A stretch of DNA of 64,000 bases from Modestobacter sp. VKM Ac-2977. Lineage in GTDB: Bacteria; Actinomycetota; Actinomycetes; Mycobacteriales; Geodermatophilaceae. Positions 1-64,000 of the stretch are shown one piece after another (the first letter of the stretch is position 1; every line of letters starts with the position of its first letter). The translations under genes and the position numbers were made by a program. The stretch spans positions 124,001 to 188,000 of the forward strand of contig NZ_JAPVBQ010000005.1 in the NCBI RefSeq assembly GCF_026968045.1, read 5' to 3'. Below the pieces are notes generated by a model. The model was not told where the DNA came from, ran no database searches, and was given only the letters and a program-made list of their open reading frames with translations.

Positions 1-1
1 C

Positions 2-313
2 GGCCAGGACGCCCCGGACCAGTACTGCACGCCCGACGACCCGGACGGTGACTTCGACGGCGTGGGCCGGGACGCCGACGAGCCGGACACGGTGGCCGGG
101 GAGTTCGCCCGGTTCGCCGAGGAGTGCCAGGTCAGCCGGGAGATCGCCGACGGCTTCGGGTCGCTGGACGAGCTGGGCCGGGGCCGCACCAGCCGGAGCC
201 GGGAGCAGGTCTCGCTCCGCTGGGTGTACCTGCACATGATCGAGGAGTACGCCCGGCACAACGGCCACCCCGACCTGCTCCGCGAACGCATCGACGGCGC
301 CACCGGCGACTGA
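2..313 (+). CDS. DinB/DUF664 family protein, 3' part
   Basis: The start lies before the window; 103 C-terminal residues are visible. The end, with [16 protein letters not shown] followed by DLLRER, is nearly identical to the end of the complete gene that follows, so the two are tandem paralogues. DUF664/DinB proteins are four-helix-bundle metalloproteins; in actinobacteria many are mycothiol-dependent transferases or detoxification enzymes. The conserved His residues of this segment usually help hold the metal. The substrate cannot be told from the sequence. Confidence 0.8.
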
Positions 314-380
314 AGAAGGACCCCGTCGCCCCCCACCACTCGCAGGCTCGTGGCGGGCCCCTGCGACGGCGCCGGACCCG

Positions 381-400
381 CTGAGGCCCAGGGGCCTCAG
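381..400 (+). terminator. Hairpin after the first DinB gene
   Basis: Eight-base-pair perfect stem (CTGAGGCC / GGCCTCAG) with a four-base loop, about 65 bases after the stop of the first DinB gene and before the second. There is no U-tract, as is common for actinobacterial terminators. Confidence 0.5.
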
Positions 401-447
401 CGGAGCGCGCCCCGGGTGAGGACGGTCGGCCCCGGCAGACTGGTCGG

Positions 448-984
448 GTGACTGCGTTGCCGCCTGCGCCCACCCGGGTCGACCCGCCGTTCACCGACGG
501 CGAGCGTGCCGCGGTGGAGGCCTGGCTGGACTTCCACCGGGCGACGCTGCTGACCACGTGCGCCGGCCTGACGCCGGAGCAGCTGGGGGAGCGGTCGGTG
601 CCGCCGTCGTCGTTGAGCCTGCGCGGGCTGCTCCGGCACATGACCGACGTCGAGCGGTACTGGTTCACCCGGGTCGTCGCCGGTCGCGAGGCGCCGACGG
701 TCTACTGGGCCGACGAGGACGACGTGGAGTTCGACGGGGTCGGGGCCGACGGCGACGACCCGACCACCGCCGTCCCGGCCGAGCTGGCCGCCTTCACCGC
801 CGAGGTCGAGGCCAGCCGAGCGGTGGCCGCCGGGCACACCTCGCTGGACGACGTCGGCGCCGGGCTCCGGCACGGCGAGCGGGTGTCGCTGCGCTGGGTG
901 TACCTGCACATGATCGAGGAGTACGCCCGGCACAACGGCCACGCCGACCTGCTCCGCGAGCGCACCGACGGCACCACGTCCTAG
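448..984 (+). CDS. DinB/DUF664 family metalloprotein
   Basis: A complete 178-residue protein from a GTG start. The N-terminal helix carries RHMTDVERYWF (His64) and the C-terminal helix carries [14 protein letters not shown], the spaced His residues typical of DUF664/DinB metal sites. Actinobacterial relatives are often annotated as mycothiol-dependent enzymes acting on toxic electrophiles, but the substrate here is unknown. It is a tandem duplicate of the partial gene upstream. It converges on the PAP2 gene, leaving only about 10 bases between the stops. Confidence 0.85.
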   Translation: MTALPPAPTRVDPPFTDGERAAVEAWLDFHRATLLTTCAGLTPEQLGERSVPPSSLSLRGLLRHMTDVERYWFTRVVAGREAPTVYWADEDDVEFDGVGADGDDPTTAVPAELAAFTAEVEASRAVAAGHTSLDDVGAGLRHGERVSLRWVYLHMIEEYARHNGHADLLRERTDGTTS

Positions 985-994
985 CGGGGTGGCC

Positions 995-1609
995 TCAGCG
1001 CAGGGGTGGGAAGACGCTGGCTGCTGCCAGGGCGCCGAGCAGGGATCCGGTGAGGACCTGGGGCCAGGTGTGGGCGTCCAGCACGGTGCGGGACCAGGCG
1101 ATCGCGGCCAGTACGGGGATTCCCAGCAGCGCCCAGGAGCCGAAGAGGACAACGAGGGTGGCCAGGAGCCCGCCGGCGACGGCAGTGTGGATGGAGACCT
1201 TCCACCAGTGGGTGACCGCCAGCACCACCGCCAGGCCGGCCAGCATGGCCAGGATCAGCGCGGTCAGCTCCCGGGGCGCGTCGACCGCGGCCAGCAGCGC
1301 GGCACAGGAAGCCACTGAGCCCAGGGCGATCAGCAGCGGAATGGCGCGGTGGGCGCGTTCTGTGACGTGGTGGTCAGACCACTTGCCGTCCTTGACGCCC
1401 TTGGCGATGTAGGCCATCGGGACACCGGCGACGAACAGGGCGGCGAACCCGCCCCAGGCCGCACCTGCGCCGCTGCCGGCGTTGCGGATGGCCACCACCA
1501 TCAGCCCGGTCACCGCGCAGATCGCCGGCCCGCTGAGCTCGGTGATGACCCGGGCCGTCGTTTGCCGCCGCGCAGGCCGGGTGCGGCTGGTCGTCGTCCT
1601 CCTGCTCAC
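995..1609 (-). CDS. PAP2-type phosphatase, integral membrane
   Basis: 204 residues from a GTG that overlaps the stop of the upstream gene (GTGA), so the two are probably translationally coupled. Several hydrophobic helices surround diverged PAP2 signatures: KWSDHHVTERAHR (motif 1), KVSIHTA in place of PSGH (motif 2) and SRTVLDAHTWPQV (motif 3, with Arg and His). PAP2 enzymes dephosphorylate lipid phosphates or undecaprenyl pyrophosphate at the membrane. The longer reading frame upstream of this GTG is not favoured because it would run far into the neighbouring gene. Confidence 0.75.
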   Translation of the reverse strand: MSRRTTTSRTRPARRQTTARVITELSGPAICAVTGLMVVAIRNAGSGAGAAWGGFAALFVAGVPMAYIAKGVKDGKWSDHHVTERAHRAIPLLIALGSVASCAALLAAVDAPRELTALILAMLAGLAVVLAVTHWWKVSIHTAVAGGLLATLVVLFGSWALLGIPVLAAIAWSRTVLDAHTWPQVLTGSLLGALAAASVFPPLR

Positions 1610-2715
1610 CCGGCCTCCTGCGGCTGTCTCGCGCAGCCGGTGCGGGCCGCCCGGTAGGCCTCGGCCAGGGCCAGCAGGTGCTCCCGCTCCTGCGCAGTAC
1701 TGGCCACCGTGGGCAGCAGCCCGGCGGCGATACACCCGCCGGGCTCCTCGTCGCCGCTCCTCCACCGGCCGCGGTCGGCGGCCAGCGCCTGGGCCGTGGC
1801 CGTGACCGGGTCGAGATCTCCGTCTGGTGGCGCGTGCACCCGGGCGTGGACCAGGGCGTCGGCGATCTCCAGCAGGTGCCGGTCATAGCGAAGCTCGGCC
1901 CGCCGCACCGTGGTCGGTGCGCTGGTGGGCAGGGCCACCAGCGGGAACGAGCCGGTGAGGTCCCGCCACAGCGGGTCCAACCGCTGGATGCCGGCCATGG
2001 CGGTGACCCAGCGCCGAGCGGCGGTCAAGGCCCGTGGGGTGAGGACCCCGACCGCCAGCACACACAACCCCACGACCGCGGCCGCTGACCCCCTGAGCTG
2101 GATCACCGCAGGATCGGCGGCGCTCACCGAGGCGATGAGCGTGTAGAGGAGGCGACTGAGTGGATAGCCCAGACAGATCGCCGACCCCCAGCCGACCAGG
2201 GCCAGACTGACGGCGATCCCGCGGTCTGCAGGGGTGAAGGCGTAGCGGTGGCACAGCCGCACGATGTCGGCCAGCACGTAGACCAGGTAGCTGTTGAACA
2301 CCAGCCGGTAGACCGCTATCTGTCCCAGCATCCCGTAGGCCTCGTCCAGGTCACCGACGTACCGGTCGTGCACCGGGGCGGCCAGGAAGGCCACCACCAT
2401 CAACGCCAGCACCAGGCCGGCCACCGCGACCCGGATACCGGTCTGCCCGCGGCTGGGGCGCCCGGTCCTCAAGGCCAGCAGGAACAGCTGCGCGGCGACC
2501 CCGGCGACCACGATCAGCCCGTGCTCGAGCAGGTCGCTGACGTAGGGTCCGGTCACGTGGTCGATGGCCTGCTCGGTGGCCTTGATGCTCACCCCGGCGG
2601 CCACCGCGGCGGCAGCCAAGGCGTACGTACCGTTGATGAAGCTGGGTGCCTGACCGAAGCTGCGCGCCCGGGCGGCGGTAGCGATCCGGAGCAGGGCGAC
2701 CGCTGCGTAGATCAC
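1606..2715 (-). CDS. MAB_1171c-type putative membrane transporter (DUF6545-like)
   Basis: A 369-residue protein starting at GTG. The first 230 or so residues hold about seven hydrophobic helices. A soluble tail follows, with ELRYDRHLLEIADALVHARVH and a run of helices ending in LALAEAYRAARTG, the layout of the family annotated as MAB_1171c putative transporters (DUF6545 tail). Function is not established in the family. It overlaps the downstream PAP2 gene and its own start overlaps the stop of a truncated upstream frame, so it was once the middle gene of an operon. In other actinobacteria such genes sit next to small regulators or ImmA/IrrE-like proteins. Confidence 0.7.
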   Translation of the reverse strand: MIYAAVALLRIATAARARSFGQAPSFINGTYALAAAAVAAGVSIKATEQAIDHVTGPYVSDLLEHGLIVVAGVAAQLFLLALRTGRPSRGQTGIRVAVAGLVLALMVVAFLAAPVHDRYVGDLDEAYGMLGQIAVYRLVFNSYLVYVLADIVRLCHRYAFTPADRGIAVSLALVGWGSAICLGYPLSRLLYTLIASVSAADPAVIQLRGSAAAVVGLCVLAVGVLTPRALTAARRWVTAMAGIQRLDPLWRDLTGSFPLVALPTSAPTTVRRAELRYDRHLLEIADALVHARVHAPPDGDLDPVTATAQALAADRGRWRSGDEEPGGCIAAGLLPTVASTAQEREHLLALAEAYRAARTGCARQPQEAG

Positions 2716-2850
2716 CGCAGCGCTTCGGTCAGCCGCCCTAGCTCCCCGCCTTGGGCCGGCGCGCGCTTGTTGTGCGCGGCCCGGATGAGGCTGGTGCCAA
2801 TACTGTCATCGACGTTCAGGCGCCGCATGACGCGGTGCATGATGTCGTGC
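2712..2850 (-). pseudogene. 3' remnant of a gene that preceded the MAB_1171c-type gene
   Basis: The minus-strand frame ending HRVMRRLNVDDSIGTSLIRA and then LTEALR stops at 2712 in a GTGA overlap with the start of the membrane-protein gene, as a real upstream operon partner would. Beyond about 2850 the same strand runs antisense to a different gene on the plus strand, so only about 45 C-terminal residues look genuine. I infer that the rest was lost at a rearrangement junction near 2850. The original family is not identified. Confidence 0.45.
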
Positions 2851-3407
2851 TCACCGGTGAGGACGGATCCACCCTGAGCATTGGCTTGCCCTTCAGGGGC
2901 GAGGCTGGCACAGCGGTGACGCACGGGACTGTGGTGTACCCCGCCCACGGAAGCGCCAACGTGGTGGTGCCCACGCTGATGGGAGCGCAAATGCTGACAG
3001 TCGTTGCCGACGCAGCAGCTCCCACGCATTACGCGTACGAGATCGAGTTGGCCGCCGGGCAGCGCCTCGCCCTCGTTGATGAAGGGGCCGCTGTCCTCAA
3101 TGCAGACGGCACTACTGGGCACTTGATCACGGCGCCGTGGGCGAAGGACGCCAACGGGCAGACGGTTGCCACTCACTTTGAGATTGAGCGGAACACGCTC
3201 ACTCAGGTGGTGAGTCACACGAGTGCCGGGGCCGTCGCATACCCAGTTGTAGCCGACCCGATCTTCCTCCCTCTCTTTGTGGTCCGGTGCCTCACGGGCA
3301 TTGGGCTAAATGGTCCGCAGATTACTCGAATTGCGGAGAAGGGTACAGTCACAGCCATGCTTGCTGCAGGTGGCTGGGCAGCAGTCCGTTGCGTCATGGG
3401 GAGGTGA
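2751..3407 (+). CDS. Hypothetical protein with YPVVADP motif, probably N-terminally truncated
   Basis: 218 residues if the first in-frame start is used, but the first 30 or so residues lie antisense to the remnant on the other strand, and no signal peptide is visible. From about residue 34 (LTGEDGSTLSIGLP) the protein follows a pattern I know from secreted actinobacterial proteins of unknown function: a beta-rich region, APWAKDANGQTVATHFEIE, then AYPVVADPIF and a hydrophobic Gly/Ala-rich tail. Those relatives begin with an export signal, so this copy may be non-functional or mis-started. Its GC content is visibly lower than that of its neighbours. Confidence 0.5.
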   Translation: MGRRALVVRGPDEAGANTVIDVQAPHDAVHDVVLTGEDGSTLSIGLPFRGEAGTAVTHGTVVYPAHGSANVVVPTLMGAQMLTVVADAAAPTHYAYEIELAAGQRLALVDEGAAVLNADGTTGHLITAPWAKDANGQTVATHFEIERNTLTQVVSHTSAGAVAYPVVADPIFLPLFVVRCLTGIGLNGPQITRIAEKGTVTAMLAAGGWAAVRCVMGR

Positions 3408-3409
3408 AT

Positions 3410-3700
3410 ATGTTCACTGGACGACGAGACGTGAACGCCCTGAAGGCCGAGCTGAAGGAAGTGGACGCACTCATTTCCGCCCATCCCCTCGCATCTCAAC
3501 GTACGCGCGCTGCCCACGCGATAGTGGACAAGCGCCAGTCCAGAGACGCGACCGAGGTCGACAAGGAACTGGCGGCGGACGGGTTGCCGAGTGTCAAGCA
3601 GCTCGGCAAGGTCCAGGCGTCGGGCACGTGGAGCTGGTGGAAGCTGCACAGGCGGAAGATGAAGCTCGAGAAGAAGATCGACAGCGCACTTCCTCGGTGA
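3410..3700 (+). CDS. Small charged hypothetical protein
   Basis: 96 residues from an ATG preceded by GGGAGG at good spacing, two bases after the stop of the previous gene, so the pair forms an operon. The protein is Lys/Arg/Glu-rich and mostly helical: an N-terminal amphipathic helix (NALKAELKEVDALIS), a central charged stretch, and a C-terminal KLHRRKMKLEKKIDSAL helix, with a TWSWW patch at 73-77. It has no export signal. Family unknown. Its pairing with a (formerly) secreted partner and its lower GC suggest a transferred two-gene cassette. Confidence 0.55.
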   Translation: MFTGRRDVNALKAELKEVDALISAHPLASQRTRAAHAIVDKRQSRDATEVDKELAADGLPSVKQLGKVQASGTWSWWKLHRRKMKLEKKIDSALPR

Positions 3701-3702
3701 GC

Positions 3703-3738
3703 GCTGGGGGGCGGGCCATACCCAGCTCGCCCCCCAGC
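3703..3738 (+). terminator. Hairpin ending the two-gene cassette
   Basis: GCTGGGGGGCG pairs perfectly with CGCCCCCCAGC across a 14-base loop, three bases after the stop of the 96-residue gene. Confidence 0.65.
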
Positions 3739-3865
3739 ATTCGAGATCGAGCAAAAGGCCGGTCTGTCGACCATCGACCGGACGCTGAGTCGCATGTGAC
3801 GTCCGGAAACCGTCTCCCGTCATGCGCAGGGCTCAGGCAACTCGACCTGCGCGACCGGCTGGTGA

Positions 3866-4080
3866 TCCTGCCGGGCGGCCGTAGGTGACGGGGCGGTCGA
3901 GGCCTTACCGGGATCACCGGCAGGTCGTCGCGGGCATGGTCCACCGCTACCGGTGGGGTCCGCCTGGCGGGACCTGCCCGAGCGGTCGGGTCCGTGGCAG
4001 ACGGGATGGAGGCGGCACGCCCGGTTCTCCCGGGACGGCACCTGCGACAAGGTGCCGAATGCTGGCCACCCGCTGCGACG
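3866..4080 (+). pseudogene. Decayed IS5-type transposase fragment
   Basis: Split over two frames, the plus strand reads YRDHRQVVAGMVHRYRWG and then, after a frameshift near 3953, SAWRDLPERSGPWQTGWRRH followed by ARFSRDGT. This is the conserved N-terminal region of IS5-family (DUF4096) transposases. A stop near 3884, the frameshift and the missing DDE catalytic domain show it is dead. I could not define inverted repeats. The rest of 3739-4190 shows no gene. Confidence 0.65.
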
Positions 4081-4192
4081 AGCACGCACTCGTGTACTGC
4101 GGAGCCGCCGTCCTGGCAGCCGTCCTCACCTGGACCTGAACGTAAGAGACACGCCCCGGCCCCCGATCTACCGAGATGTCCGTTCCGCTGAG

Positions 4193-4228
4193 CCCGAGGG
4201 GCCGACATCGCGACGTCGGCCCCTCGGG
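4193..4228. terminator. Strong palindromic hairpin between the IS remnant and the amidase gene
   Basis: Fourteen-base-pair perfect stem (CCCGAGGGGCCGAC / GTCGGCCCCTCGGG) with an eight-base loop, ending one base from the stop of the acetamidase gene on the minus strand, so it probably terminates that gene. Its core resembles the hairpin at 5199-5228 and looks like a member of a repeated palindrome family. Confidence 0.65.
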
Positions 4229-4229
4229 G

Positions 4230-5183
4230 CTAGCGGATGGCGCCCCAGGGGAGGACGGCGTGGACGCCGACGACCTGGTTGACCACCTGGGTGACCCGCA
4301 GGTGGACCACCACGCTGGCCAGGGCGAGCGCGTCGGAGCGGCCGATGCCGTGCAGCGCGGCCAGGACGTCGAGCATCGCGTCCAGCGCGATCGCCATCGC
4401 CTCGTCCAGGTCGCCGGCCACGCCCATCGTCACCCAGCCGGCGGGGGTGCGGGCGACCGGCGTGGTGACCGGGGCGCCGAAGAGGTCCGGCAGCACGTCC
4501 AGGGTCAGGTCGACGGCGTCCATCGGGCACTCGATCGCCGTCCCGGCCACCTCGCCGTCCCCCTGCGCGGCGTGCCCGTCGCCGACCGACAGCAGCCCGC
4601 CGGGCACGGTCACCGGCAGGTAGAGCGTCGAGCCGGCGACCAGTTCGCGGCAGTCGATGTTCCCGCCGTGCCAGTACGGCGGGATGGTCGAGTGCTGACC
4701 GGGCTCGGCCGGCGGCACGCCCATCACGCCCAGGAACGGCCGCAGCGCGACCGAGTGCCCGGCCTGGTTGCGCCCGATCCCGGCCGTGCCGTCCAGCGTC
4801 CAGCGGTGGACGACGGGCGCCGCCGTCACCCCGAGCCGCTCGTTCAGCGCGGTCGACCGCAGCCCGCAGTACGTCGTCCCGAAGGCCCCCGGGACGACGT
4901 CGTCGATGCGGACGGCGAGCACCTGCCCCGGCTCGGCGCCCCGAACGCACACCGGGCCGGTGAGCGCGTGCCCGGCCGCCGGGTCGTACGCCGGGTGCCG
5001 GGGCCGCTCGGCCAGGTCGGCCGCGGTGTCCGCGCCGGTGTACGGGCCGGTCGACCAGCCGGAGTCCAGCGTCCCGATGCGCACCGTCGACCCCGGCTCG
5101 ACGGTCAGGGCAGGCGGGAGCGAGGGGTCCCAGTGCCCGTGCAGCGTGCGCTCGTCGGGCAACAGGACGTGACCAGGCTCCAT
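4230..5183 (-). CDS. Acetamidase/formamidase family amidohydrolase
   Basis: 317 residues, the usual size for the FmdA/AmdA family, which hydrolyses formamide, acetamide or related short amides to ammonia and the acid in the cytosol. Diagnostic stretches include GGNIDCRELVAGSTLYLPV near residue 170, then GLLSVGDGHAAQGDGEVAGT and AIECP, which contribute to the metal/active site. It is flanked by hairpins on both sides and appears monocistronic. The exact amide substrate cannot be assigned. Confidence 0.9.
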   Translation of the reverse strand: MEPGHVLLPDERTLHGHWDPSLPPALTVEPGSTVRIGTLDSGWSTGPYTGADTAADLAERPRHPAYDPAAGHALTGPVCVRGAEPGQVLAVRIDDVVPGAFGTTYCGLRSTALNERLGVTAAPVVHRWTLDGTAGIGRNQAGHSVALRPFLGVMGVPPAEPGQHSTIPPYWHGGNIDCRELVAGSTLYLPVTVPGGLLSVGDGHAAQGDGEVAGTAIECPMDAVDLTLDVLPDLFGAPVTTPVARTPAGWVTMGVAGDLDEAMAIALDAMLDVLAALHGIGRSDALALASVVVHLRVTQVVNQVVGVHAVLPWGAIR

Positions 5184-5198
5184 GCCCTCATCTTGCGG

Positions 5199-5228
5199 GA
5201 GGGGCCAAAGTCGTGATTTCGGCCCCTC
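5199..5228 (-). terminator. Hairpin between the serine hydrolase and amidase genes
   Basis: GAGGGGCC pairs with GGCCCCTC, and the stem continues as AAA/TTT with one bulged base around a TCGTGA loop. It overlaps the stop codon of the serine hydrolase gene and precedes the amidase start. On the minus strand the core GAGGGGCCGAAATCACGAC is very close to that of the hairpin at 4193-4228. Confidence 0.6.
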
Positions 5229-6474
5229 AGATCAACGCCTGCTGGACCAGGGGGCGGAGGTGGTTGCGCACCGGCAGGGTGCTCGAGGGGAGGAGCTGCG
5301 TGTAGAAGGTGACCGTCAGGTCCTCCACCGGGTCGACGTAGAACTCCGTGGACGCCGCCCCGCCCCAGCTGTACGTGCCCACGCTGGACACCCCGCCGTA
5401 GCGCACCGGGTCCAGCACCATGGAGAACCCGAGCCCGAAGCCGACGCCGCGCAGCGGGGTCTCGGCGTACAGCGGCCGGCCGGCGGTCTCCAGGTCCAGC
5501 CCGCCGGGGAGGTGGTTGCGCACCATGTGCGCCACGGTGCGCGGGCCCAGCACCCGGCCGGCGTCCGGGTCGTCACTGACCGAACCCCCGCGGCGCAGCA
5601 TCTCGACGAACCTCAGGTAGTCACCCGCCGTGGAGACCAGCCCGGCGCCGCCGGCGAGGAAGGTGGGCTTGCGCAGCGCGGCCTGGGCGAACGGGGCCGG
5701 CAGCAACGTCACCCCAGGGCCGTAGAGCTGGGCCAGGGAGTCGACGTCGTCCTCGGGGCGCAGCCCGAAGGAGGTCTCGGTCATGCCCAGCGGCCCGAAC
5801 ACCCGCTCGGCGAAGAGCTCGTCCAGCGGCTTGCCGGCGATCACCTCGATCAGCCGACCGAGCACGTCGGTGGAGACGCCGTAGTTCCACTCGGTGCCCG
5901 GCTGGAACAGCACCGGCATCTCCGCGAACTGGCGCACCACCTCGGCCGAGTCGGCGCCGGGCGGGGTGCCCCACTCGTGCCCGCGCAGCCGGTACAGCCC
6001 GTCGACCGGGTGGGCGTGGTGGAAGCCGTAGGTCAGCCCGGAGGTGTGCGTCAGCAGGTGCCACACCCGGATCGGCTCCAGCAGCGGCACGGTCACCGGC
6101 TTCTGCGCCGGGCCGGCGGTCCAGACCCGGGTGTCGGCGAACTCGGGCAGCCAGCGGCTGATCGGGTCGGTGAGCTCGAAGGCGCCCTCCTCGTACAGCG
6201 ACATCGCCGCGACCGAGGTGACCGGCTTGGTCATCGAGTAGATGCGCCAGCGGGTGTCGTCGGTGACCGGCAGGCCGGCCTCGACGTCGCGCTGCCCGTG
6301 CCGGCCGACGTGCACCAGCCGGCCGTGCCGGGCGACGGTGACCAGGAACCCGGGCAGGTGGCCCTCGTCCACGTAGCGGGCCAGCCGGCGGTCCAGCCGC
6401 TGCAGCCGGCCGGCGTCCAGCCCGACCTCGGCCGGGTCGGTGGTCACGGACAGGTCGGTCTGCACAGCCGTCAC
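5227..6474 (-). CDS. Class C beta-lactamase-fold serine hydrolase
   Basis: 415 residues from a GTG. The longer reading frame would start inside the hairpin at 6514-6569 and is not favoured. It has the serine beta-lactamase/esterase layout: SMTK at 80-83 (nucleophile Ser and general-base Lys), a Tyr in WNYGVSTDVLG where YxN normally lies, and a C-terminal TYSWGGAASTEF that replaces the KTG triad as in EstB-like esterases. There is no signal peptide, so it is probably cytosolic. This family includes esterases, transesterases and D-amino-acid hydrolases; the substrate is open. The stop overlaps a terminator hairpin. Confidence 0.85.
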   Translation of the reverse strand: MTAVQTDLSVTTDPAEVGLDAGRLQRLDRRLARYVDEGHLPGFLVTVARHGRLVHVGRHGQRDVEAGLPVTDDTRWRIYSMTKPVTSVAAMSLYEEGAFELTDPISRWLPEFADTRVWTAGPAQKPVTVPLLEPIRVWHLLTHTSGLTYGFHHAHPVDGLYRLRGHEWGTPPGADSAEVVRQFAEMPVLFQPGTEWNYGVSTDVLGRLIEVIAGKPLDELFAERVFGPLGMTETSFGLRPEDDVDSLAQLYGPGVTLLPAPFAQAALRKPTFLAGGAGLVSTAGDYLRFVEMLRRGGSVSDDPDAGRVLGPRTVAHMVRNHLPGGLDLETAGRPLYAETPLRGVGFGLGFSMVLDPVRYGGVSSVGTYSWGGAASTEFYVDPVEDLTVTFYTQLLPSSTLPVRNHLRPLVQQALI

Positions 6475-6513
6475 GCGGCACTCCGCTCGTCGCGGGCACC
6501 GCTCCCCGATGAG

Positions 6514-6569
6514 CGACGCCCCCGCCGGGCATCCTGGCACGGGGTGCCAGGAGCGCGACGGGGGCGTCG
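6514..6569 (-). terminator. Two-tier hairpin after the HU gene
   Basis: An outer stem of 11 base pairs (CGACGCCCCCG / CGGGGGCGTCG) encloses an inner perfect 8-base-pair stem (CCTGGCAC / GTGCCAGG). It lies 40-95 bases past the HU stop on the minus strand and before the serine hydrolase start, so it should insulate the two genes. Confidence 0.65.
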
Positions 6570-6607
6570 GGGTGGTGCTCGGTGCGGCCCCGGGACGGGG
6601 CCTGAGC

Positions 6608-6895
6608 TCACTGCACCGGGACGGCGGCAGCAGCCTTCTTGAGGTTGGAGCCGGCGGTCACCTTGGCGGTGTGCGCAGCGGCGATCTCGATCGACTCGCC
6701 GGTCTGCGGGTTGCGGCCGGTACGCGCCGAACGCTGCGAGCGCTCGACGGTCAGCAGACCGGGGACGGCGACCTTGTCGCCCCGGGTGATGGCCTCGACG
6801 AGCTCCTCCTGGAGCCCGTTGAGGACCGAGTCGACGGTGGACGCCGGGACGTCGGCGCGCTTGGAGATGGCGGAGACGAGTTCGGCCTTGTTCAT
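6608..6895 (-). CDS. hup: HU family nucleoid-associated DNA-binding protein
   Basis: 95 residues from an ATG preceded by GAGAGGAA. This is the short HU form without the Lys/Ala-rich tail of many actinobacterial HupB proteins. N-terminal helices (MNKAELVSAISKRADVPAS) are followed by the beta-arm region GLLTVERSQRSARTGRNPQTG, with the intercalating Pro of RNPQTG that kinks DNA. HU compacts the nucleoid and acts as an architectural factor. Monocistronic, with a strong hairpin downstream. Confidence 0.95.
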   Translation of the reverse strand: MNKAELVSAISKRADVPASTVDSVLNGLQEELVEAITRGDKVAVPGLLTVERSQRSARTGRNPQTGESIEIAAAHTAKVTAGSNLKKAAAAVPVQ

Positions 6896-7244
6896 GGTGT
6901 TCCTCTCGCGTGGGTGGAGCAGCCCACCCCGGTGCGGGGTGGGCGCAGACGTGGTGTCGCGCCTGGTCGGACCGGGCGCGTTCCCCGGTCGTCCTGGCGG
7001 ACCTCCGGGCCTCCACCGTGCCAACTCGCTGGACACCAGGTGTGCAGCGGGGGTCCGGTGGGCGGATCTGGCCGACCCCGTCGTCGACCAGGAACGGCGG
7101 GCACGTTGCCATGCCGACCTGGGTGTTGGCGAGCGGTGACCCCGGATTTCCGGGGATTTCCTGCTCGTTGGTCACAACCGTCACGTTCTGTGGACCGTCC
7201 GGCCCGGCGCGCGACCCGCTCACGGTCGTCCTAGCGTTGGGGGC
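6896..7244. other. Divergent intergenic region, HU / aldo-keto reductase
   Basis: About 350 bases holding the promoters of both genes. I see no short gene. A 10-base-spaced direct repeat of GGATTTCC (7144-7151 and 7154-7161) is the only clear structure and could be a regulatory site. No convincing -10/-35 pair was identified. Confidence 0.4.
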
Positions 7245-8168
7245 ATGCCTCAGCTCCCCGGGACCGATCTGACCGTCAGCGACCTCTGCCTGGGTGGCAA
7301 CGTGTTCGGCTGGACGGCCGACGAGCCGACGTCCTTCGCCCTGCTCGACCGCTTCCTCGACGCCGTCCCCAGCACCCAGTCGCCGTTCGTCGACACCGCC
7401 GAGATGTACGGCGACGGCGTCTCCGAGACGATCCTCGGCAACTGGATGGCCGAGCGGGGGGTGCGCGACCGGCTGGTCGTGGCCACCAAGGCCTCGCCGG
7501 GGGAGAAGGAGCACCCGCTCTCGGCCCCGGAGATCCGGGCCGCGGCGGAGCGTTCGCTGCGCAACCTGCAGGTCGACACCATCGACCTGTACTACGCGCA
7601 CTACGACGACGAGACGACGCCGCTGGAGGAGACGCTCACCGCCTTCGACGAGCTGGTGCAGGCCGGCAAGGTCCGGTACGCCGCGGCGTCGAACTACTCG
7701 GCGAAGCGGCTGACCGAGGCGCTGGACACCGCGAAGCAGCTCGGCGTCACCGGCTACGTCGCGCTGCAGCCGCACTACAACCTGATGGAACGTGAGGGCT
7801 ACGAGGCCGAGCTGGCCGGCGTCGTGACCGAGCGCGGGCTGGGGTCGATGCCCTACTTCGGGCTGGCCCGCGGCTTCCTGACCGGCAAGTACCGGGCGGG
7901 GGAGACCATCGACTCGCCGCGGGCCAAGGGCGCCGCGCAGTACGTGGGGGAGAAGGGGGACCGGGTGCTGGCCGCGCTGGCCGAGGTCGCCGACGCGCAC
8001 GCGGTGACCGGCGCCGCGGTGGCGCTGCGCTGGCTGGCCGACTCCCCGGCGGTCACCGCGCCGATCGCCAGCGGCCGCTCGGTCGAGCAGCTGGCCGACC
8101 TGCTGCCGATGCTCGACCTGGTGCTCACCGACGAGGAGCGGCAGCGCCTCACCGACGCCAGCGCCTGA
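7245..8168 (+). CDS. Aldo/keto reductase
   Basis: 307 residues with a full (beta/alpha)8 aldo/keto reductase layout. The catalytic tetrad is visible as Asp50 and Tyr55 (VDTAEMYGDG), Lys82 (VVATKAS) and His119 (LYYAHYDDE). The NADP-binding end carries IASGRSVEQLADLL. Related proteins reduce aldehydes and ketones with NADPH in the cytosol; the physiological substrate is not evident. It is monocistronic and followed by a perfect palindrome. Confidence 0.92.
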   Translation: MPQLPGTDLTVSDLCLGGNVFGWTADEPTSFALLDRFLDAVPSTQSPFVDTAEMYGDGVSETILGNWMAERGVRDRLVVATKASPGEKEHPLSAPEIRAAAERSLRNLQVDTIDLYYAHYDDETTPLEETLTAFDELVQAGKVRYAAASNYSAKRLTEALDTAKQLGVTGYVALQPHYNLMEREGYEAELAGVVTERGLGSMPYFGLARGFLTGKYRAGETIDSPRAKGAAQYVGEKGDRVLAALAEVADAHAVTGAAVALRWLADSPAVTAPIASGRSVEQLADLLPMLDLVLTDEERQRLTDASA

Positions 8169-8224
8169 GGAAGCCCCCGGGCCGCCGTCCGTGGTCCCTG
8201 ACCCGGGTCACCCCGGGTGCGGGA

Positions 8225-8256
8225 GGGTTGAGCCGCGTGCGCACGCGGCTCAACCC
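8225..8256. terminator. Perfect 32-base palindrome, bidirectional terminator
   Basis: GGGTTGAGCCGCGTGC is followed directly by its exact reverse complement, giving a 16-base-pair stem. It lies between the convergent aldo/keto reductase and DUF1059 genes and fits a bidirectional terminator. Confidence 0.75.
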
Positions 8257-8318
8257 TGAACCGTCCGCGTCGACCCGGGCGCAGTGGACAGCGGCTGCGG
8301 CCCGGATCGTCGCGGTGC

Positions 8319-8492
8319 CTACACCGCGACGATGTGGGTGCGGACCTGCTCGACGAGCTCGGGCGGCACGCTGCCCAGCCCGTGGTCGGCGGTCGCGTGT
8401 GCGGCGACCTGACCGAGGACGGCGTCCTCGTCCGGGCCGGTGAACGTCATGGTGCAGCCGGGGACGACGTCCCCGCAGGCGAATGCCTTCAT
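8319..8492 (-). CDS. DUF1059 family small protein
   Basis: 57 residues: MKAFACGDVVPGCTMTFTGP, then DEDAVLGQVAAHATADHGLG and PELVEQVRTHI. The CGDVVPGC start, the AHA.ADHG centre and the ELVEQVR end are the family hallmarks of DUF1059, whose Cys and His residues suggest a metal or redox site. The role is unknown. The start is the first ATG after a stop. It is separated from its neighbours and reads toward the 8225-8256 hairpin. Confidence 0.85.
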   Translation of the reverse strand: MKAFACGDVVPGCTMTFTGPDEDAVLGQVAAHATADHGLGSVPPELVEQVRTHIVAV

Positions 8493-8584
8493 GTGGGCTC
8501 CAGTGCGCAGGTGGTGCGGGGACCCGGCCGCCGGACGACGGTCAGGGGTGGTGCACCGGGGGCGGGGTCAGGGCTCCCGGGGGC

Positions 8585-9676
8585 TCAGCCGGTGGCGGCC
8601 GCAGCCGCCAGGTCCTCGACCCGCAGCAGGCCGAGGACGGCGCCGCTGCGGTCGGTGCACAGCACCGGGTCGAACCGGTGCACGGGCGGGCGGGTGAGCG
8701 CGCGGTGCAGGGTCTCGGGGACCCCGGCCGACGGGTGCACGCGCAGCGACACCGGTGCCCGGTACGGCGCGCCGGTCCGCGGGTCGGCGAGCACCAGCTC
8801 GATGGGCACCTCGGTGCGGTCCAGCACGACGTAGGGCGGCGGGCCGTCGTCGGAGTCGTAGGCCTCTCGCTGGCGGATCGGGCGCAGCAGGCTGGCGACG
8901 CTCTCGGCCAGCTGGGCGCGGGCCACCTGGGTGCGCACCAGCTGGGTGACCTCGGGGGTGAGCGGGGCGAAGTGCGGGGTGGGGCGGCCGAACAGCCACC
9001 CCTGGGCCAGCGGGACGCCGAGCCGGGCGAAGACGGCGAGCTCGCCCGCGGTCTCCACGCCCTCGGCGAGCAGCCAGGCGTCGATCCGGCTGGTGAAGGC
9101 ACCCACCATCTCCGCCAGCGCGGCCTTCACCGGGTCGGTGTCGGCGCCGGAGACGAGGGCCCGGTCCAGCTTGACCAGCTGCGGCCGGACCTCGGCGAGC
9201 TGCTGGAGCCCGGCGTAGCCGGACCCGGCGTCGTCGATGGCGATGAGCGCGCCGCGTCCCCGCAGTGCGGCGGTCTGCTCCCGCAGCGCCGCCAGGTCCG
9301 GGGTGGGCATGTGCTCGGTCAGCTCGACGACCACCCGCCGCAGCGTGGCCGGCTGGGCGAGGGCCGCGGCGACCGGTGCGGTGCCCAGCAGGTGCGGGCT
9401 GACGTTGACGGTCAGGAAGGTGTTGGGCGGCAGGTCCGGCAGGGTGGCGAGGGCCTTCCGCAGGGCGAGCGCCTCCAGCTCGGCACCCAGGCCGGCCTCG
9501 GCGGCGGCGGCGAACCACACGTCGGGGGAGGCGGTGCCCGGGAAGCGCGCGAGCGCCTCGTAGCCGGCGACCTCGGCCGAGGCCAGGTCGACGATCGGCT
9601 GGAAGACGATGGTCAGGTCCTCCTCACCCGCGAGCAGCGGGCGGCAGTCCCAGCGGTCCGGGAGGGTCGACGTCAC
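8585..9676 (-). CDS. EAL-domain protein, probable c-di-GMP phosphodiesterase, with CBS-like C-terminus
   Basis: 363 residues if the GTG at 9676 is used; this start has its purine-rich AGAGGAG too close to be ideal, so the true start may differ slightly. The EAL domain (about 15-250) keeps the metal and catalytic motifs: EALAR, NVSP, ELTEH, IDDAGSGYAGL, KLDRALV, AEGVET and QGWLFGRP. It is therefore probably active in hydrolysing c-di-GMP to pGpG. The remaining 110 residues (LDRTEVPIELVLADPRTG, DPVLCTDRSGAVLGLLRVEDL) resemble a CBS-type ligand domain. No transmembrane helix. Divergent from the SpoIIE-type phosphatase, 195 bases away. Confidence 0.85.
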   Translation of the reverse strand: MTSTLPDRWDCRPLLAGEEDLTIVFQPIVDLASAEVAGYEALARFPGTASPDVWFAAAAEAGLGAELEALALRKALATLPDLPPNTFLTVNVSPHLLGTAPVAAALAQPATLRRVVVELTEHMPTPDLAALREQTAALRGRGALIAIDDAGSGYAGLQQLAEVRPQLVKLDRALVSGADTDPVKAALAEMVGAFTSRIDAWLLAEGVETAGELAVFARLGVPLAQGWLFGRPTPHFAPLTPEVTQLVRTQVARAQLAESVASLLRPIRQREAYDSDDGPPPYVVLDRTEVPIELVLADPRTGAPYRAPVSLRVHPSAGVPETLHRALTRPPVHRFDPVLCTDRSGAVLGLLRVEDLAAAAATG

Positions 9677-9871
9677 CTCCTCTGGATCGGCGGCATCGCC
9701 CAGCTGCTTGAGGCCGTCCGCACCCCAGCAGGGGACACCGCTCCGGCCGTCGGTGCCGGGCTCGGTGGGCCGGACGTGCCAGCATGGGGCAGCCCGCGCC
9801 GAGTCGGGCGTGTCGGCGGCCGTCGGCACCCGTGTCCGGCCCCGCCGGCGCCAGCAGGGAGGCTGCCAGCC

Positions 9872-12697
9872 GTGCCCGCACCGAGCACGCCTGCCGAACC
9901 CGACCCGCTGGCCGACCCGACCCGCGTCGCGGTGGTCCGCCGGCTGCTCGCCGAGCTGCCCGGGAGCGCGCCGTTCGACCGGCTGGCCCACCTGGCCACC
10001 CGGCTGCTGGCCGTCCCGACGGCGCAGGTCGTGCTGCTCACCGACGTCGCGGTCCGGGTGGGTGGCTTCGGCCGGCCGACGGCGATGGGGTCGGCCACCC
10101 CGCTGGACCAGGTGCCCGGCAGCGTCGCCGCCCGCCTGCGGGCGCCGCTGGTGGTGCCCGATGCCGCCACCGATCCCCGGGTCACCGGGCTGTCGGCGGT
10201 GGTCTCCGGCGAGGTCGGCGCCTGCCTGTCCCTCCCGCTCGTGCTCACCGCCGGTGACGTGGTGGGCGCGCTGACCCTGCTCTCCCCGGAGCCCCGCCGC
10301 TGGAGCGAGGACGACGTCGCCCTCGCCGGAGAGGTGGCGTCCACCGTCGTCACCGAGCTGGAGCTGGTGGCCGCCTCGATCGCGGTGCGCTCCTCGCTGA
10401 GCCGGCTGGAGCTGGCGCTGGAGGCCAGTGAGGTCGGCACCTGGGAGCGGGACCTGCGCACCGGGACGACGACCTGGGACGAGCGCAACGCGGCCATCTT
10501 CGGGCTCCCCGGCCCGGTCGTGCTCACCGGCGACGAGGAGATGACGAAGCGGATCCACCCCGACGACCACGGCGTGGTGCAGCAGGCGATGCAGGCCGCC
10601 CTCGCCGGCTCGGGGGAGTTCGTCGTCGAGATGCGGGCCCTGCGGCCCGACGGTGAGGCCCGGTGGACGGTCTCCCGGGGCCGGGTGGTGGGCGACCAGT
10701 CAGGTGAACCCGTGCGTCTGCTGGGCACCTCCGTGGACGTCACCGAGGCCCGCCGGCAGGCGCAGCTGCGGCTCGCCGCGGTGCAGCGTGCCGCGGTGAT
10801 CGCCGAGGTCGCCGCGGAGCTGGCCAACGCCGACCGGATGTCGGAGCTGGCGGAGGCGGCCCTGCGGGGCGCGGCCGTGCTCGGTGCCGACGCCAGCGCG
10901 CTGGCCGTCTTCGCCGGCGGGCGCGGGCCGCTGCGGCTGCACATGACCCGCCGCCTGGTCGACGCGGTCGAGTCGGGTAGCGACGCCGTCCTGCCCGACG
11001 AGGGCGTGGAGCTGCCGCTCGACGACGAGCTCCCCACCCAGTACGTGGCCCGGTACGGGGAGACGGTGCTGCTGCCCGACCGTGCCTCGGCGGTGGCCCG
11101 GTTCCCCCGGATGGCCCATGTGGGGGACCTGGTCGGGGTCCGTGCCGTGGCCGCGCTGCCGCTCCGGCTCGAGGGCCGGTTGCTGGGGAGCTTCGTGGCG
11201 GTGTGGGCGGAGGACCACCCGTTCAGCCCCGAGGACGTCGAGCTGCTGGGCGCGCTCACCGCCCAGATCGGACTGAGCGTCTCCCGGTTGCACGCCGACG
11301 CCCAGCGGGACGCCGCGGTCGCGGAGATGGCCGCGGCCAACGCCCGGCTGGAGCTGCTGGCCGAGACCGGCCGGGTGCTCTCGGGGACGCTGGAGATCAC
11401 CGAGCAGCTGGGCCGGCTGGCCGAGCTGGTGGTGCCCGCGCTCGGCGACTGGTGCTGGGTCGTCGTCACCGACGAGCAGGGCCGGATGCGCGAGCTCGCC
11501 TCGGCGCACCGCGACCGGGCCAGGTCGGGGGAGCTGGCCGACTACGTCCGCGCGATGGTCGGCGGGATGACCGAGCACGCCGCCGCGCGGGTGGTCACCC
11601 GCACCGGGCGGCCGCTGCGGGTGCCCGGCCTGGACGAGGCCTACATCGCGCGGGCGCTGCCGGACCCCGTGGCCCGCGAGCAGCTGGCGCGGCTGCACCC
11701 CGACTCCGGCATCGTCGTCCCGCTGGTCAGCCGGGGGCGCACCCTCGGGGCGCTCGGCCTGTACGTGGACGCCGAACGGGGTCGGCACAGCGACGCCGCA
11801 CTGGAGACCGCCCTGGAGCTCGGGCGGCGGGCCGGGGTGGCGCTGCAGCAGGCGCGGTTGTTCGGCCAGCAGCGGCAGCTGGCGGAGACGCTGCAGCGGA
11901 GCATGCTGACCGCGCCGCCGGCGCCGGACCACTGCGAGATCGTCGTCCGGTACGTGCCGGCTGCGGCCGGGGCCGAGGTCGGCGGCGACTGGTACGACGC
12001 GTTCGTCCAGCCCGACGGGGCGACCATGCTGGTCATCGGGGACGTCGTCGGGCACGACAGCCGGGCCGCGGCGGCGATGGGCCAGCTGCGCGGGCTGCTG
12101 CGCGGCATCGGGCACCACACCGGCGGCACCCCGGCCGAGGTGCTCACCGGCCTGGACCGGGCCAGCGCCGGCCTGGACCTCGACGTCATGGCCACCGCGC
12201 TGATCGCCCGGCTGGAGCAGGACGACCCGGAGCTGTCGGCCGCGCAGACTCGGGTGCGCTGGGCCACCGCCGGGCACCCACCGCCGGTGCTGATCAGCGA
12301 GGACGGCGAGGTGACCGTGCTGGACGGCGACGACCCCGACCTGCTGCTGGGGGTGGAGCCGGGCACCGCACGCAGCGACCGGGTCGCGGTCATCGGCCGC
12401 GGCGGCACCCTGCTGCTCTACACCGACGGGCTGGTGGAGCGGCGCGACCGGGACCTCGACGCCGGGGTCGCCGAGCTGTGCCGGGTGCTGACCGGGCTCA
12501 CCGAGCTCCCGCTGCAGGAGCTGTGCGACCGGCTGCTGCAGCGGATGTACCTGCCCGACACCGAGGACGACGTCGCGTTGCTGGCGGTCCGGCTGCATCC
12601 GCAGGACACGCCGCGGCCCCCCGAGGCCGGCCCCCAGCGGGTCCCGCCGGGCATCGAGGCGGCCCCGGACGTCAACCCGGCGGCCGGCCCCACCTGA
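9872..12697 (+). CDS. GAF-PAS-GAF-GAF-SpoIIE (PP2C-type) sensor phosphatase
   Basis: 941 residues from a GTG with AGGGAGG ten bases upstream. Order: GAF about 30-165, PAS about 178-295 (ALEASEVGTWERDL, then IHPDDHGVVQQAM), a second GAF about 305-470, a third GAF about 490-665, then a SpoIIE/PP2C Ser/Thr phosphatase about 690-910 with GGDWYDAF, IGDVVGHDSRAAAAMGQLRG and LLYTDGLVERRD, the metal-binding Asp motifs. Such proteins dephosphorylate anti-sigma-factor antagonists in partner-switching control of stress sigma factors. It is cytosolic. No anti-sigma kinase or STAS partner is in the window. The ligands of the GAF/PAS domains are unknown. Confidence 0.88.
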   Translation: MPAPSTPAEPDPLADPTRVAVVRRLLAELPGSAPFDRLAHLATRLLAVPTAQVVLLTDVAVRVGGFGRPTAMGSATPLDQVPGSVAARLRAPLVVPDAATDPRVTGLSAVVSGEVGACLSLPLVLTAGDVVGALTLLSPEPRRWSEDDVALAGEVASTVVTELELVAASIAVRSSLSRLELALEASEVGTWERDLRTGTTTWDERNAAIFGLPGPVVLTGDEEMTKRIHPDDHGVVQQAMQAALAGSGEFVVEMRALRPDGEARWTVSRGRVVGDQSGEPVRLLGTSVDVTEARRQAQLRLAAVQRAAVIAEVAAELANADRMSELAEAALRGAAVLGADASALAVFAGGRGPLRLHMTRRLVDAVESGSDAVLPDEGVELPLDDELPTQYVARYGETVLLPDRASAVARFPRMAHVGDLVGVRAVAALPLRLEGRLLGSFVAVWAEDHPFSPEDVELLGALTAQIGLSVSRLHADAQRDAAVAEMAAANARLELLAETGRVLSGTLEITEQLGRLAELVVPALGDWCWVVVTDEQGRMRELASAHRDRARSGELADYVRAMVGGMTEHAAARVVTRTGRPLRVPGLDEAYIARALPDPVAREQLARLHPDSGIVVPLVSRGRTLGALGLYVDAERGRHSDAALETALELGRRAGVALQQARLFGQQRQLAETLQRSMLTAPPAPDHCEIVVRYVPAAAGAEVGGDWYDAFVQPDGATMLVIGDVVGHDSRAAAAMGQLRGLLRGIGHHTGGTPAEVLTGLDRASAGLDLDVMATALIARLEQDDPELSAAQTRVRWATAGHPPPVLISEDGEVTVLDGDDPDLLLGVEPGTARSDRVAVIGRGGTLLLYTDGLVERRDRDLDAGVAELCRVLTGLTELPLQELCDRLLQRMYLPDTEDDVALLAVRLHPQDTPRPPEAGPQRVPPGIEAAPDVNPAAGPT

Positions 12698-12698
12698 C

Positions 12699-12738
12699 GG
12701 CCAGGACCACCAAAATGGCCATTTCGGTGGTCCTGGCC
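12699..12738. terminator. Long hairpin with AAAATGGCCATTT core
   Basis: GGCCAGGACCACC pairs perfectly with GGTGGTCCTGGCC, and most of the interior (AAAATGGCCATTTCG) is itself self-complementary. It starts one base after the stop of the SpoIIE-type gene and lies before the convergent acyl-CoA oxidase gene, so it is a likely bidirectional terminator. The core is shared with the palindrome at 15590-15613. Confidence 0.7.
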
Positions 12739-12801
12739 CCTTCGGCCCCCTTGCAGGGTCCCGCCGCGAGCTCGCGAGGGGTGGGGGGCAAGGGGGTCCT
12801 C

Positions 12802-14859
12802 TTACTGGGCGGGAGCCATCTCCAGGGAGGTCGCGGTGGCGTCCTGCTGGGGCTTGGCCCCGGCCGACCGCAGCGCGGCGTCGTGCGCGGCCATCGCCTC
12901 CTGCCGGCCCGGCTCCTCGGCCACGATCGCGCAGTTGAGCCACGACTCGGGGATGGCGAAGCCGTCGACCAGGGTGCGCATGTGCGGCCGCAGCTCCTTG
13001 AGCAGGTCGTTCACCACCCCGGTCAGCGCCTTGGCCCGGGTGGGGGTGAGCCGGCCGTGCTCGAGGAACCAGCCCTTGTCGGCCTCGATGGTGCTCAGCG
13101 CGTAGAGGTCGCAGACCCTCGCCAGCAGCGCCTTCGCGGCCGGGTCGGTGGTGCGCTCGATGCCGGCGACGAAGGCCTCCAGCACGACCCGGTCGATGTG
13201 CGCCTCGGCCATGGTCAGAACGTGGTCCTGCACGTCGTTGAAGATCTCGAACGGCCGGTCCTTCTTGGCCGCCGCGCCCCCGCGGAGCCGCCGGATGGCG
13301 CTCTCCAGGAGGTGCTTCTCGCGGTCCTCGAAGGCGGCCAGCTGCCAGCCCCGGTCGAGCATCGAGACGTCCTCGTCCCGCCCGGGCACGGCGTCGACCA
13401 GCCGCTGGATCAGCCCGCGGGCCGCCGTCCGCTCCAGCATGGTCTCGCGCACCTGCTCGGCGACGAAGGCCGCCCGGCCCCAGCCGTCGAGTGAGCCGAA
13501 GGCGTCCCGGTAGCCGGTGAGCAGGCCCTTGGCGACCAGCTGCATCAGCACGGTGTTGTCGCCCTCGAAGGTGGTGAAGACGTCGGTGTCGGCCTTCAGC
13601 GTGGGCAGCCGGTTCTCCGCCAGGTAGCCCGCCCCGCCGCAGGCCTCACGGCACAGCTGGATGGTCCGGGTGGCGTGCCAGGTGCTCACGGCCTTGATCC
13701 CCGCAGCCCGGGACTCCAGCTCGCGCTGGGCGGCCTCGTCGAGCTCGGCGGCGCCCAGCACGTCGTGCATGGTCGACGTCAGTTCCTCCTGCGCGAAGCT
13801 CAGGGCGTAGGTCTTCGCCAGGGCCGGCAGCAGCTTGCGCTGGTGCACCAGGTAGTCGTTGATCACGACCTCCCGGTCCTCGCCGGGGGCGGAGAACTGG
13901 CGGCGGGTGTCGCCGTAGCGGACGGCGATCTCCAGGGCCACCTTCGTCGCCGACGCGGCCGAGCCGCCGACGCTGACCCGCCCACGCACCAGGGTGCCGA
14001 GCATGGTGAAGAAGCGCCGGGTCTCGTTCTCGATCGAGCTGGTGTACGTGCCGTCGGCGGCCACCTGGCCGTAGCGGTCGAGCAGCATGTCCAGCGGCAC
14101 GGAGACGTGGTCGAAGGTCAGCCGCCCGTTGTCCACCCCGAGCAGCCCGGCCTTGGGGCCGTCGTCGCCGATCGTGACGCCGGGCATCGGGGCGCCGTCG
14201 CCGTCCCGGATCGGGACGAGGAACGCGTGCACGCCCTTCCCCTCGGGTGCCTGGCCCTCGCGACCGGTGACCAGCTGGGCGAAGACGACGGCCATCCGGC
14301 CGTCCTTCGCGGCGTTGCCGATGTAGTCCTTGCGCGCGGCCTCGTGCGGGGTGTGCAGGTCGAAGGTCTGCGTGGCCGGGTCGTAGGTGCAGGTGGTGCG
14401 CAGCTGCTGGACGTCGGAGCCGTGGCCGGTCTCGGTCATCGCGAAGCAGCCGGGCAGCGCGAAGCTCATGATGTCGGGCAGGTACCGGTCGTGCTGACGC
14501 TTCGTGCCCAGCGCCTGGACCGCCCCGCCGAACAGCCCCCACTGCACGCCGGCCTTGACCATCAGCGACAGGTCGGTGAAGGCCAGCATCTCGATGGCGG
14601 TGACCGAGCCGCCGGCGTCGTCGGCGCCGCCGTACTCGACGGGGAAGCCGTAGGCGATCCGGCCGGTGGAGGCCAGCTCCGCCGCCAGTGCGGTGACCCG
14701 GTCCCGCGCCTCGGTCATCGACTCGCCGTACACCGGGGCCCATCGGGGGTCGTCGAGCTGCGCGCGGCTGTCCCGGCGGACCTGCGCCCAGCGGCCGTCG
14801 AGGACCTCGGTGAGCCGGGCGGGGTCGACCGGCGGCAGGGGGGTGGGGGTGCTGGTCAT
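12802..14859 (-). CDS. Acyl-CoA oxidase/dehydrogenase family flavoenzyme
   Basis: 685 residues, longer than ordinary acyl-CoA dehydrogenases (about 380-600) and close to acyl-CoA oxidases. FAMTETGHGSDVQQL is the FAD/substrate loop; CREACGGAGYLAENRL and TFEGDNTVLMQLVAKGL are the oxidase-type C-terminal FAD signatures. It would introduce the alpha-beta double bond into acyl-CoA, passing electrons either to oxygen or to an electron-transfer protein; sequence alone does not decide. The ATG overlaps the stop of the TetR gene (ATGA), so regulator and enzyme are one operon, divergent from the thiolase operon. Confidence 0.85.
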   Translation of the reverse strand: MTSTPTPLPPVDPARLTEVLDGRWAQVRRDSRAQLDDPRWAPVYGESMTEARDRVTALAAELASTGRIAYGFPVEYGGADDAGGSVTAIEMLAFTDLSLMVKAGVQWGLFGGAVQALGTKRQHDRYLPDIMSFALPGCFAMTETGHGSDVQQLRTTCTYDPATQTFDLHTPHEAARKDYIGNAAKDGRMAVVFAQLVTGREGQAPEGKGVHAFLVPIRDGDGAPMPGVTIGDDGPKAGLLGVDNGRLTFDHVSVPLDMLLDRYGQVAADGTYTSSIENETRRFFTMLGTLVRGRVSVGGSAASATKVALEIAVRYGDTRRQFSAPGEDREVVINDYLVHQRKLLPALAKTYALSFAQEELTSTMHDVLGAAELDEAAQRELESRAAGIKAVSTWHATRTIQLCREACGGAGYLAENRLPTLKADTDVFTTFEGDNTVLMQLVAKGLLTGYRDAFGSLDGWGRAAFVAEQVRETMLERTAARGLIQRLVDAVPGRDEDVSMLDRGWQLAAFEDREKHLLESAIRRLRGGAAAKKDRPFEIFNDVQDHVLTMAEAHIDRVVLEAFVAGIERTTDPAAKALLARVCDLYALSTIEADKGWFLEHGRLTPTRAKALTGVVNDLLKELRPHMRTLVDGFAIPESWLNCAIVAEEPGRQEAMAAHDAALRSAGAKPQQDATATSLEMAPAQ

Positions 14860-15536
14860 GATTCCTCCATCGGACTCGCGGGTGCAGGAGTTGAGGGGTC
14901 GGGGGTCACGACGCCGCGCAACCCCGTCCAGGCCAGGTCGGTGAGGTGGGTCGCCAGTTCGGCGCGCGGCATGGGGCGGTCGGCGCGCAACCACCAGTCG
15001 GCGGCGGCCCGGACCAGCCCGATGACGCCGTGCCCCCACGGGGCGGCCGCGGCGGTCCCCTGTCCGGCGCTGGTCAGCGCGGCGCCGACCAGCGCCCCGA
15101 CCTCGTCGCCGACCAGGTCGGACAGGCTGCTGATCGGGTCGGCATCGACCGGGCGGTCGACCAGCGCCTGCCCCACGACGAACCGGTAGACCTCCGGGTC
15201 GGCCTCGATGAAGGCCAGGTAGGTCTCGACGGCGGCGGTGACCATCTGCCGGGGGTGGTCGCTGCTGCCCATCGCCTCGCGCAGCTTGCGGGTGAGCTGC
15301 GCCGCCACCCGCGCGCAGACGGCGACGTACAGCTCGCTGCGGTCGGCGAAGTGCCGGTAGACGACGGTCTTGCTGGTGCCGGCCTCGGCCGCGATCTCCT
15401 CCATGCCGACGCCGGCGCCGTGCTTGCCGACCGCGGCGAGGGTGGCGTCGACCAGCTGCTCGCGGCGTGCGCGGCGGTGCTCGTCCCAGCGGGAGTCGCG
15501 CCGATCGCGCCGGCTGGCCGCCGTCTCCGTGTTCAC
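14856..15536 (-). CDS. TetR/AcrR family transcriptional regulator
   Basis: 226 residues from a GTG. The N-terminal helix-turn-helix reads MEEIAAEAGTSKTVVYRHFA then DRSEL, preceded by a strongly basic segment; the C-terminal ligand domain is all-helical. It sits at the head of the acyl-CoA oxidase gene and opposite the thiolase-reductase-hydratase operon, with an inverted repeat between them, so it is the obvious local regulator. By analogy with fatty-acid TetR repressors an acyl-CoA is the likely ligand (inference). Confidence 0.9.
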   Translation of the reverse strand: MNTETAASRRDRRDSRWDEHRRARREQLVDATLAAVGKHGAGVGMEEIAAEAGTSKTVVYRHFADRSELYVAVCARVAAQLTRKLREAMGSSDHPRQMVTAAVETYLAFIEADPEVYRFVVGQALVDRPVDADPISSLSDLVGDEVGALVGAALTSAGQGTAAAAPWGHGVIGLVRAAADWWLRADRPMPRAELATHLTDLAWTGLRGVVTPDPSTPAPASPMEES

Positions 15537-15552
15537 GACACCGACGGTACCT

Positions 15553-15567
15553 GATACTCTGGGTATC
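15553..15567. promoter_or_regulatory. Candidate TetR operator
   Basis: GATACTCTGGGTATC is a 5+5 inverted repeat (GATAC/GTATC) around a five-base spacer. It lies 17 bases upstream of the TetR gene start and 69 bases upstream of the thiolase start, the position expected for a site that controls both divergent operons. Confidence 0.55.
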
Positions 15568-15589
15568 GGAATCGCGACTGGAACACCCC

Positions 15590-15613
15590 CCACCAAAATG
15601 GCCATTTTGGTGG
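15590..15613. repeat. Perfect 24-base palindrome, AAAATGGCCATTTT core
   Basis: CCACCAAAATGG is followed directly by its exact reverse complement. Its core matches the interior of the hairpin at 12699-12738. Here it sits 22 bases upstream of the thiolase ATG, in a divergent promoter region, where a terminator is not expected. It could be an operator, an attenuator or a leader hairpin. Confidence 0.6.
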
Positions 15614-15635
15614 TGACCACCTCCTGGAGGTCCCC

Positions 15636-16919
15636 ATGGCACCGCAGACCCGGAAGGCCGCGATCGTCGGCGGCAACCGCATCCCGTTCGCCCGCTCCAA
15701 CGGCGCGTACGCGCGGGCCAGCAACCAGGACATGCTCACCGCGACCCTCGACGGGCTCGTCGCCCGGTTCGGGTTGCAGGGTCAGCAGGTGGGCGAGGTG
15801 GTCGCCGGCGCCGTCCTCAAGCACGCCCGCGACTTCAACCTCACGCGGGAGAGCGTGCTGGGCTCCCGGCTGTCGGCCGCGACGCCGGCCTACGACGTCC
15901 AGCAGGCCTGCGGCACCGGCCTGGAAGCGGCGGTCCTGGTCGCCAACAAGATCGCCCTGGGGCAGCTCGAGTCCGGCATCGCCGGGGGCGTCGACACCAC
16001 CTCCGACGCCCCGATGGCGCTGAACGAGGACATGCGACGGGCGCTGCTGGCGGTCAACAGCGCCAAGACGTTGCAGCAGCGGCTCAAGGCGCTGGCCGGG
16101 ATCCGGCCCGGTCAGCTGGTCCCGGAGATCCCCCGCAACGCCGAGCCGCGCACCGGCCTGGCGATGGGCGACCACGCGGCGATCACCGCCGCCGAGTGGG
16201 AGATCGGCCGCGAGGAGCAGGACGAGCTGACCGTCCGCTCGCACCAGAACCTCGCCGCGGCCTACGACCGCGGCTTCTTCGACGACCTGGTGACGCCGTT
16301 CCTCGGCCTCACCCGCGACCAGAACCTCCGGCCGGACAGCTCGCTGGAGAAGCTCGCGAAGCTGAAGCCGGTGTTCGGGCAGGGTGCTGACGCCACGATG
16401 ACGGCGGGCAACTCGACCCCGCTGACCGACGGCGCCTCCGCCGTCCTGCTCGCCTCCGACGAGTGGGCCGCCGAGCACGACCTGCCCGTGCTGGCCCACC
16501 TGGTCGACGCGCAGACCGCCGCGGTCGACTACGTGCACGGTGGCGAGGGGCTGCTCATGGCCCCGGCCTACGCGGTGCCGGTGCTGCTGGCCCGCAACGG
16601 GCTGACCCTGCAGGACTTCGACTTCTACGAGGTCCACGAGGCGTTCGCCTCGACGGTGCTGGCGACGATGAAGGCCTGGGAGGACCCGGCGTTCTGCAAG
16701 GACAAGCTGGGGCTGGACGCGCCGCTGGGCTCGATCGACCGGGCCAAGCTCAACGTGCACGGCTCGTCGCTGGCCGCCGGGCACCCGTTCGCCGCGACCG
16801 GGGGCCGGATCGTCGCGACGCTGGCCAAGACGCTGCACGAGGCGGGCCCGGGCAAGCGCGGCCTGATCTCGATCTGCGCCGCCGGCGGCCAGGGCGTCGT
16901 CGCGATCCTCGAGTCCTGA
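15636..16919 (+). CDS. fadA2: Acetyl-CoA C-acyltransferase (thiolase), FadA2-like
   Basis: 427 residues, with an ATG following GGAGG. Thiolase catalytic residues are present: Cys92 in QQACGTGLEAA, the NVHGSSLAAGHPFAATGGR loop with its His, and the C-terminal Cys in SICAAGGQG. The start (GGNRIPFARSNGAYARASNQ) closely matches mycobacterial FadA2. It would carry out the last, thiolytic step of beta-oxidation, or the reverse. First gene of a thiolase-reductase-hydratase operon facing the TetR gene. Confidence 0.9.
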   Translation: MAPQTRKAAIVGGNRIPFARSNGAYARASNQDMLTATLDGLVARFGLQGQQVGEVVAGAVLKHARDFNLTRESVLGSRLSAATPAYDVQQACGTGLEAAVLVANKIALGQLESGIAGGVDTTSDAPMALNEDMRRALLAVNSAKTLQQRLKALAGIRPGQLVPEIPRNAEPRTGLAMGDHAAITAAEWEIGREEQDELTVRSHQNLAAAYDRGFFDDLVTPFLGLTRDQNLRPDSSLEKLAKLKPVFGQGADATMTAGNSTPLTDGASAVLLASDEWAAEHDLPVLAHLVDAQTAAVDYVHGGEGLLMAPAYAVPVLLARNGLTLQDFDFYEVHEAFASTVLATMKAWEDPAFCKDKLGLDAPLGSIDRAKLNVHGSSLAAGHPFAATGGRIVATLAKTLHEAGPGKRGLISICAAGGQGVVAILES

Positions 16920-16951
16920 CCGCCCGCGCCCACGTCCCTGAGGAGAACCCC

Positions 16952-18307
16952 ATGAGCGACTGGTACCGCGACTTCGCCAACTCCGGCCTCGGCACGACCA
17001 TCACCAAGCAGCTGGGCCTGCCCCGGCCGGCGGAGCTGCGCCGCTACGAGCCCGGGCAGCCACTGCTGCCCGGCCCGGCGGTGGTCGGCTCGGCCGGTGA
17101 GGGCCGGCTGCGCGAGGAGGTGACCGGGCTGTTGCGCGACGCCGGGGTCACCGTCGTGTCCCCGGTGGCCGCCGACGGCTCGGCCGACGGGGAGAAGCTG
17201 GCGGCCGTCCTGCTCGACGCCACCGGGCTGACCGGGCCGGCCGACCTGGCCGCCGCGCACGACTTCCTCGCCCCCGCGCTCAAGCGGCTGCGGCCGTCGG
17301 GCCGGGTGCTGGTGCTGGCCGACCCGCCGGCGGAGACGTCGTCCCCGGCCCAGGCCGCCGCGCGGCAGGCGCTGGAGGGGCTGGTCCGTTCGCTGGCCAA
17401 GGAGCTGCGCAGCGGATCGACGGCGAACCTGGTGCACGTGCCCTTCGGCGCGGAGGGCTCGCTGGCCAGCCCGCTGCGGTTCTTCCTCTCCGGCCGGTCG
17501 GCCTACGTCGACGGCCAGGTCCTCGCGGTCACGGCCGCCGAGCTGCCCGACGCCGCGGACGCCGAGCAACCGCTGGCCGGCAAGGTCGCCGTCGTCACCG
17601 GTGCCGCGCGCGGCATCGGGGCCGCCATCGCCCGGGTGCTGGCCCGGGACGGCGCCCACGTCGTCGCCGTCGACGTGCCGGCGGCCGGCGAGCAGCTGGC
17701 CCAGGTGGCCAACGAGGTCGGCGGGACGGCGGTCGCGCTGGACATCACCGGGGACGACGCCGGCCCGCGGCTCGCTGCCCAGCTGGTGGCCCGGCACGGC
17801 GGGGTGGACGTCGTCGTGCACAACGCCGGCATCACCCGGGACAAGCTGCTGGTCAACATGGACGCCGCCCGCTGGAACTCGGTGATGGCGGTGAACCTGC
17901 AGGCCCAGCTCGACCTCACGCAGGCGCTGCTGGCCACCGACGGGGCGCTGAAGCCCGACGCCCGGGTGATCTGCGTCAGCTCGCAGTCCGGCATCGCCGG
18001 CAACCGCGGGCAGACCAACTACGCGGCGTCCAAGGCCGGCGTCATCGGCATGGTGCGCAGCTGGGCACCGGAGTTCGCCGAGCGCGGGGCCACGATCAAC
18101 GCCGTCGCGCCCGGCTTCATCGTCACCGAGATGACGGCGAAGATGCCGCTGGGCACCCGCGAGGTCGGCTCCCGGCTCAACTCGCTGCAGCAGGGCGGCC
18201 TGCCGGTCGACGTCGCCGAGACGATCGCCTGGCTGGCGCAGCCGGGCAGCGCCGGGGTCAACGGCCAGGTCGTCCGGGTCTGCGGCCAGTCGCTGCTGGG
18301 CGCCTGA
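16952..18307 (+). CDS. fabG4: 3-oxoacyl-ACP/CoA reductase, two-domain FabG4 type
   Basis: 451 residues, about 200 longer than ordinary FabG. The first 205 or so residues form a degenerate Rossmann/flavodoxin-like domain seen in mycobacterial FabG4. The C-terminal SDR domain has TGAARGIG at 216-223 for NAD(H), Ser344, and Tyr357-Lys361 (YAASK). High-molecular-weight FabG enzymes reduce 3-oxoacyl-CoA, or oxidise 3-hydroxyacyl-CoA, with NADH. The ATG follows AGGAGAACCCC. The gene lies between thiolase and hydratase and overlaps the next start (TGATG). Confidence 0.9.
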   Translation: MSDWYRDFANSGLGTTITKQLGLPRPAELRRYEPGQPLLPGPAVVGSAGEGRLREEVTGLLRDAGVTVVSPVAADGSADGEKLAAVLLDATGLTGPADLAAAHDFLAPALKRLRPSGRVLVLADPPAETSSPAQAAARQALEGLVRSLAKELRSGSTANLVHVPFGAEGSLASPLRFFLSGRSAYVDGQVLAVTAAELPDAADAEQPLAGKVAVVTGAARGIGAAIARVLARDGAHVVAVDVPAAGEQLAQVANEVGGTAVALDITGDDAGPRLAAQLVARHGGVDVVVHNAGITRDKLLVNMDAARWNSVMAVNLQAQLDLTQALLATDGALKPDARVICVSSQSGIAGNRGQTNYAASKAGVIGMVRSWAPEFAERGATINAVAPGFIVTEMTAKMPLGTREVGSRLNSLQQGGLPVDVAETIAWLAQPGSAGVNGQVVRVCGQSLLGA

Positions 18308-19155
18308 TGATCGTCCTCACCGACCCGCCGAACATGGCAGCGTTGTTCGCGAAGGCAGCGGTTACCGCCCGCGGCCGTGGCGGCGATCTGCCCGACACCC
18401 ACCTGGCTCGCACGGGCGTCGCCGTCGATCCGGCGCAGTTGGCCGGCTACGCCCGGGTCTGCGGTCTCCCGCTGGCCGATGCGCTGCCGATCACCTTCCC
18501 GCACGTCCTCACCTTCCCGCTGCAGGTCGCGCTGATGGCCGACCGCGCGTTCCCGCTGGCGCTGCCCGGGTTGGTGCACGTGCGCAACCAGATCACCGTG
18601 AACCGGTCGATCCGGGCCGATGAAGAGCTGGACCTGGAGGTCTGGCCGGACCGGTTCGCCACGCACCGGATCGGGGCGACCGTCGACCTGGTGGCCTCGG
18701 TGCGCAGCCGCGGCGACGAGGTGTGGCGCGGCCGGTCGACCTACCTGGCCCGCGGTGCGTCGGCACCGGACGGCGCGACCGCGGCCGACGTCGACGTCTC
18801 GGTGGGCGACGTCGCGCAGATCGCCGCCCGCTGGCGGGTGCCCGACGACGCCGGACGCCGGTACGCGAAGGTCTCCGGGGACGTCAACCCGATCCACCTC
18901 TCCGGCCTGACCGCGAAGGCGTTCGGCTTCAAGCGGGCGATCGCGCACGGCATGTGGGTGAAGGCACGGGCGCTGGCAGCGCTGTCCGGCCGGCTGCCCG
19001 ATGCGGTGAGCGTCGACGTCGGGTTCCGCAAGCCGCTGTTCCTGCCCTCCACGGTCATCCTGGCCACGGAGCAGACCGGCGGCCGCTGGGACCTCGCGGT
19101 GCGCAACGGGAAGAGCGGCATCGAGCACCTGGTGGGCGTCGTCCGACCGGGCTGA
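18307..19155 (+). CDS. htdX: MaoC-type (R)-hydroxyacyl-CoA/ACP dehydratase, HtdX-like
   Basis: 282 residues, a double hot-dog hydratase. The C-terminal half holds the active-site motif YAKVSGDVNPIHLSGLTAKA then FGFKRAIAHGMW, with catalytic Asp192 and His197; the N-terminal hot-dog lacks it. It would interconvert enoyl-CoA and (R)-3-hydroxyacyl-CoA. The start codon shares bases with the fabG4 stop. Thiolase, FabG4-type reductase and R-hydratase together with the divergent oxidase make a full chain-shortening or chain-building cycle of the (R)-stereochemistry. Confidence 0.87.
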   Translation: MIVLTDPPNMAALFAKAAVTARGRGGDLPDTHLARTGVAVDPAQLAGYARVCGLPLADALPITFPHVLTFPLQVALMADRAFPLALPGLVHVRNQITVNRSIRADEELDLEVWPDRFATHRIGATVDLVASVRSRGDEVWRGRSTYLARGASAPDGATAADVDVSVGDVAQIAARWRVPDDAGRRYAKVSGDVNPIHLSGLTAKAFGFKRAIAHGMWVKARALAALSGRLPDAVSVDVGFRKPLFLPSTVILATEQTGGRWDLAVRNGKSGIEHLVGVVRPG

Positions 19156-19186
19156 GAGTCGAGCGGGAGAGCGATCCGACTCGATC

Positions 19187-19194
19187 GGTAACGG
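19187..19194 (+). promoter_or_regulatory. GGTAACGG element upstream of the first LAxTG gene
   Basis: A GGTAACGG box lies 136 bases before the start of the surface-protein gene. The same octamer occurs twice, 11 bases apart, at nearly the same distance before the other LAxTG gene at 30153. A weaker copy (GATCACGA) lies 11 bases further on here. Confidence 0.4.
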
Positions 19195-19322
19195 ATTGAT
19201 CACGAGTGATCATCATCGTCGTGTGGTTGCCGAGAACGTCCCTGTCGGGGGTTGACCCCCCGGTACGTCCGGGCACCGGGCGACGCGCCCGGCGCACCGG
19301 GCACCAGGGATGGGAGTCCGGC

Positions 19323-21065
19323 GTGCGCGCCGCTTTCCGCACCCGCCGTCTCGTCGGCCTGCTGGCCGTCACGACGGTCGGCTTCTCCACCACCGTGCTC
19401 GGCGCGGGCCTCGCCCAGGCGACGCCGTCCGGGCTGTCCTTCTCCTCCGTGACCGGCGAGGTCACCACGGTCACGGTGCCCGCAGGCACCTGTGCCATCG
19501 ACTGGATCGTCTCGGGTGGTCGAGGCGGTGCCGGGTCGGACGGGTCGTCCGGCGGCGCGCCCGCCGGTCTGCAGATTCGCACCCTGGTCGCCGCTGGTGA
19601 CCAGTTCGTCCTCGCGCCGGGGAGCGCGGGGGCGGACGCCGGCAGCGCCCCCGACGGCGGTACCAACCCACGGGGGGAGGCGGCCTGGAACGGTGCCGCG
19701 GGCACGTCGACCGGTGGCGGCGGGGGCGCCGCCTCGGTGGTGCTCGAGGACGGTGCCGTCTACCTGGCCGGGTCGGGTCGGGACGGGGCGGGTGTCGACG
19801 GTGGCGCCGGTGGCTCGGTGCCGGACGGCTGGGCCGCGCAGCGCATCGAGGACCCCTCGGCCAACCCGACGTTCACCCTGCCCGAGGGCCAGTTCGACGG
19901 CCGCATCTCCGGCACCGGCGTGACCTGCGGCACGGAGGCCACGCAGGCCCCCCGTGCCCCGACGATCACCCAGGCGGTGCCTGGGCCCGGTCAGCTGTCG
20001 GTGTGGTTCCAGCCGGCCTCGGCGGGTGGTCCCGAGGTCGCGCCGAGCTCCGGCTGGGAGTACAGCATCGACGGTGGGGTGTGGACCAGGGTGGAGAACC
20101 CCGGCGACTTCGGGGGCTTCTCGCCGCAGTTCTACCTGCAGGGGCTGGTCAACGGGCAGACCTACCAGGTCCGGGTCCGCGCGACGAGCTTCCTGGGCGC
20201 CGGCGCGGTCAGCCAGCCGGCCCTGGTGACCCCCTTCGCCTTGCCGGGCGCGCCGACCTCGGCGGCGGCGGAGTTCACGTCCGACGGGCTCGTCGTCTCC
20301 TGGGCGCCGCCCACGGTGAACGGCACCTACCCCGTCAACGGCTACCGGGTCACGGCGGTCACCGCGGAGGCCACTGAGGAGGATCCCGGGGATGAGTGGG
20401 CCTGCACGACCGATGCCACTGCCCGCCGGTGCGTGATGGAGGACGTGCCGGCCGACGGTGACTACGTCCTCTACGTCAGCGCGGTGGACAGCCACGGGCA
20501 CGTGGGTGACTACGACGTCGTCTCGGTCGAGGGCCGGGGTGGCGGTGGGCCCTCGACTCCCGTCACGACCGACCCGGAGGGCACCGGGACCGGTGGGCCA
20601 CGGGTCGTCACACCGCCGGCGGCCCCGGCGGTGCCGGCCGTGCCGCCGGCAGGCAGCGGCGCGGTCACCGGTGCGGGCGGCGCATCCCTGAGCACCATCA
20701 CGCCCGGGGAGACGATCACGCTGACCGGCGACGGGTACGCGCCGCGCACCCGTGTGGACCTCTACGTCTACTCGACGCCGCAGTTCCTCGGCACGGTGGT
20801 CACCGACGACGCCGGCGCATTCGCGGTGACCGTCACGCTGCCCCGTGACCTCGAGGCTGGTCAGCACCACCTGGTCGCCAGCGGCCTGGACCCCGCCGGC
20901 AACCCGCGCTACCTGAGCACCGAGGTCACGCTGGCCGCCGCCGCCGCGGCGTCGGCGCAGCTGGCGTGGACAGGGGTCGACGTGCTGCCGGTCGCCGGCG
21001 CCGGACTGCTGACCCTGCTCCTGGGTGCAGGTCTGGTCGTCCTCGCCCGGCGGCGCGCCGCCTGA
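19323..21065 (+). CDS. LAxTG cell-wall-anchored surface protein
   Basis: 580 residues from a GTG preceded by GGGAG. The signal peptide (VRAAFRTRRLVGLLAVTTVG, then FSTTVLGAGLAQA) is followed by a Gly-rich region to about 170, fibronectin-III-like repeats about 200-430 (GWEYSIDGGVWTRV, LVNGQTYQVRVRA), a Pro-rich linker, an Ig-like domain (PGETITLTGDGYAP, STPQFLGTVVTDDAGAFAVT) and a sorting signal: LAWTG at residues 547-551, a hydrophobic helix and ARRRAA. The protein should be exported and attached to peptidoglycan by a sortase. A class E sortase gene lies downstream. It is a paralogue of the gene at 30153. Confidence 0.88.
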   Translation: MRAAFRTRRLVGLLAVTTVGFSTTVLGAGLAQATPSGLSFSSVTGEVTTVTVPAGTCAIDWIVSGGRGGAGSDGSSGGAPAGLQIRTLVAAGDQFVLAPGSAGADAGSAPDGGTNPRGEAAWNGAAGTSTGGGGGAASVVLEDGAVYLAGSGRDGAGVDGGAGGSVPDGWAAQRIEDPSANPTFTLPEGQFDGRISGTGVTCGTEATQAPRAPTITQAVPGPGQLSVWFQPASAGGPEVAPSSGWEYSIDGGVWTRVENPGDFGGFSPQFYLQGLVNGQTYQVRVRATSFLGAGAVSQPALVTPFALPGAPTSAAAEFTSDGLVVSWAPPTVNGTYPVNGYRVTAVTAEATEEDPGDEWACTTDATARRCVMEDVPADGDYVLYVSAVDSHGHVGDYDVVSVEGRGGGGPSTPVTTDPEGTGTGGPRVVTPPAAPAVPAVPPAGSGAVTGAGGASLSTITPGETITLTGDGYAPRTRVDLYVYSTPQFLGTVVTDDAGAFAVTVTLPRDLEAGQHHLVASGLDPAGNPRYLSTEVTLAAAAAASAQLAWTGVDVLPVAGAGLLTLLLGAGLVVLARRRAA

Positions 21066-21083
21066 CCCATCGCACACCGTCAC

Positions 21084-21111
21084 GGGGCGGACCCCTTCCG
21101 GGGTCCGCCCC
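21084..21111 (+). terminator. Hairpin after the first LAxTG gene
   Basis: Perfect 12-base-pair stem (GGGGCGGACCCC / GGGGTCCGCCCC) with a TTCC loop, about 20 bases after the stop. This makes the surface-protein gene a transcription unit separate from the sortase gene. Confidence 0.75.
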
Positions 21112-21423
21112 GTTCGCGCGCCCCGGATCGAGGAGGACGGCGGTCTCCGCCTGACGCTGGCCGAGGCGGCCAGATCCGGGCGCTGCAGAACCTCCGGCAA
21201 CGGCGGCCGGAGACCGGCCCCGAGGCGCTCGACGAGCGCCGGTCCACGTGGCCCTCTGACTCCCGGCCGGATCTGCAGCGACCGTTGCGCCTGGGCCGTC
21301 CCGGAGCGGCGGCGCGCCCCACCGCTACCCATCCGTCACAGCGACCGCGTGGCGCGCGAAGCCCGCTCGCCGAGTCCATAGCATCCCGGACAGCAACGTG
21401 CAGCCGAGCGAACCGGGGAGTTC
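21112..21423 (+). other. Non-coding stretch before the sortase gene
   Basis: About 310 bases without a gene that I can support on either strand; it must hold the sortase promoter. No clear -10/-35 pair or repeat was identified. Confidence 0.4.
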
Positions 21424-22407
21424 ATGGCCGACCCGGAGTGGCGCGGCGACGAGGACATCGAAGACACCCAGCGCTGGCGTCGGATCCCGGACCTGGTCCC
21501 GGTGCCGTCGGCCGGGAGAGCGGTCTCCGTCGATGATGCGCGGACCGCCGTGGTGGAGCCCCCCAGGACGCCGGAATGGCTGTTCGACGCGGAGCCCTCC
21601 GGCGGGCACGAACACGAGGAGCAGGCCGTGGAAGACCACGAGTCCACTCCGGGGACGGTGCGCGACCCGGTCTGGCGGCTGCTGACCCGCGGGGCCGGCG
21701 AGCTGATGGTGACCGTGGGGCTGGTCCTGTTGCTGTTCGTCGTCTACGAGGTCTACGTCACCGACCTGCTCAACGACCGCCGGCAGGACCAGTTGACCGA
21801 GGAGATCCGCGACCTCTGGGCGGACGCCCCGGAGTCCTCGGGCGTGCTCCCGGTGCTGGTCGAACCGGCGGCCGGTGAGCCGCTCGCGGTGCTGCGCATC
21901 CCGCGGCTCGGGGAGGACCACCAGCAGGTCGTGCTGCAGGGCACCGACGAGGCCCAGCTGTCGCAGGGGCCGGGGCACTACGCCGGGACGGCGATGCCGG
22001 GGCAGCCCGGCAACCTGGCCATGGCCGGGCACCGGGTGGGCAAGGGATCGCCGTTCATGGACCTCGACCAGCTCCGGCCCGGGGACCCGATCGTGGTGGA
22101 GACCGCGGACGCGTGGTTCGTGTACCGGGTGCTCGGCGATCCGGTCACCGGCGACTTCGCCACCGATCCCAGCGGGATCCCCGGCCAGCAGATCGTCCGG
22201 CCGTCCGACGTCGACGTCATCGCCCCCACGCCGGGCGTTGCCGGTGCGGCGCCGTCGGGCACGTACCTGACCCTGACCACCTGCCACCCGAAGTACTCCG
22301 CGCGGCAGCGCCTGATCGTGCACGCCGGCCTGGACGGCGCCCCGGTCGCCAAGGCGGATGCGCCCGCCGGCCCGCCGGCCCTGCTCCAGCACGGAGAGGA
22401 CTCCTGA
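21424..22407 (+). CDS. Class E sortase
   Basis: 327 residues: an acidic cytosolic N-terminus, one membrane helix about 93-112, then an extracellular sortase barrel. The catalytic His203 is in AMAGHRVG, Cys287 in TYLTLTTCHPK and the Arg in YSARQRL. Class E enzymes of high-GC actinobacteria cleave LAxTG rather than LPxTG signals, which fits the LAWTG and LAYTG proteins in this window. The ATG follows GGGGAG. The stop overlaps the start of a 52-residue membrane protein. Confidence 0.92.
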   Translation: MADPEWRGDEDIEDTQRWRRIPDLVPVPSAGRAVSVDDARTAVVEPPRTPEWLFDAEPSGGHEHEEQAVEDHESTPGTVRDPVWRLLTRGAGELMVTVGLVLLLFVVYEVYVTDLLNDRRQDQLTEEIRDLWADAPESSGVLPVLVEPAAGEPLAVLRIPRLGEDHQQVVLQGTDEAQLSQGPGHYAGTAMPGQPGNLAMAGHRVGKGSPFMDLDQLRPGDPIVVETADAWFVYRVLGDPVTGDFATDPSGIPGQQIVRPSDVDVIAPTPGVAGAAPSGTYLTLTTCHPKYSARQRLIVHAGLDGAPVAKADAPAGPPALLQHGEDS

Positions 22408-22565
22408 TGTACGGCTGGATCTGGCGGATCCTCCCGGGCGCACGGACGAGCAAGGCGCTGCTCTCCCTGCTGCTGGCGCTCGCCGTCTGCGCGCTGCTGC
22501 TGCTCGTCGTCTTCCCGTGGGTCGAGCCGATGCTCCCGTTCAACGACGTGACCATCGACCAGTGA
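22407..22565 (+). CDS. Small single-pass membrane protein coupled to the sortase gene
   Basis: 52 residues: MYGWIWRILPGARTSKALLS, then a Leu/Ala/Val-rich transmembrane helix at about 19-37, ending FPWVEPMLPFNDVTIDQ. The ATG shares bases with the sortase stop (TGATG), so translation is coupled. Similar tiny proteins often follow class E sortase genes in actinobacteria; their role is not known to me. A membrane partner of the sortase is a reasonable guess. Confidence 0.75.
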   Translation: MYGWIWRILPGARTSKALLSLLLALAVCALLLLVVFPWVEPMLPFNDVTIDQ

Positions 22566-22608
22566 ACCGGCCCGGCTGAGGAGGTCAGACGTCGCGCGGG
22601 TCGCGCGG

Positions 22609-25260
22609 TCACATGCTGCGGCGGAGCTTGAGCAGCGGCGGGCGGCCGTCGGGGTCGATGACGTAGCGGTAGAGGGGCGCGGCCATCAGCCGCTCCTGCA
22701 GGGGCGGGCGCTCGACGTGGTGGGCGCGCAGCCGGCCGGGGGGGCGGGGTCCGTGACGCCCGCCGGCGTGCCAGGCGTCCAGGGCGGCGGCGCACTCCCG
22801 GAACACCGCCACCGCCCGCTCCGGGTCCAGCAGCTCACCGTCGGCGTCGGCGCGGCCGAGGTGTTCGCGCATCAGCTCCAGCCGCAGCTCCCGGGCGAAG
22901 CGGCGGGCCCCGTCCCCGTGCCCGCCGGGGTCGGTCGGTTCCCGCGGGTCCCGCTCGCTGTCGAGCACGGCGGCGGTCAGCTCCGAGTCGTGCGTCCAGG
23001 ACCGGCGGTTGAAGTTGTCGCTGCCGACCGTGGCCCACACGTCGTCGATGACGCAGACCTTGGCGTGCACGTAGACCGGGTTCCCCCGCGCGTTCTCCAC
23101 GTCGAAGACCTGCACCCGGTCCCCACCGGCGGCCCGGACCATGTCCAGCGCCCGGTCCTGCCCGACGGCCGCCGGCAGGATGCTGACCGGGCTGTTCTTG
23201 TCCGGGTGCCGGGGCACGACGACCACCAGGTGCAGCCGGGGCCGGGAGCGCAGCGCCTCGGCGAACACCCGGGCGACGTCGGTGGACCACATGTACTGGT
23301 CCTCCACGTAGACCAGTCGCTCTGCCCGGGCCAGCGCCTTGGCGTACCCGCGGGCCACGCTCCGCTCGCCCTCCGGGGCGAACGGGTACCCGGGCCAGCG
23401 GTTGGGGTAGGTGCGCAGCAGCTGGACCGCGCACGACCCCTCACCCGGTGGTGCCGGCAGCGCCTCGGGCAGGGACGAAGGCGTCCGGTCCTGCCCGCGC
23501 AGCAGGTCGGGCAACACGTGCCACGGCATCCGGGACAGCGCTGCGGGGTCCTCCCACCGCTCCCGGAACACCGTCTCGACCTCGCGCACGACCGGCCCGC
23601 GCAGCTCGGCCTGGACGTCGTGCCACGCCGGGGTGTCGCCGTAGGCCTCGGAGAACGGCCGGGGCTGTGGGTCGCCCCCGTGGGCGGCGTCGTCCCGGCG
23701 GCTGTGCGCGACGTCGATCCCGCCGACGAACGCGACGTCGTCGGCCGGGCGGTCGCGGTGCCGGACGACGACGAACTTCTGGTGATGGCTGCCCATCGGC
23801 CGGACCCGCTGGTCCAGCAGCACCTCCCCGCCGGTCTCGTTGACGTCCCGGGACAGGCCCCGGTTCTCCTCCGCGGAGTAGCTCATCGCCTCCACGTGCG
23901 ACCGCCAGATCAGCCCCTTGACCACGGCGCCGCGGCGGACGGCGTCGGACAACGCCTTCCCCACCGTCAGCCCGTCGTCGGTGAGCAGCTCGTCGGTGTC
24001 GCCCCGCCAGCCGGCGAGGAACACCACGTCGCCGCGCCCGGCGCGGGCGAGCGCCTCGGCCAGAGCGCGGAAGTAGGCGCGGCCGTGCACGATCGGCCGC
24101 ACCTGGTTGCCCTCGGTCCACGGTCGCAGCAGGGTGGCGGCGTTGCCGCGCTCGGCGGCGGTGAGGAACCACGCCTCCGGGCCGGCCGGGGCCGCAGGTG
24201 GCAGGTCGAGGGTGGTGTCCAGACGGGCGGCCAGCTCGGCGCCGTCCGGAGCCCGGACGACCGGCACCTCGCCGACGGCACCGCTCGGCTCACCGCCGTC
24301 CTGCTCACCCCCGACCGGCAGGACCCGCCGCAGCGCGATTGCCTCCACCCGGTCCGGGTGCCGGCGGGCGAAGTCCTGGTAGATCTCCGGGTCGTGCTCG
24401 CCGTCGTCCCCCACGAGCACCCAGCGGATCCCGGGCAGGTCGGTGGACAGCCGCTCCAGCGAGCTCCGCTTGTGGGCCCGGCCGTCCCGGAACCAGGCGC
24501 GCGGCGTGATGCCCCAGTCGGTCATCAGCAGGGCCCCGGCCGGGAACCGGTTCCGGTCCAGGAAGCGGGCCACCGGGCCGGCCAGGTTCCACGGGCCGTT
24601 GCTGAGGTAGACCACGGGGGCGTGCGGGTGCTCCTGGACCAGCCGGGTGAGCAACAGGGCCATGCCCGGCACCACGGTGCGCCCGCTGCTGGACCGGGCG
24701 AAGGTCCGCCAGGCGGCCCGGAGCGGGTGCCGCAGCCCGGTCACCCAGATGGTGTCGTCGACGTCGCAGACCACGCCGCGGCGGACGTCCGGCGCGGCGA
24801 CGTGCACGGTCGCCCGGGCCGGCTCGCGCCCGGGCACGCGCAGCTCGACCTGCGCCGGTCCTGGCGGGAGGGCCACGTCCAGGGTGACGTCGACGAGGCC
24901 GGCTGCATCGGACCGGGCGGTGTGCCGCACGTCGCCCAGCGCGATCTCCACCTCACCGCCGGGCTCCTCGAGGGTGAGGAACCGCCGCCAGCCCGGGATG
25001 TCCCGCCGGGCCCCCGGGTCGGTGCCGACCGGTGCGAGCAGCACCCGGCCCAGCACCCGGGCGCGGCCGCTGGCGCCGTAGCCGGGGAAGGTCAGCGCCG
25101 CCGGGTGCCAGCCCCGGCGTCGGGCCACCCGGGCCAGCTGGTCCCGCAGGCCGTTCTCCAGCCGGTAGGCGATCCCGATCAGCCGGCTGGGGGTGTCGGC
25201 GGTGGGATCGGCCGGGTCTGCTGGCGGACCGCCCCGCCGGCGGTGGGTCTGTGCGGTCAT
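22609..25260 (-). CDS. APP1-type phosphatidate phosphatase fused to phospholipase D-like domain
   Basis: 883 residues. Residues about 55-310 match the bacterial APP1/DUF2183 phosphatidate phosphatase: a beta-rich N-terminal part, then the HAD-type motif VVCDVDDTIWVTG (Asp166, Asp168), VVYLSNGPWNLAG and VLVGDDGEHDPEIY. Residues about 365-860 are a PLD-superfamily unit with two HKD-type motifs, HHQKFVVV (493-495) and VHAKVCVIDD followed by GSDNFNRRS (732-749). No signal peptide. One polypeptide could cut a phospholipid to phosphatidate and then to diacylglycerol (inference). The start ATG follows a weak purine-rich stretch. It is divergent from the CNNM genes. Confidence 0.88.
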   Translation of the reverse strand: MTAQTHRRRGGPPADPADPTADTPSRLIGIAYRLENGLRDQLARVARRRGWHPAALTFPGYGASGRARVLGRVLLAPVGTDPGARRDIPGWRRFLTLEEPGGEVEIALGDVRHTARSDAAGLVDVTLDVALPPGPAQVELRVPGREPARATVHVAAPDVRRGVVCDVDDTIWVTGLRHPLRAAWRTFARSSSGRTVVPGMALLLTRLVQEHPHAPVVYLSNGPWNLAGPVARFLDRNRFPAGALLMTDWGITPRAWFRDGRAHKRSSLERLSTDLPGIRWVLVGDDGEHDPEIYQDFARRHPDRVEAIALRRVLPVGGEQDGGEPSGAVGEVPVVRAPDGAELAARLDTTLDLPPAAPAGPEAWFLTAAERGNAATLLRPWTEGNQVRPIVHGRAYFRALAEALARAGRGDVVFLAGWRGDTDELLTDDGLTVGKALSDAVRRGAVVKGLIWRSHVEAMSYSAEENRGLSRDVNETGGEVLLDQRVRPMGSHHQKFVVVRHRDRPADDVAFVGGIDVAHSRRDDAAHGGDPQPRPFSEAYGDTPAWHDVQAELRGPVVREVETVFRERWEDPAALSRMPWHVLPDLLRGQDRTPSSLPEALPAPPGEGSCAVQLLRTYPNRWPGYPFAPEGERSVARGYAKALARAERLVYVEDQYMWSTDVARVFAEALRSRPRLHLVVVVPRHPDKNSPVSILPAAVGQDRALDMVRAAGGDRVQVFDVENARGNPVYVHAKVCVIDDVWATVGSDNFNRRSWTHDSELTAAVLDSERDPREPTDPGGHGDGARRFARELRLELMREHLGRADADGELLDPERAVAVFRECAAALDAWHAGGRHGPRPPGRLRAHHVERPPLQERLMAAPLYRYVIDPDGRPPLLKLRRSM

Positions 25261-25509
25261 CCTGGCGGCTCCGTGGGTGGTGACGTCCGTGGGTGGTGGC
25301 GCGGCTCCCGGCACCGTGCAGCGCAGCACCGCGCGGGCCGGGGCGGGCGAGTCCTCAGTCCTATCGTGGAACCACCCGGTCCGCTCGGGCGTTGCGCGGT
25401 GCAGCGGTGCAGCCGGGTGCGGACGCCGGATCGACGACGACGAACAGGGGACCACGGTGAGCACGCGCTGCCCAGGGCCGCGCCATGACCGGACACGGCG
25501 GGGACGCCG

Positions 25510-26901
25510 GTGATCGAGTGGTTGCTGCTCCTGGCGGCCGTCCTCCTCGTCGCCGCCAACGCGGTCTTCGTCGCGGCCGAGTTCTCCCTCATCGCCGCCG
25601 ACCGGGTCACCCTGGAACGGGAGGCGGCGGCCGGCGACCGGCGGGCGGCCGGTGTGGTCGCGGCGATGCGCTCGCTGTCCACCCAGCTCTCCGGCGCGCA
25701 GTTGGGCATCACCGTGACCAGTCTGGTCGTCGGGTTCATCGCCGAGCCGTCACTGGCCACGTTGCTGCGTGGCCCGCTGGGGCTGACCGGGCTGGGCGAC
25801 GGGGCGGTGACCGCGATCTCCGTCGGGGTGGCGCTCGCCGTCGCCACCGGGGTGCAGATGGTCTTCGGTGAGCTCGTGCCCAAGAACTGGGCGATCGCCG
25901 AGCCGACCCGGGTGGGGAAGTTCGTGGCCGGGCCCCAGCGTGCCTTCACGACCGCGACCCGGCCGTTGATCACCTTCCTCAACGGGTCGGCGAACCGGTT
26001 GCTGCACCTCATGGGCATCACCCCGACCGAGGAGCTCGCCTCGGCGCGGGCTCCGCAGGAGCTGGCGTCGCTGGTCAACCGGTCGGGGCAGGCCGGGACG
26101 CTGGACGTGGGCACGGCCGACCTCGTCGCCCGGTCCATCCAGTTCGGCGACCGGACGGCGGCCGACGTGATGACCCCCCGCCCGCGGGTGCGGTTCCTCC
26201 GTGCGGACCAGCCGGTCGCCGACCTGCTGGAGCTGGCCGGGTCCAGCGGGCACGCGCGTTTCCCGGTCGAGGGCGAGAGCGTCGACGACGTCGTCGGGGT
26301 GGTCCACTTCAAGCACGCGATGGCGGTGCCGGCGGCACAGCGGGTGACCCGCACGGTGGGCGAGGTGATGGTGCCGGTGCGCGCGGTGCCGGAGACCGTC
26401 GAGCTCGACCCGTTGCTGGAGACGCTCCGCGAGCCGGGGCTGCAGGTGGCCGTGGTGGTCGACGAGTACGGCGGCACCGCCGGCATCGTGACCCTGGAGG
26501 ACCTCATCGAGGAGATCGTCGGCGAGATCGACGACGAGCAGGACGCCCCCGTCCACCGGCAACGCCAGGCGCCGGACGGGTCCTGGGTGCTCTCCGGCCT
26601 GCTGCGGCCGGACGAGGCCGGGGAGGCCGTGGGGTTGGAGCTGCCCGAGGGCGAGGGGACGGACACGCTCGGCGGACTGCTCACCGAGCGGCTGGGCCGG
26701 CTGCCGCGGGTCGGCGACCGCGTCGTCCTGCCCGCCCGCGACGTCGCCCGTCCGGATCCTGACGGCGTCCCCGTGCCGACCGAGGTGGCGGTGACGGTGA
26801 CCCGGCTGGACGGCCACCGGGTCGACCGGGTGCGGATGCGGCGCACCGGGGGCGCGACCGCAGCCTCGGCACGACGGACCGAGACGGAGACCGCCCGATG
26901 A
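25510..26901 (+). CDS. CNNM/CorC-type membrane protein with CBS pair
   Basis: 463 residues from a GTG. Three or four N-terminal membrane helices carry the CNNM/DUF21 signature (ANAVFVAAEFSLIAADR, GELVPKNWAIAEP). A CBS pair follows, about 215-345 (MTPRPRVRFL, VAVVVDEYGGTAGIVTLEDL), and then a CorC_HlyC tail. Such proteins, once called hemolysins, are linked to Mg2+/Co2+ efflux. The next gene is a paralogue overlapping this stop by four bases. Confidence 0.9.
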   Translation: MIEWLLLLAAVLLVAANAVFVAAEFSLIAADRVTLEREAAAGDRRAAGVVAAMRSLSTQLSGAQLGITVTSLVVGFIAEPSLATLLRGPLGLTGLGDGAVTAISVGVALAVATGVQMVFGELVPKNWAIAEPTRVGKFVAGPQRAFTTATRPLITFLNGSANRLLHLMGITPTEELASARAPQELASLVNRSGQAGTLDVGTADLVARSIQFGDRTAADVMTPRPRVRFLRADQPVADLLELAGSSGHARFPVEGESVDDVVGVVHFKHAMAVPAAQRVTRTVGEVMVPVRAVPETVELDPLLETLREPGLQVAVVVDEYGGTAGIVTLEDLIEEIVGEIDDEQDAPVHRQRQAPDGSWVLSGLLRPDEAGEAVGLELPEGEGTDTLGGLLTERLGRLPRVGDRVVLPARDVARPDPDGVPVPTEVAVTVTRLDGHRVDRVRMRRTGGATAASARRTETETAR

Positions 26902-27950
26902 GCGACACCGTGGCCATCCTGCTCGCGGTGCTCCTGCTCGCCGGGAACGCCTTCTTCGTGGGAGCCGAGTTCGCCCTGGTCTCCGCCCGGCGGACCCAGG
27001 TCGAGCCGCGCGCGGCCGAGGGCGTGCGCGGCGCCCGGACGACGCTGAAGGCGATCGAGAACGTCTCGCTGATGATGGCCGGTGCCCAACTGGGCATCAC
27101 GGTCTGCTCGCTGGGGCTGGGTGCGGTGGGTGAGCCGGCCGTGGCACACCTGCTGGAGGGGCCCTTCGCCGCCGCGGGCCTGCCCGAGGCCCTGGTGCAC
27201 CCGGTGGCGTTCGCCATCGCGCTCGCCGTCGTCGTCTTCCTGCACATGGTGCTGGGGGAGATGGTGCCCAAGAACATCTCGCTCGCGGGCCCGGAGCGGG
27301 CGGCGCTGCTCCTCGGACCACCGCTGTACTGGGTCGTCCGTGCGCTGCACCCGCTGATCTGGCTGCTGAACCAGGTGGCCAACCTGGTGCTGCGGGCCTT
27401 GCGGGTGACCCCCCAGGACGAAGTCGCCTCGACGTTCACCCGGGACCAGGTGACCGGCCTGATCGGGGAGTCCCGCCGCGAGGGGCTGCTGGACGAGCGG
27501 GAGCACCAGTTGCTGACCGGGGCCCTGCAGTTCGACGAGCAGCGGACCGCAGACGTCGCGATCCCGACGGCGGACCTGGTCACCGTGCCGCCCCGGATCA
27601 CCGTCGCGGAGCTCGAGGAGGTCTGTGCCACCACCGGGTACTCCCGCTTCCCGGTGGTGGCCGAGGACGGCGACCTCCGAGGCTACGTGCACCTCAAGGA
27701 CTTCCTCGCCGTCCCCGCGGAGCAGCGGGACTCCCCGGTCGACCCGGCGCTCATCCGGCCGCTGGCCACCGCGACGACCGACCAGGGGCTGCGCGAGGTG
27801 CTGGCCACCATGCAGCGGGAGGGCGCACACCTGGCCGTCGTCCGTGACGAGGGCCGGACCGTCGGCGTGGTGGCCCTGGAGGACGTGCTGGAGGAGCTGG
27901 TCGGCGAGGTGCGTGACGCCGCGCAGACGGTGGCGGCCGGTCGTCGGTAG
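26898..27950 (+). CDS. CNNM-type membrane protein with CBS pair, second copy
   Basis: 350 residues, starting ATG in an ATGA overlap with the previous gene. It has the same CNNM helices (GNAFFVGAEFALVSARR, LGEMVPKNISLAGP) and a CBS pair (CATTGYSRFPVVAEDGDLRG, GRTVGVVALEDVLEELVGEV), but lacks the C-terminal CorC_HlyC domain of its neighbour. Tandem CNNM genes are common in actinobacteria and the products may act together in divalent-cation handling. Confidence 0.9.
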   Translation: MSDTVAILLAVLLLAGNAFFVGAEFALVSARRTQVEPRAAEGVRGARTTLKAIENVSLMMAGAQLGITVCSLGLGAVGEPAVAHLLEGPFAAAGLPEALVHPVAFAIALAVVVFLHMVLGEMVPKNISLAGPERAALLLGPPLYWVVRALHPLIWLLNQVANLVLRALRVTPQDEVASTFTRDQVTGLIGESRREGLLDEREHQLLTGALQFDEQRTADVAIPTADLVTVPPRITVAELEEVCATTGYSRFPVVAEDGDLRGYVHLKDFLAVPAEQRDSPVDPALIRPLATATTDQGLREVLATMQREGAHLAVVRDEGRTVGVVALEDVLEELVGEVRDAAQTVAAGRR

Positions 27951-27964
27951 CGGCCGCTTCCCGG

Positions 27965-29785
27965 TCAGCTGCGGCGCGACCCCCGGGAGGAGCGGTTGCG
28001 CCGTCCGGCGCCGCCACCGGTGTTCGCCGTCGGCGCCGGGCGACCGTCGGAGCGGCCGCGACCGCCGCGGCCCCCGGCCGGCCGGGAGCGCTCGGCGCCG
28101 CCCCGGCCGGACCTCGGGCCGCTGCACGGGCGGCAGGTGGTGAACCACGGGGCGATCGAGGTGCCGCACTCCGTGCACGTGCCCGAGCGGCCGATGGCGA
28201 TCGCGTCGGGCAGCAGCTCGGTGATGGTCTCGGCGCACGCCTCCTCGAGCTCGGCGGCGTCGTCGCTGTCCAGCCCGGCCACGCCGGGGAACTGGCGGAG
28301 CAGCGTCTGGGCGTCCCGCGCGGCGGCAGCGGCCTGCTCGTACTCCTCGACCGATCCCTTGACCGGGTACTCGGGCAGCACGGTCGCGACCGGCACGGGC
28401 AGGCCGACCGCGTGCTGCAGGGCGGCCCGGGCCAGCACCAGCCAGCGGGTGCGCCGCGGCGGGTTGTAGTCGATGGCCAGGTTGATCAGCCGCCACACCG
28501 TCTGCAGGTCGCCGGCCTCGCCCAGCGGCCCGCGCAGCATCGGCAGGAGGGCGTGCACGCGCAGGACCAGGCCGGTGACGTCGTCGGCGGTCATGCCCTC
28601 GCCCTGGGTCGCCACCCGCGCCCAGGCCATCCAGCGGGTGAGCGCCTCGGGCAGGTCGACCGCCTCGTACGCACCGAGGTCCTCCAGCTCCGGGCGGAGC
28701 CGGGGCCGGCGCTTGGGCAGGTCGCTCATCTCGTCGCCACGGGCGACCGCGGCACCGGCACCGACCAGCGCGCCGACCGGCTTGAGCCCGGCGACCCCGA
28801 TCAGGATCCCGGTCTGGCCGTGCCCGGTGAGCCCGTACCGGCCGGCGCGCCCGGCGATCTGGGCGACCTCCCAGGTGCGCAGCGGACGCAGCTCCTGGCC
28901 GTCGAACTTGGTGGTCTCGGCGAACAGCACCGTGGTGGCCGGCACGTTGATCCCGTGGCCGATGACGTCCGTGGTCACCAGCACGTCGAACTCACCGCGG
29001 GTGAACCTGTCGATGACCTGGCGGCGGGTGGCCGGCGGCAGCGCGCCGTAGAGCACGCCGACCTTGCCGGGCCGGTGCTGGTCCAGCTCGGCGGCGACGG
29101 CGTAGACGGCCTTGCGGGAGAACGCCACGACCAGCGTCTGCGGGCGGACGGCGTCGGTGCGCACCGGTGCCTTGAGGACGTCGAGCCGCGAGAGCCGCTT
29201 GTGGTTGACGACCTGCACCTGCTGGGCGTCGGTGACCAGCGGCTTGAGCACCAGGTAGGCCTCGGCGGCGGAGATCAGGTGCATCTCGCGGTACTCGCCG
29301 GTCAGCAGCAGCCGGGCCCAGTGGTGGCCGCGGTCGGGGTCGGTGACCCAGTGGGACTCGTCGAGGACGAGCAGCTCGCCGCGATCGGGGGCCTTCTCCA
29401 CGGTGCAGCAGACGATCGCCGCGTTCGGGTCGATCTCCTCCTCACCGGTGGACAGGCCCACGGTGCCCGGCGGGAGCTGGGCGGAGAGCTTGGCGTAGGC
29501 CTCGTGCGCCAGTTGACGCAGCGGCGCGGCGTAGACGCCCGAGCCGGTGGCGGCCAGCGCCTGCAGCGACTCGTAGGTCTTGCCGGAGTTGGTCGGACCG
29601 AGGTGGAAGACCACCTTCTCCGGGCGGGTGGCGCGGGTGGGGAGCTCGGGCGCGGCGCCGTCCACCCAGATCTGCTGGGCGCGCTTCTCGTCGCGCGCGG
29701 CGGTCCGGTCGGCGTCACGGGCGGCGGTCTCGCGAGCCGCACTGCGCTCACGGCGCCGGGTGGGGGAGTGCTGGGGGCCGGTCAC
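27965..29785 (-). CDS. SUV3-like DExH RNA helicase with zinc ribbon and RGG tail
   Basis: 606 residues. Walker A GPTNSGKT at 63-70 and DESH at 142-145 (Walker B) have the SUV3 form, followed by TTDVIGHGINVPATTVLFAE then TTKFDG and QIAGRAGRYG at 309-318 (motif VI). SUV3 helicases unwind RNA in mitochondrial degradosomes; bacterial relatives are little studied. After the helicase core come a helical region, a CxxC..CxxC zinc-ribbon candidate (Cys537, 540, 551, 554) and an RGG/Ser-rich tail typical of RNA binding. The GTG start lacks a strong ribosome site, so an alternative start is possible. Convergent with the CNNM pair. Confidence 0.85.
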   Translation of the reverse strand: MTGPQHSPTRRRERSAARETAARDADRTAARDEKRAQQIWVDGAAPELPTRATRPEKVVFHLGPTNSGKTYESLQALAATGSGVYAAPLRQLAHEAYAKLSAQLPPGTVGLSTGEEEIDPNAAIVCCTVEKAPDRGELLVLDESHWVTDPDRGHHWARLLLTGEYREMHLISAAEAYLVLKPLVTDAQQVQVVNHKRLSRLDVLKAPVRTDAVRPQTLVVAFSRKAVYAVAAELDQHRPGKVGVLYGALPPATRRQVIDRFTRGEFDVLVTTDVIGHGINVPATTVLFAETTKFDGQELRPLRTWEVAQIAGRAGRYGLTGHGQTGILIGVAGLKPVGALVGAGAAVARGDEMSDLPKRRPRLRPELEDLGAYEAVDLPEALTRWMAWARVATQGEGMTADDVTGLVLRVHALLPMLRGPLGEAGDLQTVWRLINLAIDYNPPRRTRWLVLARAALQHAVGLPVPVATVLPEYPVKGSVEEYEQAAAAARDAQTLLRQFPGVAGLDSDDAAELEEACAETITELLPDAIAIGRSGTCTECGTSIAPWFTTCRPCSGPRSGRGGAERSRPAGGRGGRGRSDGRPAPTANTGGGAGRRNRSSRGSRRS

Positions 29786-30152
29786 AGACAGGGAGTGTCC
29801 TTCGCTGAGGGATCAGGCGGTGGGAGGTCGACGCGCACGTGCGCGGACCATCGCAGGGTGGAACACCGCCAGTGCTCCCATCATGCCCCATCCAGGGCTC
29901 CACGACGATCCAGAGGATGGTCGTGCAGCTCTGCCAAGCCGTGGGGCGCATGGAGTCGGCGTCTGCTCGATCGACTGTAGGCAAGTGACCAAGGAACCAT
30001 CTGCTCACCACAGGTAACGGTCTGGTAACGGCACGCACCAACGGCTCGGCGGCGCACAGTCGACGCTCAGGTGAGTGCCAGGTTCCGTGCAGCACCCGGA
30101 CCTCCGGGTAGACGAGCCCGGCGTTCCGGGCACCCCCACCTGGGAGATCGAC
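29786..30152. other. Divergent intergenic region, helicase / surface protein
   Basis: About 370 bases with no gene I can support. It holds the promoters of both genes and the tandem GGTAACGG boxes listed separately. Confidence 0.5.
30013..30031 (+). promoter_or_regulatory. Tandem GGTAACGG boxes upstream of the second LAxTG gene
   Basis: GGTAACGG occurs at 30013-30020 and 30024-30031, an 11-base spacing (one helical turn), typical for dimeric OmpR-family response regulators. The boxes lie 120-140 bases before the start codon, matching the single box before the first LAxTG gene. MtrA-type control is a possible reading (inference). Confidence 0.5.
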
Positions 30153-31913
30153 GTGCGTCTCACGTCTCCGGCCCGTCGTGCGGCCGGCCTGCTGGCCGTC
30201 ACCACGATCGGCGTGTCCACCGCAGTCCTCAGCGTCACCGGCTCGGCCTCGGCTGACGTCACAGGCGACTTCACCTTCAGCACCTCCTCCGCCGATGCGG
30301 CCAACGTGACGGTCGGCGCCGACGGGGTCCTGGTGGTCCCCGAGGGCTACTGCTCCGTCGAGTGGACCGTCGTCGGCGGTCAGGGTGGCGCCGGCAGCGC
30401 CGCGGGTGAGGGTGGCCGCGGCGGCTTCCTCTACGAGGTCGTCGACATCACCGGTGCACAGACCTACCGGCTCTCTCCTGGTACGGCGGGCACAGCCGCC
30501 GAGCCTGAGTCGGCCGAGGCATTGGCCGACGGAATGGTCGGTGTCGGGGGTGAGAACGCAGTCGGTGACGACGGCACCGATGGTGCGAGCTTCGGCTCCG
30601 GGGGCGGCAACGCGTACAGCGGCGGGGGTGGCGCCGGCTCGCGCGTGGAGGTGATGGTCGACGGCACTCCGGCCGACTTCCTGTTCGCCTATGGCGGCGA
30701 CGGCGGCTACGCGGACTCGGATGGTGACCCGGCCGCCGGCGTGGGTGCCGGAGACACGACGAACGTCTACTCGGACGGGACCACCGACGGGTCCACAGGT
30801 GGGGACACGGGCGACGGTTTCGTCTCCGGCCAGGCCATCGCCTGCGCGGTGCCCCCCACCGACGGCCCGGTCACGCCGCCCCCTGGTGACCAGACGCCCG
30901 TGGACACGCAGGTCACCGGCGCACCGCGGGCCAACTGGGTCTACGGGGTGGCCAACGGCCTGGACTTCCAGCTGAACACCAGCACCGTCGACTCCGCGAA
31001 CCCGGTCACTGGCGTCGAGTACACCCTCGACGGTGGCAAGACCTGGACCGGCGTCGCCGCCGCGAACCTGGGCGACTACCAGTACTCCGGCACGATCACC
31101 GGCCTCGAGTCGGGCGCCACGTACTCGGTCAACTTCCGGTTCACCACTAAGCAGGCCCCGACGGCTGCCTCCGACACCGTCACCGGCCGCACCGCCGTGC
31201 CTGGACCGCGGGACGTCAAGGCCGTCGCCGGCCCCGCCTCGATCAAGGTGAACTGGGCCGCACCGGCCAGCCTCGAGGGCGTCGCCGGCTACCTCGTCAC
31301 CGCGTCCCCCGAGGGTGCGCAGAGCAGCGCCGGCTCGAGGTCCTGCCAGCCGGCGGCCGCCCTGGGCACCGCCTGCGCCCTGCCCGCCGTCCCCGGCACG
31401 ACCTACAAGCTGAGCGTCCACTCCCTCGACGCCGTTGGTGAGCGGCTCGGCCGCTCCGACCAGGTCACCGTCGGGCCGGTCCTCGCCTCGTCCGTCGCGG
31501 CCTCGCTCCCCAAGGCCGACGGCACCCTGACCAGTGACGACGCCGACGGCAAGGTCGTCGCCGGCGAGAAGATCACCATCTCCGGCAAGGACTTCCTCCC
31601 CGGCTCCACGGTCGACCTGGTGGTCTACTCCACCCCGGTCGAGCTCGGCACCGCCACCGTGCTGGCCGACGGCACCTTCAGCGCCACCGTCACGCTGCCC
31701 AAGGAGCTCGCCAACGGCACCCACCACCTGGTGGCCTCCGGTGTCGACGCCAACGGCAACCCGCGCAACCTGGTCGTCGAGGTCACCGTCTCCGGTGGCA
31801 CGGCCGTCCTGGCCTACACGGGCTTCTCGCCGCTGCCGTTCGTCGGCGCCGGCGCGCTCGCCCTGGTGGCCGGCGGTGGCCTGCTCGTCGCCTCCCGCCG
31901 CCGGGCGCAGTAA
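30153..31913 (+). CDS. LAxTG cell-wall-anchored surface protein, second copy
   Basis: 586 residues from a GTG after GGGAGA. Signal peptide (VRLTSPARRAAGLLAVTTIG, then VSTAVLSVTGSASA), a Gly-rich region to about 230, fibronectin-III-like domains about 250-435 (GVEYTLDGGKTWTGV, ESGATYSVNFRFTTK), an Ig-like domain (AGEKITISGKDFLPGSTVDL) and a sorting signal with LAYTG at 553-557, a membrane helix and SRRRAQ. It shares its architecture and signal-peptide core with the 19323 gene, so the two arose by duplication. Probable substrate of the class E sortase. Confidence 0.88.
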   Translation: MRLTSPARRAAGLLAVTTIGVSTAVLSVTGSASADVTGDFTFSTSSADAANVTVGADGVLVVPEGYCSVEWTVVGGQGGAGSAAGEGGRGGFLYEVVDITGAQTYRLSPGTAGTAAEPESAEALADGMVGVGGENAVGDDGTDGASFGSGGGNAYSGGGGAGSRVEVMVDGTPADFLFAYGGDGGYADSDGDPAAGVGAGDTTNVYSDGTTDGSTGGDTGDGFVSGQAIACAVPPTDGPVTPPPGDQTPVDTQVTGAPRANWVYGVANGLDFQLNTSTVDSANPVTGVEYTLDGGKTWTGVAAANLGDYQYSGTITGLESGATYSVNFRFTTKQAPTAASDTVTGRTAVPGPRDVKAVAGPASIKVNWAAPASLEGVAGYLVTASPEGAQSSAGSRSCQPAAALGTACALPAVPGTTYKLSVHSLDAVGERLGRSDQVTVGPVLASSVAASLPKADGTLTSDDADGKVVAGEKITISGKDFLPGSTVDLVVYSTPVELGTATVLADGTFSATVTLPKELANGTHHLVASGVDANGNPRNLVVEVTVSGGTAVLAYTGFSPLPFVGAGALALVAGGGLLVASRRRAQ

Positions 31914-31932
31914 CCCCGCTCCGCCGCACTCC

Positions 31933-31968
31933 TCCGGCCCCGTCCCGCATCCGCGGGGCGGGGCCGGA
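31933..31968 (+). terminator. Hairpin after the second LAxTG gene
   Basis: A 16-base-pair stem with a single G-U pair (TCCGGCCCCGTCCCGC / GCGGGGCGGGGCCGGA) and an ATCC loop, 20 bases after the stop. Confidence 0.72.
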
Positions 31969-32005
31969 CCCGTTCCCGGTGCGGGCGTTAGCCTTCGGGG
32001 TGCCA

Positions 32006-32093
32006 GGAGGGCTCGCCTAGTGGCCGATGGCGGCGGTCTTGAAAACCGCTAAGAGTTCACAGCTCTTCGTGGGTTCGAATCCCACGCCCTCCG
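32006..32093 (+). tRNA. tRNA-Ser(UGA)
   Basis: The acceptor stem GGAGGGC/GCCCTCC, anticodon loop CTTGAAA with anticodon TGA, a long class II variable arm (TAAGAGTTCACAGCTCTT) and the T loop GGTTCGAATCC are all present. The discriminator is G and CCA is not encoded. It reads serine UCA codons (UCN with wobble). Confidence 0.95.
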
Positions 32094-32181
32094 CGTTGTG
32101 ATGTCCCAGGACATCCCGGACGCCCGGTCGCACGGACCTGGGCTCGGGCGGGGCGGGTGCCGGACGCCGACCGAGCGGTGC

Positions 32182-33198
32182 TCAGGTCCCCGCCGGGCCT
32201 GCGGCGCCGGCGGGGACGCGCTCGCGCAGCCACCGCAGCTGCCGGTCGACGTGCAGGGCCTCGCCGCCCTCGTGGTGGTTGAAGGGGTACACGGCGATCT
32301 CGCGCGGTACGTCGACGCCGGTGCGGCCGGCGTAGTGGTTGTAGGCGGCGAAGACCGTCGACGGGGGACAGATCGTGTCGCGCAGCCCGACGGCGAAGAG
32401 CGCCGGCGCGTTCGCCCGCCGCGCCAGGTGGACGCCGTCCACGTAGGACAGCGTGCGGAAGACCTGCTCGGTCGCGGTCCGGTGGGTGGCGAGGTAGCGG
32501 ACGATCTCCCCGTAAGGGTCGGCATCGGTGATGTCGACCGCTCGGCGGACGTGACAGAGGAACGGCACGCTGGGCAGCGCGGCGGCGAGGTCGGGGACCA
32601 GCCCGGCGGCAGCCAGCGCGAGGCCGCCGCCCTGGCTGTTCCCCACCACGCTGACCCGGGAGCCGTCGACGCCCGGCAGGGCGCGCAGCGCCTCGACGGC
32701 CCGGACCGCGTCGGTGATCAGGCGGCAGTAGTAGTAGTCCGACGGGTCCAGGACGCCCCTCGTCACGAAGCCGGGGGTGGCCGGCCCGGCACCGACGGGG
32801 TCAGCGGTCGCCCCCCCCGATCCGTGCGAGCCGCCCTGCCCCCGGGTGTCCATCAGCAGGTGCGCGTACCCGGCCGTGGCCCAGGTCAGCCGCTCCTGTG
32901 GACAACCGCGGCCCCGCCCGTACCCCAGGTACTCGACCACCCCCGGCAGCTGGTCGCCCGCTCGCCCGGCGGGACGGGAGTACCACGCGCGGACCGGGTG
33001 GCCGTGCGCGCCGGAGAACGTGACGTCCCAGGTCTCCACGCCGACGAGCGCGGTGTCGACGGCCTCGACGTGCAGCAGCAGCTCGTGGCTGGAGGCCTCG
33101 GCCAGCGTCGTCGACCAGAAGGCGTCGAAGTCCTCCGGTTCGTCGACCGTCGGGCGGTAGCTCTCCAGCACGTCCAGCGGGAGGTCGAACAGGGCCAT
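32182..33198 (-). CDS. Acetylxylan esterase / cephalosporin-C deacetylase family (CE7)
   Basis: 338 residues, the usual CE7 length. Family motifs: YLGYGRGRGCPQERLTWATA (oxyanion region), the nucleophile elbow VVGNSQGG with Ser188, GLRDTICPP (Asp) and PFNHHEGG (His). CE7 enzymes are cytosolic esterases removing acetyl groups from imported xylo-oligosaccharides. There is no signal peptide, consistent with that. It diverges from the LplB/C/A-type importer operon across a 468-base control region. Confidence 0.9.
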   Translation of the reverse strand: MALFDLPLDVLESYRPTVDEPEDFDAFWSTTLAEASSHELLLHVEAVDTALVGVETWDVTFSGAHGHPVRAWYSRPAGRAGDQLPGVVEYLGYGRGRGCPQERLTWATAGYAHLLMDTRGQGGSHGSGGATADPVGAGPATPGFVTRGVLDPSDYYYCRLITDAVRAVEALRALPGVDGSRVSVVGNSQGGGLALAAAGLVPDLAAALPSVPFLCHVRRAVDITDADPYGEIVRYLATHRTATEQVFRTLSYVDGVHLARRANAPALFAVGLRDTICPPSTVFAAYNHYAGRTGVDVPREIAVYPFNHHEGGEALHVDRQLRWLRERVPAGAAGPAGT

Positions 33199-33666
33199 GG
33201 TCAGCTCTCCAGGGGCGGTGTCGTGCAGCCGGGCGCAGCGGTCCGGTCACGGGTCGGGGGAGGGGTGGGCGGGAGCCCGCGGTCGGGCCGGCAGGGCACG
33301 CACCGCAGGCCGCAGGGCACCGGCGGAGGCATCGACCCGGCGATCCCGTGGACGGCATCCGGGGGGTCCGACGACGTCCTGAGCGGCGCCCGAGCGCCTG
33401 TACATCTACCAGCGCAGAGTGACCGACGCCACGTCCCTGGCAAGCGGCGGCAAATGTTTGACCCCCCCTGGGGCCCCACCTACGTTTCAGTGCCAACCGG
33501 CCGATCGAACATTGGTGTCCGACTCCCGAGGTAATGCCCGACCCGAGGCGATGTTCTGCGCAATCCAGCGCATTTACCCCGGTCGGTTCGGGCGTGCCGG
33601 AACAAGGCGTGAGTGCCTTGCGGTGATGACGCAAGCGACCCGACAGAGCAGTCAGGAGGTGCGACC
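33199..33666. other. Divergent control region, esterase / importer operon
   Basis: 468 bases without a supported gene. It holds a LacI-type operator candidate at 33446-33463 and the ribosome site AGGAGGT before the permease ATG. Promoter elements are not clear. Confidence 0.5.
33446..33463 (+). promoter_or_regulatory. Candidate LacI-type operator
   Basis: GGCGGCAAATGTTTGACC contains the inverted repeat CAAA-TG-TTTG. Its first nine bases and the TTG are repeated in the site at 49809-49826 immediately upstream of uxaC, suggesting that one regulator serves both operons. Confidence 0.5.
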
Positions 33667-34665
33667 ATGGCGGTGACCGGAGCCGATGCCCCTGGCGTTG
33701 CGCCGATCGAGCCCCGCGCGGCGGCGCTCGCGATCGAGAGGCAGACCCCGGTCCAGCCGCCCAAGAACACCTGGCGGCGGGCCGTCCGCCGGGACTGGCG
33801 GCTGTACACCCTGGTGCTGCTGCCGCTGTTGTTCCTCCTGGTCTTCCGCTACCTGCCGATGGCCACGAACATCATCGCCTTCCGGCGCTTCCGGCCCGGG
33901 GGCAGCATCTTCGGCGACGAATGGGTCGGTCTCCGCTACATCGAGCTCTTCCTGAACGACCCCGTGTTCTGGGAGGTCTTCCAGAACACGTTGATCCTCG
34001 GTGCGCTGGGCCTGGTCTTCACCTTCCCGATGCCGATCGTCCTGGCACTGCTGCTCAACGAACTCCGTTCGGCGCGGTTCAAGAGGTTCGTGCAGACGGT
34101 CTCCTACCTGCCGCACTTCATGTCGATCGTGATCATCGCCGGCATGATCCTGCAGATCACGTCGGTGCAGGGCACGGTGAACCAGGTCATCGAGGCCTTC
34201 GGCGGCGAGGCCATACCGTTCATGCGCCAGGCCGAGTGGTTCCCGGCGATCTACGTGAGCTCCGAGGTCTGGGCGACCGTGGGCTGGGGGTCGATCCTCT
34301 ACCTCGCAGCGCTGACCACGATCGACGAGAACCTCTACGAAGCGGCGCGCATGGACGGGGCGAACCGCTGGCGGCAGACCTGGCACATCACACTGCCGGG
34401 CATCCGCCCGACGATGATCACCCTGCTCATCCTCAACATCGGGACGTTCCTCGCGGTGGGCTTCGAGAAGATCCTGCTGCTGCAGAACCCGCTGCTCTAC
34501 CCGACGGCCGACGTCATCTCCACGTACCTGTACCGGGTCGGGATCCTCTCGAGCAACTTCTCCTACGCGACGGCCATCGGCCTGTTCGAGGCCGTCATCG
34601 GCCTCACGCTGATCCTGTCCGCCAACGCGATCTCGCGCCGCACAGTGGGGACGAGCCTGTGGTGA
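33667..34665 (+). CDS. lplB: Sugar ABC transporter permease, LplB type
   Basis: 332 residues from an ATG following CAGGAGGT. Six membrane helices are expected; the cytoplasmic EAA loop reads NLYEAARMDGANRWRQTWHI then TLPGIRP, which docks the ATPase. The sequence (YLPMATNIIAFRRFRPGGSI, FLAVGFEKILLLQNPLLY) matches the LplB/YtcP-type permeases used for oligosaccharides, typically plant cell-wall fragments. First gene of an operon with permease, binding protein, GH42, GH39 and a DUF624 protein. Confidence 0.9.
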   Translation: MAVTGADAPGVAPIEPRAAALAIERQTPVQPPKNTWRRAVRRDWRLYTLVLLPLLFLLVFRYLPMATNIIAFRRFRPGGSIFGDEWVGLRYIELFLNDPVFWEVFQNTLILGALGLVFTFPMPIVLALLLNELRSARFKRFVQTVSYLPHFMSIVIIAGMILQITSVQGTVNQVIEAFGGEAIPFMRQAEWFPAIYVSSEVWATVGWGSILYLAALTTIDENLYEAARMDGANRWRQTWHITLPGIRPTMITLLILNIGTFLAVGFEKILLLQNPLLYPTADVISTYLYRVGILSSNFSYATAIGLFEAVIGLTLILSANAISRRTVGTSLW

Positions 34666-35594
34666 CGACCGCCTCCCCCGACCGGGCCACGACCCGGCTG
34701 GCCACCACGCCGCGTCCCCGGCGGGTCAAGGAGGGCCGCGGCTACCGGGCCTTCCGGTTCGTCAACGTCACGATCCTGCTGCTGGTCGTCGTCATCACGC
34801 TGTACCCGTTCCTCAACATCATCGCGCAGGCGTTCTCCAGCGAGTCCTACATCGTCTCCGGCGACGTGAACCTCATCCCGCGCGGTTTCAACATCGACAC
34901 GTTCCAGGTCGTCATGTCCGACGACCTGTTCTGGATCAACTACCGGAACACGGTGGTGTACACCGTCGTCGCGACGGCGATCGCCATGGCGCTGACGACC
35001 CCCTATGCCTATGCGCTGTCCAAGCGTCATCTGAAAGGCCGGACGTTCCTCATCGGAATCGCCGTCTTCACCATGTTCTTCAACGGCGGGCTCATCCCGA
35101 ACTACGTGCTCATCAACACGCTCGGGTTCACCAACACGATCTGGGCGATCGTGCTGCCGAATGCGATCAGTGTCTTCAACCTGCTCGTGATGAAGGCGTT
35201 CTTCGAGAACTTCCCAGCGGAACTCGAGGAGGCCGCCGCGGTCGACGGGCTGACGACCTACGGCGTCTTCTTCCGCATCGTCCTGCCCTTGAGCAAGGCG
35301 GTGATCGCCACGATGGTGCTGTTCTATGCCGTCAGCTTCTGGAACTCCTGGTTCCAGGCCTTCCTGTACCTGGACCGGGCGGAGCTCTACCCGGTCACCG
35401 TCTACCTCCGGAACCTGATCGCCGGCACGACGACGGCGTCGTCGACCGGAGCAGGGGTCGGGGACGTTGCACAGATCGCGGCGAACATCCAGTCCGTGAC
35501 GATGCTGCTCACCGTCCTGCCGATCGTGTGCTTCTACCCCTTCATCCAGAAGTACTTCGTGTCGGGCGTGATGCTCGGCTCGGTGAAGGGCTGA
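34662..35594 (+). CDS. lplC: Sugar ABC transporter permease, LplC type
   Basis: 310 residues from a GTG that overlaps the stop of the previous permease (an adjacent GTG three bases earlier is equally possible). EAA motif: EEAAAVDGLTTYGVFFRIVL. The end PFIQKYFVSGVMLGSVKG is the hallmark of LplC-like permeases, which pair with LplB. Membrane protein; forms the second half of the channel. Confidence 0.9.
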   Translation: MTTASPDRATTRLATTPRPRRVKEGRGYRAFRFVNVTILLLVVVITLYPFLNIIAQAFSSESYIVSGDVNLIPRGFNIDTFQVVMSDDLFWINYRNTVVYTVVATAIAMALTTPYAYALSKRHLKGRTFLIGIAVFTMFFNGGLIPNYVLINTLGFTNTIWAIVLPNAISVFNLLVMKAFFENFPAELEEAAAVDGLTTYGVFFRIVLPLSKAVIATMVLFYAVSFWNSWFQAFLYLDRAELYPVTVYLRNLIAGTTTASSTGAGVGDVAQIAANIQSVTMLLTVLPIVCFYPFIQKYFVSGVMLGSVKG

Positions 35595-35707
35595 CCGCTC
35601 CCGGGGCCCCCCCGTCCGCCGGCCCGGACCAGTTGCCGACCGGCTCGTGCACCCATGCAGCTCGTGCAGACATGCCCAACGAAGGGCACACCGATGAAGG
35701 GACAGAC

Positions 35708-37375
35708 ATGAGGACGTCGCGACGGCACACCATCGCGCTGATGACGGCGGGCGCGCTCGTCACGGGCCTGGCGGCCTGCGGAAGCTCGGACGGCGCAGAA
35801 GAGGGTGAGGAGCTCGACCTCAGCGGCCAGATGGTCGGGGCGATGGAGGACTACGGCGTCGGGGACACGTTCACCGCGACTGCGCCGGTGGACTTCTCGC
35901 TGCTCTACCGGGACCATCCGAACTACGCCTACAGCGAGGAGTGGCTGCTCTGGGACGCGCTCGAGGAGCGCACCAACGTCACCCTGGACGCCACGCTGGC
36001 ACCGCTGAGCGACTGGGAGCAGCGGCGCAGTCTGCTGGTCGGCGCGGGCGACGCCCCGTGCATCATCCCGATCACCTACCCCGGCCAGGAGGTCCCGTTC
36101 GTCGCCTCGGGCGCCATCCTCCCGGTGAGCGACTACGTCGACCTGATGCCCCACTACCAGGCCAAGGTCGAGGAGTGGGGCCTGGAGTCGGAGTTGAACA
36201 CGCTGCGCCAGGCGGACGGCAAGTACTACCTCCTGCCGGGCCTGCGCGAGGTGGTGGCCCCCGACTACACCATCGGGCTGCGCACCGACGTCCTGGAGGA
36301 GACCGGCGGCAACCAGCAGCCGGAGACCTGGGACGACCTGCGCACGATGCTGGCGGACATGAAGGAGGCCAACCCGGAGGCCTACCCGATCTCGGACCGC
36401 TGGCAGGGGCTGGCGCTGCTGAACCTGGCCGACGCGAGCTTCGGCACGGTCGGCGGGTGGGGCTACGGCGAGGGCCTGGTCTGGGACGAGGAGGCCGGGG
36501 AGTTCCAGTACGCCGCCGCGTCCGACGGCTACCGCGACATGCTGGAGTACCTCAACAGCCTGGTGGAGCAGGGCCTGATGGACCCGGCGAGCTTCACGCA
36601 GGAGGACGACCAGGCGATCCAGAAGCTCTCGACCGGGGAGTCCCTGGGCATCACCACCAACTGGCAGGAGATCCTCCGGCACCGGGCGACGATGGAGGAG
36701 ACGCTCGGGGCGGACAACTTCGCGATCTCGAAGATCCGCATCCCGGCCGGTCCCGCCGGTGACGTCATCGACGCGCCACGGATCGAGAGCGGCATCATGA
36801 TCTCGGCTCAGTGCGCGGAGAACGACGACTTCGTCGCGATGATGCAGTTCATCGACTGGTTGTACTACTCCGACGAGGGCCTGGAGTTCGCCAAGTGGGG
36901 CGTCCCCGGTGAGACGTACGAGGTCGCCGAGGACGGCACCCGCACCCTGGCGGCCGACGTCAACTACGCCGACCTGAACCCCGGTGGGACGCAGCAGCTG
37001 CAGGCTGACTTCGGCTTCGCCAACGGCGTGTTCATGCTGGCGCACGGCTCCACCGAGGAGCTCACGCAGTCCACGCTGCCGGAGGAGGAGGTCATCTGGC
37101 AGCAGTCGATGGCCGACAAGGAGATCGCCGAGCCGCTGCCGCCGCACCCGTTCGACGAGCTCGAGCTCGAGCAGGTGAGCCTCTACCGGACCGGTCTCCA
37201 GGACTACGTGGACCAGATGACCCTGCAGTTCATCCTCGGCCAGCGGGACTTCGCCGAGTGGGACGCCTTCGTCGAGGAGCTCGAGGGCCGGAACATGACC
37301 GCCTACGTCGACCTGGCCAACCAGGCGCGTGAGCGGTTCGTCGAGGAGAACCCGGACTTCGCCGAGACGGACTGA
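35708..37375 (+). CDS. lplA: Extracellular solute-binding lipoprotein, LplA type
   Basis: 555 residues, the large size typical of LplA-type binding proteins. It begins with a lipoprotein signal (MRTSRRHTIALMTAGALVTG, then LAACGSS) whose lipobox Cys is at position 24. The mature part is a bilobed family 1 binding protein, for example NYAYSEEWLLWDALEERTNV and WQGLALLNLADASFGTVGGW. It should capture oligosaccharides at the outer face for LplB/C. An earlier in-frame ATG at 35672 would put extra charged residues before the signal, so 35708 is preferred. Confidence 0.9.
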   Translation: MRTSRRHTIALMTAGALVTGLAACGSSDGAEEGEELDLSGQMVGAMEDYGVGDTFTATAPVDFSLLYRDHPNYAYSEEWLLWDALEERTNVTLDATLAPLSDWEQRRSLLVGAGDAPCIIPITYPGQEVPFVASGAILPVSDYVDLMPHYQAKVEEWGLESELNTLRQADGKYYLLPGLREVVAPDYTIGLRTDVLEETGGNQQPETWDDLRTMLADMKEANPEAYPISDRWQGLALLNLADASFGTVGGWGYGEGLVWDEEAGEFQYAAASDGYRDMLEYLNSLVEQGLMDPASFTQEDDQAIQKLSTGESLGITTNWQEILRHRATMEETLGADNFAISKIRIPAGPAGDVIDAPRIESGIMISAQCAENDDFVAMMQFIDWLYYSDEGLEFAKWGVPGETYEVAEDGTRTLAADVNYADLNPGGTQQLQADFGFANGVFMLAHGSTEELTQSTLPEEEVIWQQSMADKEIAEPLPPHPFDELELEQVSLYRTGLQDYVDQMTLQFILGQRDFAEWDAFVEELEGRNMTAYVDLANQARERFVEENPDFAETD

Positions 37376-37443
37376 TCCACTGCGGGCCCGGTCGCGTGCA
37401 CGCGCGACCGGGCCCGCTCCCGTATCCCGACCCGGAGAGCCCG

Positions 37444-39477
37444 ATGCCACTCCCCTCGACCGCCCGCATCCCCTACGGGGGGGACTACAACCCCGAGCAG
37501 TGGCCCGAGCAGCTCTGGGGCGAGGACCACGCGGCGTTCGACCTCGCCGGGATCGACACGCTCACCGTCGGGGTCTTCGCGTGGGCGCTCACCCAGCCCG
37601 ACGAGGACACCTACGACTTCGCCGTCCTGGACGCGGTCCTGGCGCGTGCACAGGCGGAGGGCCGGCAGGTGTGCCTGGCGACGGGGACGGGTGCGCTCCC
37701 GCCGTGGCTGGCCGACCGCCACCCCGACGTCACCCGCACCGACTTCGAGGGCCGCCGGCACGTCTACGGGCAGCGGCACAACGCCTGCCCCAGCTCCCCG
37801 GCCTACCGGCGGCTGGCCGCGGCACTCGCCGGCGCCGTCGCCGAGCGCTACGCCGGGCACCCCGCGGTGATCGCCTGGCACGTGAACAACGAGTACGGCG
37901 GGGCCTGCTACTGCGACCTGTGCGCCGCGGAGTTCCGAGTCTGGCTCCGCGACCGGTACGCCGGCCTGGACGCGCTCAACGACGCCTGGAACACCACGTT
38001 CTGGTCCCACCGGTTCACCGACTGGCGGCAGATCGTGCCCCCGAACGCACTCTCGGAGCACTGGCGCGGGCCCGACCACACCGCCTTCCAGGGCATCACC
38101 CTGGACTACCTGCGCTTCACCTCCGACAACCTGCTGCGCACCTACCGGGAGGAGAAGGAGGCGATCCGCGCCCACTCGGACCTCCCGGCGACGACGAACT
38201 TCATGGGGATGTACCGCCCGATCGACTACCACCGCTGGGCGCCGCACCTGGACTTCGCGTCCTGGGACAACTACCCGCCCGACAGCCGGTCGGCCTCGCG
38301 CATGGCGCTGACCCACGCGCTGATGCGCGGGCTCAAGGACGGTCAGCCGTTCTGGCTGATGGAGCAGACCCCCACGGTGACGGCCTCCCGCGACGTCAAC
38401 CCGGTGAAGCGGCCCGGGGTGATGCGGCTGTGGTCCTGGCAGGCGGTCGCCCACGGCGCCGACGCGGTCCTGTTCTTCCAGCTGCGGCAGTCCCGCGGTG
38501 CCTCGGAGAAGTACCACGGTGCGGTCCTCGACCACGCCGGCCGCACCGACACCCGGTCGTTCCGGGAGGTCGCCGCGCTCGGCGGCGAGCTCGAGCGGGT
38601 CGGGGACGCGCTGCTGGGCGGGCGCACCCCGGCCCGGACGGCGCTGCTGTTCGACTGGGACTCGTGGTGGGCCGTGGAGATCTCCGACGGCCCGAACCGG
38701 CACCTGCGCTACCAGCAGGTCCTGATCAGCTACCACCAGGCGCTGTGGGCGGCCGGCGTCCAGGTCGACGTCGTGCCCGGCACCGCGGACCTGAGCGGCT
38801 ACGACGTCGTCGTCGCCCCGCTGCTGCACATGGTCAAGGGTGACCTCGCCCAGCGGCTGGCGGCGGTGGCCGACCGCGGTGGCACGGTGCTCACCACCGT
38901 CCTGTCCGGGCGGGTCGACGAGAACGACAACGCCTTCCTGAGCGACGTCCCCGGGCCGCTGGCCGACCTGTTCGGCGTGCGCATCGACGAGACCGATGCC
39001 CAGCCCCCGGACGTCGTCAACCCGGTGACCCTGCGCAGCCCGGACGGTGCCGCGGACGAACTGCTGGCCGGGGCCACCACGGTCTTCGACCTGGTCCTGC
39101 CCCGGGGCGCGGACGTCGTCGGCACCTACGGGTCGGACTTCTACGCCGGCGTCGCGGCCGTGACCCGCAACCGGGTCGGGGCCGGTGAGGCCTGGTACGT
39201 CGGCACCTGCCTGGCGCAGGAGGGGGTCGACTGGCTCATCCGCCGCGCGGTCGACCGGCACGGGGTGGTGGGGCCCTACGCCGGCGTGGCCGGTCTGGAG
39301 CACGCGGTGCGGGTCGTCGACGGGCGGCGGGTGGACTTCCTCCTGCACCACGGGGACGAGCCGGTCGAGGTGGCCGCCCAGGTCGCCGGGGAGGACCTCC
39401 TCACCGGACGGCGGATCGAGCCGGGCGACCGGCTGCGGCTGGCCCCCATCGACGTCGTCGTGGTCCGGGCCGGGTGA
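37444..39477 (+). CDS. GH42 beta-galactosidase-type glycoside hydrolase
   Basis: 677 residues from ATG. GH42 layout: a TIM barrel with acid/base Glu150 in AWHVNNEYGG and nucleophile Glu307 in PFWLMEQTP, a zinc-binding Cys set (Cys115, 155, 157, 160), a trimerisation domain and a C-terminal beta domain. GH42 enzymes remove terminal beta-galactose or alpha-L-arabinopyranose from oligosaccharides; in this hemicellulose context side-chain trimming is likely. No signal peptide, so it works on imported sugars. Confidence 0.92.
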   Translation: MPLPSTARIPYGGDYNPEQWPEQLWGEDHAAFDLAGIDTLTVGVFAWALTQPDEDTYDFAVLDAVLARAQAEGRQVCLATGTGALPPWLADRHPDVTRTDFEGRRHVYGQRHNACPSSPAYRRLAAALAGAVAERYAGHPAVIAWHVNNEYGGACYCDLCAAEFRVWLRDRYAGLDALNDAWNTTFWSHRFTDWRQIVPPNALSEHWRGPDHTAFQGITLDYLRFTSDNLLRTYREEKEAIRAHSDLPATTNFMGMYRPIDYHRWAPHLDFASWDNYPPDSRSASRMALTHALMRGLKDGQPFWLMEQTPTVTASRDVNPVKRPGVMRLWSWQAVAHGADAVLFFQLRQSRGASEKYHGAVLDHAGRTDTRSFREVAALGGELERVGDALLGGRTPARTALLFDWDSWWAVEISDGPNRHLRYQQVLISYHQALWAAGVQVDVVPGTADLSGYDVVVAPLLHMVKGDLAQRLAAVADRGGTVLTTVLSGRVDENDNAFLSDVPGPLADLFGVRIDETDAQPPDVVNPVTLRSPDGAADELLAGATTVFDLVLPRGADVVGTYGSDFYAGVAAVTRNRVGAGEAWYVGTCLAQEGVDWLIRRAVDRHGVVGPYAGVAGLEHAVRVVDGRRVDFLLHHGDEPVEVAAQVAGEDLLTGRRIEPGDRLRLAPIDVVVVRAG

Positions 39478-39529
39478 CCCCGCACCAGGACCGCCCCGGT
39501 CCACCACCCCCGACGCACGAGGAGCGAGC

Positions 39530-41053
39530 ATGACCGCGATCCGCATCGCCGACCATCCCGTCGGTCCCCTGCCCACGGCGTGGCGGGAGTGTGTGGGCAC
39601 CGGCCGCATGAGCCTCGCGCTGCGGCAGGACCACCAGCTCTCGCTCGCGCAGGTGCAGCGGGAGATCGGCTTCCGGTTCATCCGCGGCCACGGGTTGTTC
39701 AGCGACGACATGGGCGTCCACCGGCCCTACACCCGGGACGGCGTGCGGTCGGTCCACCACGGCTTCACCTACCTGGACCAGGTCGTCGACGCCTACCTGG
39801 GCACCGGCATCCGGCCCTTCGTCGAGCTCGGCTTCATGCCCTCGGGCCTGGCCTCGGGAGACCAGACGGTCTTCTGGTGGCAGGGGAACGTCACCCCGCC
39901 GTCGTCCTACGCCGAGTGGGGGGAGCTCGTCCGGGGCACGGTCGCGCACCTGGTGGACCGCTACGGGCTCGAGGAGGTGCGGCACTGGCCCATCGAGGTC
40001 TGGAACGAGCCGAACCTGACGAACTTCTGGCAGGGCGCCGACCAGCAGGAGTACTTCCGGTTGTACGAGGTCAGCGCGCGCGCCGTGAAGGAGGTCGACG
40101 CCGCGCTGCAGGTCGGCGGACCGGCGATCTCCCCGGGTGCGGACGAGTGGTGGGCGCCCTTCGCCGAGTTCGTCACCGCCCGGGACGTCCCGATCGACTT
40201 CGTCTCCCGGCACGCCTACAGCTCCGGCCCCGCACGGCACGTCCCGTTCGGCACCCACCAGGACCTGCGCCCACCGGCGTCCCTGCTCGAGCAGTTCGGC
40301 GCCCCCCGCCGGCACCTGGCCGGCACCGCGCTGGCCGGCCTCCCGGTGCACATCACGGAGTTCAACACCTCCTACCGGCCGGACAACCCCGTCCACGACA
40401 CCGCGTACAACGCGGCCTATCTCGCCCCCGTCCTCGCCGGTGGCGGGGAGCTGGTCGACTCGTTCTCCTACTGGACGTTCTGCGACGTCTTCGAGGAGGA
40501 GGGGGTGCCGGTGGCGCCGTTCCACGGCGGGTTCGGGTTGCTGACCCACCGGCAGGTCCGCAAGCCCACCTACCACCTGTACGCCTTCATGGCCCGCCTC
40601 GGCGGTCAGGTCCTCGCCCGCGGCGCGGACCACCTGGTGACCCGGCACGACGACGGCCGCATCGCAGTGCTGGCCTGGCAGCCGGTGGACGGCGGCCCGG
40701 AGCCGGCCGCGGACCGGCACAGGGTGCACCTGTCGGTGCCGCTGGCGCCCGGGGCAGCCGGGCACGCCTTCGTCCTGCGGACCCGCGTCGGCGAGCAGGA
40801 CGGGAACGCATGGGCCGCCTGGCGCGAGCTCGGCCGCCCGCGGCACCCGGACGAGCGGGTGCTCGGCCTGCTGCACGAGGCGTCCCGGCCCGCGGTCGAG
40901 CACCGGCGGGTGCCGGTGGTGGAAGGCCGGGTGGACCTCGACCTCGCGCTGTCGCGGCACGAGGTCACCCTCGTGGAGGTGGAGCCGGTGCGGGAGGAGA
41001 CGCCGCCGTGGACCGACGATGCCGCCATCCCCGGCTACGGTGCTGCCCGATGA
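39530..41053 (+). CDS. GH39 beta-xylosidase
   Basis: 507 residues from an ATG following GAGGAGCGAGC. The GH39 barrel has acid/base Glu160 in IEVWNEPNLTNFWQGAD and nucleophile Glu277 in VHITEFNTSY; a C-terminal beta-sandwich follows. No signal peptide. It should release xylose from the non-reducing end of xylo-oligosaccharides in the cytosol. Only about 50 bases separate it from the GH42 gene, in the same operon. Confidence 0.9.
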   Translation: MTAIRIADHPVGPLPTAWRECVGTGRMSLALRQDHQLSLAQVQREIGFRFIRGHGLFSDDMGVHRPYTRDGVRSVHHGFTYLDQVVDAYLGTGIRPFVELGFMPSGLASGDQTVFWWQGNVTPPSSYAEWGELVRGTVAHLVDRYGLEEVRHWPIEVWNEPNLTNFWQGADQQEYFRLYEVSARAVKEVDAALQVGGPAISPGADEWWAPFAEFVTARDVPIDFVSRHAYSSGPARHVPFGTHQDLRPPASLLEQFGAPRRHLAGTALAGLPVHITEFNTSYRPDNPVHDTAYNAAYLAPVLAGGGELVDSFSYWTFCDVFEEEGVPVAPFHGGFGLLTHRQVRKPTYHLYAFMARLGGQVLARGADHLVTRHDDGRIAVLAWQPVDGGPEPAADRHRVHLSVPLAPGAAGHAFVLRTRVGEQDGNAWAAWRELGRPRHPDERVLGLLHEASRPAVEHRRVPVVEGRVDLDLALSRHEVTLVEVEPVREETPPWTDDAAIPGYGAAR

Positions 41054-41087
41054 GCACCTCACGCCGCAGCAGGCCGGCGTCGGGCCG

Positions 41088-41780
41088 ATGAGCCGGCCGG
41101 CCCGGGAGTTCGGCGAGGGACCGCTGTCCCGCGCCACCGCCGTCGTCTACTGGTTCCTGGTCGTCGAGTTGCTGCTCGCGGTGACCGCCGGCCCCAGCGT
41201 GATCGCGGTGGTCCTGCTCGACCGGCACCCGAGCAACATCCCCCTCGTCGCCCTCGCCGCCGTCCCGGTGGGGCCGGCGCTGGCCGCTGCGGTGTTCGCC
41301 TGGCGGGTGTTCGACCGGGAGCGGGACACCGCACCGGCGCGGCACTTCTGGCGCGGGTACCGGCTCAACGCCCTGGACGTGCTCCGCTCGTGGGTGCCCG
41401 GCCTCGCCGTCCTGACCGTGCTGGGGATCAACCTGACCTACCGCGAGGCCGTCGGACTCCCCGCACCGCTGACCGCGCTCCAGGTGCTGCTCGCCGTCGG
41501 GGTCGTCCTCTGGATGCTGCTGGCCGTGGTGATCACCGCACTGTTCCGGTTCCGGGCCCGGGACGTGGCGCGGCTGGGCGCCCACTACCTCGGCGCCCGC
41601 CCGCTGGTGACCCTCGGGCTGCTGTCCTGGCTGGTGCTGTGCGCCGGGATCGCGTACTTCCTGTCGGACTGGGTGCTGTGGCTGCTGGCCTCCCCGCTGA
41701 CCTTCCAGCTGACGCGGATCACCGCCCCGGTCGCCGGGGACGTCACCACCCGGTTCCTGGCCGGGACGTCGCAGCAGTAG
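41088..41780 (+). CDS. DUF624 (YesL-like) membrane protein
   Basis: 230 residues starting at an ATG 35 bases after the GH39 stop. Five or so hydrophobic helices and the pattern ARHFWRGYRLNALDVLRSWV match DUF624/YesL, small membrane proteins that habitually accompany LplA/B/C-type importers. Their function is unknown; a role in transporter assembly or regulation is suspected. Last gene of the importer operon, convergent with the GH67 gene. Confidence 0.8.
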   Translation: MSRPAREFGEGPLSRATAVVYWFLVVELLLAVTAGPSVIAVVLLDRHPSNIPLVALAAVPVGPALAAAVFAWRVFDRERDTAPARHFWRGYRLNALDVLRSWVPGLAVLTVLGINLTYREAVGLPAPLTALQVLLAVGVVLWMLLAVVITALFRFRARDVARLGAHYLGARPLVTLGLLSWLVLCAGIAYFLSDWVLWLLASPLTFQLTRITAPVAGDVTTRFLAGTSQQ

Positions 41781-41851
41781 GCCGAGGTCCCCCGGTCTGG
41801 GCCCAGCAGGCACCGGGCCCCGGCGACGCCGAGGCCCGGCACCGGCTGGGC

Positions 41852-43915
41852 TCAGTAGAAGGTGCGGCCGCGGGCGTCGGGCACCCCGGACTTCCGGAAG
41901 AAATAGGTGCTCACCTGGTCCCGCCACTCGCGGGCTGAGCGGAGCTGCTCGGCCAGCCGTCCGGTGCCCCGCTCGGCGACGTCGGGCGGCAGCCGGTCCG
42001 CCAGCTCGGCCCATCGCGCGGCCATCCGCTCGACCTCCTCGACCCCCGCGGCGTGGGTGTCGTAGATGTGCTGGACCACCGTCGTCCCCGAGTGCAGGAC
42101 GTGCCCGTAGGGCACGTGGTGGAAGAACAGCAGCAGCTCGTCGGGGCACGTGTCGACCGACTCGTAGACGCTCCGCCACGGCTCCGGGTACTGGCCCGCG
42201 TAGCCGGTCCCGGTCGCCACCGTGCGGTCCACGCCGATGCCGTCGCGGTCGGCGAAGTGGTACGTGCCCCAGGGGGAGTACTCGTAGCCGTCGATGTCGG
42301 GCCCGTAGTGGTGGTTGGGCTTGACCATGAACCCGATGCCCAGCGGGGAGGTGTACCGCTCGTAGGTGAGCCAGGACCCGTCCATGATCTCGTGCAGCCC
42401 CCGGCGGAGCTCCGGGTCGTCCCCGAACGTCAGGCCGATCCACTCGTCCAGGACGTCCTCCGCCGCCAGCGTGGGGTCCCAGGTGAGCCGCCCGTACCCG
42501 TAGAGGTTGGCCTGGGCCAGCGGGTGCCCGGTCCAGAACGGGTCGTCGCCCACGTTGGACACCGCGGCGATGCCACCGGCCGGGCCGGTGGCGCCGGCCG
42601 CGACGTCGGAGACGGTCCGGTCGTCGTCCCACGGCCGGAAGCCGAGCAGCTCGCGCCACTGCGGCACCAGGTAGCAGACGTGCTGCTGCTGCCCGGTGTA
42701 CTCCTGGGTGACCTGCAGCTCGACGGCCAGCCGGGTCCGCGGCATCGCGGCGATCACCGGGGAGACCGGCTCCCGGACCTGGAAGTCGATCGGGCCGTAC
42801 TTGACCTGCACGACGACGTTGTCGTCGAAGCGCCCGTCGAGGGGGGCGAAGTGGTCGTAGGCGGCCCGGGCGCGGTCGGTCGACCGGTCCCGCCAGTCCT
42901 GCCGGTGGTCGTAGACGAACGCCCGCCAGAACACCGTGCCGCCGTGCGGGGCCAGCGCCCGGCCCAGCAGGTTCGCCCCGTCGGCGTGGTCGCGGCCGTA
43001 GGCGAAGGGCCCCGGCTGGCCCTCGGAGTCGGCCTTCACGACGAAGCCGCCGAGGTCCCCGACCACCGAGTAGACCCGCTCGGCGGTGTCCCGCCACCAC
43101 TGCTGCACCCGGGGGTCCATCGGGTCGGCGGTGTCCAGCCCCCCCAGGGTGACCGGCGAGCCGTAGCTGACGCTCAGCCACACCCGGATGCCGTGCGCCC
43201 GGAAGACCGCCGCCAGCCGGCCGACGTCGGGCAGGTGGGTGGTGAGGAGCTCCGCCTCCCGGCGGTGCACGTTGACGTTGTTGAGCCCCACCGCGTTGAT
43301 GCCCAGGCTGCCGAGCAGGCGGGCGTAGCGCGCCACGCGGGACAGGTCCGCACGCACCCGGCCGTCGGCGTAGAAGATCGACGCCCCGGCGTAGCCGCGC
43401 TCGACGGGCCCCATCGGGGAGTCGGCGGCCAGGTTGTCCCAGTGGTCGAGCATCCGGATCGGCTGCGCCGGCTCCTGCCGCGTCACCAGGCCCCCCGCCT
43501 CCGCTGGCCCGTCCTCGAACGCGCGGTGGCCGAGCCGGAGGAGGTGGTGCAGCCCGTACAGCAGGCCGGGGCCGCCGCCGGCCAGGACCACGGTGGTGTC
43601 GCCGTGCCGGGTGACGAGGAACCCCTCGGTGACCAGGGGGGCCTCCTCGTACCGGGACACCGCCGTCCGCAGCGGCTCGGCCAGCGGCCCGCCGGCCGGC
43701 TGGTCGCGCGCCCCGTCGACGGTGGCCAGGACCAGGTCCGGCAGCCCGGAGCCGTCGGCCTCGCTCAGCACGCCGCCGTGGGCCCGCACGGCGGCGTCCA
43801 CCTCGGCGCGGACGGTGTCGACCACGGCGCCCGTGCCGAGGACGACGACGGCGCGGCGCCCGACGGGGGCGAGGGCATGCTCGGGCAGCCAGCAGGGGTG
43901 CGGCTCGGTGTCCAC
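41852..43915 (-). CDS. aguA: GH67 alpha-glucuronidase
   Basis: 687 residues from a GTG preceded by GAGGAGAACC. Catalytic carboxylates known from GH67 are in place: Glu298 (VKADSEGQPGP), Asp377 (VKYGPIDFQV) and Glu405 (VTQEYTGQQQH); their spacing equals that of the Geobacillus enzyme. It removes (4-O-methyl-)glucuronic acid from the end of xylo-oligosaccharides. No signal peptide, so it acts after import. Last gene of the glucuronate operon, and convergent with the importer operon. Confidence 0.93.
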   Translation of the reverse strand: MDTEPHPCWLPEHALAPVGRRAVVVLGTGAVVDTVRAEVDAAVRAHGGVLSEADGSGLPDLVLATVDGARDQPAGGPLAEPLRTAVSRYEEAPLVTEGFLVTRHGDTTVVLAGGGPGLLYGLHHLLRLGHRAFEDGPAEAGGLVTRQEPAQPIRMLDHWDNLAADSPMGPVERGYAGASIFYADGRVRADLSRVARYARLLGSLGINAVGLNNVNVHRREAELLTTHLPDVGRLAAVFRAHGIRVWLSVSYGSPVTLGGLDTADPMDPRVQQWWRDTAERVYSVVGDLGGFVVKADSEGQPGPFAYGRDHADGANLLGRALAPHGGTVFWRAFVYDHRQDWRDRSTDRARAAYDHFAPLDGRFDDNVVVQVKYGPIDFQVREPVSPVIAAMPRTRLAVELQVTQEYTGQQQHVCYLVPQWRELLGFRPWDDDRTVSDVAAGATGPAGGIAAVSNVGDDPFWTGHPLAQANLYGYGRLTWDPTLAAEDVLDEWIGLTFGDDPELRRGLHEIMDGSWLTYERYTSPLGIGFMVKPNHHYGPDIDGYEYSPWGTYHFADRDGIGVDRTVATGTGYAGQYPEPWRSVYESVDTCPDELLLFFHHVPYGHVLHSGTTVVQHIYDTHAAGVEEVERMAARWAELADRLPPDVAERGTGRLAEQLRSAREWRDQVSTYFFRKSGVPDARGRTFY

Positions 43916-43971
43916 GGTTCTCCTCGGGGTCGCGGGGGCCGCGGGGGCCCCGGACGTGGCGGTCGGGCGGG

Positions 43972-45210
43972 TCACCAGTCGTGCACCGTGCCGTCCTTGA
44001 GCCGGTTGAACGGCAGGTACGCCGGCTCGTAGGGGTGGCGTCCGGCTGCGTCGTCGTCGTAGTCGACCCCCAGCCCCGGCTCCTCGCCCGGGTGGAGGTG
44101 GCCGTCGGCCCAGCGGAAGGACTGCCGGAAGACCTCGTCGGTCAGCCGGCTGTGCTGCATGTACTCCTGGATGCCGAAGTTGTGGATGGCGAGGGAGAGG
44201 TGTGTCGCGGCGGCCATGCCGACGGGGGAGACGTCGGTGGGGCCGTGCATGCCGGACTTGATCTGGTACTGCCCGGCGAAGTCGAGGATCCGGCGCAGCC
44301 CGGTGATGCCGCCGGCGTGGGTGACCGAGGAGCGCACGTAGTCGATCAGCTGCTCGCGGATCAGCGTCTGGTAGTCCCAGATCGTGTTGAGCACCTCCCC
44401 GAGCGCCAGCGGGGTGGTGGTGTGGTGCCGCACCAGCCGCAGCGCCTCCTGGTTCTCCGCGGGGGTGCAGTCCTCGAGCCAGAAGAGGTCGTAGGGCTCC
44501 AGGTCCTTCCCCAGCCGGGCCGCCTGGATGGGGGTCAGCCGGTGGTGGGCGTCGTGCAGCAGCGGCAGCTCCGCGCCGAACTCCGCGCGCACGGCCTCCA
44601 CCACGCCGGGCAGGTGGCGCAGGTACGCCCGGGAGTCCCAGTCCTCCTCGACCGGCAGCGGAGCCCGGTGCGCCGGCTCGTACTGGTAGCGCCCGGTCGG
44701 CGGCTGGGACGACACCCCGTACACCTTGTCGATCCCGGGGACCGAGGTCTGGACGCGGATGGCGCGGAAGCCCTCCGCGAGCTGGGAGCGGATGGAGTCG
44801 AACAGCTCCGGGGTGGTCCGGCCGGCAGCGTGCCCGTAGACCAGCACGCCGTCCCGCGAGGCCCCGCCGAGGAGCTGGTAGAGCGGCAGCCCCGCGGTCC
44901 TGGCCTTGATGTCCCACAGCGCCACGTCGACCGCGGCCACCGCGGTCATGGTGACCGGCCCGCGGCGCCAGTAGGCGCTGCGGTAGAGGAACTGCCAGGT
45001 GTCCTCGATGCGCTGGGCGTCGCGGCCGATCAGCATCGGGACGACGTGGTCGCGCAGGTAGGACACCACGGCGAGCTCGCGGCCGTTGAGCGTGGCGTCG
45101 CCCAGCCCGACGACGCCGTCCTCGGTGGTGAGCCGCAGGGTGACGAAGTTGCGGCCCGGGCTCGTGACGAGCACCTCGGCCGACCGGATCAGGCTGCCCG
45201 CGCCGGTCAT
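43972..45210 (-). CDS. manD: D-mannonate dehydratase, enolase superfamily (ManD)
   Basis: 412 residues, the usual ManD size. The stretches [52 protein letters not shown] and [19 protein letters not shown] are ManD hallmarks with the Mg2+ carboxylates (Asp/Glu/Glu). It dehydrates D-mannonate to 2-keto-3-deoxygluconate. This replaces the unrelated UxuA. The start overlaps the stop of kdgK (ATGA), so the two are coupled, and the product is the next kinase's substrate. Confidence 0.93.
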
Positions 45211-46304
45211 CGGTCCGCCCCCGCGCCGCCGTTGCGTACCAGCTTCTCCACGTCCGCCTCCGTCACCATGGTCGTGTCGCCCGGCGTGGTCATCGCCAGG
45301 GCGCCGTGCGCGGCGCCGTACTCCACCGCTGTCTGCAGGGGAAGCCCCGTGAGCAGTCCGAAGACGAGGCCGGAGGCGAAGGAGTCCCCGCCGCCGACCC
45401 GGTCCAGGATCTCCAGGCCGTCGCGCTGGGTGGCGCTGACCGGTCCGGTCCCCGCCGACCAGGCCACCGCGCCCCAGTCGTTCACCGTCGCGCTGTGCTC
45501 CGTCCGCCGGGTGGCGGCGATGACGGCGAAGTTCGGGTGCTCCGCGGTCGCCCTGGCCACCATCGCCGCGAAGGAGCCCCCGACGGGGGGCTCGGTGCCG
45601 GCGTCCGGGACAGCGATGTCCAGGCACGCGGTGAAGTGGCCCTCGTTGCCGATCATCACGTCGACGTGCGGGGCGATCCGGCGGTTGACCTCGCGCGCCC
45701 CGGCCAGCCCGCCGAAGGTCTGCCACAGGCTCGGCCGGTAGTTCAGGTCGTAGGAGACCACCGTGCCGTGCCGCTTGGCGGAGGTCACCGCCTCCAGGGT
45801 GACCTCCGCGGCGCTGTCGCTCAGCGCGGCGAAGATGCCACCGGTGTGCAGCCAGCGCACCCCGAGCCGGCCGAACAGGTCGTCCCAGTCGACGTCTCCC
45901 GGCCGCAGCTGAGCGGCCGCGGTGTGGCCGCGGTCGGACACACCGACGGCGCCCCGCACGCCGAATCCGCGCTCGGTGAAGTTCAGGCCGTTGCGGACCG
46001 CCCGGCCGACCCCGTCGTGGGGCATCCAGCGCACGAGCGAGGTGTCGACCCCACCGGTGAGCATGCAGTCCTCGACCAGCCGGCCGACCTCGTTGTCGGC
46101 GAGCGCGGTGACGGCCGCCGTCCGCAGCCCGAAGGCGCGGCGCAGCCCCCGGGCGACGTTGTACTCCCCGCCGCCCTCCCAGACGCGGAACTGGCGGGTG
46201 GTGCGGATCCGCCCCTCGCCCGGGTCCAGCCGGAGCATCACCTCGCCGAGGGAGACCGCGTCGTAGCGGCACTCGGCGGCGGGTCTGATCGTCAGGCCGG
46301 GCAT
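45207..46304 (-). CDS. kdgK: PfkB-type sugar kinase, 2-keto-3-deoxygluconate kinase
   Basis: 365 residues. PfkB motifs: [16 protein letters not shown] near the start (substrate region) and [20 protein letters not shown] (ATP anion hole with catalytic Asp). The sequence and the neighbours manD and eda point to KdgK, phosphorylating 2-keto-3-deoxygluconate to KDPG. Cytosolic. Confidence 0.9.
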
Positions 46305-46347
46305 GGCTGTCCTCTCGGGGCGGGCGCAGCGGGTGGCGGGGGCCGGG

Positions 46348-46977
46348 TCACTCGGCGCGCGGCAGCGCGGCCACCGCCGCGGCGGTGCGCCGGGTGACCT
46401 CGGCGAGGTCGCCGGCGGCGATCCGGTCCCGGGGGACCATCCAGGAGCCGCCCACGGCGGTCACCGACGGGAGGTCCAGGTACTCCTGGACGGTGCCCGG
46501 CCCGATGCCGCCGGTCGGCACGAAGCGCACCCCGGGGAACGGCGCGGCCAGCGCGGCGATGGCGGCGGCCCCACCGGAGGTCGCGGCCGGGAAGAACTTG
46601 ACGGTCTCGACGCCCAGCTCCAGCGCGGCCTGGACCTCCGTGGCGGTGACCGCGCCGGGCAGGGCGAGGACGCCGCGCTCGCGGCAGCGCTCGACGACCG
46701 GGCGGCTGAGCCCGGGGGAGACGACGAAGGTGGCCCCCGCGTCGACGGCCCGGTCGACCTGCTCGGGGGTGAGCACGGTGCCCGCGCCCACCACGACGTC
46801 CCCGCGGGCGGCCATGATCCGGATGGCCTCCGGGCCTGCCGCCGTGCGGAAGGTGATCTCGGCGAGGGGCAGGCCGCCGTCCACCAGCGCCTGGGCGAGC
46901 GCGTCGGCGTGCCCGGCGTCGTCGAGCACGACGACCGGCACCAGCCGCGCCTGCGCCAGCTGGTCAGTGGTGTCCAC
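46348..46977 (-). CDS. eda: KDPG/KHG aldolase
   Basis: 209 residues from a GTG. Class I aldolase residues: Glu40 and Arg44 in AEITFRT and the Schiff-base Lys127 in VETVKFFPA; phosphate is bound by PTGGIGPG. It splits KDPG into pyruvate and glyceraldehyde-3-phosphate, the last step of the glucuronate pathway encoded here. Confidence 0.95.
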   Translation of the reverse strand: MDTTDQLAQARLVPVVVLDDAGHADALAQALVDGGLPLAEITFRTAAGPEAIRIMAARGDVVVGAGTVLTPEQVDRAVDAGATFVVSPGLSRPVVERCRERGVLALPGAVTATEVQAALELGVETVKFFPAATSGGAAAIAALAAPFPGVRFVPTGGIGPGTVQEYLDLPSVTAVGGSWMVPRDRIAAGDLAEVTRRTAAAVAALPRAE

Positions 46978-47004
46978 GGATCTCCCTCGAGGCCGATCGC
47001 GTCG

Positions 47005-48363
47005 TCACGCCGGCTCCAGCTCGTGCGCCGCGGCCAGCACAGCGGCGCGGACGGTGTCGTCGGCCAGCTCCGGGTCCAGCTCGTCGAGGACCCGGGCGAC
47101 CGCGTCGGGCAGCGGGCCGCCCGCCGCGGCCCGGAAACGGTCCGCCTGCGGATCGGTCACCGGCGCGCCCTGGCCGCTCAGGTGCAGCACCCAGGCGGCC
47201 AGTACGCGGGCCGGGCCGGCGAGGTCCGCGCCGGCCGCCCGCGCGCGGTGCAGCGCGGGCAGGATGCGCACGGGCAGCTTCAGGGAGCCGTCGGCGGCGA
47301 TCTGCGCCAGGGAGTGCCGCATCCGCGGGTTGGCGAACCGCCGCAGCAGCGCGGCGCGGTACTCCTCGACCTCCGCCGCGGGCTGCGGCAGGTGGGCCGC
47401 CGCCGCGTCCCACCAGTCCTGCACCCACCGCGCGCAGCCGGCGTCGGCGATCGCGGCGTCGACGGTCCCGTGCCCGCGCAGCGGACCGGCGTAGGCCAGC
47501 AGCGAGTGCGCCCCGTTCAGCAGCCACAGCTTGCGCTGCTCGTAGGGCCCGACGTCGTCGGTGAGGACGGCGCCGGCCGTCTCCCACGCCGGCCGACCGC
47601 CGGGGAACCGGCCGCTGAGCACCCACTCGCTGAAGGGCTCGGTGAGCACCGGGACGCGGTCGTCGAACCCGTTGGCGGCTCGGCACGCGGCGACGTCCTC
47701 GGCGGTGGTCCGCGGGGTGATGCGGTCGACCATCGTCGTGGTGAAGGAGACCGTCCGGTCCAGCCAGGGCAGCAGCGACGGGTCGACCTCGGCGGCGAGG
47801 TCGCGGACGACCCGGCCGGTGACGCGCCCGTTGTCGGGGAGGTTGTCGCACGGCACCACGGTCAGCGGCCCGGCGCCGGCGTCCCGGCGGGCGAGCAGCC
47901 CGGCGAGCAGCCGGGCCGGGGCGGTGCGCACCGGCTCGGTCACCGCGGTGCGCAGCGCGGCGAGGTCGGCCCGCAGGTCGGGGTGGTCCAGGTCCGGGCC
48001 GCCGTCGGCCCGCCGCACGTAGCCGGCCTCGGTCACCGTCACGGTGAGGACGGCGACCTGCGGATCGGCCAGGTACCGGAGCCACGCGCCGTGGTCGGTG
48101 CCCGGGTGCGCGCGCACGACGCTGGGCACCACCTCGGCCCGGTCGCCGTCGGGCGCGCGGGTGACGAGGGTGTACAGCCCGTCCTGGGCCGACAGGGCCG
48201 CGGCGAGCTCGGTGCTGCGCCCGGTGAACGCCGCGATGCCCCACTCCACCGCATCGGTGGCGTGGGCGGTGTACCAGGCCTGGTGGGCGCGGGAGAAGCT
48301 GCCCAGCCCGAGGTGGACGATCCGGACGGGTGGCGCCGGGTGCGACCGGGTCAGCGCGGTCAC
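47005..48363 (-). CDS. uxuB: Fructuronate reductase, mannitol dehydrogenase family
   Basis: 452 residues from a GTG overlapping the uxaC stop (GTGA). The NAD-binding start VRIVHLGLGSFSRAHQAWYT and the catalytic Lys/Asn/His segment EQRKLWLLNGAHSLLAYAG are those of long-chain mannitol dehydrogenase-type enzymes. Position directly after uxaC and before eda/kdgK/manD makes D-fructuronate to D-mannonate reduction (NADH) the best call; tagaturonate or mannitol specificity cannot be ruled out from sequence. Confidence 0.88.
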   Translation of the reverse strand: MTALTRSHPAPPVRIVHLGLGSFSRAHQAWYTAHATDAVEWGIAAFTGRSTELAAALSAQDGLYTLVTRAPDGDRAEVVPSVVRAHPGTDHGAWLRYLADPQVAVLTVTVTEAGYVRRADGGPDLDHPDLRADLAALRTAVTEPVRTAPARLLAGLLARRDAGAGPLTVVPCDNLPDNGRVTGRVVRDLAAEVDPSLLPWLDRTVSFTTTMVDRITPRTTAEDVAACRAANGFDDRVPVLTEPFSEWVLSGRFPGGRPAWETAGAVLTDDVGPYEQRKLWLLNGAHSLLAYAGPLRGHGTVDAAIADAGCARWVQDWWDAAAAHLPQPAAEVEEYRAALLRRFANPRMRHSLAQIAADGSLKLPVRILPALHRARAAGADLAGPARVLAAWVLHLSGQGAPVTDPQADRFRAAAGGPLPDAVARVLDELDPELADDTVRAAVLAAAHELEPA

Positions 48364-49778
48364 AGCTTGAACGTCGCGGTGGGGCGCCCCGAGACCAGGT
48401 CGACCGCCGTCGCCACGGCCTCCTCCTCGTCGAGGCAGTGCTCGGCGACCAGGTTGGCCAGGAAGCCGCTGTCCAGCCGCCGCGACATGTCGTGGCGGGC
48501 CGGGATCGAACAGAACGCCCGGGTGTCGTCGATGAAGCCGGACAGCCGGCTGAAGCCCGCGGTCTCGGTGACGGCGGAGTAGAAGCGGCGCACCGCCAGC
48601 GGCGCGTCGAGGAACCACCACGGTGCCCCGATGTGGACCGACGGGTAGAAGGCGGCGAGCGGGGCGAGCTCGCGGGAGAAGACCGTCTCGTCCAGGGTGA
48701 AGACGACCAGGTGCAGGTTCGGGTGCATGCCGAACCGCTGCAGCAGCGGCCGGAGCGCGTCGGTGAGCTCCATCCGCAGCGGGATGTCGTGGCCGGTGTC
48801 GGCGCCGAAGGCCTCCAGCGTGGGGGTGTGGTGGGCCCGCCGGACGCCGGGGTGCAGGGTCATCACCAGGCCGTCGTCGCAGGACATCCGGGCCATCTCC
48901 AGGAGCATGTGCCCACGCAGCGCTGCGGCCTCTTGCGTGGTGACCCGGCCGGCCAGCGCGGCGGCGTAGATGCGCTCGGCCTCGGCCGGCGGCAACGCGT
49001 CGGTGCGGACGTCGACGTGGCTGTGGTCGGTCGACACCGCGCCGTGGGCGATGAAGTGCTGCCGCCGCAGCTCCATCGCCGCCGCCCAGCCGGCGTAGGT
49101 CCCGGTGTCCACGTCGGCGACCTTGCCCAGCCGCTCGACCAGGTCGGCCCAGCCCTCCGCAGCGACCTCGAGGTGGGCGTCGGGCCGGAAGGTCGGGATG
49201 ACCCGGCCCGCCCAGGTCGGGTCCGCGCTCAGCGCGGCGTGGGTGGCCAGGTCGTCGCACGGGTCGTCGGTGGTGGCCAGCACGCTGATGCCGAACCGCT
49301 GGAACAGCGCCCGCGGCCGGTGCGAGGGCTGCGCCAGCCGCTCGGCCACCTGGTCGTAGACGGCGTCGGCGGTCTCCGCCGACGGCCGGACCTGCACGTC
49401 GAAGATCTCGGCGAGCTCGGACTCCAGCCAGTACCGGACGGGGGTGCCGCGGAAGACGTGCCAGTGGCTGCACAGCTCCTGCCACGCCTGCCGGGACTGG
49501 GCCTCGGTGAGTGCCGTCCGGCCCACCCCGAGGGCGTCGAGGGGCACGCCGTTCGCGTGCAGCAGCCGGGTCACGTAGTGGTCCGGTGTCACGAAGAGCG
49601 AAGCCGGGTCCGGGAAGGGCTGGTCCTCCAGGAGTGTCCGGGGGTCCACGTGCCCGTGTGGGGAGATGACCGGCAGGTCCCGCACGGCGCCGTAGATCTC
49701 GCGAGCCACCGCCCGGACGCCCGCGTCGGCGGGGAGGAGACGGTCGGGGTGCAGTCTCAACGGGGCGGGGCGCTGCAT
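48360..49778 (-). CDS. uxaC: Glucuronate isomerase
   Basis: 472 residues, the usual length. Metal motif SPHGHVDPRTLL (His41, His43), SVLATTDDPCDDL and LHPGVRRAHH are UxaC hallmarks. It isomerises D-glucuronate to D-fructuronate (and galacturonate to tagaturonate). First gene of the glucuronate operon; an operator-like site lies about 30 bases upstream of its ATG, between it and the LacI-type gene. Confidence 0.95.
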   Translation of the reverse strand: MQRPAPLRLHPDRLLPADAGVRAVAREIYGAVRDLPVISPHGHVDPRTLLEDQPFPDPASLFVTPDHYVTRLLHANGVPLDALGVGRTALTEAQSRQAWQELCSHWHVFRGTPVRYWLESELAEIFDVQVRPSAETADAVYDQVAERLAQPSHRPRALFQRFGISVLATTDDPCDDLATHAALSADPTWAGRVIPTFRPDAHLEVAAEGWADLVERLGKVADVDTGTYAGWAAAMELRRQHFIAHGAVSTDHSHVDVRTDALPPAEAERIYAAALAGRVTTQEAAALRGHMLLEMARMSCDDGLVMTLHPGVRRAHHTPTLEAFGADTGHDIPLRMELTDALRPLLQRFGMHPNLHLVVFTLDETVFSRELAPLAAFYPSVHIGAPWWFLDAPLAVRRFYSAVTETAGFSRLSGFIDDTRAFCSIPARHDMSRRLDSGFLANLVAEHCLDEEEAVATAVDLVSGRPTATFKL

Positions 49779-49808
49779 CCCGTCATGGTTGGACGCCGCC
49801 CCCCACCG

Positions 49809-49826
49809 CGCCAAGTCTTTGCCGCC
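49809..49826 (-). promoter_or_regulatory. Candidate LacI-type operator upstream of uxaC
   Basis: Read on the minus strand the site is GGCGGCAAAGACTTGGCG; it matches the site at 33446-33463 in GGCGGCAAA and TTG with the same spacing. It is 30 bases upstream of the uxaC ATG and 43 bases beyond the regulator's stop. Confidence 0.5.
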
Positions 49827-49869
49827 GGTTGCCGTTGCGTCCTGCACCCGCTCGGCGCGGCGTCCTCGC

Positions 49870-50883
49870 TCAGGTCGGAGGGCTGCTCCTGGCCCTGCGG
49901 TGCTGGGCGCGCCGCGGCGCGGTCGAGTCCCGCACCACCAGCCGGGTCGGCACGACCGTGGGCCGGATCTGGTGGCCGGCGCCGCCGTCGATCTGGGCGG
50001 CCAACCGCGCCACGGCCTCACCGCCGAGCCCGCGCAGTGGGATCGCGACCGTCGTCAGGCCCGGCGTGCAGAAGTCCGAACCGAAGATGTTGTCGAAGCC
50101 GATGACGCTGACGTCGGAGGGCACGGCGACGCCCGCGGCCGCCAGCCCCCGCAGCAGCCCGATCGCGAGCAGGTCGTTGTAGGCGATCACTGCGGTGGGG
50201 TCGAGCCGGCGCAGTGCCTGCACCGCGCTGACGCCGCCGTCGACGGTCGGGGGGAAGGGGCCCACCCGCACCGCGCGCATCTCCAGCTCGTAGGTCGCCT
50301 CCCGCAGGGCGCGCCACCGGACCCCGTCGGCCCAGGAGGCCTCGGGGCCGGCGACGTAGGTGATGGTGGTGTGGCCGAGGTCGGCGAGGTGCTCGACGGC
50401 TCGGCGGATCCCGCGGGCGTTGTCAGCGACCACACTGTGCACCCCGGTGACCGCGCGGTTGCAGACCACGACGGGGAGCTGCTGGGCGACGAGCCGGATC
50501 GAGGCGTCCGACATCCGGGTGCCGGCCAGCAGCAGGCCGTCGACCGCGGTCAGCGAGCGGTCGATGCCGTCCCGTTCCTTGCGTGCCGACTCCTGCGCGT
50601 CGGTGAGCAGGGTCATCCAGTCACGCTCGGTGGCGGCGGCCTCGGCTCCGCGGATGAGGGGGAAGTACACCGGGTTGGTGACGTCGGACACGACCAGCCC
50701 GATCATCCCCGTCTGCCCGGTGACCGTGCGCAGCGACAGCGGGGTCGCGCGATAGCCGAGCCGCTCCGCGGCCTCCTTGATCCGCTCCGCCGTCGCCGCG
50801 CTCACGCGGCCGGGGCGGGAGAAGGCACGCGACACCGTCGATGCCGCCACACCGCACTCCCGGGCGACGTCGTTGATGGTCAC
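49870..50883 (-). CDS. LacI family transcriptional regulator
   Basis: 337 residues from a GTG. The helix-turn-helix TINDVARECGVAASTVSRAF is followed by a hinge and a periplasmic-binding-protein-like core (VIAYNDLLAIGLLRGL, VSVIGFDNIFGSDFCTPGLT). It is immediately upstream of, and in the same orientation as, the glucuronate operon. It is the natural candidate to bind the two shared sites at 49809 and 33446, with a xylo-oligosaccharide or hexuronate as inducer (inference). A start further upstream is possible. Confidence 0.9.
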   Translation of the reverse strand: MTINDVARECGVAASTVSRAFSRPGRVSAATAERIKEAAERLGYRATPLSLRTVTGQTGMIGLVVSDVTNPVYFPLIRGAEAAATERDWMTLLTDAQESARKERDGIDRSLTAVDGLLLAGTRMSDASIRLVAQQLPVVVCNRAVTGVHSVVADNARGIRRAVEHLADLGHTTITYVAGPEASWADGVRWRALREATYELEMRAVRVGPFPPTVDGGVSAVQALRRLDPTAVIAYNDLLAIGLLRGLAAAGVAVPSDVSVIGFDNIFGSDFCTPGLTTVAIPLRGLGGEAVARLAAQIDGGAGHQIRPTVVPTRLVVRDSTAPRRAQHRRARSSPPT

Positions 50884-51161
50884 GGCACCCTTGCCCTGCT
50901 CGCTGACGGCCGTCCTCCCGTCCTCGTCGTCGTCCGGCGCCCCCTGGGCGGCCGGGTCCCCCGGGTGTGGCCCGCGATGCTACGTCGACACGCCGGTGAG
51001 ATGGCCGCGCCCCGGCTCGCCGTGGCTCCCACCCGGACCCGGGACGCCGTGCGCCGGTCGCCCACCCGGCCCCGGCCCCGGTGTGCCACCCGGCGCGCCG
51101 GCTGTGGAACCGGCCCCGGTCCATCAGCAGGTCTCGTTCTGCTCACCCGCGCGCCACCCTC
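50884..51161. other. Divergent intergenic region, LacI / ROK regulators
   Basis: About 280 bases of very high GC with no supported gene. The ROK-side promoter and operator (51162-51196) adjoin it. No clear promoter for the LacI-type gene was found. Confidence 0.4.
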
Positions 51162-51196
51162 TTGACAGGTGTTTGTAAGGACGGTTGCCTAACAAA
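51162..51196 (+). promoter_or_regulatory. Promoter with overlapping inverted repeat, ROK regulator gene
   Basis: TTGACA (51162-51167) is a good -35. With a 17-base spacer the -10 would be TTGCCT (51185-51190), weak, placing the transcript start at about the GTG codon at 51198. The inverted repeat TTTGTAAGG / CCTAACAAA (51172-51180 and 51188-51196, eight of nine pairs) covers the spacer, the -10 and the bases up to the start codon: a classic repressor position. Confidence 0.55.
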
Positions 51197-51197
51197 T

Positions 51198-52376
51198 GTG
51201 ACCGCCGTCGCAGACACCCCGCAGCACCGCCGAGCGCTGCGCTCGACCGCCAAGGTGCTGCCCGAGCACGCCCGGGCGAGCAACCGGTCGATGGTGCTCC
51301 AGCTGCTCTTCCACGCCGGGCCGCGGTCACGGGCCGAGCTGGCCCGGGCGACCGGGCTGACCCGGGTGACGATCTCGGACCTCGTGTCCTCCCTGCTCGC
51401 CCAGGGTCTGGTCACCGAGCTGGGGCAGCAGGCCGACGGCAAGGTCGGCAAGCCGGGCACGCTGGTCGGCCTGGACGCCGAGGCCTTCCAGATCGTCGCC
51501 GTCGACCTGGCCGACGACGAACTGGTGCACGGTGCCGTGCTCGACCTGTCCGGTGCCGTCCAGGAGCGCCGGACGGCGGCGGTCGGCGGCCGCACCGGCG
51601 CCGCGGCGGTCGAGGTGCTGCTGGGCCTGTGCCGGGAGCTCGTCGCGGCGACCACGCGCCCGGTGCTCGGGGTGGGGGTGGGCTCCCCGGGCGTCATCGA
51701 CCCCTCCGGCCGCGTGCTGCAGGCCCCCAACCGCGGCTGGTACGACCTGCCGCTCGCCGAGCAGCTGAGCGCCGCGCTGGAGCTGCCGGTGCACGTGGCC
51801 AACGACGCGGACACCGCGGCCCTCGGCGAGTTCACCTGGGGCGGCGCCTCCGGCAACGGCCTGCTGGTGCTCACCGTCGGCGGTGGCGTGGGCGCCGGCA
51901 TCGTGCTGGACGGCGCCCTCGTCCAGGGCAACGAGCACGCCGCCGGAGAGCTCGGGCACGTCACCGCCCTCGACGAGCGCGACGAGCACGACCAGGCCCC
52001 GCTCGGCCGCCCCGAGCCCTGCGCCTGCGGCCGCCGCGGCTGCCTGGAGACGGTGCTGTCCGTGCCGGCGATGCGCCGGCGGATCGCCGGGCTCGACCCC
52101 GCCGCCACCGACGCCGCACTGGCCTCGGTCGGGCGTCGGCTGGGGATCGTGCTGGCCCCCGTGGTCAGCGCCCTGAACCTCTCCGAGGTCGTGCTCTGCG
52201 GCCCGGGGGAGCTGTTGGGTGGGCCGCTGCGTGACGCGGCGCTGGCCACCCTGCGCGAACGCACCATCCCGGTCGTCAGCAGCCACGTCCAGCTGCGGAT
52301 GACCTCGCTCGGCGAGCACGGCGCCCTGTCCGGGGCCGCCGTGCTCGTGCTGTCCGGTCAGCTCGGGGTCACGTGA
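51198..52376 (+). CDS. ROK family transcriptional regulator
   Basis: 392 residues from a GTG with no ribosome-binding site upstream, consistent with a leaderless message. A winged helix-turn-helix about 33-60 (RSRAELARATGLTRVTISDL) precedes a ROK sugar-binding core with VANDADTAALGEFTWGG and the zinc motif PCACGRRGCLE. ROK repressors sense (amino) sugars. It heads the binding-protein, permease, kinase and GH3 operon and probably controls itself through the overlapping inverted repeat. Confidence 0.9.
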   Translation: MTAVADTPQHRRALRSTAKVLPEHARASNRSMVLQLLFHAGPRSRAELARATGLTRVTISDLVSSLLAQGLVTELGQQADGKVGKPGTLVGLDAEAFQIVAVDLADDELVHGAVLDLSGAVQERRTAAVGGRTGAAAVEVLLGLCRELVAATTRPVLGVGVGSPGVIDPSGRVLQAPNRGWYDLPLAEQLSAALELPVHVANDADTAALGEFTWGGASGNGLLVLTVGGGVGAGIVLDGALVQGNEHAAGELGHVTALDERDEHDQAPLGRPEPCACGRRGCLETVLSVPAMRRRIAGLDPAATDAALASVGRRLGIVLAPVVSALNLSEVVLCGPGELLGGPLRDAALATLRERTIPVVSSHVQLRMTSLGEHGALSGAAVLVLSGQLGVT

Positions 52377-52468
52377 CGACCCCGAGCCGACCCTCGCACG
52401 TCGGGAGAGCACGCCCCCCTGGAACGGCGCTGTCCGGCACCGTCCGCGCATCGGGAAGGAACCCCAAC

Positions 52469-53806
52469 ATGAAGAGGGTACGCACGAGAGGCCTGGCGGC
52501 CCTGGCCGTCGGGATGCTGGCGCTGACCGCCTGTGGCGGTGGCGAGGACGCCGCCGACGCCGGCGGTGAGAGCGGTGGTGAGCTGCGGTTGTGGCTGGCC
52601 GGCTCCGACACCCCGCAGGACCTCCGCGACTATCTGGTCGAGACCTTCGAGGAGCAGCACCCCGACTCCACGCTGGTGATCGAGGAGCAGGACTGGAACG
52701 GGCTCGTCCCGCGGCTGCAGACGGCGCTGACGTCGGAGAGCCAGACCCCGGACCTGGTCGAGATCGGCAACACGCAGAGTCCGACGTTCACCTACGCCGG
52801 CGCCTTCAGCGACATCACCGACATGTACGAGGAACTGGGCGGCGACGACCTGTTGCAGGGCTTCGTCGACGCCGGCACGGTCGACGACACGCTGTACGCG
52901 GTGCCCTACTACTCCGGTGCCCGCGCGGTCTTCTACAACAAGGAGCTCTTCGCCGCCGCCGGGGTCGAGGTGCCCACCACCCTGGCCGAGTTCACCGAGG
53001 TCGCGCAGACGCTCCAGCAGGCCAACCCGACCGGGGCGCCGAGCTTCTCCGGGTTCTGGCTGCCCGGTCAGGACTGGTACAACGGCGTCGCCTGGCTGAA
53101 CAGCCACGGCGGCGAGCTGGCCGTCGAGGACGGCGGCGAGTGGACCGGTGCGCTGTCCAGCCCCGAGTCGCAGGAGGGGCTGGCCGAGGTCCAGGAGCTG
53201 TTCACCACGGCCACCAGCGCACCGCGGGACGCCGACTCCAACGAGCCGTGGATCGCGTTCAACAACGGTGAGGCGGCGATGTTCTCCGCCCCGACCTGGG
53301 CCCGGTGGAGCATCGACCTGCCCGAGTGCAACAAGGGCGTGGCCGCGGACGACGAGTCCGAGGCGGCGAAGGCGCTGCTGGCCGAGCAGCAGGCGTGCAA
53401 CGAGGAGAAGACCGGCATCTTCGCCCTCCCCGGTCTGGAGGAGGGCTCGGTCGCACCGGTGTTCGCCGGCGGCTCGAACATCGGCATCCCGGCGAAGTCG
53501 GGCAACCAGGAGCTGGCCCGGGACCTGCTGCGGATCATCTTCAGCCCCGAGTACCAGACGATGCTGGCCGAGAACGGGCTGATCCCCGGCAACACCGAGT
53601 ACGCCGACGCGCTCGGCGACGACGTCTACTCCCAGGTGGCGCTGGCCGCTGCGGTCGACGCCGAGCTCACGCCGCCGGCCGAGAAGTGGGCCGACGTCGA
53701 GGGCGCCCGGATCCTGGAGGACCTCTTCCAGGAGATCGCCAGCGGCACCGACCCGGCCACGGCCGCGGCGGAGGCGGACCAGCTGATCACCGACACGCTC
53801 AACTGA
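52469..53806 (+). CDS. Sugar ABC transporter substrate-binding lipoprotein
   Basis: 445 residues. Lipoprotein signal MKRVRTRGLAALAVGMLALT then ACGGG, with the lipobox Cys at 22. Family 1 binding-protein fold (LRLWLAGSDTPQDLRDYLVE, YAVPYYSGARAVFYNKELFA, FAGGSNIGIPAKSGNQELAR), related to NgcE/DasA-like proteins for N-acetylglucosamine or chitobiose. The ligand is inferred from the ROK kinase and NagZ-like enzyme in the same operon. The ATG follows GGGAAGGAA. Confidence 0.88.
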   Translation: MKRVRTRGLAALAVGMLALTACGGGEDAADAGGESGGELRLWLAGSDTPQDLRDYLVETFEEQHPDSTLVIEEQDWNGLVPRLQTALTSESQTPDLVEIGNTQSPTFTYAGAFSDITDMYEELGGDDLLQGFVDAGTVDDTLYAVPYYSGARAVFYNKELFAAAGVEVPTTLAEFTEVAQTLQQANPTGAPSFSGFWLPGQDWYNGVAWLNSHGGELAVEDGGEWTGALSSPESQEGLAEVQELFTTATSAPRDADSNEPWIAFNNGEAAMFSAPTWARWSIDLPECNKGVAADDESEAAKALLAEQQACNEEKTGIFALPGLEEGSVAPVFAGGSNIGIPAKSGNQELARDLLRIIFSPEYQTMLAENGLIPGNTEYADALGDDVYSQVALAAAVDAELTPPAEKWADVEGARILEDLFQEIASGTDPATAAAEADQLITDTLN

Positions 53807-53920
53807 CCGCCTGACCCCGCTCGCCGGGGGCGCGACCGCGCCCGCCCGCCGTCCGGCGCCAGCGCGCCGCGATCGCGTCCCCCGGCCCGGCCCGGTCCTG
53901 CCCGGATCCAGGAGCCCGCC

Positions 53921-54910
53921 ATGTCCGCGCCACCCGCACCCGCCGCGACCGCACCGGCCCCGCCCCGCACGTCCGCCCCGACGACGGGGAGCAGCTCCGC
54001 GACCCCGCCGCGCCGCCGCCGTCGGCCGCTCCGCTCCCGCCTGGGGCCCTACCTCCTGCTCATCCCGGCCCTGGTCCCGCTCGGGGTGGGCCTGGGCTAC
54101 CCGCTGGTCCGCCAGTTCGTCTTCTCCTTCCAGGAGTACGGCCTGGCCCAGCAGTTCGGCCGGCCGGCCGAGTGGGTCGGCCTGGACAACTACGTCACCC
54201 TGCTCTCCGACCCCTACGTCTGGGGGGTGATCGCCCGGTCGATCGCCTTCTGCCTGGTCAACGCCGCGCTGACCATGGCGCTGGGCATCGCGCTGGCGGT
54301 GCTGATGACCAAGGTCGGCCGGGCCGCCCGGATCACCCTGCAGGTCGGCATGCTGCTGGCCTGGGGCACGCCGGTGCTGGCCACGATGACCGTCTGGCAA
54401 TGGCTGTTCGACTCCCAGTACGGCGTCGTCAACTGGGTGCTGGCCGGGCCGCTGGGGATGGAGGGGCAGCGCGGCCACTCCTGGCTGATCGAGCCGCTGT
54501 CCTTCTACGCGGTGGCCACGGTGATCGTGGTCTGGATGAGCGTGCCGTTCGTCGTCTTCACCGTCTACGCCGGGCTGCTGCAGGTGCCCGAGGAGTGCAT
54601 GGAGGCCGCCCAGCTGGACGGGGCGAGCAGCTGGCAGCGGCTGTGGCGGCTGGCGCTCCCGATGATCAAGCCGGTGCTCTTCGTGGTGGCCCTGCTCCAG
54701 GTGATCTGGGACCTGCGGGTGTTCACCCAGATCCACGTGCTGCAGCGGGCCGGTGCGCCGACCCGGGAGACCCACCTGCTGGGCACCTACATCTACTCGC
54801 TGTCCAAGGAGTTCTCGATGGCCGGGGCGATGGCCACGATCATGCTGGTGATCACGCTGGCGCTGACCGTCTTCTACATCCGCCGGATGCTGCGCGAGGA
54901 CGAGGCATGA
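53921..54910 (+). CDS. Sugar ABC transporter permease, first subunit (MalF-like)
   Basis: 329 residues: a Pro/Thr-rich cytosolic start of about 40 residues, then six membrane helices with the EAA loop MEAAQLDGASSWQRLWRLAL PMIKP. It pairs with the next permease, whose start overlaps this stop by four bases (ATGA). Confidence 0.9.
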   Translation: MSAPPAPAATAPAPPRTSAPTTGSSSATPPRRRRRPLRSRLGPYLLLIPALVPLGVGLGYPLVRQFVFSFQEYGLAQQFGRPAEWVGLDNYVTLLSDPYVWGVIARSIAFCLVNAALTMALGIALAVLMTKVGRAARITLQVGMLLAWGTPVLATMTVWQWLFDSQYGVVNWVLAGPLGMEGQRGHSWLIEPLSFYAVATVIVVWMSVPFVVFTVYAGLLQVPEECMEAAQLDGASSWQRLWRLALPMIKPVLFVVALLQVIWDLRVFTQIHVLQRAGAPTRETHLLGTYIYSLSKEFSMAGAMATIMLVITLALTVFYIRRMLREDEA

Positions 54911-55815
54911 CCGCCGTCGTCCCGCCGCCGTCCACCGCCGTGCCCGCCCGCGCCCAGGTGGTGCCCAACCGGCGCCGGCCCCGGCGCCGGGCCACCGCGG
55001 CCCGCTGGCTGCTGGGGGCGCTGGCGGTGCTGGTCGCGCTGGCCTGGGTCTTCCCGGTCTACTGGATGATCAACAGCGCGTTCCTGCCGACCAACCGGCT
55101 GCGCACCCCGGAGCCGTCGTTCCTGCCCTTCGGCGGCACCCTGTCCAACTTCCGCCGGGTGCTCACCGACCCGTCGTTCTACGACGCCTTCAAGGTCTCC
55201 CTCGCCGTCACCGGGCTGACCCTGGCCGCCGCGATCCTCTTCGCCTTCGTCGCGGCGCTGGCGATCAGCCGGTTCCGCTTCCGGGGCCGCAAGAGCTTCG
55301 TCGTGACGGTGCTGGTCGTGCAGATGATCCCGGCCGAGGGGCTGTTCATCTCGCAGTACCAGATGCTGGACACCTGGCACCTGGTCAACTCGGTGCTGGG
55401 CCTCTCGATCGTCTACGTCGCCGCCGTGCTGCCGTTCACCATCTGGATGCTGCGCGGCTTCGTCAGCGGCGTGCCGATCGAGCTGGAGGAGGCCGCGATG
55501 ATGGACGGCCTGTCCCGCACCGGCGCGTTCTTCCGGATCACCTTCCCGCTGCTCGCCCCCGGGCTGGTCGCCTCCGGTGTCTACGGGTTCCTGCAGGCCT
55601 GGAACGAGTACACCCTCGCGCTGGTCGTGATGACCGACCCGGCCGAGCGCACCCTCCCGCTGTGGCTGCAGGGCCTGGTCGAGGCCAACCGGGCGACCGA
55701 CTGGGGCGTGGTCATGGCCGGCGCGGCGCTGATCACCGTGCCGGTCATCGCGTTCTTCCTGTTCGTCCAGCGGCGGATGAGCTCCGGTCTGGTGGCCGGG
55801 GCGGTGAAGGGGTGA
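54907..55815 (+). CDS. Sugar ABC transporter permease, second subunit (MalG-like)
   Basis: 302 residues. Six helices, EAA loop LEEAAMMDGLSRTGAFFRIT then FPLLAPG, and the typical end RRMSSGLVAGAVKG. Its stop overlaps the GTG of the following kinase gene. No ATP-binding subunit is encoded in the operon, so a shared ATPase of the MsiK type must be used (inference). Confidence 0.9.
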   Translation: MTAVVPPPSTAVPARAQVVPNRRRPRRRATAARWLLGALAVLVALAWVFPVYWMINSAFLPTNRLRTPEPSFLPFGGTLSNFRRVLTDPSFYDAFKVSLAVTGLTLAAAILFAFVAALAISRFRFRGRKSFVVTVLVVQMIPAEGLFISQYQMLDTWHLVNSVLGLSIVYVAAVLPFTIWMLRGFVSGVPIELEEAAMMDGLSRTGAFFRITFPLLAPGLVASGVYGFLQAWNEYTLALVVMTDPAERTLPLWLQGLVEANRATDWGVVMAGAALITVPVIAFFLFVQRRMSSGLVAGAVKG

Positions 55816-56792
55816 CCGCGCTGTCGGCTGGTGAGGGCGGGTGCACGGTCGGGTTGGACATCGGCGGCACCAAGGTGCTCGGGGTGCTGCTGGACGACGC
55901 GGCGACGGTGCGGGCCAGCGTGCGGGTCCCCAGCCGGCCGGGCACCGAGGGCGTGGTCGGGGCCGCGGCCGAGGTCGTGGCGCGGCTGTGCCGCACCGCC
56001 GGCATCCCCCCGGGCGAGCTGACCGGGGTCGGCGCCGGGGTGCCCGGCCTGGTCGCCCCGCTGACCGGTGAGGTCTCCCACGCGGTGAACCTGGGCATCT
56101 CCGACGAGCCGGTCGCGCTGGCCCCGCTGCTGGCCGACCGGCTGGGCGGTGTGCCGGTGACCGTGGAGAACGACCTGAACGTCGCCGCCGTCGGCGCGGC
56201 CCGGGTGCTCGGCCTGCGGGGCGACCTGGCCTTCCTCTCCCTGGGCACCGGGGTGGCCGCCGGGCTGCTGCTCGGCGGGGAGCTGCGGCGCGGCCACCGC
56301 GGCGGCGCCGGGGAGATCGGGCACATCCCGTACGACCCGGCGGGCCCGCGCTGCCCGTGTGGTCAGCGGGGCTGCCTGGAGCTCTACGCCTCCGGGGCGG
56401 CGCTGGGCGCGGCCTGGCCCAGCCGCACCGGTCGGCCCGCCGCCGTGGAGGTGTTCGGGGCGGCCGCTGCCGGGGACGCCGCCGCCGTGCGGGTCCGGGA
56501 CGCCTTCGCCGGGGCGGTCGCCGCCGCCGTCCGGCTGCTGGTGCTCACCTGCGACGTCGAGCACGTGGTGCTCGGGGGTGGGGTCGCCGAGGTCGGTGCC
56601 CCGCTGATGGCGGCGGTGGCGCTCCAGTGCCGGCGGCAGGCCTCCGGATCGCCGTTCCTGGACAGCCTGCAGATCGCCGACCGGGTCCAGCTGGTGCCCG
56701 ACGGGGTGCCGGTGGCCCCGATCGGGGCCGCGCTCGCGGTGCGGGACCGGGCCGCCGCCGGCGGACGCCGCCCGGTGCCCACCCCGTCGTGA
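55812..56792 (+). CDS. ROK family sugar kinase, probable N-acetylglucosamine kinase
   Basis: 326 residues from a GTG overlapping the previous stop. No helix-turn-helix; instead the ATP-binding start VGLDIGGTKVLGVLLDD, VTVENDLNVAAVGAAR, GAGEIGHIPYDPAGPRCPC with the zinc motif CPCGQRGCLE. ROK kinases phosphorylate glucose, GlcNAc or ManNAc. Context with a NagZ-like GH3 favours an N-acetylhexosamine. It ends four bases into a possible GTG start of the GH3 gene. Confidence 0.85.
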   Translation: MTALSAGEGGCTVGLDIGGTKVLGVLLDDAATVRASVRVPSRPGTEGVVGAAAEVVARLCRTAGIPPGELTGVGAGVPGLVAPLTGEVSHAVNLGISDEPVALAPLLADRLGGVPVTVENDLNVAAVGAARVLGLRGDLAFLSLGTGVAAGLLLGGELRRGHRGGAGEIGHIPYDPAGPRCPCGQRGCLELYASGAALGAAWPSRTGRPAAVEVFGAAAAGDAAAVRVRDAFAGAVAAAVRLLVLTCDVEHVVLGGGVAEVGAPLMAAVALQCRRQASGSPFLDSLQIADRVQLVPDGVPVAPIGAALAVRDRAAAGGRRPVPTPS

Positions 56793-56836
56793 CCGGTCCG
56801 GCGGCACCCCCTTCCCCCGACGAGGAGCACCAGAGC

Positions 56837-58324
56837 ATGTCCACCGAGCACCACAGCACGACCGACCTGGACCGGCTGGTGAACGCCTGTCTCATGCCGG
56901 GCTTCACCGGTGCGACGCTCCCCGCCTGGGTCGCCGACGCACTGGCCGACGGCCTGGCCGGGGTCTGCCTGTACGGCCAGAACCTCACCGGCGAGGGCCC
57001 GCCGGTGGCCGAGCGGGTCGCGGCGATCACCGCGGCGGCCCGGGCCGTGCGCGGCGACGTGCTGGTGGCGCTGGACGAGGAGGGCGGGGACGTGACCCGC
57101 CTGGAGTACACGGTCGGCAGCAGCTGGCCGGGCAACGCCGCCCTCGGCGTGGTCGACGACGAGGCGGTCACCTTCGCGGTGGCCGCCGGGATCGGCGCCC
57201 AGCTGCGCCGGGTCGGGGTGGACGTCGACCTCGCGCCGTCGGTGGACGTCAACAGCGACGTCGCCAACCCGGTCATCGGCGTCCGCTCGTTCGGCGCAGA
57301 CCCTGCGCTGGTCGCCCGGCACGGGGTGGCCTACGTGCAGGGGCTGCGGGCCGCCGGCGTCGCCGCCGCCGCGAAGCACTTCCCCGGGCACGGGGCGACC
57401 ACGGTCGACTCGCACCTCGGCCTGCCGGTCATCGATGCTGATGAGGCCACCTTCCGGGAGCGCGAGCTGCCGCCCTTCGCCGCCGCCGTCCGGGCCGGGG
57501 TGGACCTGGTCATGACGGCGCACGTCGTCTTCCCCGCACTGGACACCGCGCCGGCCACGCTGAGCCGCCGGCTGCTGGTCGACGTGCTCCGCGGCGAGCT
57601 GGGCTTCACCGGCGTCGTGGTCACCGATGCCCTGGACATGGCCGGGGTCCGGGCCGCACACGGGCTGGCCGGGGCGGCCGTGCTCTCCCTGGCCGCCGGT
57701 GCCGACCTGCTGCTGCTGGGTGCCGAGGACGGCGAGGAGCACTGCGCGGCGATCCGGGCGGCGGTGCGGGCGGCCCTCGCCGACGGCACGTTGCCCGCGG
57801 CCCGGCTGCGCGACGCCGCGGCCCGGGTGACCGCGCTGCGGCAGCGGCTGGCCGACGTCGAGCGCCCCGAGCCCCCGGCGACCGACCCGGACACCGGGCG
57901 GGCCGCTGCCCGGGCCGCCCTCCAGCCGCGTGGCGTCGCGCCGCTGAGCGGGCCGGCGGTCGTGGCCGAGCTGCGCGCCGAGACGAACCTGGCGGTCGGG
58001 GACGCCGCCTGGAGCCTGGCCCAGCCGCTGGCCGAGGACGGCCTGCTGGCCGGGCTGCAGACGGTGACCGAGGGCGGGGTCACTGCAGAGGAGGTGGCCG
58101 CCTCGGCGACCGGCCGGCCGCTGGTGGTCGCCGTCCGCGACGCCTACCGCAGCCCCTGGCAGACCGCGTGGCTCGACCGGCTCCTCCGGGCCCGGCCCGA
58201 CGCGGTCCTGGTCGCGCTGGGCATGTCGGTCGACGCCGAGCGGGCGCCGGGGCCGGCGGTCGCGGCGCACGGTGCCGCCCGGGCGGTCACCCGGGCGGTC
58301 GCCGACCTGCTCCACGGCGACTGA
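56837..58324 (+). CDS. GH3 beta-N-acetylglucosaminidase, NagZ-like
   Basis: 495 residues from an ATG with GAGGAG upstream (an alternative GTG at 56789 overlaps the kinase stop). The NagZ signature KHFPGHGATTVDSHLGLPVI (180-199), including the His/Asp pair that serves as acid/base in this subfamily, and nucleophile Asp264 in VVVTDALDMAGV are present. A second, smaller domain occupies 360-495. No signal peptide: it should split imported chitobiose or GlcNAc-containing muropeptides, giving GlcNAc for the upstream ROK kinase. Confidence 0.88.
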   Translation: MSTEHHSTTDLDRLVNACLMPGFTGATLPAWVADALADGLAGVCLYGQNLTGEGPPVAERVAAITAAARAVRGDVLVALDEEGGDVTRLEYTVGSSWPGNAALGVVDDEAVTFAVAAGIGAQLRRVGVDVDLAPSVDVNSDVANPVIGVRSFGADPALVARHGVAYVQGLRAAGVAAAAKHFPGHGATTVDSHLGLPVIDADEATFRERELPPFAAAVRAGVDLVMTAHVVFPALDTAPATLSRRLLVDVLRGELGFTGVVVTDALDMAGVRAAHGLAGAAVLSLAAGADLLLLGAEDGEEHCAAIRAAVRAALADGTLPAARLRDAAARVTALRQRLADVERPEPPATDPDTGRAAARAALQPRGVAPLSGPAVVAELRAETNLAVGDAAWSLAQPLAEDGLLAGLQTVTEGGVTAEEVAASATGRPLVVAVRDAYRSPWQTAWLDRLLRARPDAVLVALGMSVDAERAPGPAVAAHGAARAVTRAVADLLHGD

Positions 58325-58494
58325 GTCGGCCGTCCGCCCCGGGGCGCGCGGCAGTCGAGGGGTCCGGAGCAGACGGAGATGAACAGGACCTGTCCGTATC
58401 GACGACTGACTGCTTTCATGTCGACACGTCGCGTTCACACGAATGAGTGACAGTCCTCGGCGTCGTACCGACCCGTCGCACCCGGAGGCCATCC

Positions 58495-61400
58495 GTGCCC
58501 TTTGCCCACTCGATGACAGCGCGCAGGGTCGCTGCCGTCACCGCCGTCGCCGTCGGGGGTGCGCTGCTCGGCGCATCACCCGCACTGGCGCTCGAGCCGC
58601 CCGCCGGCAGCCCGTTCATCAGCGAGTTCCACTACGACAACGGCGGGGACGACGCCAACGAGCGCATCGAGGTCACTGCCGCGCCGGGCACCGACCTCAC
58701 CGGTTGGACGCTCGTCGGCGTCAACGGCAGCAATGGCTCGAACTACGACACGCAGACCCTCTCCGGGGTGGTCGGCGACTCCGGCGTGCTGGTCGTGGAC
58801 TTCGCCGGGCTGCAGAACGGCGCCCCGGACGGCATCGCACTGGTGGCCCCGGACGGCACGGTCGTGCAGTTCCTCTCCTACGAGGGCACCCTGACCGGCA
58901 CGTTCGGCGACCAGTCCGTCGACTCCACCGACGTCGGCGTCAGCGAGACCGGCAGCAGCCGCGCCGACGGCTCGATCCAGCTGGTCGACGGCGCCTGGGT
59001 GGTCACCGACACCAACACCTTCGGCGCGGTCAACGCGGTCGTCGAGCCCACGGACCCCGAGCCCACGGACCCCGAGCCGGTCGACTGCGCCACCGACGGG
59101 CTCACCGCCATCACCGACGTGCAGGGCACCGGCGACGAGAGCCCGCTGGTCGGCGAGACGGTCACCGTCGCCGGCGTGGTGACGAGCAGCCCCGAGGGCT
59201 TCGGCAGCGTCTACGTGCAGGACCCGGCGGCGGCTCCGGGCGCGGCCTCGACCGCCGTCAACGTCTTCGGCTCCACCGAGGGCCTGGAGATCGGCGACGC
59301 CGTCCAGGTCACCGGCGAGGTCGCCGAGTACCAGGGGCTCACCCAGGTCACCGCGGACACGGTCGACGTCTGCGCCGAGGACGCCGCGCTGCCCGATCCG
59401 GTCGCCGTCGACTGGGCGGGCACCACCGCCGCCCAGCGTGAGGCGCTGGAGGGCGTGCGCATCTCCCTCAGCGGCCCCTACACCGTCACCGAGGTCTACA
59501 ACCTCAACCGCTTCGGCGAGATCATGCTCAACCCCGGGGACGAGCCGCTGCGCCAGGCCACCGACGTCGTCGAGCCCGGCCAGGCCGCCATCGACTACGA
59601 GGCGGCGAACGCGGCCCGGGTGCTGCTGCTCGACGACGGCCGCAGCACCAACCTCGCCAACGCCGGCATCGAGCCGAGCTACGGCGCCCTCGAGGACGCC
59701 GTCCGGGTCGGTGACCAGGTCGCCTCCTTCGGCGACGTGCCCTACGTCCTGGACTACCGCTACGACGCCTGGCGCGCACAGCCGGCCACCGTGGTGACCG
59801 CGGAGACCGCCGGCGCCGCCACCTTCGACGACGCCAACCCGCGCACCGACGTCCCCGAGCAGGTCGGCGGCGACGTCCAGGTCGCGTCGTTCAACGTCCT
59901 GAACTACTTCACCACCTTCGGCGGTGAGGCACGCGGTGCCGAGGACGCCGCGGAGCTGGCGGAGCAGGAGGCCAAGATCGTCGCGGCGATCAACGCCCTG
60001 GGCGCCGAGGTGGTCGCCCTGGAGGAGATCGAGAACTCCGTCAAGTTCGGGGAGGACCGGGACGAGGCCCTGGCCGCCCTCACCGCCGCGCTGAACGCCG
60101 CGGCCGGCGAGGAGCGCTGGGCCTTCGTGCCCTCGCCGGCGGTGCTGCCGCCGGTGGAGGACCAGGACGTCATCCGCAACGCCTTCATCTACCAGCCGGC
60201 CGCCGTCGAGCTGGTGGGTGAGTCGGTGGTCGACACCGACGAGGTGTGGGCGGGCCTGGCCCGCCAGCCGCTCGCGCAGACCTTCCGCGCCGACGGCGAG
60301 GAGTTCACCGTCGTGGTGAACCACTTCAAGTCCAAGGGCTCTGCGCCCGAGGGCGACGAGGACACCGGCGACGGCCAGGGCAACGCCAACGCCACCCGGG
60401 TCGCCGAGGCGCAGCGGCTGGCCGCCTTCGTCGAGTCGCTGGAGAGCGCGCCCGAGAACGTGCTGCTGATCGGTGACTTCAACAGCTACACGATGGAGGA
60501 CCCGCTCGACGTCCTCGTCGCCGAGGGCTACACCAACCTCGGGGCGCGGACCGGCGAGAGCACCTACGTCTTCTCCGGTCGGGTCGGCTCCCTGGACCAC
60601 GCGTTCGCCTCCCCGGCGCTGCTCGAGGACGTCACCGGCGTCGACATCTGGAACATCAACTCCGTCGAGTCCTACGGCTACCAGTACGACGGTTACCCGG
60701 GCTGGTACGACGACGACCCGTTCCGGTCCTCCGACCACGACCCGATCCTGGTCGGCCTGGACCTGGGTGAGGAGGGTGCCGGCGGCGGCGGTGGTGAGGA
60801 CGACGGCACCACCGAGCTGCAGCTGCTGGGGATCAACGACTTCCACGGCCGGCTGGACGACGCGGTCGCCCTGGCGGGCACCATCGAGCAGCAGCGGGCC
60901 CGGGACGACGTCGACGCGACCGTGCTGCTGTCGGCCGGGGACAACATCGGCGCCTCGCCGTTCGTCTCCGCCAGCCAGCAGGACGCCCCGACGATCGAGG
61001 TGCTCAACGAGATGGGCCTCGACGCCTCGGCCGTGGGCAACCACGAGTTCGACCGCGGCTTCGCCGACCTGACCGGCCGGGTGGGCGTCGACGGCGAGAG
61101 CGGTCTGGCCGACTTCGACTACCTGGGCGCCAACGTCTACGGCACCGACGGTGACCCGGTGCTGCCGGGGTACGAGCTGGTGGAGGCCGCCGGCGTCACC
61201 GTCGGGGTCATCGGCGTCGTCACCCAGGAGACGAGCTCGCTGGTCTCCCCGGCCGGCATCGAGGGCATCACGTTCGGCGACCCGGTGGAGGCCGTGAACA
61301 GGGTGACCGACGAGCTCACCGACGGGGTCGGGGACGAGGCCGAGGTCATCGTCCTGGTCGCCCACGAGGGCGCACCGGAGGGTGAGGCCACCAGCACGCT

Positions 61401-62757
61401 GGAGGCCGAGCTCGCCGCCGACACCGCGTTCGCCGCGATCGTCAACGGCGTGGACGCCGACGTGGACGCGATCTTCACCGGGCACACGCACCAGACCTAC
61501 GCGTGGCAGGCGCCGGTCCCGGGCACCGACGAGACCCGTCCGGTGATCCAGACCGGTTCCTACGCTGCGGACCTCGGGCGGATCGTGCTCAGCTACGACG
61601 AGTCGACCGACGAGGTCACCGCCTCGACGGTGGAGAACCTGGCACTGACCGAGGTGCCCGAGGACGACCTGGTGGCCGCCTACCCGCGGGTCGCCGAGGT
61701 CGCCGAGACCGTCGCGGCCGCCCAGGCGGCTGCCGACGAGCTCGGCAGCGTGGTCGTCGGGTCGGTCACGGCCGACATCACCCGGGCCTTCACCACCGGC
61801 CCGCAGGGCGGGCAGGTCGAGGACCGCGGGTCGTACTCGGCCCTCGGTGGCCTGGTGGCGGACAGCTACGTGTACGGCGCCGCGGACAGCGCCATCGAGC
61901 CGGCCGATCTCGGCCTGGTCAACCCCGGTGGCCTGCGGGCCGACCTGCTCTACGGGGAGGACGGCGAGATCACGCTGGCCGAGGCCAACGACGTCACCCC
62001 GTTCGCCAACGACCTGGTCGTCGTCTCGCTGACCGGCGCCCAGCTGGTGCAGGTGCTGGAGCAGCAGTGGCAGCCCGAGGGCAGCTCACGGCCGTTCCTG
62101 GCCCTGGGCACCTCGGAGGAGCTCACCTGGTCCTACGACCCGGAGGCGGCCCCCGGTGAGCGGATCATCGTCGACAGCATCCGGGTCTCCGGCGAGCCGA
62201 TCGACCTGGACGCGACCTACCGGGTGGCGACCAACAGCTTCCTGGCCTCCGGCGGCGACAACTTCACCACCTTCGCCGAGGGCACCACGGAGCAGACCGG
62301 TCTGATCGACTTCGACTCCTTCCAGGGCTACCTGGAGGAGTTCTCCCCGCTCAGCCCGGAGGAGTTCACCGGACGGGTCACCGTCGGGGACGCCTCCGAG
62401 CAGCCGCAGCAGCCGGCGGCCGAGGTGGCGGTCTCGCCGTCGACCTTCGCCCCCGGCGACCTGGTGACCTTCTCGGTGAGCGGCTTCGGCCCCGCCGAGC
62501 GGGTCCAGGTGACCGTGGACGGCCGGCCGCTGGGCCGGGTCACGACCGATGCCGAGGGCGCCGCGACGGTCCGGGTGCGGGTGCCGGGCTCCGTGGACAC
62601 CGGCACGGTCGAGGTCACGGCCACCGGCGTCACCTCCGGCTCGACCGCGACGGTCGAGGTGCAGGTGACCGACGAGGCGGAGCCGGTCGACCCCGGCACC
62701 CTGCTGCAGAAGCTGGCCTCGTGGCTGCGGCAGCTGCTGGGCACCTGGCTGCGGTGA
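58495..62757 (+). CDS. Secreted multidomain nuclease / 5'-nucleotidase
   Basis: 1420 residues from the GTG at 58495 (GGAGG eight bases before), preferred over the GTG at 58447. Signal peptide to about 33, lamin-tail-like domain about 35-175 (FISEFHYDNGGDDANERIEV), OB-fold about 195-300, endonuclease/exonuclease/phosphatase domain about 455-760 (VASFNVLNYF, VALEEIENS, LLIGDFNSYTMEDP, SSDHDPILVGLDL), calcineurin-like phosphoesterase about 775-1040 (GINDFHGRL, GDNIGASPF, VGNHEFDRGF, FTGHTHQTY), 5'-nucleotidase C domain about 1090-1260 (NPGGLRADLLYG) and an Ig-like domain. It ends in an amphipathic helix, KLASWLRQLLGTWLR, with no sorting signal. It could degrade extracellular DNA and dephosphorylate the nucleotides, releasing phosphate and nucleosides. 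Confidence 0.9.
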   Translation: MPFAHSMTARRVAAVTAVAVGGALLGASPALALEPPAGSPFISEFHYDNGGDDANERIEVTAAPGTDLTGWTLVGVNGSNGSNYDTQTLSGVVGDSGVLVVDFAGLQNGAPDGIALVAPDGTVVQFLSYEGTLTGTFGDQSVDSTDVGVSETGSSRADGSIQLVDGAWVVTDTNTFGAVNAVVEPTDPEPTDPEPVDCATDGLTAITDVQGTGDESPLVGETVTVAGVVTSSPEGFGSVYVQDPAAAPGAASTAVNVFGSTEGLEIGDAVQVTGEVAEYQGLTQVTADTVDVCAEDAALPDPVAVDWAGTTAAQREALEGVRISLSGPYTVTEVYNLNRFGEIMLNPGDEPLRQATDVVEPGQAAIDYEAANAARVLLLDDGRSTNLANAGIEPSYGALEDAVRVGDQVASFGDVPYVLDYRYDAWRAQPATVVTAETAGAATFDDANPRTDVPEQVGGDVQVASFNVLNYFTTFGGEARGAEDAAELAEQEAKIVAAINALGAEVVALEEIENSVKFGEDRDEALAALTAALNAAAGEERWAFVPSPAVLPPVEDQDVIRNAFIYQPAAVELVGESVVDTDEVWAGLARQPLAQTFRADGEEFTVVVNHFKSKGSAPEGDEDTGDGQGNANATRVAEAQRLAAFVESLESAPENVLLIGDFNSYTMEDPLDVLVAEGYTNLGARTGESTYVFSGRVGSLDHAFASPALLEDVTGVDIWNINSVESYGYQYDGYPGWYDDDPFRSSDHDPILVGLDLGEEGAGGGGGEDDGTTELQLLGINDFHGRLDDAVALAGTIEQQRARDDVDATVLLSAGDNIGASPFVSASQQDAPTIEVLNEMGLDASAVGNHEFDRGFADLTGRVGVDGESGLADFDYLGANVYGTDGDPVLPGYELVEAAGVTVGVIGVVTQETSSLVSPAGIEGITFGDPVEAVNRVTDELTDGVGDEAEVIVLVAHEGAPEGEATSTLEAELAADTAFAAIVNGVDADVDAIFTGHTHQTYAWQAPVPGTDETRPVIQTGSYAADLGRIVLSYDESTDEVTASTVENLALTEVPEDDLVAAYPRVAEVAETVAAAQAAADELGSVVVGSVTADITRAFTTGPQGGQVEDRGSYSALGGLVADSYVYGAADSAIEPADLGLVNPGGLRADLLYGEDGEITLAEANDVTPFANDLVVVSLTGAQLVQVLEQQWQPEGSSRPFLALGTSEELTWSYDPEAAPGERIIVDSIRVSGEPIDLDATYRVATNSFLASGGDNFTTFAEGTTEQTGLIDFDSFQGYLEEFSPLSPEEFTGRVTVGDASEQPQQPAAEVAVSPSTFAPGDLVTFSVSGFGPAERVQVTVDGRPLGRVTTDAEGAATVRVRVPGSVDTGTVEVTATGVTSGSTATVEVQVTDEAEPVDPGTLLQKLASWLRQLLGTWLR

Positions 62758-62828
62758 CCACCGGTGCACCGGCTCGGGCGCACGACCGGCCCGAGCCGAG
62801 GCACTGACCAGCACGACGGGACGACGGC

Positions 62829-62854
62829 GGGCCCCCCACTCCGGTGGGGGGCCC
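62829..62854 (+). terminator. Hairpin after the nuclease gene
   Basis: Perfect 11-base-pair stem (GGGCCCCCCAC / GTGGGGGGCCC) with a TCCG loop, 70 bases after the stop and before the diguanylate cyclase gene. Confidence 0.75.
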
Positions 62855-62962
62855 GTCGCCGTCGGTGCCCTGCGGCGGGCGGGGACTCACCCGTACGGGG
62901 CGGCCGGGGGGCAGTCGGTCTCCCCGGCTGCCGATCACCGGAGGGTGCAGATCAACGAGCGG

Positions 62963-64000
62963 ATGAGGGCGCGAGACCCTCGGACGGCAGCGCGGACCGC
63001 GGTCCCGGTGCTGTTGGTCTGTGCGGTGACGTTGCTGGTCTTCTCGCTGTTCGGGCCCAACGCGGTGACGACCGGGGGCGTCGTCGCCTCCTGGGTGTGT
63101 GCCGCCCTGCTCGCCGGCCTGGCCCTGGTCTACCGGCTCACCGACACCGCCCGGGTCGACGCCCGCGGCGGGTACGTGCTCATCGCCCTCGTCGGCGTCG
63201 TGCTGTGCTGCGGGATGAACTGGATCACCCGCGACCCCTCCGCCGGTGGCCAGGCGTTCCTGGCCTTCCCGGTGCTCTGGGCCGGCGTCCACCTCCGGCG
63301 CACCGCGGTGGTCCTGGTGACCGCCGTCGCGCTCGCCGGGGACGCCGTGGTGCTGTTCCACCTGCAGCCGGCCGGCCACGCGGTCAGCGACCTGAGCTTC
63401 TTCGGCGCCGTGCTCGTGGTCATGGCGGCGATGCTGGTGCGCGCCGGGGACACCCAGGCCCGGCTGGTCGCCCAGCTGCAGCAGCAGGCCGCCACCGACT
63501 CGCTCACCGGGCTGGTCAACCGGCGGGTGTTCGACGCGGCGCTGGGCACCGCGCTGGCCGCCCCGGCCGCGTCGCGGGGCACCTCGCTGGTCCTCGTGGA
63601 CGTCGACTCGTTCAAGACGATCAACGACGAGCACGGCCACCCGGTCGGCGACGACGCCCTGGTGCACATCGCCGCGGTGCTGCGCTCGGTGGTCCGCGCC
63701 GGGGACGCCGTGCTCAGCCGGATGGGCGGTGACGAGCTCGCCGTCCTGCTGCCCGACTGCTCGGCGGACGTGGCCACCGCCCGGGCCGCCGAGGTGCTCG
63801 ACGCGGTCCGGGCCGCGCCCCTGGCGCTGCCCGACGGCAGCCTGCTGGCGATCTCGGTGAGCCTGGGCGTGGCCCACGCCCCGACGCACGCCACCGGGCT
63901 GGAGGAGCTCTACGCGGCCGCCGACGCGGCGCTGTACGCGGCCAAGCGGGCCGGCCGCGGCCGGGTCGAGGTGGCTACGGTCGGCGCGACGACCTCGGTG
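62963..64000 (+). CDS. Membrane-bound diguanylate cyclase (GGDEF), 5' part
   Basis: 346 residues to the window end with no stop; the C-terminus is missing. About six membrane helices fill residues 12-165, then a GGDEF domain: TDSLTGLVNRRVFDAAL, SLVLVDVDSFKTINDEHGHP, VGDDALVHIA and GGDEL at 255-259. All motifs needed for c-di-GMP synthesis are present, with Leu in place of the usual final Phe. An RAGD lies six residues upstream rather than the five typical of the inhibitory RxxD site. A GTG at 62945 is an alternative start. Confidence 0.85.
   Translation, partial: MRARDPRTAARTAVPVLLVCAVTLLVFSLFGPNAVTTGGVVASWVCAALLAGLALVYRLTDTARVDARGGYVLIALVGVVLCCGMNWITRDPSAGGQAFLAFPVLWAGVHLRRTAVVLVTAVALAGDAVVLFHLQPAGHAVSDLSFFGAVLVVMAAMLVRAGDTQARLVAQLQQQAATDSLTGLVNRRVFDAALGTALAAPAASRGTSLVLVDVDSFKTINDEHGHPVGDDALVHIAAVLRSVVRAGDAVLSRMGGDELAVLLPDCSADVATARAAEVLDAVRAAPLALPDGSLLAISVSLGVAHAPTHATGLEELYAAADAALYAAKRAGRGRVEVATVGATTSV

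Follow-up and report, generated by a model that had tools for sequence, protein, structure and literature searches.

In eukaryotic lipid signalling and storage, phospholipase D (PLD) is followed by a phosphatidic acid (PA) phosphatase, and the two are separate proteins. HAD phosphatases possess an acidic motif IV. Motifs I–III have been described for PA phosphatases as DxDx(T/V), S/T and K in the available part of PMC12357310, and the excerpt drawn on from PMC12419160, which also supplied the lipin features used in our comparisons, describes the LNS2 domain of Nir proteins as lacking the catalytic Asp of DxDxT. Here, we describe a gene from Modestobacter sp. VKM Ac-2977, within a 64,000-nucleotide stretch of DNA (the window), in which two lipid steps that are usually carried by separate proteins appear to be combined on one chain. 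The preliminary description of this gene knew of no characterised bacterial enzyme with this fusion of an APP1 phosphatase to a PLD, and the literature that we searched contained no published function or description of one.

The fused gene and its two units

The fused APP1-PLD gene occupies 22609..25260 on the minus strand and comprises 883 codons and a stop, starting from an ATG at 25260. A methionine lies at the same alignment position in three related loci (L002, L003 and L005), and GGAG, a candidate ribosome-binding-site-like sequence, can be read 8 bases before the ATG (25269..25272, minus strand). The ORF translation confirms the length, frame and coordinates given in the preliminary description, which did not name the strand. 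Pfam likewise bears out its domain assignment and order, with APP1_cat preceding PLDc_2/PLDc, and a Kyte-Doolittle scan agrees with its statement that a signal peptide is missing: no hydrophobic stretch fitting a signal peptide or membrane span was found, the top 19-residue mean being 0.93, inside the PLD core. Scanning for promoter and terminator consensus sequences found nothing, as with shuffled sequences. We refer to this form of the fusion as type A, and to a second form, in which APP1 is shortened and diverged, as type B. Across six type-A comparisons, dN/dS (own script, simple counting method) was 0.08–0.50 over the APP1 N-terminal domain, APP1_cat and PLD, and 0.50–1.00 for residues 1–60. 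Thus, the APP1 half and the PLD half are both under purifying selection. A chance or spurious frame was rejected on the basis of Pfam scores, conservation and dN/dS, the matches being far beyond chance, and we attribute the long overlapping frames on the opposite strand to high G+C.

The N-terminal half contains a HAD phosphatase domain, APP1_cat (PF09949; residues 162–312, 24325..24777, minus strand), which was matched at E 2e-44 and 151.7 bits against a cut-off of 27.1, identifying it by profile as an APP1 phosphatidate phosphatase. HAD motif I, DVDDT, lies at residues 166–170 (24751..24765, minus strand), as originally reported, and is kept in the type-A proteins; it is accompanied by YLSNGPW, K264 and G284-D285-D286. 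D166, D168, K264 and D285-D286, that is, both Asp of motif I together with motifs III and IV, are invariant in all nine fused proteins aligned (six type A and three type B), in agreement with the motifs given for PA phosphatases in PMC12357310. In front of the catalytic domain, the models place the strands of an N-terminal beta domain (residues 52–155, 24796..25107, minus strand), which has no equivalent in the type-B fusions and would correspond to a domain that is Ig-like in lipin/Pah. Both models also predict an amphipathic helix at residues 23–48 (25117..25194, minus strand), at pLDDT under 50, with a hydrophobic moment of 0.55 that was equalled or exceeded by 39 of 2000 shuffles. This helix is a possible membrane anchor.

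The structure model of the APP1 half is of low confidence (mean pLDDT 52.5), such that its fold matches are a lead more than proof. The top match was the LNS2 domain of Nir2 with PA (Z of 18.1), followed by lipin/Pah PA phosphatase (Z of 14.4–15.7, over about residues 52–355), while other HAD folds scored 10.7 or less; the matched ranges were 52–352 for 9jtz and 52–357 for 7lhk. At E up to 1, no solved lipin or Nir was matched by sequence profile, and no lipin family was present among the Pfam matches. A short linker (residues 341–363, 24172..24240, minus strand) bridges the conserved C-terminal segment of APP1 and W364, where PLD homology begins.

The C-terminal half (residues 364–883, 22612..24171, minus strand) is a PLD-like unit of two half-domains, defined by Pfam and alignment and modelled at pLDDT mostly 70–98. 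It exceeded the Pfam cut-offs for PLDc_2 (40.6 bits, cut-off 27) and PLDc (26.9 bits, cut-off 21.9) and has the PLD superfamily fold. The model was most similar to human PLD2/PLD1 (Z of 32–33 over about 450 residues), then to plant PLD alpha (30), Pseudomonas aeruginosa PldA (26–28), the head-group transferase E. coli phosphatidylserine synthase (24.6), and the Streptomyces PLDs and PLD3/PLD4 nucleases (about 23). The two HKD motifs of the preliminary description are indeed found at positions 493 and 732, but only the second is complete: H-A-K-x4-D at residues 732–739 (H732, K734, D739; 23044..23067, minus strand). The first reads H-Q-K-x4-R at residues 493–500 (H493, K495, R500; 23761..23784, minus strand), with Arg replacing Asp. 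In an alignment of 36 sequences (A1, selected from 46 first listed), every member has this Arg, and none departs from the two His-Lys pairs or from the second Asp. Among 107 distinct PLD domains, the first-motif Asp position is Arg in 97 and Thr or Asn in four, with the pattern unmatched in six, and all 107 retain the second H-x-K-x4-D. Four mycobacterial tandem PLD copies have H-x-R. Since the first motif is incomplete, we call the unit PLD-like by fold and profile, and phospholipase D is its probable mode of action.

Distribution of the fusion and of the separate genes

How widespread the fusion might be was a question raised by the preliminary description. It is rare: type A was found in 7 and type B in 5 of 112 genomes of the family, with type A occurring in some Modestobacter and one Geodermatophilus. 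In each of the seven type-A genomes, the fused gene provides the sole APP1_cat match and also the only PLD match whose identity exceeds 39%. Within the genus Modestobacter, a separate standard APP1 is present in 0/6 type-A genomes versus 15/17 others (Fisher p 0.0003), and a separate PLD in 0/6 versus 12/17 (p 0.005), these lineages not being independent. The fused protein seems to stand in for both separate genes. One genome (G092) has a PLD that falls within the Modestobacter type-A clade and lacks the APP1 half, with a separate APP1 present, hence the fusion can be dispensed with. Across the family, PLD occurs in far more genomes than APP1 does, indicating a role without APP1: a PLD best match at E 1e-177 or better, a level reached only by PLD matches, occurs in 102/112 genomes and APP1_cat in 48/112. 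Four of the five type-B genomes also retain a separate PLD.

Among the matches listed, separate APP1 and PLD genes were not seen side by side, but on other contigs or at distances of more than 400 kb, and a phmmer search of the flanks fetched around stand-alone PLD loci detected no APP1. The APP1 genes of G092, G096, G098, G104 (C84), G105 and G106, which were not fetched, were scored as separate on account of a short frame or the lack of a nearby PLD match; G080 and G089:C184 were judged, without fetching, by their distance from PLD matches.

Type-B fusions carry DxDG[V/T/A/E] instead of DVDDT and lack the N-terminal domain. Within the family they occur in genomes that include Blastococcus-like ones, and they are also found in Pseudonocardia and Actinomycetospora. 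This second APP1-PLD form is present in three genus groups (g1, g2 and g3) as well as outside the family. Loss of motifs in close homologues had been named beforehand as evidence against the proposed enzyme. The outcome was mixed: none of the seven type-A proteins has lost DVDDT, either H-x-K pair or the second Asp, but the APP1 half is missing from G092, a close relative, and the type-B proteins lack both DVDDT and the N-terminal domain.

A frame must reach at least 690 aa to hold both units, and many APP1 matches from searches of the order and class were longer. With the exception of type A, type B and G660, the long-frame loci that were fetched (29 new ones and others) proved to be APP1 alone in a frame extending upstream, or members of a DIDDT family, and were rejected as further fusions. 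The divergent APP1 matches G486, G289 and G239 likewise belong to this different APP1-like DIDDT family and have no PLD half.

Trees were built from PLD sequences (68/111 rows kept, thinned by hand, mostly of Streptomyces, mycobacteria and near-copies) and from APP1 sequences, with same-protein copies dropped from both and L091 omitted from the APP1 tree because its frame is broken. In the PLD tree, grouping both fusion types and four stand-alone rows into a single clade was not rejected (AU p 0.46), nor was a clade of type A with L090 (p 0.48). The Geodermatophilus protein (L006) lies apart from the Modestobacter proteins in this tree, and in the APP1 tree its APP1 half clusters with the stand-alone APP1s of its relatives (support 92/75). 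Thus, type A may represent more than one fusion event. The type-B branches in the APP1 tree are too long for placing.

A possible phospholipid-to-diacylglycerol relay

In line with the preliminary description, we propose that the fused protein is a soluble, cytosolic two-headed enzyme that acts on the membrane surface, converting phospholipid to PA and then to diacylglycerol (DAG), and give this reading a probability of about 0.5. On the inner side of the cell membrane, the PLD unit at the C-terminus would convert a phospholipid to PA and a free head-group alcohol. The APP1 unit, held beside it by the short linker and perhaps anchored by the amphipathic helix, would then take the phosphate off PA to leave DAG. 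The net product would be that of phospholipase C, reached by a PLD route, and PA, a membrane-curving and signalling lipid, would have no need to accumulate. DAG could pass to the wax-ester/DAG acyltransferases or DAG kinases encoded in the genome, which has two WS/DGAT matches (one weak) and three DAGK_cat matches. The genome also encodes PAP2-family phosphatases (six rows, five over cut-off), which we count against the relay, along with the Arg in the first PLD motif, the low confidence of the APP1 model, the distance between the separate genes, the wider spread of PLD, the PLD retained in type-B genomes and the missing APP1 half of G092. The PLD fold, the low-confidence APP1 model and the missing separate genes together make the relay the best-supported mechanism; the conserved catalytic residues, the selection on both halves and the separate APP1 of G092 also speak for it.

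It is unlikely, if by no means far-fetched, that there is no relay, with PLD mainly swapping head groups (cardiolipin-synthase-like or other transphosphatidylation), APP1 acting on de novo PA or PG-phosphate, and the fusion only co-locating them at the membrane. The many genomes with PLD and no APP1 are consistent with this, as are weak NCBIfam matches of the PLD half to ClsB and bac_cardiolipin and, in the available portion of PMC9686282, annotation of a PGP phosphatase in no more than two of the genomes examined there. However, those matches fall far under their cut-offs (36.4 vs 281 and 23.2 vs 290 bits), leading us to reject a cardiolipin synthase assignment; the fold is nearest to eukaryotic PLDs, above phosphatidylserine synthase, and the same portion of PMC9686282 lists cardiolipin synthase (EC 2.7.8.41) in all genomes studied.

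A more doubtful proposal is that the APP1 half mainly binds PA, much as LNS2 of Nir proteins binds it with no hydrolysis, and so serves as a sensor that switches PLD or a tether that positions it. The Nir2 match heads the fold comparison of the low-confidence model, and type B, with its altered motif and absent N-terminal domain, would be the best fit. However, the catalytic Asp missing from LNS2 of Nir proteins is preserved, along with K264 and D285-D286, in all of the fused proteins aligned, type B included, and the fused APP1 is the sole APP1_cat match in type-A genomes.

We regard it as improbable that the PLD-like half is no phospholipase, but acts on another phosphodiester or is a lipid-binding pseudo-enzyme. 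The Arg in motif 1 of most PLD domains and the mycobacterial H-x-R copies would suit such a role, whereas a phospholipase is favoured by A1, in which neither His-Lys pair nor the second Asp varies, and by a nearest fold among lipid PLDs, well above the PLD3/PLD4 nucleases. A neutral or accidental fusion with uncoupled halves would agree with the rare, patchy distribution and with G092, but is very improbable given that two genera retain type A with selection on both halves, that separate genes are missing in all seven type-A genomes, and that a second APP1-PLD form exists in three genus groups and other families.

The relay can be extended into a fuller and more tentative reading, in which PA might pass between the two sites unreleased, the single chain having replaced two enzymes in the type-A genomes of Modestobacter and Geodermatophilus, and in which the phosphatase of the type-B proteins might have turned into a PA-gated control of PLD. 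The natural fusion suggests a functional link between the PLD and PA phosphatase steps in these bacteria, and points to a job in membrane turnover or lipid storage for the little-studied bacterial APP1 and H-x-K-x4-R PLD families. It also offers a single, predicted soluble protein for measuring relay, channelling and control of PA. A structure of the APP1 half would be informative because it has no solved relative by sequence; if lipin-like, this half would be a bacterial form of lipin-type PA phosphatase.

Comparison with known systems

The eukaryotic PLDs (human PLD1/PLD2 and plant PLD alpha) and P. aeruginosa PldA share with the fused protein the two-half fold (Z of 26–33) and the patterns HHxK...GGID and H-x-K-x4-D...GSxNxN, whereas the fused protein has Arg for Asp in motif 1, an APP1 unit in front and no PX, PH or C2 among its Pfam matches. 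The Streptomyces PLDs of known structure have the PLD fold in common at lower similarity (Z of about 23) and are secreted, while the fused protein lacks a signal peptide. Yeast App1 shares APP1_cat (PF09949) over the cut-off and the DxDxT motif and, to our knowledge, has no PLD half. Lipin/Pah and the LNS2 domain of Nir may have a fold in common with the APP1 half over residues 52–355, as predicted from the low-confidence model, and perhaps an N-terminal helix, but the fused protein is bacterial, has no sequence match to solved lipins or Nir and has no lipin family in Pfam.

The order PLD to PA to DAG is also that of Legionella LpdA, a PLD, and LecE, an activator of host PA phosphatase; these differ in being two separate proteins that target the host, with LecE an activator only (in the available part of PMC3486869). 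Finally, the rhodococcal HAD-type PA phosphatase candidates are also actinobacterial and are joined to, or lie near, another lipid enzyme, but, in the sections drawn on from PMC4850399, they are clustered or fused with a Kennedy-pathway gene and not with PLD.

Domains and catalytic residues of the fused protein

The fused APP1-PLD gene lies on the minus strand, with its ATG at 25260 and its stop at 22609, and encodes 883 residues, which bears out the coordinates in the preliminary description. A GGAG can be read eight bases 5' of the ATG, and Met stands at the aligned position in three near relatives as well. The protein shares 97% identity with proteins from Modestobacter sp. VKM Ac-2984 and Ac-2982, which fits a Modestobacter source in the family Geodermatophilaceae. 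Pfam matched APP1_cat at residues 162–312 (E 2e-44), PLDc_2 at 716–768 and PLDc at 730–754, all above cut-off. A sequence search against solved structures matched phospholipases D (PLDs) over discrete stretches between residues 381 and 832; thus, judged from sequence, the PLD homology is longer than the short Pfam match, spanning both half-domains over about residues 364–883. The same kind of search with the APP1 half gave no match but a weak one to a proteasome subunit (E 0.45). NCBIfam cardiolipin synthase scores fell far under their cut-offs, and this identity was rejected. The absence of a signal peptide, claimed earlier, was confirmed: no hydrophobic stretch suited to one was found in the protein, nor any suited to a membrane span.

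We compared the catalytic residues among relatives. In the APP1 half, DVDDT is intact, and D166, D168, K264, G284, D285 and D286 are invariant in 9/9 fused proteins, six of type A (the form in the window) and three of type B (a second form with a shortened, diverged APP1 half), while the motif II place holds S or T. These residues agree with the HAD motifs that passages of PMC12357310 describe for phosphatidic acid (PA) phosphatases. In the PLD half, H493, K495, R500, H732, K734 and D739 are invariant in all 36 aligned proteins. R500 occupies the expected Asp position of the first HKD motif (H-x-K-x4-D), a place filled by Arg in 97 of 107 distinct PLD domains and by Thr or Asn in four, with the pattern unmatched in six; the second motif is complete in 107/107. 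The description of two HKD-type motifs therefore holds only in outline, since the first lacks its Asp in most of the family.

Four of the six unmatched domains are upstream copies, with H-x-R, in mycobacterial tandem pairs. At mycobacterial loci L040, L066, L068 and L076, tandem stand-alone PLDs have H-x-R upstream and a sequence fitting H-x-K downstream in motif 1, a possible arrangement of active and inactive partners. Geodermatophilaceae-type PLDs at L096, L097, L048, L100 and L101 carry Thr or Asn at the motif 1 Asp place.

Predicted fold and proposed relay

A full-length model of the fused protein, built from 36 sequences (mean pLDDT 73.9, pTM 0.64), was good in the PLD half but poor in the APP1 half. 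It was most similar to human PLD2 and PLD1 (Z 32–33, about 450 residues, 22% identity), followed by plant PLD alpha (Z 30), P. aeruginosa PldA (26–28), vaccinia F13 (25–26), E. coli phosphatidylserine synthase (24–25), and Streptomyces PLDs, PLD3 and PLD4 (about 23). The APP1 half modelled alone from nine sequences gave a weak model (mean pLDDT 52.5), for which the best match was the PA-containing structure of the C-terminal LNS2 domain of Nir2 (Z 18.1), with lipin/Pah PA phosphatase next (14.4–15.7, over about residues 52–355) and the remaining HAD folds at 10.7 or less. These matches are mutually coherent. The prediction supports an APP1 half that would work like a lipin-type PA phosphatase; the likeness is one of working mode, with lipin-family membership unsupported, because the model is of low confidence and no sequence match to the lipin family was found. 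Residues 23–48 form a predicted helix with a moment of 0.55, a value reached in 39 of 2000 shuffles.

We propose that the PLD unit would hydrolyse a membrane phospholipid to PA, which the APP1 unit would dephosphorylate to diacylglycerol (DAG) in the same membrane patch. PE, PG, cardiolipin or PI are likely substrates, given the lipids reported in passages of PMC9686282, where the strains studied contain mainly DPG, PE, PC and PI, and often PG; the PC synthase gene is reported there as missing in the Modestobacter type species. The window's genome (4.31 Mb, 16 contigs) encodes WS/DGAT and DAG-kinase family proteins, so the DAG could be stored or recycled. It also encodes PAP2-family phosphatases, and the fused enzyme is therefore not the sole possible PA phosphatase. 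Two PAP2-domain matches at 57965–59047 of contig C10 of this genome (G000) lie some 400 bases from each other in frames of equal length (564 residues) and may belong to a single protein with a doubled PAP2 unit. A possible lead on the biology comes from PMC5768760, in which FRAAL1744, named a phospholipase D and a candidate member of this PLD family, is 1.8-fold up in PEG-treated Frankia.

Occurrence, origin and apparent replacement of separate genes

A wide scan with one genome per species (84,980 species) located relatives at 172 places, and the best 80 of these 172 include eight fusions (five type A, three type B). Within the window's family (112 genomes), the query matched somewhere in 109, at PLD-match level in 102, and APP1_cat was found in 48. 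Type A is present in seven of the 112, namely 6/23 of the genus and G059, the Geodermatophilus genome carrying locus L006. Type B is present in five (G013, G015, G027, G089 and G104, the last with a broken frame) and, outside the family, in Pseudonocardia ammonioxydans, two Actinomycetospora and G660; it begins at the HAD domain, has no N-terminal domain, and carries V, T, A or E after DxDG. Across 397 genomes of the order, APP1_cat occurs in 135, with seven type A and six type B fusions found; across 394 of the class it occurs in 72, the window's own fusion being the only demonstrable one. The long-frame APP1 matches examined outside the two types are APP1 alone, those in G080 and G089:C184 being judged by distance from PLD matches alone.

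In the broken type-B locus of G104 (L176, about 7329–9583), the APP1 part is split over two overlapping frames and the PLD part is intact. A further family of APP1-like HAD proteins, with DIDDT as its motif, is represented at loci L172, L173 and L174; its members are distant from standard APP1, have no PLD half, and occur in genomes that carry standard APP1 too.

In the PLD tree, a strongly supported clade unites the fused forms with stand-alone forms from Cellulomonadaceae and a few others, separate from the usual Geodermatophilaceae PLD. Grouping type A, type B and four stand-alone rows as a single clade was not rejected (AU p 0.46). In the PLD tree, too, the Geodermatophilus fusion falls separately from those of Modestobacter; its APP1 half groups with stand-alone APP1s, with support that is not firm. 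These trees would fit one early fusion followed by losses as well as two or three separate fusion events. Type A is under purifying selection in both halves, with residues 1–60 nearly free to change. PLDs without an APP1 half at L096, L097 and L048 cluster with the type-B fusions, and Actinotalea loci L015 and L018 hold stand-alone PLD genes of the fused clade in head-to-tail tandem pairs.

Comparison of gene content indicates how far the fusion may replace separate genes. All seven type-A genomes have a single APP1_cat match, the fused one, and only the fused copy of this PLD family, beside distant PLD-like genes (32–39% identity). G059, outside the genus, shows the same absence. Among the 17 other genomes of the genus, 15 have a separate standard APP1, the remaining two being 67–70% complete, and 12 have a separate PLD (58–61% identity) among the matches listed, which include all of this strength; the five without it are G092 (a type-A-like PLD), G104 (type B) and three that are 70–72% complete. 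The association in the genus gives Fisher p values of 0.0003 for APP1 and 0.005 for PLD, which overstate the case because the genomes are related. Against replacement, however, the usual separate PLD is retained in four of five type-B genomes (all but G104), and G089 and G104 retain separate standard APP1. In G092 only the PLD half is present, close to the helicase gene that neighbours the fused gene in the window and parted from it by a sortase gene, and a separate APP1 is encoded as well.

Genomic surroundings and comparison with known systems

The fused gene adjoins a sortase gene (21424–22407, plus strand) and is divergent from two adjacent CNNM/CBS genes (25510–27950, plus), beyond which lies a Suv3-like helicase gene (27965–29785, minus). 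No obvious lipid gene is among its immediate neighbours, and it is therefore probably transcribed alone. The CNNM/CBS pair and helicase are retained at Modestobacter type-A loci L002–L005; the sortase gene directly neighbours the fused gene in L004 and lies a few kb away in L002, L003 and L005; none of these genes was found at Geodermatophilus locus L006, and the CNNM/CBS pair was not found in the G092 stretch examined (L175). The sortase gene sits between genes for two fn3/Ig-type proteins (19206–21065 and 30075–31913), whose C termini carry LAWTG and LAYTG, then a hydrophobic stretch and Arg residues. These look like substrates of what we take to be a LAxTG-type sortase.

The fusion is real and well conserved, and the protein is probably functional. 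We regard the relay from phospholipid through PA to DAG as the leading interpretation, with a probability of about one half. We found no description of an APP1-PLD fusion in the open-licence papers searched, passages of PMC12419801 included; the protein joins two familiar kinds of enzyme in a new pairing. The nearest functional parallel, in passages of PMC3486869, is Legionella LpdA and LecE, whose joint effect on the host is PLD followed by PA phosphatase action; unlike the two units fused here, they are separate, host-directed proteins.
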